Shown: positions 1-25,098 of the stretch, piece after piece
Position numbering within the stretch: the first letter of the stretch is position 1
How the letters are laid out: each line of letters opens with the position of its first letter
DNA from: Spirochaeta sp.
GTDB taxonomy: Bacteria; Spirochaetota; Spirochaetia; DSM-2461
Assembly (NCBI GenBank): GCA_030592625.1
Contig: JAUVIY010000004.1
Coordinates: forward strand, 1-25,098
Direction of reading: 5' to 3'
Length of the DNA: 25,098 bases
Notes under the pieces: model-generated
Database searches by the model: none
The model's input: only the letters and a program-made list of their open reading frames with translations
What the model was told of the DNA's origin: nothing
Translations under genes and position numbers: made by a program

Positions 1-256
1 CCGGGATGTCCGACTCTACACGAATGGCTTCCAGCAGCTTCCAGGCGTCGGCCACCTTGAACCCGGCGTCCAGAGCCTGGCTGCAGGCGCCCTCAATCAC
101 CGGACCGTCGGCATTGGGATCCGAAAACGGAATCTGCATTTCCAGAGCGAAGGCGCCGCCGGCGATGAGTCCCCGGGCAACATCCAGAGAGGCCTCGCGA
201 GTGGGGAATCCGGCAATGAAATGGGTGACGATTTTAGGATTGGTCGAATCACTCAT
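1..256 (-). CDS. trpA: Tryptophan synthase alpha subunit, N-terminal part (cut by window edge)
   Basis: TrpA cleaves indole-3-glycerol phosphate to indole and glyceraldehyde 3-phosphate in the cytoplasm and passes indole to TrpB through a tunnel. Only about the first 85 residues are here; the gene leaves the window at base 1. The translation begins MSDSTNPKIVTHFIAGFPT and holds the family motif ALEMQIPFSDPNADGPVI, which carries both catalytic acids: the Glu of ALEM and the Asp of FSDP (E49 and D60 in enterobacterial TrpA). The ATG at 256-254 overlaps the TGA of trpB in an ATGA arrangement, so translation is probably coupled and the two subunits are made in equal amounts. A GGAG-like sequence lies a few bases upstream inside trpB. 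The identity is clear from motif and position; the missing C-terminal two thirds cannot be judged. Confidence 0.95.
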   Translation of the reverse strand, partial: MSDSTNPKIVTHFIAGFPTREASLDVARGLIAGGAFALEMQIPFSDPNADGPVIEGACSQALDAGFKVADAWKLLEAIRVESDIP

Positions 257-1473
257 ATCTCGTCCTCCCGAATGCTCTCGTCATAAAGAAAAGTCCTCCA
301 GGCCGCACCGTCCAGGGCGGCGGCGGTGATGAAGATGTCTTTGTCTCCCCTGCCGGACATATTCACCACCACAGTCTTACCGGGTCCCAGATCCCGGGCC
401 ATTACAATGGCGGCGGCTCCGGCGTGTGCCGACTCCATGGCGAAGATGAGCCCCTCTTCCCGGGCGAAGAATTTGAGGGCGTCCAGGGCCTCGTCGTCCC
501 GGACACTGACGAAGCGGATCCGTCCCGACTCCCCGAGATGGGCCAGCTGCGGACCGATACCTGCATAGTCAAGACCGGCCGATATGGAATGGGTGGGCAG
601 CACCTGACCATCGGAGTCGGTGAGGAATCGGCTTTTGTAACCCTGAACCACGCCAACTTTTCCGTCACCGGTCATCCTGGCGGCGTTGTTACCTGCCCCG
701 GGTCCGCGACCACCGGCCTCGGCACCAATGAGGATGGGATGTGCATCCTCCAGATAAGGCTCGAAGAACCCGATGGCGTTGGAACCACCGCCGACACAAG
801 CCACCATGACGTCAGGGGTCAGTTCGCCCAACTGCTCTTTAGTTTCACGGCCGATGACAGACTGGAATTCCCGAACCATGTCGGGGAATGGCGTCGGCCC
901 CAGGGCGGAGCCTAAAAGATAGTGAGTGTCCTCCCAACTGGAGGCCCAATCCCGGAGGGCTGCATTCACTGCGTCTTTGAGTATACGGGTTCCCGAGGAT
1001 ACCGGACGCAGTTCAGCACCGAAGAGTTCCATCCAGTAAACGTTGGGATGCTGCCGACGGATGTCTTCCTCGCCCATGTACACCACGCATTCCAGTCCCA
1101 GTCGGGCACAGGCGGCGGCGACGGCCACCCCATGCTGACCGGCACCGGTCTCGGCAATGATGCGGGTTTTCCCCATGCGTTTGGCCAGCAGTGCCTGACC
1201 GGCGGCATTGTTGATCTTGTGAGCTCCGGTATTGGCCAGCCCTTCCAGTTTCACGTAGATATCCGCCCCGCCAATGACGGCTGAGGCATTTCGGGCAGGG
1301 AGAAGCGGCGTGGGGCGGCCGATGTAATCCCGGCTGAAGGCCTCCAGGTCGGACAGAAAATCCGGGTCATCCATAGCCCGGCTGAACTCTTCTTCCAGTC
1401 GTTCCAGCGGGCGGCGGAGTACTTCGGCCACGTATCGGCCGCCGTAATCTCCGAAGAATCCATTATCACTCAC
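253..1473 (-). CDS. trpB: Tryptophan synthase beta subunit
   Basis: TrpB condenses indole with L-serine, using pyridoxal phosphate, in the last step of tryptophan synthesis. The 406-residue protein has the usual length. It shows the PLP Schiff-base lysine in GAHKINN (K86), the catalytic Glu in ETGAGQHG (E108) and the phosphate-binding loop GGGSNA (about 228-233). It is the normal TrpA-partnered form (TrpB1), as expected next to trpA. The start is GTG at 1473-1471, preceded at about eight bases by AGGGAG. A nearby ATG (1478-1476) is out of frame and ends after two codons. The gene begins 12 bases after the trpCF stop and ends overlapping trpA, so it belongs to the same operon. Confidence 0.97.
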   Translation of the reverse strand: MSDNGFFGDYGGRYVAEVLRRPLERLEEEFSRAMDDPDFLSDLEAFSRDYIGRPTPLLPARNASAVIGGADIYVKLEGLANTGAHKINNAAGQALLAKRMGKTRIIAETGAGQHGVAVAAACARLGLECVVYMGEEDIRRQHPNVYWMELFGAELRPVSSGTRILKDAVNAALRDWASSWEDTHYLLGSALGPTPFPDMVREFQSVIGRETKEQLGELTPDVMVACVGGGSNAIGFFEPYLEDAHPILIGAEAGGRGPGAGNNAARMTGDGKVGVVQGYKSRFLTDSDGQVLPTHSISAGLDYAGIGPQLAHLGESGRIRFVSVRDDEALDALKFFAREEGLIFAMESAHAGAAAIVMARDLGPGKTVVVNMSGRGDKDIFITAAALDGAAWRTFLYDESIREDEI

Positions 1474-1485
1474 TTCATTGTCTCC

Positions 1486-3195
1486 CTATTGATTGTCGGG
1501 GGCTGGTCGCAAGCTGCACTTGCTGCTCGCCCATGCAGCCTTGCTCGTTCCTCGCTTCGCTGCCGCAACAAAGCGCCGAACTTTCTCATCATCCTTCAGG
1601 CCTTTTTCCGCTTCCACTCCGCTGGATACGTCCACAAGACCGGGCTTCCACTCCTCGATAATGGCGCCGATATTTTCGGGATTCAGGCCGCCCGCAATCC
1701 AGAGCCGGCGGCGCGCGGCGGCGGCGGACACCAGGGCAGGGTCAAGCCGCTTGCCGGTCCCCCCCCTGGCGTCCCTTGAAAATGCATCTACCAGCACCGC
1801 CGGACTGCCCGTCTCATCCATGGCCGCCGCATCCTCCGGCAATGCCAGGCGCAGCGCCTTGTAGGACGGCCATGAGCGAAGGGTGTCCGCCGTCTCGTCT
1901 CCGTGAAACTGAATGAAATCCAGGGCGCCCTCTTCCAGCAGGGCGGCGATTTCATCAGGCAATGGTTCGCCTGCCGCGAGTACGACCACCGCCGCCTTCA
2001 ATACCGGCAGATCGGCACATTCCCTGATAACCGCCGGCGCGGCGCGGCGCGGAGACTCCGCCAGGATGAAACCGATCAGGTCCGCACCGGCATCCACAGC
2101 AAGCTCGGCGTCGGCGCGGTTGGTGATACCGCAGATTTTCACCAGGGGTACGCCGTCACGATGTCTTCTGTACAGGCGGCCCCATGCCCCGTATCGTCTG
2201 TCTGCTTCGGCAGCATCGTCCCAGGCGGTGATGAGCCTGGCAGCCAGCTCCGGAGATTGTGCTACCGCCTCTCCCACCAGGAATCCGGAGAAACCCGAAC
2301 CCCGGACGAAAAGGGCATCATCAGCCCGGGATATTCCCGACTCGTAGATGACGTCGCAGGGCCAGTCAATGAAACTCCGGGTTTCCAACGGAAGAAGAGG
2401 CTCCACCTTGAAGCGCCTCAGATCCCGGCTGTTGATACCCACCAGAGGCGGGCGTAAAGGGCGAACCTTGTCCACATCTTCCCGGGAATGCACCTCCACC
2501 AGACAATCCATCCCAAGCTCGGCGGCACGGCTGTACATGGCCGTAAGGAGTTCGGCTTCCAGCAGGGTGGCGATGAGCAGGATGGCATCGGCTCCGGCCC
2601 TCCAGCTCACCTCGATATCTTCAGCACTTAAAAGAAAGTCCTTTCGGAGCACGGCAAGATCGGGATGGGCGGTTTTCACCGCGATGAGGTCGGCCAGGGA
2701 GCCGCCGAAGCGGGCCTCTTCGGTAAGAACGCTCACCCGACGGAAACCAGCCTCCTTGTAGCGGCCGGCCAGGGTGGCGGGATCGTGTATTTCGGCGATA
2801 TTCCCTTTGGAGGGACTGCGGCGTTTAATCTCGGCGATGAGGATGCCGGGCTGGGGAGCGCTCTTAGCACTTTGATGGGCGCCGATATCGCGGGGGCGGC
2901 CCACTCCGTCATGGGCTGCCTCGGGGCGGGGAACTCCCTCCCCGACGGGAAACACCTCGGCCGGGGGGGCGCATTCTCTGCTTTGAGGCGCCTCCCTCGA
3001 AAGGCGGCCTGCGGCTCCGGGCACCGCCTCGGCTGGGGGAACCTCGGCTGGGGGGACGCCCTCTTCGGCGAACGGTACCAGCGGCGCCGCACGCTCAGCC
3101 GGCAGATCCAGACCCTGAGCCGCACCATCCCGGCGCACCCGCTCCGTCCTGCCGGCGGCAATTTCCCGCAGGATATCCGGTGTGTTTCCACTCAC
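1486..3195 (-). CDS. trpCF: Fused indole-3-glycerol-phosphate synthase / phosphoribosylanthranilate isomerase
   Basis: This bifunctional enzyme of 569 residues performs two consecutive steps of tryptophan synthesis. The TrpC half (about 1-340) keeps the catalytic residues: Glu122 and Lys124 in AEIKRRSPSKG, Lys185 in VLRKDF, Glu234 in LVEVHS, Asn255 in VGINSRDL and the ESG of strand 8 (285-287). The TrpF half (about 348-550) has the catalytic Cys355 in KICGIT, the QFHGDE strand (429-434) and the catalytic Asp470 in VLVDAF. The order TrpC-TrpF matches the E. coli fusion. Oddly, about 70 extra residues rich in Pro, Ala and Glu separate the N-terminal helix from the barrel (roughly 36-115; see findings). 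The start is GTG at 3195, overlapping the trpGD stop as GTGA, which suggests coupled translation with only a weak ribosome site. A short basic tail of about 20 residues follows the TrpF barrel. Confidence 0.95.
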   Translation of the reverse strand: MSGNTPDILREIAAGRTERVRRDGAAQGLDLPAERAAPLVPFAEEGVPPAEVPPAEAVPGAAGRLSREAPQSRECAPPAEVFPVGEGVPRPEAAHDGVGRPRDIGAHQSAKSAPQPGILIAEIKRRSPSKGNIAEIHDPATLAGRYKEAGFRRVSVLTEEARFGGSLADLIAVKTAHPDLAVLRKDFLLSAEDIEVSWRAGADAILLIATLLEAELLTAMYSRAAELGMDCLVEVHSREDVDKVRPLRPPLVGINSRDLRRFKVEPLLPLETRSFIDWPCDVIYESGISRADDALFVRGSGFSGFLVGEAVAQSPELAARLITAWDDAAEADRRYGAWGRLYRRHRDGVPLVKICGITNRADAELAVDAGADLIGFILAESPRRAAPAVIRECADLPVLKAAVVVLAAGEPLPDEIAALLEEGALDFIQFHGDETADTLRSWPSYKALRLALPEDAAAMDETGSPAVLVDAFSRDARGGTGKRLDPALVSAAAARRRLWIAGGLNPENIGAIIEEWKPGLVDVSSGVEAEKGLKDDEKVRRFVAAAKRGTSKAAWASSKCSLRPAPDNQ

Positions 3196-4850
3196 GCCGT
3201 TGAGCCCCCGCTGCCGCCGCCGCCGGCACGCTTGCGCAGGGCCTCAACCTTGGCCGCGGCCCGCCCGTCGTCCAGGGCGGCCTTTGCCCGCTCATACCCG
3301 TCTCCGATGTTCGAGGCGATCCCGGCCACCGCCAGGGCGGCACCGGCGTTCAGACAGACCGCCTCCCTGACGGCCGCCGGTCCACTGCCCCGGAGAAGAT
3401 CCCTGGCAATCCGTGCATTCCCGGCCCCGTCTCCCCCAATCAGATCACCGACACTGTGGCCGGAAATACCCAGAGACGAGGGATCGAAAAGCTCCTCCGA
3501 CTCTACGCCGTTCTCGTCAATCATGAAGATTTTCGTCGGAGCCGCCGGTGAGATTTCGTCCAGTCCGTCAACCGACCGGACGGTCCAGACCCGCTTTACC
3601 CCGAGCATCTTCGCCGCCCGGGCCATCACCGGCAGCAGAGCGTCATCGTACACCCCGATAATCTGGTAATCGACTCCGGCGGGATTCGCCAGGGGACCCA
3701 GGCAGTTCATGATGGTCTTCACCCCCAGGGCCCGGCGTACCGGTCCTGCATGGCGCATAGCCCCGTGAAAAAGGGGCGCCGCCATGTAGGCGAAGCCTTC
3801 GTCCTTCACGCTCGATACCACTCCATCGGAGTCCAGGTTCGTCGGAACTCCCAGGGCGCTGTAGAAATCGGTGCTCCCGGATTTGGAACTCACCGCCCGA
3901 TTCCCGTGTTTAGCCACCGTCGCACCACAGCTTGCGGCCAGCAGAGCGGAGAAGGAGGAGATATTGAAGGTATGCAGCTCATCTCCCCCGGTACCGCAGG
4001 TGTCCAGGATGCCTTCTGTTACCAGATTCACAGGCAGGTTAACCGGGCGCCGCTTTTCAACCAGAACCGAGACGCAGCCGGCCACCTCGTCGGCTGTAAC
4101 CCCCTTTGCCGAAAGGGCGGTCAGCATTCCCGCGGTGTAGGCATCTTCCAGCGATCCGTCGGTCAGTTCGTCCATGAAGGCCGCCGCCTCGTCACTTGTC
4201 AGGTCTGTTCCGGAGATCACCCTGGTCAGCAGACCCCTGCGATCCAGGGGCTCCCGTCTCCAGTTGAGGAAGTTGGCCAGGAGCCTCTCTCCGTGTTCAC
4301 TGCCGATGGATTCGGGGTGGAACTGCACTCCTTCGACGGGAAGGGTCTTGTGCCGCAGCCCCATGATTTCTCCGTCGGCGGAGCGGGAGGTTACCTCGAG
4401 TTCGACAGGCACCGATGAAGGATCCACAGCCAATGAGTGATAACGGGTGAAGGCACAGGGGTTTGGAAGGTTGCGTAATACACCGTGTCCGTCCACTTCG
4501 ATAGGCTCCACCTTTCCATGAACGATATTCTTGGCCTGGACGATTTCCCCGCCGAATGCCTCAGCCAGACACTGATGCCCCAGGCAGACTCCCAGAATGG
4601 GAATCTTCCCGGCAAAGGCCTTGACAGCTTCAACAGAGATACCCGCATTCGAAGGCGTGCCCGGTCCCGGGGAGATAATGAGTCGATCGGGTTTCAGGGC
4701 CTCCAGCTCCGCCACTGTAATCTCGTCATTCCGGAACACCCTCACCTCTTCGTCGGGATCGTCCTCAATGATGTTGCTGACCATCTGATAGATGTTGTAT
4801 GTGAACGAATCGTAGTTGTCTATCAGTGCGATGAATCGTTTGGGAACCAT
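3192..4850 (-). CDS. trpGD: Fused anthranilate synthase glutaminase (TrpG) / anthranilate phosphoribosyltransferase (TrpD)
   Basis: The 552-residue fusion supplies ammonia to TrpE through its class-I glutamine amidotransferase half and then attaches phosphoribosyl to anthranilate. The TrpG half (about 1-195) shows SPGPGTP (60-66), the nucleophile Cys89 in GVCLGHQ and the His178/Glu180 pair in QFHPES. The TrpD half (about 205-552) has the PRPP-binding CGTGGDELHTFNIS (285-298) and the KHGNRAVSSKSGSTD segment (314-328). Two starts are possible: TTG at 4856, overlapping the trpE stop, and ATG at 4850. GGAGGT at 4862-4857 lies six bases before the ATG but touches the TTG, so I chose the ATG. The fusion order is the same as E. 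coli TrpD. The gene starts two bases after trpE and overlaps trpCF by four. Confidence 0.96.
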   Translation of the reverse strand: MVPKRFIALIDNYDSFTYNIYQMVSNIIEDDPDEEVRVFRNDEITVAELEALKPDRLIISPGPGTPSNAGISVEAVKAFAGKIPILGVCLGHQCLAEAFGGEIVQAKNIVHGKVEPIEVDGHGVLRNLPNPCAFTRYHSLAVDPSSVPVELEVTSRSADGEIMGLRHKTLPVEGVQFHPESIGSEHGERLLANFLNWRREPLDRRGLLTRVISGTDLTSDEAAAFMDELTDGSLEDAYTAGMLTALSAKGVTADEVAGCVSVLVEKRRPVNLPVNLVTEGILDTCGTGGDELHTFNISSFSALLAASCGATVAKHGNRAVSSKSGSTDFYSALGVPTNLDSDGVVSSVKDEGFAYMAAPLFHGAMRHAGPVRRALGVKTIMNCLGPLANPAGVDYQIIGVYDDALLPVMARAAKMLGVKRVWTVRSVDGLDEISPAAPTKIFMIDENGVESEELFDPSSLGISGHSVGDLIGGDGAGNARIARDLLRGSGPAAVREAVCLNAGAALAVAGIASNIGDGYERAKAALDDGRAAAKVEALRKRAGGGGSGGSTA

Positions 4851-4852
4851 CT

Positions 4853-6247
4853 TCAAACCTCCACGCCGGCGGCCAGGGCCAGAGCCCTGAGTTTTTCGTT
4901 GGTTTCTTCCAGCTCGCGCTCGGGATTCGAGTCGTACACAACACCGCCCCCCGCCTGGAGGAAGAGCCGGTTTTCCTTCTTCAGGGCACTGCGGATGGTG
5001 ATACAGGTGTCCAGAGATCCACCGGGTTCCAGGTAGCCCACAAGGCCGGCATAAAAGGAGCGGGGCATCCCTTCGATACCGGCAACGGTTTTCACCGCCT
5101 GTATCTTCGGCGCTCCCGAAACCGTGCCTGCAGGGAAGGTGGCCCGAATAACATCGACGGCGGTTTTCCCCTTCTTCAGCTTTCCCTCCACCTGGCTGAC
5201 GATGTGCATCACCTTGGAATACTTTTCGATGGTCATCATTTCAGTGACCTCTACCGAGCCGACGTCACAGACTCTTCCCAGGTCGTTTCTACCAAGGTCA
5301 ACAAGCATCAGATGTTCGGCCTTTTCCTTCTCGTCGGTCAGCAGTTCGGCTGCCAGGGCCCGGTCTTCGGCTTCATTCTTCCCCCGGCGGCGGGTCCCTG
5401 CAAGAGGCCTCAGTAATACACGACCATGCTGTACCTTCACATGCACTTCCGGAGAAGCACCGAAGAGCTGCCAGGGCCCGAAATCCAGGAAGAACTGATA
5501 CGGCGAAGGATTGGAGCTCCGCAGGGCCCGATAGGCATCCAGCGCCGGCATCTCCGTGACGATTTCCAGCCTTCGTGAGGGCACGGCCTGGAGAAGATTC
5601 CCCTTTATCACCTCCTGCCTTACCTTGGATACAGCATTTTTATAGGATTCGCTCTCCTCTTTGGAGGAAGCGATGATAGCCGGATATTCGGTGGTCTGTT
5701 CAATCATGTAGTTGAAATTCAGATCATTAATCTTCGCCTCGGTGCGATTCAGGGCCTTTTCCAGATCGATGTCATCATCCCCGCCGTAGTTGATACCGAT
5801 GAGGTGGACCAGATCGGTGTAGTGATCGAAGATGACGAAAATATGACCGAAGATGAAGGCCGCCAGGGGCAGCCCCAGGGGATCGGGACGATCCGGGAAG
5901 GAAAAGGAATCGCAGCAGGCGGCAAACTCGAAGGACAGGAAACCGATTCCTCCGGCGGGAAAGGGAAACTCGGTTTCCACATCCTGATTCCGGGACGCAA
6001 TCTCCTCGATTACATCCAGAATATCCTGGCCTTCGTCTCCCATCGAGCGCCTTTCGGGTCCCCGAATCAGAACCACCGAGTCCCCTTCCTGCCTGACCTG
6101 GAAAGCCTCCTCAACCAGCAGCAGGGAATAGCGTTCCCGGCCTCTGGAAAGGGATGAGGATTCCAGTATCACTTGTGCGTCCAGTTTCCTGGCCAGCCCG
6201 AAGGGCGTATGTTTTTCACCCGGCAATGTCCTCATGATCGGACTCAT
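4853..6247 (-). CDS. trpE: Anthranilate synthase component I
   Basis: TrpE converts chorismate to anthranilate with ammonia from the TrpG domain encoded next to it. It is the first, committed step and the usual feedback-control point. The protein has 464 residues. The N-terminal ILESS motif (27-31) is the tryptophan-binding LESS element of feedback-inhibited TrpE. The C-terminal chorismate-binding domain shows NPSPYQFFLDF (246-256), LMLVDLGRNDLGR (313-325), PAGTVSGAPK (372-381) and QAGGGVVYDSNP (431-442). The LESS motif and the following trpG favour TrpE over the paralogue PabB. The ATG at 6247-6245 has GGAGGT five bases upstream. It is the first gene of the operon, with a plausible promoter about 60 bases upstream. 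Confidence 0.96.
   Translation of the reverse strand: MSPIMRTLPGEKHTPFGLARKLDAQVILESSSLSRGRERYSLLLVEEAFQVRQEGDSVVLIRGPERRSMGDEGQDILDVIEEIASRNQDVETEFPFPAGGIGFLSFEFAACCDSFSFPDRPDPLGLPLAAFIFGHIFVIFDHYTDLVHLIGINYGGDDDIDLEKALNRTEAKINDLNFNYMIEQTTEYPAIIASSKEESESYKNAVSKVRQEVIKGNLLQAVPSRRLEIVTEMPALDAYRALRSSNPSPYQFFLDFGPWQLFGASPEVHVKVQHGRVLLRPLAGTRRRGKNEAEDRALAAELLTDEKEKAEHLMLVDLGRNDLGRVCDVGSVEVTEMMTIEKYSKVMHIVSQVEGKLKKGKTAVDVIRATFPAGTVSGAPKIQAVKTVAGIEGMPRSFYAGLVGYLEPGGSLDTCITIRSALKKENRLFLQAGGGVVYDSNPERELEETNEKLRALALAAGVEV
4857..4862 (-). promoter_or_regulatory. Ribosome binding site that fixes the trpGD start
   Basis: GGAGGT on the minus strand lies inside the last codons of trpE, six bases before the ATG at 4850. 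It is too close to the upstream in-frame TTG (4856) to serve it, so the ATG is preferred. Confidence 0.8.
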
Positions 6248-6251
6248 ATTA

Positions 6252-6257
6252 ACCTCC
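6252..6257 (-). promoter_or_regulatory. Ribosome binding site of trpE
   Basis: GGAGGT on the minus strand, with four spacer bases to the ATG at 6247. It is a consensus Shine-Dalgarno sequence at the head of the operon. Confidence 0.8.
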
Positions 6258-6270
6258 AGCCGCTCTCTTG

Positions 6271-6290
6271 TGTTTCTACTTATAGATACA
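6271..6290. promoter_or_regulatory. Imperfect palindrome, candidate operator in the trpE leader
   Basis: TGTTTCTA-CTTA-TAGATACA: seven of eight arm positions are complementary. It lies just downstream of the expected trp transcription start, where a bound repressor would block elongation. A related palindrome occurs at 6442-6461. The binding protein is unknown. Confidence 0.4.
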
Positions 6291-6307
6291 CCAATACATC
6301 AGGATGG

Positions 6308-6336
6308 AGTCTAAATTTTCCTGGTGTTCTTGTCAA
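6308..6336 (-). promoter_or_regulatory. Candidate sigma-70 promoter of the trp operon
   Basis: On the minus strand a perfect -35 box TTGACA (6336-6331) is followed, after exactly 17 bases, by TAGACT (6313-6308; four of six match TATAAT). Transcription would begin near 6301, giving a leader of about 54 bases. That is too short for a leader peptide plus attenuator, so control is more likely by DNA-binding proteins. One arm of a 13-base inverted repeat fills most of the spacer. Confidence 0.6.
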
Positions 6337-6372
6337 CAGAAACACTTAATCAAGTATTCACACCAGGAAAAT
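6315..6372. repeat. 13-base perfect inverted repeat around the trp -35 box
   Basis: ATTTTCCTGGTGT (6315-6327) and its exact complement ACACCAGGAAAAT (6360-6372) are separated by 32 bases. The proximal arm sits between the candidate -35 and -10 boxes of the trp promoter and the distal arm upstream of the -35 box. The spacing of about 45 bases between arm centres suits a pair of protein sites better than a tight RNA hairpin. Confidence 0.6.
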
Positions 6373-6441
6373 GCGAAAGAACCGAGTAGTACACTCCGGA
6401 TTGTTCCGGCCCAAAGTAGGGTTGAATTCGTATTATTTCCA

Positions 6442-6461
6442 TGTTCTTATAGATAGAAACA
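6442..6461. promoter_or_regulatory. Second imperfect palindrome related to 6271-6290
   Basis: TGTTCTTA-TAGA-TAGAAACA, with seven of ten symmetric base pairs. Read on the minus strand it matches the 6271-6290 element at 15 of 20 positions, including the outer TGTTTCTA. The two centres are about 171 bases apart, one near each side of the divergent region. Confidence 0.35.
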
Positions 6462-6529
6462 ACAGGAAAACAGTCAAAAAACCGCACTTTTTCGATTTTA
6501 ATATATCCATTTATCCCGGGGTTTACGAT

Positions 6530-6555
6530 TATTGCGGCATTTTACTACCGCAATA
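6530..6555. promoter_or_regulatory. Inverted repeat upstream of dppA, candidate operator
   Basis: TATTGCGG (6530-6537) and CCGCAATA (6548-6555) form a perfect 8-base inverted repeat with a 10-base centre, 60 bases before the dppA start. There is no following T-run, so a terminator is unlikely. Its place near the expected promoter of dppA suggests a protein-binding site. Confidence 0.4.
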
Positions 6556-6602
6556 CTTGTGAAAGAAACGAAGTCATGCCAAATTGAATGAACCATATTA
6601 AA

Positions 6603-6608
6603 AAGGGG
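6603..6608 (+). promoter_or_regulatory. Ribosome binding site that fixes the dppA start
   Basis: AAGGGG lies six bases before the ATG at 6615. An in-frame ATG nine codons upstream (6588) has no such site and would spoil the signal peptide. Confidence 0.75.
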
Positions 6609-6614
6609 AATTGT

Positions 6615-8243
6615 ATGAAGAAGTTATTCCTTCTCGTTCTCGTTCTCGCATCCTTCACAGGGATGGCATTTGCCGGAGGCGGCAGTGAATCCGAAGCCGC
6701 TGCACCTGCAGCCGCAGCTGAAGCCGCCGCACCGGCAACAGATGATAAAGCAGGAGGCGTCCTCGTCTTCGGCCGCGCCGGCGACTCTGTCGGCCTGGAC
6801 CCTGCCCGGGAAACCGATGGTGAGTCTTTCTACGCGACCCACCAGATTTTCGACACCCTTGTCGAATTCAAGACCGGGACCACCGAAATCGTTCCTGCCC
6901 TGGCTACCAGCTGGGACGTGTCCGACGACAATCTCACTTACACCTTCCATTTGAGGGAAGGGGTGAAGTTCCACGATGGCACCCCGATGAACGCCGACGC
7001 AGTCGTCTTCTCCCTGGACCGTCAGCTTTCCGAGGGTCATAAATATCATGAGTACGGTCCCTGGAAGTACTGGCTCAATTACATGGGTATGAGTGATATC
7101 GTCGGTAGCATCGTTGCCAAGGATGACCTGACCGTCGTCTTCAATCTCCAGAAACCCGAGGCCCCCTTCATCGCCAACCTGGCCATGGACTTTGCCGGTA
7201 TCGTTTCTCCCACCGCCTTCATGGCTGATCCTGAAGGCTTCTCCTCCAATCCTGTGGGAACCGGTCCCTTCAAGTTCGTCAGCTGGACCAAAGACTCGGA
7301 TATCGTCCTGGACAGGAATGATGACTACTGGGAAGAGGTTCAGCTGGACCGTCTCATCCTCAAGGTTATCCCCGATGCAACCGCCCGCTGGCTGGCCCTC
7401 CAGAAAGGCGAAGTGGACGTCATCGACTTTCCCGCCGCCGACGACTTGCCCGCCATGGCCGCCGATCCCGATGTAGAGCTTATCCAGCAGTCCGGAATGA
7501 ATGTCGGTTACCTGGCTCTGAACAACGAGAAAAAGCCTTACGACGATAAACGCGTCCGCCAGGCCATGAACTACGCCATCGACCGGGATGAAATAATCGC
7601 AGCCGTTTACGGCAGTGCCGGTCAGGTCGCCAAGAACCCCATTCCTCCGAATATCTGGTCGTACAACGACAGCATTGAGGCCTACCCTTATGACGTGAAC
7701 AAAGCCAAGGCTCTCCTGGCGGAAGCCGGCTACGCCGATGGTTTCAAAACCGAAATCTGGGCCATGCCCGTCGCCCGTCCCTACAACCCCGACGCTCGAA
7801 AGATCGCCGAGATTATGCAGGCCCAGCTGGCCAAGATCAACGTCGAAGTGGAGATTATATCCTACGAATGGGGTACCTATCTGGACAAATGCGACTTCGG
7901 TGAGCATCAGGCCGCCATGCTCGGTTGGACCGGTGACAATGGCGATCCGGACAACTTCCTGTGGGTTCTGCTTTCCGCACCGTCTGCTGTTCCCCCTGCA
8001 GGTAACATCGCCTTCTGGAAAAACGATGAGTTCACCGCACTGATCAAGGAAGCCAAGGAAACCGCAGATGTCGCGAAGCGGACCCAGCTGTATATGGATG
8101 CCCAGGTTATCTTCCACGAAGAGGCCCCGTGGGTTACCATCGCCCACTCCGTGGTGACAGTTCCTGTAAGCTCCACCGTACAGAATTTCAAGATTTCTCC
8201 CACCGGCACCCGTGTATTCAAGAGCGTCTGGCTCGAGAAATAA
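6615..8243 (+). CDS. dppA: Periplasmic dipeptide/oligopeptide-binding protein (SBP family 5)
   Basis: This binding protein captures short peptides in the periplasm and hands them to the DppBC permease. It has 542 residues, close to E. coli DppA (535). A signal peptide MKKLFLLVLVLASFTGMAFA has an AFA cleavage site at 20/21 and no lipobox cysteine, so the protein is probably soluble. An Ala/Pro/Glu-rich linker follows (about 25-45), then family-5 hallmarks: the TYTFHLREGVKFHDGTP segment near 115 and GWTGDNGDPDNF, which closely matches the peptide-binding segment of E. coli DppA. That motif favours dipeptides over nickel or haem, though the natural substrate is an inference. The start is set by AAGGGG six bases before the ATG. 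It heads a five-gene operon and is followed by a stable hairpin. Confidence 0.93.
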   Translation: MKKLFLLVLVLASFTGMAFAGGGSESEAAAPAAAAEAAAPATDDKAGGVLVFGRAGDSVGLDPARETDGESFYATHQIFDTLVEFKTGTTEIVPALATSWDVSDDNLTYTFHLREGVKFHDGTPMNADAVVFSLDRQLSEGHKYHEYGPWKYWLNYMGMSDIVGSIVAKDDLTVVFNLQKPEAPFIANLAMDFAGIVSPTAFMADPEGFSSNPVGTGPFKFVSWTKDSDIVLDRNDDYWEEVQLDRLILKVIPDATARWLALQKGEVDVIDFPAADDLPAMAADPDVELIQQSGMNVGYLALNNEKKPYDDKRVRQAMNYAIDRDEIIAAVYGSAGQVAKNPIPPNIWSYNDSIEAYPYDVNKAKALLAEAGYADGFKTEIWAMPVARPYNPDARKIAEIMQAQLAKINVEVEIISYEWGTYLDKCDFGEHQAAMLGWTGDNGDPDNFLWVLLSAPSAVPPAGNIAFWKNDEFTALIKEAKETADVAKRTQLYMDAQVIFHEEAPWVTIAHSVVTVPVSSTVQNFKISPTGTRVFKSVWLEK

Positions 8244-8250
8244 AATGGTA

Positions 8251-8270
8251 ATAAGCTGAAAGAGGCTTAT
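8251..8270 (+). other. Small hairpin just after dppA
   Basis: ATAAGC (8251-8256) and GCTTAT (8265-8270) pair perfectly around an 8-base loop, eight bases after the dppA stop. There is no T-run. It stands in tandem with the stronger hairpin at 8289-8312. Confidence 0.4.
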
Positions 8271-8288
8271 CACATCGATTAATATGAT

Positions 8289-8312
8289 CGGCCCGCCCGC
8301 AAGGGTGGGCCG
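8289..8312 (+). other. Stable GC-rich hairpin between dppA and dppB
   Basis: CGGCCCGCCC (8289-8298) pairs with GGGTGGGCCG (8303-8312), ten pairs with one G-U wobble, closed by a GCAA loop of the stable GNRA type. It is followed by GTTTG rather than a real T-run, so it is probably a partial terminator or an mRNA 3'-end stabiliser. Such elements usually keep binding-protein mRNA in excess over permease mRNA. It ends 18 bases before the dppB ATG. Confidence 0.75.
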
Positions 8313-8330
8313 GTTTGTAAAGAACGTTCT

Positions 8331-9347
8331 ATGTTGAAATTCATCCTGAAAAGGCTCGGCCTCCTTATTCCAACACTGCTTGGCGTCGTCACTCTGGTCT
8401 TTTTCATGATCGCGTTGGCTCCGGGAGACCCTGCACGTATCATGCTGGGTGAACGTGCCAATGCTGAACAACTCGCCCAGCTCCGATCGGAACTCGGCCT
8501 GGATCAGCCCCTGAGCAAACAATACCTGCTGTATCTCGGTCGCGTGATCCGGGGAGACCTGGGCAAGTCCATCGTGACACAACAGAAAATTACCGACGAA
8601 CTCACCGATCGCCTGCTGGCCACAATTGAGCTGGCTATCACTTCGACGATATTTGCATCCATCCTGGGAATCGTTCTGGGTGTAGCCGCAGCCCGTAAAA
8701 GAAACTCCTGGGTAGACTATTCAACTATGACAGGAGCCCTTGTCGGGGTATCGATGCCGGTGTTCTGGCTTGCTTTGGTACTTATCATGATTTTTTCAGT
8801 TGGACTTGACCTGCTGCCTACCGGCGGCCGTATGAATGTTCGACTGTATTTCATACCCATTACCAATTTTTATCTCATCGACGGTATCATCATGTGGTTC
8901 CGCGAGGGCAAGGCCGACTATTTCGTCTCGGCCCTCAAGCACCTGATACTTCCCACAATAGCCCTGGGAACTATCCCACTGGCAATTATCGCCCGAACCA
9001 CTCGAAGCAGCATGCTGGAAGTGTTGAAGCAGGATTACGTGAAAACCGCCCGGGCCGCCGGAGTACCGGAACGCAAAGTTGTATTCCGATACGCCCTGCG
9101 TAACGCTCTTTTACCGGTTATAACCGTCATCGGTATCCAGTTCGGATTACTCCTTTCAGGAGCCATACTCACTGAAACAATCTTTGCCTGGCCGGGAATC
9201 GGCAAGTGGATCTACCATTCCATCAGTGCCCGGGATTTCCCCGCCGTACAGGGCGGAATCCTCTTCATCAGCTTCTTTTTCGTGATGATCAACCTGATTG
9301 TCGATCTTCTGTATTCAGTTATCAATCCCCGGATCAGGTTGAAGTGA
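8331..9347 (+). CDS. dppB: Peptide ABC transporter permease, DppB type
   Basis: One of two inner-membrane permease subunits of the peptide importer. The 338-residue protein begins with the classic DppB/OppB N-terminus (ILKRLGLLIPTLLGVVTLVFF, membrane segment 1) and the APGDPA motif near 30. The other membrane helices lie around 100-125, 140-165, 205-225, 260-285 and 305-330. The ATPase-contacting EAA-like loop reads DYVKTARAAGVPERKVVFRYA (about 236-256). The ATG at 8331 has only a weak AAAGAA upstream, and the strong hairpin between it and dppA suggests reduced expression relative to the binding protein. dppC follows after eight bases. Confidence 0.94.
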   Translation: MLKFILKRLGLLIPTLLGVVTLVFFMIALAPGDPARIMLGERANAEQLAQLRSELGLDQPLSKQYLLYLGRVIRGDLGKSIVTQQKITDELTDRLLATIELAITSTIFASILGIVLGVAAARKRNSWVDYSTMTGALVGVSMPVFWLALVLIMIFSVGLDLLPTGGRMNVRLYFIPITNFYLIDGIIMWFREGKADYFVSALKHLILPTIALGTIPLAIIARTTRSSMLEVLKQDYVKTARAAGVPERKVVFRYALRNALLPVITVIGIQFGLLLSGAILTETIFAWPGIGKWIYHSISARDFPAVQGGILFISFFFVMINLIVDLLYSVINPRIRLK

Positions 9348-9355
9348 GGCCGGGC

Positions 9356-10237
9356 ATGAGTGACAACATAAAAGAAATTGCCCCTCCTGCAGAACCGGGT
9401 TTCTGGAAGGAATCCTGGTATCAGCTCACCCGGAATCGGGCGGCCATGGCAGGACTCATTATCATCGCATTCTTCGCACTGATAGCCATATTCGCCCCGC
9501 TGGCTGCTCCAGAAGATCCCCTGGAACAGACTATCTCGGCAAGATTGACGGCGCCGTTTACCGACGGCTACATCCTGGGTACCGACGACCTTGGCCGGGA
9601 CCTGCTTTCCCGCATTATTTACGGGGGACGCATATCCCTCATAATCGGCGTGGTTTCGGTGGGCATCAGCCTGACCCTCGGAGGTGTGCTGGGCCTGGCG
9701 GCCGGTTACTTCGGCGGCTGGGTGGACCGGATCATCATGCGTGTCATCGATATCATGCTGGCCTTTCCATACATCCTGCTCACAATCGTCATTGTGGCCA
9801 TCCTCGGTCCTTCACTGACGAATGCCATGGTAGCCATCGGTATCAGCCAGATGCCGCGTTACGCCCGGGTCATCCGGGCCTCCGTGTTGAGTGAGAGGGA
9901 ACAGGACTACGTACTGGCCGAACGCTCACTGGGTACCGGAAACCTGGAGCTGATGTTCCGTACCATCCTGCCCAATACCCTGGCACCAACCATTGTTCAG
10001 GCTACCCTGGGTGTCGGCGAGGCCATTTTGAGCTCGGCCGGCCTGAGCTTCCTGGGGCTGGGAGCTCAACCCCCCACTCCCGAATGGGGCCTGATGATCG
10101 CTTCCAGCAAGCAGTTCATCACCAGCGCCTGGTGGGTCGTCACTCTCCCCGGACTGGCCATTCTTCTGGCTGTTCTGGGATTCAACCTGCTGGGTGACGG
10201 ACTCAGGGACATTCTCGATCCCCGGTTGAGGGACTGA
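9356..10237 (+). CDS. dppC: Peptide ABC transporter permease, DppC type
   Basis: The second permease subunit, 293 residues from the chosen ATG. The open frame extends 150 bases upstream into dppB, but that part shows no DppC-like sequence. The ATG at 9356, with GTGAGG a few bases before it, gives the usual DppC start: a soluble N-terminus with FWKESWYQLTRNRAAMAGLI leading into membrane segment 1. The family signature LGTDDLGRDLLSRIIYGGRISL is at about 75-96, and the EAA-like loop QDYVLAERSLGTGNLELMFRTILPN lies near residues 182-206. The GLSFLGLGAQPPTPEWG segment near the C-terminus is also typical. It is followed three bases later by dppD. Confidence 0.94.
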   Translation: MSDNIKEIAPPAEPGFWKESWYQLTRNRAAMAGLIIIAFFALIAIFAPLAAPEDPLEQTISARLTAPFTDGYILGTDDLGRDLLSRIIYGGRISLIIGVVSVGISLTLGGVLGLAAGYFGGWVDRIIMRVIDIMLAFPYILLTIVIVAILGPSLTNAMVAIGISQMPRYARVIRASVLSEREQDYVLAERSLGTGNLELMFRTILPNTLAPTIVQATLGVGEAILSSAGLSFLGLGAQPPTPEWGLMIASSKQFITSAWWVVTLPGLAILLAVLGFNLLGDGLRDILDPRLRD

Positions 10238-10240
10238 CCT

Positions 10241-11275
10241 ATGACCGATACGGCAACAATTGAAACTTCAGCAACCGGGACAGGCGAACTGCTCGGCATT
10301 GATAATCTCAGTGTCAGCTTCCACACCCGACGAGGCGTCGTTAAGGCGGTCAGGAACCTGAATCTCAAGATCCGGGAAGGGGAAACCCTGGCTCTGGTAG
10401 GGGAATCGGGCTGCGGGAAATCCGTCACCGCTCACGCCATCACAAGGTTGGTCCCCATGCCCCCCGGCGTCATCGAAAGCGGCATCATCCGTTTCCGAGG
10501 CACCAACCTTCTCTCCCTTCCGGAGAAAGAGATGAGGTCTCTGCGTGGATCGAAGATCAGTATGATTTTCCAGGAGCCTATGACCAGCCTGAATCCCGTC
10601 TTCACCGTCGGGACCCAGATCGCCGAAGTATTCGTCACCCACGAGAAGCTGGGCAGGAAAGAAGCCTTCGCCAGGGCTGTAGAACTGCTGGACCTGGTGA
10701 AGATTCCCGACCCGGCCAAACGGGCCAAATCCTACCCCCACCAGCTCTCCGGCGGGATGCGGCAGCGGGTGATGATTGCCATGGCACTGGCCTCCCCGGA
10801 ACCGGGACTGATGATCGCCGACGAGCCGACCACCGCCCTGGACGTCACCATACAGGCTCAGATACTTCAGCTCCTGAACGAACTCAAAAAAGGGGTCGGC
10901 ATGGCCTTGCTCCTTATCACCCACGACATGGGCGTAGTCGCCGAGACCGCCGACCGTGTTGCGGTGATGTATGCGGGCCGTAAGGTTGAAGACGCCCCCG
11001 TAGAGGAACTTTTCGCCAACCCCCGGCATCCCTACACCGTGGGCCTTCTGGGATGCCAATGTTCGGCCCCATCGAACCGGAACGCCGTGCGGCTCACATC
11101 CATCAGCGGATCGGTCCCGGATCTCCTCACCCTGGGCGATGGCTGTCCGTTCGCCAACCGGTGCGGAAACGTGAAGAATGAATGTATGGAGAGTTTTCCA
11201 GACGTTTCAACGGCCGGTGAAGACCATGAATTCCGCTGTCATAACCCCATCACCGAGTCAGGAGCATCATCATGA
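10241..11275 (+). CDS. dppD: Peptide ABC transporter ATPase, DppD type
   Basis: Cytoplasmic ATPase that drives the DppBC permease together with DppF. The 344 residues contain Walker A GESGCGKS (54-61), the Q-loop Gln111 in IFQEP, the signature LSGGM (169-173), Walker B LMIADE (190-195) and the switch His228 in LITHD. The C-terminal oligopeptide/dipeptide extension is present, with the cysteine-rich [15 protein letters not shown] (about 310-324); similar clusters in some family members carry an iron-sulfur centre, but that is not shown here. The roughly 20-residue Thr/Ala-rich N-terminal lead before the ATPase fold is slightly long. The stop overlaps the dppF start as ATGA, suggesting coupled translation of the two ATPases. 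Confidence 0.95.
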
Positions 11276-12258
11276 GCGCGGAACGCAATCCCACCCCACT
11301 GCTGGCAGCCCGGGACATACAAAAGAATTTCAGAATCAAGGACGACCGGGGCCCCGCCCAGACCCTCAAAGCCGTAGACGGGGTGTCCCTGGACATCGCT
11401 CCCGGAGAGGTGGTGGGTGTGGTGGGTGAATCAGGATGCGGCAAGTCCACCCTCGGCAAGACGATATTGCGGATGTACGAGCCTGACGGCGGTACCCTCA
11501 CCTGGAAGGGCGAGGATATGACCGCGGTTTCCGGAGCGGAACTGAAGGTTATCAGAAAAGACATACAGATGATTTTCCAGGATCCCTACTCATCCCTGAA
11601 TCCCAGGAAAAAAGTGAAGAATATCATCAGCCAGCCCCTGCGGGTCCATGCTCAAGGCGATAAAGATGAGATTACCCGGCGCACCGAGGAAGTGATGCGG
11701 GAAGTGGGTATCAATCCGGTGTACGGACGCCGCTACCCTCACCAGTTCTCAGGAGGCCAGAGGCAGCGTATCGGTATTGCCCGGGCCCTGGCACTGGAAC
11801 CTGAATTTGTGGTCTGCGACGAAGCGGTAAGTGCCCTGGACGTGTCCATCCAGGCCCAGATTCTCAATCTGCTGCTGGACCTCAAGGACCGACACGGTTT
11901 CGCCAACCTGTTTATCTCCCACGATCTCTCGGTGGTAGAGTTTATATCGGAACGCATACTGGTGATGTACCTGGGCCGAATCGTGGAAAAGGCGCCCAAG
12001 ACAGAACTTATGGCGGAGCCCCTCCATCCCTATACCCGGGCCCTGCTGGCGGCATTCCCCATCGCCGATCCGTCGGTGAGGAGCACGAAAAAACAGATTG
12101 TCGTGGGAGACGTACCCTCCCCCCTGAACCCGCCTACCGGATGCCATTTCCATCCCCGCTGCCCCCTGGCAACAGATCGCTGCCGGGAAGCTTATCCGCC
12201 TCTGGTGGAAGTGGCACCGGGACGACAGGCAGCCTGCTGGGAAGTGAGCGCCGGCTGA
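11272..12258 (+). CDS. dppF: Peptide ABC transporter ATPase, DppF type
   Basis: Partner ATPase of DppD, 328 residues. It has Walker [10 protein letters not shown] (52-60), the Q-loop in IFQDPYSSLNP (101-111), the signature FSGGQ (159-163), Walker B FVVCDE (179-184) followed by AVSALD, the usual DppF/OppF variant of EPTSALD, and the switch His217 in FISHD. The C-terminal region has GCHFHPRCPLATDRC, again the family's cysteine cluster. It shares four bases with dppD. It is the last gene of the operon and converges on the sugar-permease gene, with only nine bases between the two stop codons. Confidence 0.95.
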   Translation: MSAERNPTPLLAARDIQKNFRIKDDRGPAQTLKAVDGVSLDIAPGEVVGVVGESGCGKSTLGKTILRMYEPDGGTLTWKGEDMTAVSGAELKVIRKDIQMIFQDPYSSLNPRKKVKNIISQPLRVHAQGDKDEITRRTEEVMREVGINPVYGRRYPHQFSGGQRQRIGIARALALEPEFVVCDEAVSALDVSIQAQILNLLLDLKDRHGFANLFISHDLSVVEFISERILVMYLGRIVEKAPKTELMAEPLHPYTRALLAAFPIADPSVRSTKKQIVVGDVPSPLNPPTGCHFHPRCPLATDRCREAYPPLVEVAPGRQAACWEVSAG

Positions 12259-12273
12259 TGAAAAGTATCAGCC
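12253..12273. terminator. Hairpin between convergent operons
   Basis: GGCTGAT (12253-12259) and ATCAGCC (12267-12273) pair perfectly around a 7-base centre; a G-U pair can extend the stem. It overlaps the stop codons of both dppF and the convergent permease gene. Only TTT follows on the plus strand and there is no T-run on the minus strand, so termination may be weak or aided by Rho. Confidence 0.5.
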
Positions 12274-13227
12274 TTTAACACCGCCTTCCGACAATCCTCC
12301 GGTGAGATTCTTCTGTATGGCCATGAAGAGGACGATTACCGGCAGCGCCGTCAGCATCGAACCGGCCATGATACGGTCCCAGATGGCGTTCTTGGATACA
12401 AAGAGGCTCCGCAATCCGATGGGCAGGGTGTAGAGCTGCTCATACCCCCTCAGAAACACCGATGCGAAGAGAAACTCGTTCCATGCGATCATAAAGCAGT
12501 AGATGAATACCGTCACGATGGCAGACCAGGATAAAGGAATGACAATACGCCATATGATTCCGAATCGGGACACCCCCTCGATGAGGGCGGCTTCTTCGAT
12601 GGAATAAGGTATGGTGCGGAAGAAATTTCCCAGCATGTAGAGGGAAACCGGCAGGGTCTGTACAAGGTAGATGATAAGCAAAGCCGTAAAAGTTCCCGCA
12701 GGCGTGGCCAGGAAACCCAGAGCTACGGCAATCCTGTAGAGAGGAATAAGCAGTAGGATTCCCCCGATCATATAGACGAACAGGACACCCCTTTGTATTA
12801 CCGCTCGCCCCCTGTACCGAAGTCGGCTGAAGGAATAGGCCCCCATGATTGCCAGTAGAAGCGAAAATATCGCGGCCAGTGTGGACAGGGACAGGGAATT
12901 CCGGAAGTACTTCAGGAACGGGAAAACATCGCTGCTGTCTTTGTACTTATCCAGAATCTCGTTCTTCTGCTGCTTCGTCAGGTCGGAATCGTCCAACAGG
13001 TCGAGAACCGACTGCGGGACGTTTTTCTCGTCCTGACCGATGTTCAGCAGTTCCTTGTAGGCGTCCGGATTCACCTGGGTGGGAATCAGCGAGGGATTGC
13101 CCCAGTCCCACTGGTACTTGAGAGACGTGGAGATAATCTGCAGAAACGGGAATATGCTGAATGTCACGATGAGAATAATAAGTAGAAATAAACCGATTTT
13201 ACCGGGAATGCTCCTGGCTTTTACCAT
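12268..13227 (-). CDS. Sugar ABC transporter permease, MalG-like (CUT1)
   Basis: Second inner-membrane subunit of a carbohydrate importer. The 319-residue protein has an N-terminal membrane segment (about 10-32), five more helices after residue 110, and the EAA loop EEAALIEGVSRFGIIWRIVIPLS that contacts the ATPase. It ends in NLTGGLSEGGVKG, which closely resembles the C-terminal tail of E. coli MalG. The external loop between membrane segments 1 and 2 (about 38-108) is highly charged and longer than in E. coli MalG by roughly 25 residues. The ATG at 13227 overlaps the stop of the upstream permease gene by seven bases. No ATPase gene lies nearby, so a shared MsmX/MalK-type ATPase encoded elsewhere is likely. 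The sugar is unknown. Confidence 0.92.
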   Translation of the reverse strand: MVKARSIPGKIGLFLLIILIVTFSIFPFLQIISTSLKYQWDWGNPSLIPTQVNPDAYKELLNIGQDEKNVPQSVLDLLDDSDLTKQQKNEILDKYKDSSDVFPFLKYFRNSLSLSTLAAIFSLLLAIMGAYSFSRLRYRGRAVIQRGVLFVYMIGGILLLIPLYRIAVALGFLATPAGTFTALLIIYLVQTLPVSLYMLGNFFRTIPYSIEEAALIEGVSRFGIIWRIVIPLSWSAIVTVFIYCFMIAWNEFLFASVFLRGYEQLYTLPIGLRSLFVSKNAIWDRIMAGSMLTALPVIVLFMAIQKNLTGGLSEGGVKG

Positions 13228-14093
13228 TTGAGTACCTTCTTCACATAGAACAGGATAAAGCCGATCAACAATGCGAATTGCAGAATAACCAATGCCGAGC
13301 CCTGGCCGAGATCAACCACACCGACAAAAGCCTTGAAATAGGTGTAGATTGACAGCACCTTCAGGTTATCGGTGAGCAGAAAGATATCTTCGAACTTGTT
13401 GAAGTTCCAGATAACCCGCAAGAGAACGATAGACCCCAGGACGAAATAGAGTTCCGGCATGGTGATGAATCGGAACTGCTGCCATCGACCGGCACCGTCG
13501 ACATCCGCAGCTTCGTACATGCTTTTATCGATTGCCTGCAGCCGGGCGAGGATCATCAGATAGGTGAACGGAAAGTTTTTCCAGATACTGAAGACAATGG
13601 CAACCCACAGCGCAGTTTCCGGATTGCCGATCAGGTTGAATCTCTGCTCGAAGAGCCCCAGCCTCTCAACCATCACATCCATAAAAATTCCGTTTACCGG
13701 GTCGAAAATGAATTTCCAGGCGTACACCACGGAGAAAACCGGCGCTACATACGGAAGGAGAATCAGACTGCGCACAAGTCCTCTCAGGGGAAATGTCTTG
13801 TTCATGACTATGGCCACGCCGAGCCCTACCAATGTAGTACCCAGGGTGGTTCCCACGACATAGACAAGGGTTATCATCACAGATCTCCAGAATTCCGGAT
13901 CACTGACGATATTCCTGTAATTCTCCAGTCCGACGAAGGTATCCCGGTCCATCAGGGAAACCTTGAAGAAGCTCGAGATGATGTTTGTTATAATTGGATA
14001 GAGTATCAGGCTGAGGATGATAATTGTGGCCGGCAGGACAAGCCACCAACCCAGCATGGCTTCCTTCTGCTCAAGACTTCTGGTTTTTTTCAT
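13221..14093 (-). CDS. Sugar ABC transporter permease, MalF/UgpA-like (CUT1)
   Basis: First permease subunit of the carbohydrate importer, 290 residues with about six membrane helices and the short N-terminus (KEAMLGWWLVLPATIIIL) of the three-component UgpA/LacF type rather than the long MalF of E. coli. The EAA loop reads YEAADVDGAGRWQQFRFITMPEL (about 192-214), and FKVSLMDRDTFVGLENYRNI is the typical first external loop. The ATG at 14093 is preceded by GGGAG about eight bases upstream. It shares seven bases with the next permease gene, so the pair is probably translated together. A strong hairpin lies between it and the binding-protein gene. The substrate cannot be read from the permease sequence. 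Confidence 0.92.
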   Translation of the reverse strand: MKKTRSLEQKEAMLGWWLVLPATIIILSLILYPIITNIISSFFKVSLMDRDTFVGLENYRNIVSDPEFWRSVMITLVYVVGTTLGTTLVGLGVAIVMNKTFPLRGLVRSLILLPYVAPVFSVVYAWKFIFDPVNGIFMDVMVERLGLFEQRFNLIGNPETALWVAIVFSIWKNFPFTYLMILARLQAIDKSMYEAADVDGAGRWQQFRFITMPELYFVLGSIVLLRVIWNFNKFEDIFLLTDNLKVLSIYTYFKAFVGVVDLGQGSALVILQFALLIGFILFYVKKVLKW

Positions 14094-14123
14094 ATTCGAT
14101 TCTCCCGGATCAGACAGGCAAAG

Positions 14124-14154
14124 AAGGGAGAGACGGCCGGGCCGTCTCTCCCTT
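14124..14154 (-). other. Long perfect hairpin between sugar-binding and permease genes
   Basis: AAGGGAGAGACGGC (14124-14137) and its exact complement (14141-14154) form a 14-base-pair stem with a 3-base loop. It starts about 20 bases after the binding-protein stop. On the transcribed strand it is followed by CTTTGCC, so a full terminator is unlikely. It probably blocks 3' exonucleases and attenuates read-through, giving more binding protein than permease, as in E. coli malE-malF. Confidence 0.8.
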
Positions 14155-14175
14155 TCATGAGTACTGAGTACGTTG

Positions 14176-15546
14176 TTACATCAGCTTGCGCATTTCCGCT
14201 TCAGCCCAGTCCATGGCTTTATCAACACTCATGCCCTCCTGGGTAATCTTGTAGATCATCTGAGGGATAATCTGCTTCGAGTAAATCACGCTGGCTGCGT
14301 CGATCCTCTTACCGTCAACAATACCGAAGGTTTCGATGCTGTCCAGGCCGTTGATAATCTCGGCCATTTTATCAGTGCCGTAATTCTCGAAGAGGCCCTT
14401 GGGATCCTGCTGGAACCGGGGATTCACGGCAATATCCTTGATGACAGGATTCATTCCGCCGGGAGCCATGTGCAGGAATGTAATGTAGGCATTGGGGGAG
14501 AACAGATACCGGACGAATTTCTGGGCCGCAGCGGTCTCTGCGGCATTCCCGGTGTCGGGGAAGGCCAGGGAGACAATAGTCCCGTAGCCGGCATCCTGAG
14601 TGTTGGTGATGATTGGTGCCATACGGGTATTTTTCACGAGATCGGGGTCGAAGCTGGTTCCCGCCAGTTCGGCAAAGTTCTCGCTGGTGAGGGATCCGGC
14701 GGCATTTTCGGCCAGGGCCAGATCGTCCATGATGTAGGTGGAGTAGAAGAACATGGCCATCTTATTCTGAATGTAGTAGTCCCGGGCACGCCAGGTCTGT
14801 GGACCGGGAGGATTATACTGAGCCAGTTCAGCATAATATTCTAGGGCTTCCTTCATCTCCGGTGAATTGAAAATCAGCTTACCGTCTCTATCGAAGAGAC
14901 CGGCACCGTTGGACATGGCGAACTGGGTGAAGCATTGCTCCGCGTAAGCTTCAGCCATGGTTCCCACCAGGATACCATACTGGTTATTGCCGGGATCGTA
15001 GAAGTATTCGGCGGCTTTAATGATGTCGTCCCATTTTTTGGGGGGATTGAGGCCGGCTTTCTCAAACCAGTCGGCCCGGTACCAGATGCCCTGAACCCAA
15101 CCGTGGAAGGGGACGGAATAGTAGTTGCCGCCGGAACCGGTCTGATTCAACTTGAGAACTCCGTCGTAGAATTCATCGGCACCGATATCATTAATCAGAT
15201 CGGTGGCGGCCGCTTCATTCAGCAGGCCGGCGGTGCCGAAGGCAACGGTGTTCGGGGTGGCGGCCTCTAACAGAGCGGGGAGAGTTCCCGCGGATGCGGA
15301 GGTATTCATCTGGGTGGCCATTTGGTTTTCATCCACCGCAATGACTTTAACCGTGATATCCGGGTTCATCACCTGAAAGGTGTCAACCAGGACGCCGATG
15401 GTAGCGAGCCGATCGGATTGGGTCTGGGTGGTCCAGTATTCGATGGTAACCGGACCGGAATCAGCCGCAGCTTCGGTGTCGCCGTTGGCATAAGCCATAC
15501 TCAATACCGCGATCGCCATCAGGGCGATCAGTGCAAGACGTTTCAT
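14176..15546 (-). CDS. Extracellular sugar-binding protein (SBP family 1)
   Basis: Periplasmic receptor of the adjacent CUT1 sugar importer, 456 residues. A signal peptide MKRLALIALMAIAVLSMAYA with an AYA cleavage site at 20/21 and no lipobox predicts a soluble protein. The mature protein starts with a short acidic stretch and then VTIEYWTTQTQSDRLATIGVL, the standard first strand of family-1 binding proteins. YSVPFHGWVQGIWYRADWFEKAGL (about 142-165) is the conserved hinge and ligand-cleft segment, and SLAFPDTGNAAETAAAQKFVRYLFSP is the typical C-lobe region. The ATG at 15546 has AAGGAG about five bases upstream. An inverted-repeat array that looks like an operator lies in front of the gene, so it probably has its own promoter. 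The ligand is unknown; oligosaccharide or glycerol-phosphate-type substrates are possible. Confidence 0.93.
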   Translation of the reverse strand: MKRLALIALMAIAVLSMAYANGDTEAAADSGPVTIEYWTTQTQSDRLATIGVLVDTFQVMNPDITVKVIAVDENQMATQMNTSASAGTLPALLEAATPNTVAFGTAGLLNEAAATDLINDIGADEFYDGVLKLNQTGSGGNYYSVPFHGWVQGIWYRADWFEKAGLNPPKKWDDIIKAAEYFYDPGNNQYGILVGTMAEAYAEQCFTQFAMSNGAGLFDRDGKLIFNSPEMKEALEYYAELAQYNPPGPQTWRARDYYIQNKMAMFFYSTYIMDDLALAENAAGSLTSENFAELAGTSFDPDLVKNTRMAPIITNTQDAGYGTIVSLAFPDTGNAAETAAAQKFVRYLFSPNAYITFLHMAPGGMNPVIKDIAVNPRFQQDPKGLFENYGTDKMAEIINGLDSIETFGIVDGKRIDAASVIYSKQIIPQMIYKITQEGMSVDKAMDWAEAEMRKLM

Positions 15547-15551
15547 AAGCG

Positions 15552-15557
15552 CTCCTT
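15552..15557 (-). promoter_or_regulatory. Ribosome binding site of the sugar-binding protein gene
   Basis: AAGGAG on the minus strand lies about five bases before the ATG at 15546. It is a consensus site and suits an abundant binding protein. Confidence 0.75.
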
Positions 15558-15589
15558 TAAAACATTTTGATTTTGGTATTATTCATTTT

Positions 15590-15641
15590 CATACCGGTAC
15601 CCGTGCTATCACAACGTCAATTTGGTACCGGTATGGTACCG
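15590..15641. promoter_or_regulatory. Operator-like inverted and direct repeats upstream of the sugar ABC operon
   Basis: CATACCGGTACC (15590-15601) and its exact complement GGTACCGGTATG (15624-15635) form a 12-base inverted repeat 22 bases apart. Each arm contains a TACCGGTA core that is itself palindromic. GGTACCG recurs at 15635-15641, 11 bases after the copy at 15624-15630, which is one helical turn. A TTGACG -35-like box on the minus strand (15620-15615) lies between the arms, but no convincing -10 box follows. This looks like a paired binding site for a regulator of the sugar operon. Confidence 0.65.
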
Positions 15642-15660
15642 CTTCGATCTCGGGTGGGCC

Positions 15661-16329
15661 TTAATGCTTCAGCAGGTGCTGGCAGAAGTCTTTAAGTCGT
15701 GAGTCCTGAGCGGCCTTCATAACCACGATACGCTCGTGGACGCCAAGTTTCCTGTAGATATGACAGATGTGGTTCTTCACCGTCTGTTCCGAAAGATAGA
15801 GGTGTTCAGCTATGACCGGATTATCATATCCCCGGGACATCAGGAAGAGGACTTCCCGTTCACGGTGGCTCAGCTTTTCTATAGGGAAAGGTCCCTCGGC
15901 ATCCTTTTTCACAGGCGGTTTAACCAGGTGGGACACGACGTCTGGAGAGAGCTGGATTGTTCCTGCCATCACGGCCCGTATAGACTCCAGGAGCATCTTT
16001 GATGGTATATTCTTCAACAGGTAACCCACCGCACCGTATGACAGGGCGTCGTGTACATAGTCATCGTCATCGAAAGTGGTGAGTACCAGAATGGAAATAT
16101 CCGGAGCCGCCTCATGAATACGCCTGGTAGCTTCCACGCCGTCCATCACGGGCATGCGGATATCCATGAGAATCAGATCGGGTTTATGCTCAAGAGCCAG
16201 CCGTACCGCCTGCTCTCCATTATCCGCAGTCGCCACTACTTGAATTTCGTCATCCTGGATTTCGAGGACCGTCTTGAGGTTCTCGACGAACAGGCGCTGA
16301 TCATCAGCCAGCAGTATTCTGATCGGCAT
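15661..16329 (-). CDS. NarL/LuxR-family response regulator
   Basis: DNA-binding output protein of the two-component system encoded with the kinase gene upstream. From the ATG at 16329 it has 222 residues. The receiver domain (about 1-120) shows the acidic pair Asp9/Asp10, the phospho-acceptor Asp56 in LILMDIRMP, Thr84 in LVLTT and Lys106 in YLLKN. A linker precedes a LuxR-type helix-turn-helix (about 153-200: LSHREREVL, then LSEQTVKNHICHIYRKLGV). A TTG directly upstream is in frame, but AGGAGG (16341-16336) is six bases before the ATG, so I chose the ATG. It overlaps the kinase gene by 26 bases. Targets are unknown; the neighbouring TRAP operon and the sugar operon downstream are the nearest candidates. 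Confidence 0.94.
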   Translation of the reverse strand: MPIRILLADDQRLFVENLKTVLEIQDDEIQVVATADNGEQAVRLALEHKPDLILMDIRMPVMDGVEATRRIHEAAPDISILVLTTFDDDDYVHDALSYGAVGYLLKNIPSKMLLESIRAVMAGTIQLSPDVVSHLVKPPVKKDAEGPFPIEKLSHREREVLFLMSRGYDNPVIAEHLYLSEQTVKNHICHIYRKLGVHERIVVMKAAQDSRLKDFCQHLLKH

Positions 16330-17545
16330 CAACCTCCTCCTCGTTCGACAGGGGTATCATGGCTTTCACCTCGAAACCGTCGGGCCCGGGTCCCACCTGG
16401 AGATTGCCTCCCAGTGCATCCACTCTCTCCCTCATTCCGGATATGCCGATTCCTTCCTTGATATCACCGGAACTCTTCCCATTATCCCTTACAATGATAC
16501 GAAGTGCATCCCGATCCTGCCAGAGGTAAATCACTATCTCGGTAGCCATGCCGTGACGGAGTGAATTCGTCATTCCTTCCTGGACAAGACGGTACACCGC
16601 TTTCTCAACGGCAAGCGGCCATCGGACGGAAATATTCCCGAATTCAGCAATAACCTTGATCCCCGAAACTTCACTGAACGCATTGACAAGCCTCTGTATG
16701 GCGGACAAACCCGATATCGTGGGATCTTCACGCGCACGGAGCTGCCGCATCGTCTGACGGGTCTGTTCCAGACAGAGGGATGCCTCTTCCACGGACTGAT
16801 CTATTAGCCGGACCGTTTCTTCGGGCCTGGTGGGTAATTGCAGGGATGCGGCTTCCAGCATCACCCGGATATTCGTCAGCGAATATCCCACGGTGTCGTG
16901 GATCTCCCGGGAGACCCGCCGGCGTTCCTCAGCGATGGATCGACCACTGATCTCCTGGGCATATCCCTGATAACCCAGGTTCGCTTCGGCCAGCTTGGAC
17001 ACGGCCAGGTCCAGACGATCAACAGAATCACGCCAACTTCTCTCACGATCCGTCATGAAGCTCAGCCCCATGGAGAGGATCGCAGAAGGAAGTGTGAAGG
17101 CCAGAAAGATCAGAAGTCCATTCCGTCCCAACGACGGAGTCAGGACACCGAAAACAAGCTGCTCCGGCACGATGACGATAAGAATCACTAGAGTAGACCC
17201 GAGAATGATACCTGCGGCCCAGGGCGGTTTCTGATGAAATCCGACTTCCTGGAAGATTGCGATCAGCAGGAGAACCGGAATCAGTGGATAGCCGCCGGTG
17301 GTGAAGCCGATCAGACATGTGATACCAATGCGAAGAAATAAGGTGAAACGCGAATTGCCTTCGTCTCCGAATATCCCGAGGATTACCAGAAAACCGGATA
17401 AACCCAGAAGAAATCGATATTGCCACATGAATCGTTCAAGAAACGGAAACTCGTCCACAATGTTGGGTACCAGCAATATGACACCGGCATGAATGATAAG
17501 GGAGGACAGTGCGGTGGCAATGCGGAAACGGCGCCCGGCATTCAT
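16304..17545 (-). CDS. NarL-partner sensor histidine kinase with multi-span membrane domain
   Basis: Membrane sensor that phosphorylates the co-encoded regulator. The 413 residues begin with about five to six membrane helices (roughly 8-30, 43-60, 66-83, 87-100, 110-135, 142-164) and hardly any external domain, so the signal is probably sensed within the membrane. A short coiled-coil leads to the HisKA_3 dimerisation helix with the phospho-acceptor His216 in REIHDTVGYSL. The HATPase domain has Asn327 in QEGMTNSLRHG, Asp354 in VRDNGKSSG and the G2 loop GIGISGMRERV. The ATG at 17545 directly abuts AAGGT, an unusually tight spacing, so initiation may depend on coupling to dctQM, which ends 27 bases upstream. 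Its link to TRAP transport is inferred from position only. Confidence 0.9.
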   Translation of the reverse strand: MNAGRRFRIATALSSLIIHAGVILLVPNIVDEFPFLERFMWQYRFLLGLSGFLVILGIFGDEGNSRFTLFLRIGITCLIGFTTGGYPLIPVLLLIAIFQEVGFHQKPPWAAGIILGSTLVILIVIVPEQLVFGVLTPSLGRNGLLIFLAFTLPSAILSMGLSFMTDRERSWRDSVDRLDLAVSKLAEANLGYQGYAQEISGRSIAEERRRVSREIHDTVGYSLTNIRVMLEAASLQLPTRPEETVRLIDQSVEEASLCLEQTRQTMRQLRAREDPTISGLSAIQRLVNAFSEVSGIKVIAEFGNISVRWPLAVEKAVYRLVQEGMTNSLRHGMATEIVIYLWQDRDALRIIVRDNGKSSGDIKEGIGISGMRERVDALGGNLQVGPGPDGFEVKAMIPLSNEEEVDADQNTAG

Positions 17546-17550
17546 ACCTT

Positions 17551-17575
17551 AAGGATTCTAACCCAAAGGATTCTA
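17551..17575 (-). repeat. 15-base tandem duplication containing the dctQM stop codon
   Basis: On the minus strand TAGAATCCTTTGGGT is followed directly by TAGAATCCTTAAGGT, 13 of 15 identical, with a perfect 10-base core at 17575-17566 and 17560-17551. The unit starts with the stop codon and is a multiple of three, so the second copy offers a second in-frame TAG, followed by TAA. Confidence 0.7.
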
Positions 17576-19438
17576 TCCCAGCAACGCCAGACTGAACCAG
17601 GGCACATAGGTTATGAGTAAAACTGCGACGATAAGTACAAGCAGGAAAGGCACCACCTGCCTGTAAACCCGGCTCATCGGTTCGTTGAAGGTATAACTGG
17701 CCAGGAAGAGATTCATCCCCACCGGCGGTGTCAAGTATCCCAGCTGCAGGTTGGCCAGAAATATCACCCCGAGCTGTACCGGATGCACCCCGTAGAGGGC
17801 GCCCAAAGGTACGATAAGCGGTGCCACCACCAGAATGGCCGAATAGATATCCATCAGAGTTCCGGTTATCAGCAGCGCCAGGTTGAGAAGTATGAGAAAG
17901 ACGAATCTGGATGAGATATGGTCGCGAAAAAATGCCGTCAGCATGGTAGGAACCTGGGCGTCCACAATGAAGTAACTCAGGCCTTTGGCCATGGCCAGGA
18001 TTACCAGTACGCCTCCGATTACCGGAACGCCCCGACGCAGAACCCGGGAGATAAGATCCAGGGACAATTCTTTCGTGACTAAGGTGAGCAACAGTGTATA
18101 TACGACGGCCAGGGCAGACGTTTCCACCACTGTGGTGAGTCCCGTGAAGTAGGAAACCAGCAGGATGACGGGCAGCAGCAGATCACCGAGGGCACTATTG
18201 AAGGCCAAACGGAATTCACGGAATACAAACGGGATTCTTTCGCTCTTGTTCCTGGCGGCCCGAACGATACCCATAGTCGAAAGAGCCACCACCAAGAGGA
18301 TACCCGGAAGCAGTCCGCCGAGGAACATGTCCTTGATGCTGATCTGCGCCACGACACCGTACATGATGATGGGAAGTGCCGGAGGAAAAAGCAGTCCGAC
18401 GCTTCCCGAGGAGGTGATGAGTCCCCTGGAGAAGTCTTCACCGTATTGTTTACTTTCCACCAGTACCGATGCCAGCAGGCCGCCGAGGGCCAGAATCGTT
18501 ACTCCGGAAGCACCGGTAAAGGTCGTGAAATAGGCACAGGCCACAACGGCCACCACCGCCAGGCCGCCGGGAAGCCATCCCAGGGCCGCACGGAAGAAGC
18601 GGACAAGCCTCTTCCCGGAAGAACTCTCGGAGAGCAGATAACCTGTGATGGTAAACAGAGGTATTGCAGGAATCATGTTTCCCGTAAGCAGATTGTAGGC
18701 TTCATTCGGTAATGTAGCCAGCATGCCCCAGTTTCCGGAAAAGAGGAACAAGGCCGTCCCACCCAGCATGACGTAAATGGGCAGTCCCCGGACTCCCAGA
18801 AAGATAAGTGCTGCTATAAGCGGCCAGCGAAGCCAACGGAAAATACTCCAGAAAACTTCCTGACTGTCGTAGAAAGCGAAAGGAAGATCGGGAAAGGCGA
18901 CTTCGAGAAGATTTACGATGCTCACCCAGGAAAAAACAATTCCCAGAAACAAACCCAAAGCCAGCCATGGTGAGGCTTTTTCCCGAGGTCGCCAGAGAGC
19001 CCGAAGCGACATGGAAAGATAACCGATGGGTAGAATAATAAGAATCAGCCGTATCGGCAGTACGCCGACTGTCTCACCCGGCCCGAATCCACGAACCAGA
19101 AACGATGCCGAGGCAACGGCAAATGCCATGTTTACCGCCGTGACGGTAACGCCTTTCATAACATCGATATTTTTCCAGAAACGCCCTTCCGGTTCGGCCG
19201 AGGAGCTCAAGGAAAGATGCACATCCTCCCTGGACGCGGTGATACCCCCAACCCATGCGACCCAAACCACCACATGGGTGAGAAAACCGGTGGACCAGAT
19301 GAGACCTGATCCGCTGATTTTCCTCAATACAATCTCGATAACGGGAACAAGCGCCAGGGCCAGCAGGCAAACACCGCCAATCAGATCTTCGATAAATGCA
19401 ACACGGTCGCCCCGGAAACGCTTCTTTGTATCAGCCAT
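17573..19438 (-). CDS. TRAP transporter permease, fused DctQ and DctM subunits
   Basis: Secondary importer driven by a sodium or proton gradient, working with periplasmic DctP-type receptors. The 621-residue protein joins the small four-helix DctQ unit (about 1-165) to the large DctM unit (about 190-621, many helices). DctM hallmarks include FTGASGVTILALGGLLASVL (about 305-325), SSGSVGLLFPPALPIIMYG and, near the C-terminus, IFLANLQLGYLTPPVGMNLFLASY. Such fusions are common in the family. The ATG at 19438 has AGGA about seven bases upstream. It follows dctP1 after 19 bases and precedes the kinase gene, indicating one operon. No separate DctQ gene exists in the window, so the fusion probably serves both binding proteins. 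Confidence 0.94.
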   Translation of the reverse strand: MADTKKRFRGDRVAFIEDLIGGVCLLALALVPVIEIVLRKISGSGLIWSTGFLTHVVVWVAWVGGITASREDVHLSLSSSAEPEGRFWKNIDVMKGVTVTAVNMAFAVASASFLVRGFGPGETVGVLPIRLILIILPIGYLSMSLRALWRPREKASPWLALGLFLGIVFSWVSIVNLLEVAFPDLPFAFYDSQEVFWSIFRWLRWPLIAALIFLGVRGLPIYVMLGGTALFLFSGNWGMLATLPNEAYNLLTGNMIPAIPLFTITGYLLSESSSGKRLVRFFRAALGWLPGGLAVVAVVACAYFTTFTGASGVTILALGGLLASVLVESKQYGEDFSRGLITSSGSVGLLFPPALPIIMYGVVAQISIKDMFLGGLLPGILLVVALSTMGIVRAARNKSERIPFVFREFRLAFNSALGDLLLPVILLVSYFTGLTTVVETSALAVVYTLLLTLVTKELSLDLISRVLRRGVPVIGGVLVILAMAKGLSYFIVDAQVPTMLTAFFRDHISSRFVFLILLNLALLITGTLMDIYSAILVVAPLIVPLGALYGVHPVQLGVIFLANLQLGYLTPPVGMNLFLASYTFNEPMSRVYRQVVPFLLVLIVAVLLITYVPWFSLALLG

Positions 19439-19457
19439 CGATTATCCTAAACATATT

Positions 19458-20468
19458 TTATTTCCTGATCCCTTCCAGCTCGCTCAATAAGTTGTTGTAA
19501 ACCTCAGTAGGAATAGCCTTGCCCTCACCAACCATCAGTTCATGCCCGCTCATCATAACGGATTCCCAGGCATTAATTCCTTCTTCATCAAGAGGAACCT
19601 GCTTCAATCCGTTCTCCAGCATCACTCTCATCGCCTCTTCATTCAGGCGGACGGATTCGGCATAAAATTCCCTTGCAACATTCCGCATGGACGTTTTCAG
19701 TTCATCATGGAATTCCTCAGGGATTCGCGACCATGTTCTTTCGGTCATTACAAGGCCGCCGATTACCGGGGCCACCCTGTATTCGGTTATGTACGGGGCC
19801 AGGGCGAACCACTGGAAGGCACCCGCTCCCACAGGAGGTGCAATGAATACGTTCGCAAAACCGCTCTGAAGAGCTACCATGATTTCGTTGATACTCACGG
19901 GAACGACATTGAATCCCAGTGACTTGAATGCCGAGCTTATCTCACTCTCGGTATTATCCACCGCCAGAGTTTCTTTTTTAAGATCGTCGGGGCTGTAAAT
20001 CGGCCGTTGACCGAATATATAGGCCCATCCGGATTTCGACCAGGCCATGATTTCGAATCCCTCTTCCCGAAACTTCTCGTCGAATCGATCCACATAATGA
20101 TCCAGGACATAATCAAGTTCTTCTTCATCCTGCAGCAGACCGGGCAGTGTGAACACAAAGGTTTCAGGCACCATCACTTTAAGTCCGTATGCGGAGAAAA
20201 CCCCGGCGTCTATCTGGCCGATGCGCATTTTCCTCACCATGTCGCCTTCATCCCCGGCAATTCCGCCGGGATAGATTCTCATACGAACACGACCACCGGT
20301 GATTTCACTCCACTCATCAGCCATTCGCCTGAGTGTATTGTCCCACTCGGTCCCTTCAGGAAGAGTACTGGCAAGCTTGATGGTGAGGGCAGAGAGCGAC
20401 AGGGGCAATTGAAGCAGAAACAGGAGAAGAACGATGAGTCGCAAGAGACTCTTTTTCATGTTATACAT
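19458..20468 (-). CDS. dctP: TRAP transporter substrate-binding protein, DctP family (copy 1)
   Basis: Periplasmic receptor for the DctQM permease, 336 residues. It has a signal peptide (about 1-27, hydrophobic LIVLLLFLLQLPLSLSA) without lipobox. The mature part starts LTIKLASTLPEGTEWDN, as usual for DctP. RVRMRIYPGGIAGDEGDMVRKMRIGQIDAGVF (60-91) is the conserved first-lobe region. Where typical DctP proteins have a KIR motif whose arginine holds the substrate carboxylate, this one reads KKETLAVDNTE (164-174), with no arginine. Two ATG codons compete: 20468, nine bases after AAAGGT, and 20459; I chose the first. It is about half identical by eye to the next gene upstream, so the two are likely duplicates. 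The substrate is unknown. Confidence 0.92.
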   Translation of the reverse strand: MYNMKKSLLRLIVLLLFLLQLPLSLSALTIKLASTLPEGTEWDNTLRRMADEWSEITGGRVRMRIYPGGIAGDEGDMVRKMRIGQIDAGVFSAYGLKVMVPETFVFTLPGLLQDEEELDYVLDHYVDRFDEKFREEGFEIMAWSKSGWAYIFGQRPIYSPDDLKKETLAVDNTESEISSAFKSLGFNVVPVSINEIMVALQSGFANVFIAPPVGAGAFQWFALAPYITEYRVAPVIGGLVMTERTWSRIPEEFHDELKTSMRNVAREFYAESVRLNEEAMRVMLENGLKQVPLDEEGINAWESVMMSGHELMVGEGKAIPTEVYNNLLSELEGIRK

Positions 20469-20503
20469 CAGCTTGATACCTTTAAAATAAACATGAGTGC
20501 AAT

Positions 20504-21505
20504 TTACCTCAAGCCTTCCAGTGCAGAAACAAACTTCCGGAACAGATCGTCATCAATCCACTTCCCCTCGCCGACAACAAGCTTATGTCCGCCGGTCATG
20601 ACATCGTACCACTGCTGCAACTCCGCCGGGTTGAGCTTCTCTACCTGAAGCCCGTGACGATTCATGACATTCATTGCTTCGGTATTGAGGCGCTCAGACT
20701 CCGCGTAGAAGTCCCGGGCAACCGTTTCTGTAGCTGCCTTCAGTTCATCATGATAGCGGTCCGGAATCCGATTCCAGGTTCTTTCACTGATAATAAAGCC
20801 TCCCAGTACCGGAGCCAGAGGAAAGTTGATCATATGAGGTGCCAGGGCGAACCACTGGTAGGCCGCGGCCGCCATGGGAGGAGCGTAAAACGCGCTTACC
20901 ATACCGCTCTGTAAAGCCACCATAAGTTCACTCAAGGCTGTGGGCACGACATTGAATCCAAGGGCCTTGAAATTCATCGCCAGCTCTTCATCGGCGCTGC
21001 TCACCGACAGTTTCTCGTTCATAAGCGAATTCGGAGTCCTGAGAGATTTCTTAGCAAAAAAGTAGGCCCAGCCGCTCTTGGACCAGGCAAGAATCCGAAA
21101 TCCCTCATCGATGAAATCCTCATCGAATCCCGAGGCGAATTCATCGATGACATAATTGAGTTCAGCTTCGGATTGCAGTATTCCCGGCAGGCTCATGACA
21201 AAGGTATTGGGAACAATGGATTGCAGGCCGAAAGTGGTAAGGACACCGGCATCCAGCTGACCGAAGCGCATCTTGCGTATCATATCGGCTTCATCTCCGG
21301 CGACACCGCCGGGATAAATCCTCATTCTCACCTGTCCATTGGTGATATCCGACCATTCGGCCGCCATGCGTTTCAGAGATGAATCCCATGCGGTTCCTTC
21401 CGGGAACGGGCTTCCCAGTTTCACAGTCAGAGCCAAAAGCGGTGTGAGCGAGACAAACAGAACAAGAAAAATGAATAAGCCTGTTTTTTTTAATATTATC
21501 ATCAT
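20504..21505 (-). CDS. dctP: TRAP transporter substrate-binding protein, DctP family (copy 2)
   Basis: Second DctP-type receptor, 333 residues and clearly related to copy 1 over its whole length; compare VRMRIYPGGVAGDEADMIRKMRFGQLDAGVL and AWSKSGWAYFF with the same segments there. A signal peptide covers about residues 1-25 (FIFLVLFVSLTPLLA) without lipobox. It too lacks the family's substrate-clamping arginine: the segment reads MNEKLSVSSADEE (162-174). Two adjacent ATG codons (21505 and 21502) follow AAAGGATT; either may be used. It lies 18 bases after the TatT-like gene and 35 bases before copy 1. The order tatT-dctP resembles Treponema pallidum Tp0956-Tp0957, making this copy the closer positional match to TatP. 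Confidence 0.92.
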   Translation of the reverse strand: MMIILKKTGLFIFLVLFVSLTPLLALTVKLGSPFPEGTAWDSSLKRMAAEWSDITNGQVRMRIYPGGVAGDEADMIRKMRFGQLDAGVLTTFGLQSIVPNTFVMSLPGILQSEAELNYVIDEFASGFDEDFIDEGFRILAWSKSGWAYFFAKKSLRTPNSLMNEKLSVSSADEELAMNFKALGFNVVPTALSELMVALQSGMVSAFYAPPMAAAAYQWFALAPHMINFPLAPVLGGFIISERTWNRIPDRYHDELKAATETVARDFYAESERLNTEAMNVMNRHGLQVEKLNPAELQQWYDVMTGGHKLVVGEGKWIDDDLFRKFVSALEGLR

Positions 21506-21523
21506 TGAATCCTTTGTTTTTTC

Positions 21524-22522
21524 CTATAAAACAACCAGAAAAAAGTACTCGATATTCTCGAGCAGCCATCGGGCTTTGTTCTGGTATATGAGAATCATCA
21601 GCCGGGAGTCGGGATTGGCTTCCGGATCTATCAAAAGAGCCTCGTCGAGATACCTGCGGAAACCCGTGACATCCTGCTCTTTCACCGAGACAGCCGTGGC
21701 CATGGTGAGATGAGGTGAGGGATCGGTTCCCTCTGAAAGGGCCAGAGCCCGGTAATAATGGTAGAATGCCCGTTTCTCAGTATCGTCTCCGACTCCTGCA
21801 GCGGCATAATAATCATCCATAAACGTCGTGGCGGCGGGACTTCGCTCCCGCATGGTCACCAGTATCGATGAAGGAATAGAAAGCTGGAGCTGTATCATGA
21901 TGTCATGAATCCCGGGATTGGTTTCATCCAGTTCCAGTGAGCGGTAGAGAAGTAGAGTCGCCTTGTCCAGGGTCATGGCGAGCTCCATATCGAAGGGATC
22001 GGTACTTGCCATTCCGAGCCAGGCCATACCCGCCCAGTAGGCCGCATCGGCATCTTCTTCCTCAAGCAGAGCCATGGCTTCGTCGTACTCGCCGGCCTCA
22101 AACAGGGCCTCGAATTCCTCATGTCTGAGATACAGGGCCTGCAGCAGATAGTCCCTGCCCCGGAGATAGAGTTTCTTGGCCCTTTTCCGTCCCTCATCGG
22201 CCTCGCGCCAGTACATATCGTCCAGCATGTCGGCAGGCATCTGGACGAAAGCACCGGAATACATAACAAAATTCTTCCCGGTGGCCGCTGCCAGGTCGGA
22301 GTTCTCCGGGTCTTTTTCCAGGATAATCTCGTACAGTTTCAAGGCCAGGGGCAGGGAATCGGCCACGAGCTGTGGATCGTTATCCGAGGTGAATGCTCCG
22401 GAGCCTTCCGGGGATGAAAGCATATCCGATACTGAACTGATGGCAGCCCTCTCGATGGTTTTACATGATACGAGTGCAAATACCGCCGAAGCGGCAATAA
22501 ACAGGAGAAAACCCTTCTTCAT
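21524..22522 (-). CDS. tatT: TRAP-transporter-associated lipoprotein, TatT type
   Basis: Probable periplasmic lipoprotein, 332 residues, that partners a DctP-type receptor. The signal peptide MKKGFLLFIAASAVFALVSC ends in a lipobox with Cys20, so membrane anchoring by lipidation is expected. The mature part starts KTIERAAISSVSDMLSS and contains DNDPQLVADSLPLALKLYE, resembling T. pallidum TatT (Tp0956). The rest is strongly helical, with repeated segments of TPR-like character (YLRGRDYLLQALYLRHEEFEALF, KATLLLYRSLELDETNPGIHD). TatT of T. pallidum is a trimer with a pore-like channel that binds TatP; the same role here is inferred from sequence and from dctP following directly. The open frame extends 12 codons upstream to a TTG, but that part is not signal-like. 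No ribosome site precedes the ATG; a promoter sits directly in front (see findings). Confidence 0.88.
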   Translation of the reverse strand: MKKGFLLFIAASAVFALVSCKTIERAAISSVSDMLSSPEGSGAFTSDNDPQLVADSLPLALKLYEIILEKDPENSDLAAATGKNFVMYSGAFVQMPADMLDDMYWREADEGRKRAKKLYLRGRDYLLQALYLRHEEFEALFEAGEYDEAMALLEEEDADAAYWAGMAWLGMASTDPFDMELAMTLDKATLLLYRSLELDETNPGIHDIMIQLQLSIPSSILVTMRERSPAATTFMDDYYAAAGVGDDTEKRAFYHYYRALALSEGTDPSPHLTMATAVSVKEQDVTGFRRYLDEALLIDPEANPDSRLMILIYQNKARWLLENIEYFFLVVL

Positions 22523-22529
22523 ACGAACT

Positions 22530-22558
22530 ATTATTATTTTTAACGCTCCGGTACACAA
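22530..22558 (-). promoter_or_regulatory. Candidate promoter of the tatT-dctP-dctQM-kinase-regulator operon
   Basis: On the minus strand TTGTGT (22558-22553; four of six match TTGACA) and AATAAT (22535-22530; five of six match TATAAT) are separated by 17 bases. It lies in the 40 bases between mutY and tatT. Transcription would begin at about 22523, almost at the tatT ATG. Confidence 0.5.
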
Positions 22559-22562
22559 GATG

Positions 22563-23609
22563 TTACAGGTAATTAAGTATGTCGGGCACCTGTCCGGATA
22601 TCCGGCGATAGGCCGTCGGCATAGGCAGCTCCTGCAGTTTTTCCAGAGGGAAAAAGTTTGTATCAGGAAGCCCGATTACCGGAGCTGTTCCCCGTTCGTC
22701 GTTACGCCGGAAAATCCGGGGCTGGAGAACTTCCCTGTAACGGGTATAGGCATGAATCTGCTCCGACAATTCACCTGCGGGTTCCCACCATTTCTCAAGC
22801 CCCTCGATTTCAGACTCAGCCGGAAAAACCCAAAGCCCTTTGCCGATACCTTTCATCCTTTTCCGCATCAGGATTCTTCCGCCGTCATAGAGGATAGCCA
22901 GTCTTGTCTTTTTTTGAATGACCTCCTGGCGGCGCCGCGGTGGTATGCTTTCCTGCCGTCCCTCCAACCGGGCCAGACAGCATAAGGCGAGGGGGCAGTC
23001 CCCGCAACGGGGAGATCGGGGGGTACAGACCAGCTGCCCCAACTGCATCAGCGCCGCGTTCATCTCCCCGGGATTCTCAAGAGGCATCAGTTCTTCTACG
23101 GCGCTTCTGAAAACCGTTTCCAACTCTTTGTCCCAGATCTCCCGGGCACTCAGTCGCTGGGCAATACGCCGGCCGTTGGCGTCGATGGCCGCCCTGCGCT
23201 TACCGAATGCGAAAGACGCCACCGCCGCCGCAATGTACTCCCCCACTCCCGGCAGACGCCGAAGTTCGGCAGGTTCTTCAGGAATGCGGCCCCCGTAAGC
23301 CGTACGGATCTCTGCTACAGCCACCGCAAGATTACGGGCCCGGTTGTAATAACCCAAACCCTCCCATTCTCTGAGCACCTCTTCCTCATCGGCGGCAGCC
23401 AGAGCTTCAGGACTGGGGAAGCGTTTCATCCAGCTGCGGTAACGAGGCTCAACGGCAGCGACAGTGGTCTGTTGAAGCATCACTTCAGAAACCCAGATAC
23501 CCCAGACATCCAGTGAATCCGATGAACCCGCCCAGGGGTAGGAAACGCCATGCACCCGGAACCATATCAGGAGAGCTTCGGCGGAATCCTCGTTGAGATT
23601 AATCGTCAT
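22563..23609 (-). CDS. mutY: A/G-specific adenine DNA glycosylase
   Basis: MutY removes adenine mispaired with 8-oxoguanine, preventing G-to-T mutations. From the ATG at 23609 it has 348 residues. The catalytic Glu42 is in SEVMLQQT, the helix-hairpin-helix reads LPGVGEYIAAAV (119-130) and the catalytic Asp143 is in AIDANG. Four cysteines in C-x6-C-x2-C-x5-C spacing (195, 202, 205, 211) would hold the 4Fe-4S cluster. A compact C-terminal domain (about 235-348) resembles the 8-oxoG-reading Nudix-like domain (ILMRKRMKGIGKGLWVFPAE). The frame is open 18 codons further upstream to an ATG at 23663, but that stretch lies in the RluA-type gene and does not look like MutY. The chosen start still overlaps that gene by 11 bases. 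Neither start has a clear ribosome site. Confidence 0.93.
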   Translation of the reverse strand: MTINLNEDSAEALLIWFRVHGVSYPWAGSSDSLDVWGIWVSEVMLQQTTVAAVEPRYRSWMKRFPSPEALAAADEEEVLREWEGLGYYNRARNLAVAVAEIRTAYGGRIPEEPAELRRLPGVGEYIAAAVASFAFGKRRAAIDANGRRIAQRLSAREIWDKELETVFRSAVEELMPLENPGEMNAALMQLGQLVCTPRSPRCGDCPLALCCLARLEGRQESIPPRRRQEVIQKKTRLAILYDGGRILMRKRMKGIGKGLWVFPAESEIEGLEKWWEPAGELSEQIHAYTRYREVLQPRIFRRNDERGTAPVIGLPDTNFFPLEKLQELPMPTAYRRISGQVPDILNYL

Positions 23610-24324
23610 TATCGACGAAAACGCCCGTCGGTTCCGAACCCCCGAATTGAGAGGCGAAGGCATTCCATACCGGATCGTCGGGAGGCGGCGCGATAATCAC
23701 CACCCGGCCGTCCCGGGTAGGGTGGGCCACTTCCAGACGCCGGGCATGCAGATGAATGCCGCCGTTACGGTTGGACCTCTTTGCCCCGTACTTCAGGTCG
23801 CCCTTCACCGGGCAGCCGATAGCCGATAGCTGTGCGCGGATCTGATGATGCCTGCCGGTGAGGAGTTCAACTTCCAACAGCCAGTAACGCTCGGAGGCCC
23901 CCAGTAGCCGGTATCGGAGCCTGGCTTCCCTGGCACCCGGGATGTCTGAACTCACCCGACTGGCGGTATTGGTACGGCCGTCTTTCTTCAGCCAATCCAC
24001 CAGCTCCCCCTCAGGATTCCCCGGCGGTGCTTCAGTGACGGCCCAGTAGATTTTACCGGTATCCCTTTCCCGGAAGGACGCGGTGAGCCGGGTGAGAGCC
24101 TTGGAGGTTTTCGCCAGAATCAGAGCGCCGCTGCTGGGCCGGTCGAGACGGTGGGGAAGACCCAGGAAAACGTTTCCCGGCTTGCCGTCCCTTTCCTTGA
24201 TGAACGCTTTCATGGCCTCAAGGACGCAGGCATCGCCGGTTCGATCGCCCTGCACCAGCATACCGATAGGCTTGTTCACGACGAGAACGTGATTGTCTTC
24301 GTACAGGATGTCGGGAACCGTCAT
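23599..24324 (-). CDS. RluA-family RNA pseudouridine synthase
   Basis: Converts specific uridines in ribosomal or transfer RNA to pseudouridine. From the ATG at 24324 it has 241 residues and begins MTVPDILYEDNHVLVVNKP, the normal family start. The catalytic motif is HRLDRPSSGALIL (58-70), with the catalytic Asp61 and PSS in place of the more common TSG. TGRHHQIRAQLSAIGCPVKGDLKYG is the conserved second motif. There is no S4 domain at the N-terminus, so it is a short, stand-alone catalytic domain; the exact RNA target cannot be assigned. The frame is open to a TTG at 24372, inside the preceding kinase-like gene, which I did not accept. No clear ribosome site precedes the ATG, and the gap to the gene upstream is 22 bases. 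Confidence 0.9.
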   Translation of the reverse strand: MTVPDILYEDNHVLVVNKPIGMLVQGDRTGDACVLEAMKAFIKERDGKPGNVFLGLPHRLDRPSSGALILAKTSKALTRLTASFRERDTGKIYWAVTEAPPGNPEGELVDWLKKDGRTNTASRVSSDIPGAREARLRYRLLGASERYWLLEVELLTGRHHQIRAQLSAIGCPVKGDLKYGAKRSNRNGGIHLHARRLEVAHPTRDGRVVIIAPPPDDPVWNAFASQFGGSEPTGVFVDNDD

Positions 24325-24346
24325 AAGCGCATAGTGTACAGGCGGG

Positions 24347-25098
24347 TCAGTGGTGGCGCCAGAGGTCAACAAGGAGAAAGATGCCTATCAGCCCTGAGAA
24401 CAGGAAACCCAGGACGCCGATAACGGGAATCCCGAATACCAGGGGCGGTATGAGGGACTGCACCAGGATTGAGGAACCCATAATCATGGCGGCCAGCAGT
24501 ATCGCCGCCGAGAGCCGGGTTACAACCCTCTTCAGGGTGGTATCGATAGTCTTCATATCTTTCAATTCGAATTCCATCCTGAGCTTACCGGCCTTGAGCA
24601 GGCTCAGGAGGTCTCGGGCTTCCCCGGGGAAATCCCGGATAAAACGCAGGGTATCTCCGGAGGCCCCGGCAATCTGTTCGGCAATTCTATCAGGATTCAG
24701 TTCCTTGCGGATCATGCGTTTGGCAAAAGGGCGGGAGGCCCGGATGAAATCGAAATCAGGATCCAGGCCGCTGGCGATGTCCTCGATTGTGGAAAGGGCT
24801 TTGCCCAGCAGGTAGAAATTCGATGGTATCTCGATTTCGTAACGCCGAATCAGTGCCATCATGGCCGAGACCATTTCTCCGATATCAAGACGTCCGAAAG
24901 GCCGGGAGAGGTAATGTTCGATTATGTGCTCCATATCCATGGTAAGCCGCCGGGCGACGTCGGGGTCACGGTAGCCGGACCAGCCCAGAACGGCCCTTAC
25001 CGCCCGGACGGCATCGGAGCGGATGAGGGCGGCCAGAAGATCGGCCAGAAAGACCCGCTGACTGGGAAGGATGCTCCCCACCTGACCGAAGTCCAGGA
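24347..25098 (-). CDS. ABC1/UbiB-family kinase-like protein, C-terminal part (cut by window edge)
   Basis: C-terminal 249 residues of a larger protein whose reading frame stays open to the last base. The first visible residues are LDFGQVGS, the DFG metal-binding motif of the ABC1/UbiB atypical kinases, where DFGMVG is common. A long helical region follows (for example ADLLAALIRSDAVRAV and IEIPSNFYLLGKALSTIED, typical of the family after the kinase core). Two C-terminal membrane helices (about 195-245) end in GIFLLVDLWRHH, so the protein is likely anchored in the inner membrane. Family members act in quinone synthesis or lipid homeostasis as ATPases; the role here is unknown. A GTG at 25081 is only an internal valine, not the start. 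Confidence 0.85.
   Translation of the reverse strand, partial: LDFGQVGSILPSQRVFLADLLAALIRSDAVRAVRAVLGWSGYRDPDVARRLTMDMEHIIEHYLSRPFGRLDIGEMVSAMMALIRRYEIEIPSNFYLLGKALSTIEDIASGLDPDFDFIRASRPFAKRMIRKELNPDRIAEQIAGASGDTLRFIRDFPGEARDLLSLLKAGKLRMEFELKDMKTIDTTLKRVVTRLSAAILLAAMIMGSSILVQSLIPPLVFGIPVIGVLGFLFSGLIGIFLLVDLWRHH

Follow-up and report, generated by a model that had tools for sequence, protein, structure and literature searches.

A two-receptor TatT-associated TRAP transporter beside a predicted kinase-regulator-controlled ABC importer in a Spirochaeta genome

Gene content of the locus

We analysed a stretch of 25,098 nucleotides from Spirochaeta sp. (contig JAUVIY010000004.1), hereafter the window. 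Six open reading frames on the minus strand encode a TatT-type lipoprotein, two DctP receptors, a fused DctQM permease, a histidine kinase, and a NarL-type response regulator. They are followed by genes of a sugar-type ABC importer:

21524..22522, minus strand: tatT, TPR-like lipoprotein, T-component of the transporter (Pfam TAtT, 1.8e-61; PDB Tp0956/TatT, 3.5e-36)
20504..21505, minus strand: dctP2, first receptor copy (Pfam DctP, 6.2e-40; PDB Tp0957, 1.9e-41 and 5.5e-41)
19458..20468, minus strand: dctP1, second receptor copy (Pfam DctP, 3.1e-42; 55% identity to dctP2)
17573..19438, minus strand: dctQM, fused TRAP permease (DctM, 3.4e-71; DctQ, 1.8e-06; TIGR00786)
16304..17545, minus strand: histidine kinase (HisKA_3, 1.5e-13, and HATPase_c; hydropathy; neighbourhoods in relatives)
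15661..16332, minus strand: NarL/LuxR-type response regulator, putative partner of the kinase (Response_reg and GerE; orthologues paired with the kinase)
15624..15640, minus strand: predicted operator of the regulator, GGTACC-ATACC-GGTACC (conservation across loci with the kinase-regulator pair)
14176..15546, minus strand: sugar-type ABC solute-binding protein (SBP_bac_1; PDB 8vqk, 2.4e-58; orthologues behind kinase-regulator pairs)
13221..14093, minus strand: ABC permease A of the same importer (assigned by gene order of orthologues only, directly after the binding protein in 12/20 neighbourhoods)
12268..13227, minus strand: ABC permease B of the same importer (BPD_transp_1, 1.5e-12; same conserved order)

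The intergenic gaps are 18 bases (tatT/dctP2), 35 bases (dctP2/dctP1), 19 bases (dctP1/dctQM), and 27 bases (dctQM/kinase), and the kinase and regulator genes overlap by 29 bases, or by 26 if the regulator starts at ATG. This agrees with a preliminary description of six same-strand genes with gaps of 18 to 35 bases and a kinase/regulator overlap. The candidate promoter that it placed only before tatT was not recovered. The mutY gene lies on the same strand only 40 bases upstream of tatT, and a consensus promoter scan listed no promoter-like site in these 40 bases. Overall, the scan found 7 sites versus 6.8 expected from shuffles, which is no excess. It is a weak one, since the conserved stretch ahead of the ABC importer gene yielded no site either.

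The TatT-associated transporter and its two receptors

Judged by homology, tatT-dctP2-dctP1-dctQM is a TatT-associated TRAP transporter (TPAT), a class already described. In Treponema pallidum, the TPAT comprises Tp0956 (TatT), Tp0957 (TatP(T)), and TatQM (Deka 2012 and Brautigam 2012, as cited in the review PMC5812351), and a TatT trimer binding the receptor is reported in the same review. In the window, the TatT homologue identified by Pfam and by its PDB match is encoded alongside the TRAP genes. Its lipobox, LVSC, occupies residues 17-20, and the SC was nearly invariant in an alignment of 24 sequences. The best PDB sequence matches of dctP2, the one receptor for which this search was run, were the two Tp0957 entries 3u65_B and 4di3_D. 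The permease has 621 residues with DctQ at 29-148 and DctM at 210-615, and is thus of the fused type; its DctQ score sits exactly on the cut-off (1.8e-06), while TIGR00786 exceeds its cut-off.

The sequence comparisons that gave these gene identities also placed Ser (dctP2) and Ala (dctP1) in the column equivalent to Arg147 of SiaP. This carboxylate-binding arginine was absent from 78 of the 79 aligned TatT-adjacent receptors, which turns the oddity of a single structure into a class-wide signature. The cargo of the TPAT is probably a hydrophobic ligand (fatty or other greasy molecules), the arginine loss being the sole feature that suggests it. The physiological ligands of TPATs are described as not established in PMC10942540 and PMC4646407.

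The module resembles the T. pallidum TPAT in its TatT lipoprotein, its arginine-less receptors, and its co-encoded fused DctQM (PMC5812351). In contrast, the window encodes two receptors, and neither has a lipobox (residues 1-40 are free of cysteine in both), whereas Tp0957 is reported to be a lipoprotein (PMC5812351). That trait of T. pallidum lies outside the definition of the class. The N-terminus of dctP2 is a hydrophobic segment resembling a type I signal peptide. The DctP receptor family and the DctQM permease are shared with the classical TRAP transporter SiaPQM, but the receptors of the window lack the carboxylate arginine and a TatT is present (PMC4646407). BstC, a sterol-binding TatT-family protein of a methanotroph, belongs to the same superfamily of TRAP T-components, but two helices of Tp0956 are missing from it and it is part of a sterol-trafficking set (PMC10942540).

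That a TatT-type TRAP system had been expanded by a second receptor was borne out by the Tp0956 and Tp0957 matches and by dctP1, a paralogue 55% identical to dctP2 in the window. In the tree, dctP2 and dctP1 were each monophyletic across 6/6 loci of the genus, with joint clade support of 100/99. By this comparison, the second receptor is the product of one duplication and has been retained in all six genus loci examined. Two TatT loci outside the genus (L018 and L061) also have two receptors, and these copies group by locus in the tree. The two copies might be redundant, raising dosage while binding the same ligand; in keeping with this, the dctP2 and dctP1 sets show fixed differences in only three columns, all of them conservative swaps. 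However, the two copies of a locus share only 40-55% identity, and 6/6 genus loci nevertheless retain both; two-copy TatT loci occur outside the genus as well. We consider redundancy unlikely. Most likely, the old paralogues were kept adjacent because they divide a set of related ligands between them. A genus with two diverged receptors per TatT and permease offers a natural comparison for finding TPAT ligands. A search of the open-licence literature turned up neither a TPAT with two receptors nor one accompanied by a two-component system, and no operator of the GGTACY type.

The kinase-regulator pair and the ABC importer

The kinase begins with about 165 residues that form a mostly hydrophobic membrane domain by hydropathy. 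Its neighbourhoods in relatives point to an ABC importer. The order kinase-regulator-binding protein-permease-permease was found in 12 of the 20 kinase neighbourhoods fetched, and tatT was in none of the 20. Across these 12, the regulator orthologues are 50-61% identical and paired with the kinase; in one of them (G030), regulator and importer lie 1.9 kb apart. The kinase-regulator-importer order recurred in 10 of 21 further neighbourhoods, in two of which the contig stops inside the importer, and the distance from regulator to importer was 4.3-4.4 kb in the held-out loci L212 and L213. This conserved order, in the window and in relatives, is that of a kinase-regulator-controlled ABC sugar importer. 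The importer resembles YcjN-type sugar ABC importers in that its binding protein matches 8vqk (E. coli YcjN, only the second-best PDB sequence match) and two permeases follow. Unlike in that type, a HisKA_3 kinase and a NarL-type regulator precede it with a conserved operator-like repeat, and the run holds no ATPase gene on that strand. The importer tree mixes loci with and without the pair, and its well-supported branches force at least three changes.

A repeat of the form GGTACY-N5-GGTACY is the predicted operator of the regulator at the importer promoter. The copy in the window, the sole such site there, begins 94 bases before the ATG of the importer gene. The pattern was derived from the first 13 loci with the pair, window included, and it precedes the importer gene in all 13 (12 strict, 1 relaxed), where shuffles gave means of 0.003 (strict) and 0.01 (relaxed). 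The repeat was also present in 10/10 held-out loci (9 strict), which come from four genera, only two of them new (7 loci). Among these held-out loci, G070 shares 97% identity with the training locus G050, and G055 about 80% with G030. None of the seven importer orthologues lacking an adjacent pair had the repeat, so that its footprint and the pair match in presence and absence, by sequence comparison, in all 30 importer loci. Since the half-sites are palindromic, a direct and an inverted repeat are indistinguishable. A 12-base inverted repeat, CATACCGGTACC/GGTACCGGTATG (15590-15635), was rejected as a functional unit because relatives conserve the GGTACY repeat with its 11-base period instead. 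A strict site also occurs at L216, L225, and L227, which are kinase-regulator pairs without an adjacent orthologue of the window importer, so a broader regulator group may share the motif. Genome-wide, a search with at most one mismatch gave 51 matches versus 63 for a reversed-pattern control, which is no excess, and the second exact genomic site lies on a 5.8-kb contig (C321) without any module gene. For work on a spirochaete two-component system, the predicted operator offers a concrete target that can be tested.

Before tatT, the repeat was found in 0 of 13 upstream regions (window and relatives) and in 0 of the 78 named TatT loci with enough upstream sequence, so the predicted operator, which would be expected there in a two-component-regulated TRAP transporter, does not precede the TRAP genes.

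Two modules and the junction between them

The locus is best read as two adjacent modules, a TPAT and a sugar-type ABC importer controlled by the kinase-regulator pair, and we give this reading a probability of about 0.85. In the first module, the pore of the TatT lipoprotein would hold a hydrophobic ligand, and we infer a hand-over in which TatT passes it to either of the two arginine-less receptors. Both receptors would supply the same DctQM fusion protein, a secondary transporter driven by ions. The second module would consist of the kinase, the regulator, the ABC binding protein, and the two permeases. The membrane-embedded kinase would phosphorylate the regulator, which would then bind GGTACY-N5-GGTACY before the binding-protein gene and turn the importer on; activation rather than repression is our assumption. 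The pair thus appears to belong to the importer module and not to the TPAT, and nothing in these comparisons suggested that the kinase acts for the TPAT.

Of all loci compared, only those of the window species and its nearest relative (G004, locus L005) have the two modules directly adjoining, in the latter up to its contig end. This relative is the only one of five same-genus relatives with tatT that has the kinase behind dctQM; the gap is 12 bases, and the kinase is 77% identical over its first 102 residues, where the contig ends. In three of the others no kinase was found in 7.7 to 8.7 kb beyond dctQM, nor in the fifth, with just 0.7 kb of contig to inspect. A kinase beyond dctQM was likewise found in none of the 52 named TatT loci that have a complete dctQM followed by 1 kb or more of sequence (L005 excluded by its contig end); two of the 52 have weak receiver matches on the opposite strand (28-30 bits). 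The junction retained in the closest relative has survived some divergence, which counts against the two-module reading.

With junctions of 27 bases in the window and 12 bases in L005, transcription probably reads through from the TPAT genes into the kinase gene. Beyond this, the pair may have lost its own promoter, so that the amount of the sugar importer's regulator would follow from TPAT read-through. We hold this suggestion tentatively and at somewhat less than even odds: the two gaps are too short for a separate promoter outside dctQM and the arrangement occurs in two species, but a promoter within the end of dctQM is possible, and there are two genomes only, one of them ended by a contig. 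Such a capture is compatible with the two-module explanation. A rather improbable extension is that a lipid-type TPAT operon captured the importer's pair while its two diverged receptors share TatT and permease as a mixed-specificity lipid port; if true, a single transcript would link the import of hydrophobic molecules with how much activator the sugar importer receives.

The preliminary description had instead wired the kinase and regulator to the TRAP transporter and proposed to check for a conserved gene order, which was kept in only 1/5 genus relatives and 0/52 named TatT loci. A circuit running from TPAT traffic or cargo, as sensed by the kinase, through the regulator to control of the TPAT genes would fit the shared strand, the tight spacing, the junction of the nearest relative, and the precedent of Bordetella BctC/BctDE, in which a two-component system takes its signal from a binding protein (PMC5812351), but we rejected it as very improbable because the kinase is missing behind dctQM in the other loci inspected, relatives place the pair before an ABC importer with a shared promoter motif, and no operator-like site precedes tatT. 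Bordetella BctDE-BctCBA likewise has a two-component system beside a binding-protein-dependent secondary transporter, but this is of the unrelated TTT family, and BctDE control the adjacent transporter whereas the evidence in the window points to the ABC importer (PMC5812351). The case illustrates that operon-based guesses of function can go astray on tight spacing alone, the deciding information being outside the coordinates of the preliminary description, in the next operon downstream. The findings that stand are a TPAT variant with two receptors, the predicted operator, and a junction specific to this lineage, across which both modules may be co-transcribed.

A recent foreign origin of the kinase-regulator part found no support: its base composition resembles that of the adjacent genes (GC 0.52-0.54), and in the tree the binding protein of the importer clusters with same-genus sequences. 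A hybrid kinase lies near four TatT loci outside the genus, and thus TPAT-linked signalling is not unheard of.

TatT, the TRAP transporter and its two receptors

ORF and family checks recovered all six genes of the run at 15661–22522 (minus strand) with the coordinates, strand and spacing of the preliminary description: tatT (TAtT), dctP2 and dctP1 (both DctP), dctQM (DctQ+DctM), a kinase (HisKA_3+HATPase_c) and a regulator (Response_reg+GerE). The window covers bases 1–25098 of contig C241, from an assembly that is 73% complete. That description proposed a self-sensing TRAP circuit wired to the kinase and regulator. The TatT-type TRAP transporter with its second receptor was upheld, but the kinase and regulator go with a sugar-type ABC importer, whose genes start just past the stretch that had been delimited:

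14176–15546, minus strand, importer binding protein, starting 114 bases past the regulator
13221–14093, minus strand, importer permease
12268–13227, minus strand, importer permease

A promoter lying only before tatT had also been claimed; a promoter scan, which is a weak test, listed none there and no overall excess. Upstream, 40 bases separate the end of mutY from tatT, and an rluA-type gene precedes mutY (both at 22563–24372). This arrangement recurs in relatives: mutY also adjoins tatT in G004, G005, G007, G011, G020, G023, G024 and G025 and is not beside it in G002, G003, G009, G014 and G022. Among the best 80 of 170 TatT loci, 72 named ones extend far enough upstream to judge, and mutY is beside tatT in only 4 of them.

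The TRAP part of the run is a TatT-associated TRAP transporter (TPAT), a class already described. The sole PDB sequence match of TatT was Tp0956 (3.5e-36), and the top matches of dctP2 were two Tp0957 entries (1.9e-41 and 5.5e-41), with the next receptor far behind (6.4e-17). The PDB search was made with dctP2, to which dctP1 is 55% identical. A lipobox is present in TatT and absent from both receptors. According to published work, TPAT receptors dock on a TatT trimer and hydrophobic ligands are proposed (PMC5812351), sterols are bound by BstC, a protein of the TatT family (PMC10942540), and Tp0957 has alanine in place of the carboxylate-binding arginine of classical receptors (PMC4646407). 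This column holds serine in dctP2 and alanine in dctP1. From the best 80 of 170 confirmed TatT loci (named genomes) 83 receptor ORFs were taken, and 79 remained once four short pieces (800 bases at most) had been removed. The arginine is missing in 78 of these 79, and a second column with arginine in the classical reference is without it in all 79; a single classical chain, 4ng7, was the reference for both columns. The sole receptor with the arginine is the second copy in L018, possibly a carboxylate-ligand copy, or else a misaligned column.

Among the same best 80 of 170 loci, two receptor ORFs were found in 7 (L005–L009, L018 and L061), one in 69 and none in range in 4. L005–L009 belong to the genus of the window (G004, G007, G002, G003 and G005). 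The two-receptor form is a genus-level variant of this known class. In a tree of 40 sequences chosen from those collected, dctP2 and five genus copies formed one clade (98/96) and dctP1 and five genus copies another (100/99). Both are nested in one clade of 12 (100/99): a single duplication, kept in 6/6 loci. The receptor pairs of L018 and L061 cluster by locus, which implies separate duplications or conversion. Copies within one locus are 40–55% identical, and fixed differences separate the two receptor sets at only three columns, all conservative swaps.

The kinase and regulator in relatives

Neither the kinase nor the regulator is a component of the TPAT; this signalling part goes with the neighbouring sugar importer. 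tatT is present in five of the eight same-genus genomes examined. The kinase follows dctQM in the closest relative, G004 (L005/L117), where the contig ends within the kinase. It is not behind dctQM in G002, G005 and G007 (7.7 to 8.7 kb beyond dctQM examined), nor in the 0.7 kb beyond dctQM in G003. Among the best 80 of 170 TatT loci, 52 named ones have a full-length dctQM followed by 1 kb or more of sequence, and the kinase is there in none of them; two (L045 and L053) have receiver matches of 28–30 bits on the opposite strand.

None of 20 kinase neighbourhoods contains tatT. They were chosen, one per genome, from the upper entries of 117 kinase matches in relatives, leaving out G038, which outranks a few of them. 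Twelve have the order kinase-regulator-binding protein-permease-permease with orthologues of the window's importer (binding protein 653 to 779 bits), one of them (G030) with about 1.9 kb between regulator and binding protein. In G021, on a short contig, the permeases precede the kinase; in six (L178, L180–L184) the pair adjoins more distant ABC permeases; and in L169 the contig ends directly past the kinase. Weak DctQM-like ORFs lie several kb away in L167 (74 bits) and L169 (176 bits).

Since the kinase starts 27 bases past dctQM in the window and 12 in L005, TPAT read-through into the kinase is likely in both, and if so the importer's regulator would be under TPAT transcription in this lineage. 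At this gap in the window there is a small tandem duplication (17546–17575): TAGAATCCTT occurs two times, and the dctQM stop codon opens the first copy. In L005 the sequence is present once, with one base different.

Outside the genus, four TatT loci each have a large hybrid kinase (PAS-HisKA-HATPase-two or three receivers-Hpt) encoded divergently upstream of tatT (L017 7057–9882, L019 7144–9885, L025 2541–6148 and L028 4819–8865), with a two-receiver protein in between in L025 and L028. The nearest signalling ORF is about 100–135 bases from the tatT ORF, and a true link between TPAT and signalling is possible in this other clade.

A predicted operator before the importer

Aligned gaps between regulator and binding protein from the window and 12 relatives revealed a repeat, GGTACY-N5-GGTACY, with an 11-base period, about 83–117 bases before the binding-protein ATG (94 in the window). 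The strict pattern occurs in 12/13 loci and the relaxed one in 13/13, against dinucleotide shuffle means of 0.003 and 0.01 loci. In the stretches of the 12 relatives the relaxed pattern is found at that place only, with one exception: G025 has an extra site immediately ahead of its kinase. NarL-type regulators are linked with repeated half-sites, and activator sites have a usual position relative to the start. Because a conserved AT-rich, −10-like block lies about 35 bases downstream, the repeat would fall near −56, a usual activator position.

The motif was absent from all 13 chosen tatT upstream regions and from all 78 named TatT loci with enough upstream sequence among the best 80 of 170 (the other two had too little). 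It was also absent from all seven importer orthologues without an adjoining pair (G002, G003, G007, G027, G028, G032 and the second copy of G029; 1.1 to 5.8 kb upstream each). Among these, the protein of G028 reaches just 45% identity, and no permease match adjoins the binding-protein gene of G003. In L199 (G027) and L201 (G029 second copy), the stretch immediately before the binding-protein gene seems, by eye, to code for the end of a LacI-type regulator, suggesting that the regulator was replaced.

Since the pattern was derived from the first 13 loci, a held-out test was run on all 21 kinase places new to the analysis from a 297-genome search of the class. The repeat is directly upstream of the importer in all ten loci with an importer orthologue (nine strict, one relaxed). 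These are not fully independent: they represent four genera, two of them new (7 loci), and G070 shares 97% identity with G050, a training locus, and G055 about 80% with G030. Regulator and importer are 4.3–4.4 kb apart in L212 and L213, and contig ends cut the importer in L215 and L222. The 11 loci without an orthologue divide into three with a strict site beside the pair (L216, L225 and L227), one with relaxed sites between regulator and importer (L221), one with a single relaxed site in another place (L226) and six with no site. Matches to tatT or dctQM were found in 0/21.

Pair and motif go together across the 30 importer loci. A binding-protein tree built from 28 of the 30 sequences, all but L209 and L215, mixes loci that have the pair with loci that lack it, and its well-supported branches force at least three changes. 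The window's binding protein clusters with its counterpart in G003, which belongs to the same genus and lacks both the pair and the motif at this locus.

The pairs beside distant ABC permease pairs in L178 and L180–L184 are also HisKA_3/NarL-type and lack the GGTACY repeat; from these examples, such a pair with ABC permeases looks like a common pairing in these spirochaetes. Elsewhere in the window (253–6247 and 6588–12258), a run of tryptophan-synthesis genes, among them fused enzymes (GATase-TrpD-like, IGPS-PRAI), adjoins an oligopeptide-type ABC importer on the opposite strand.
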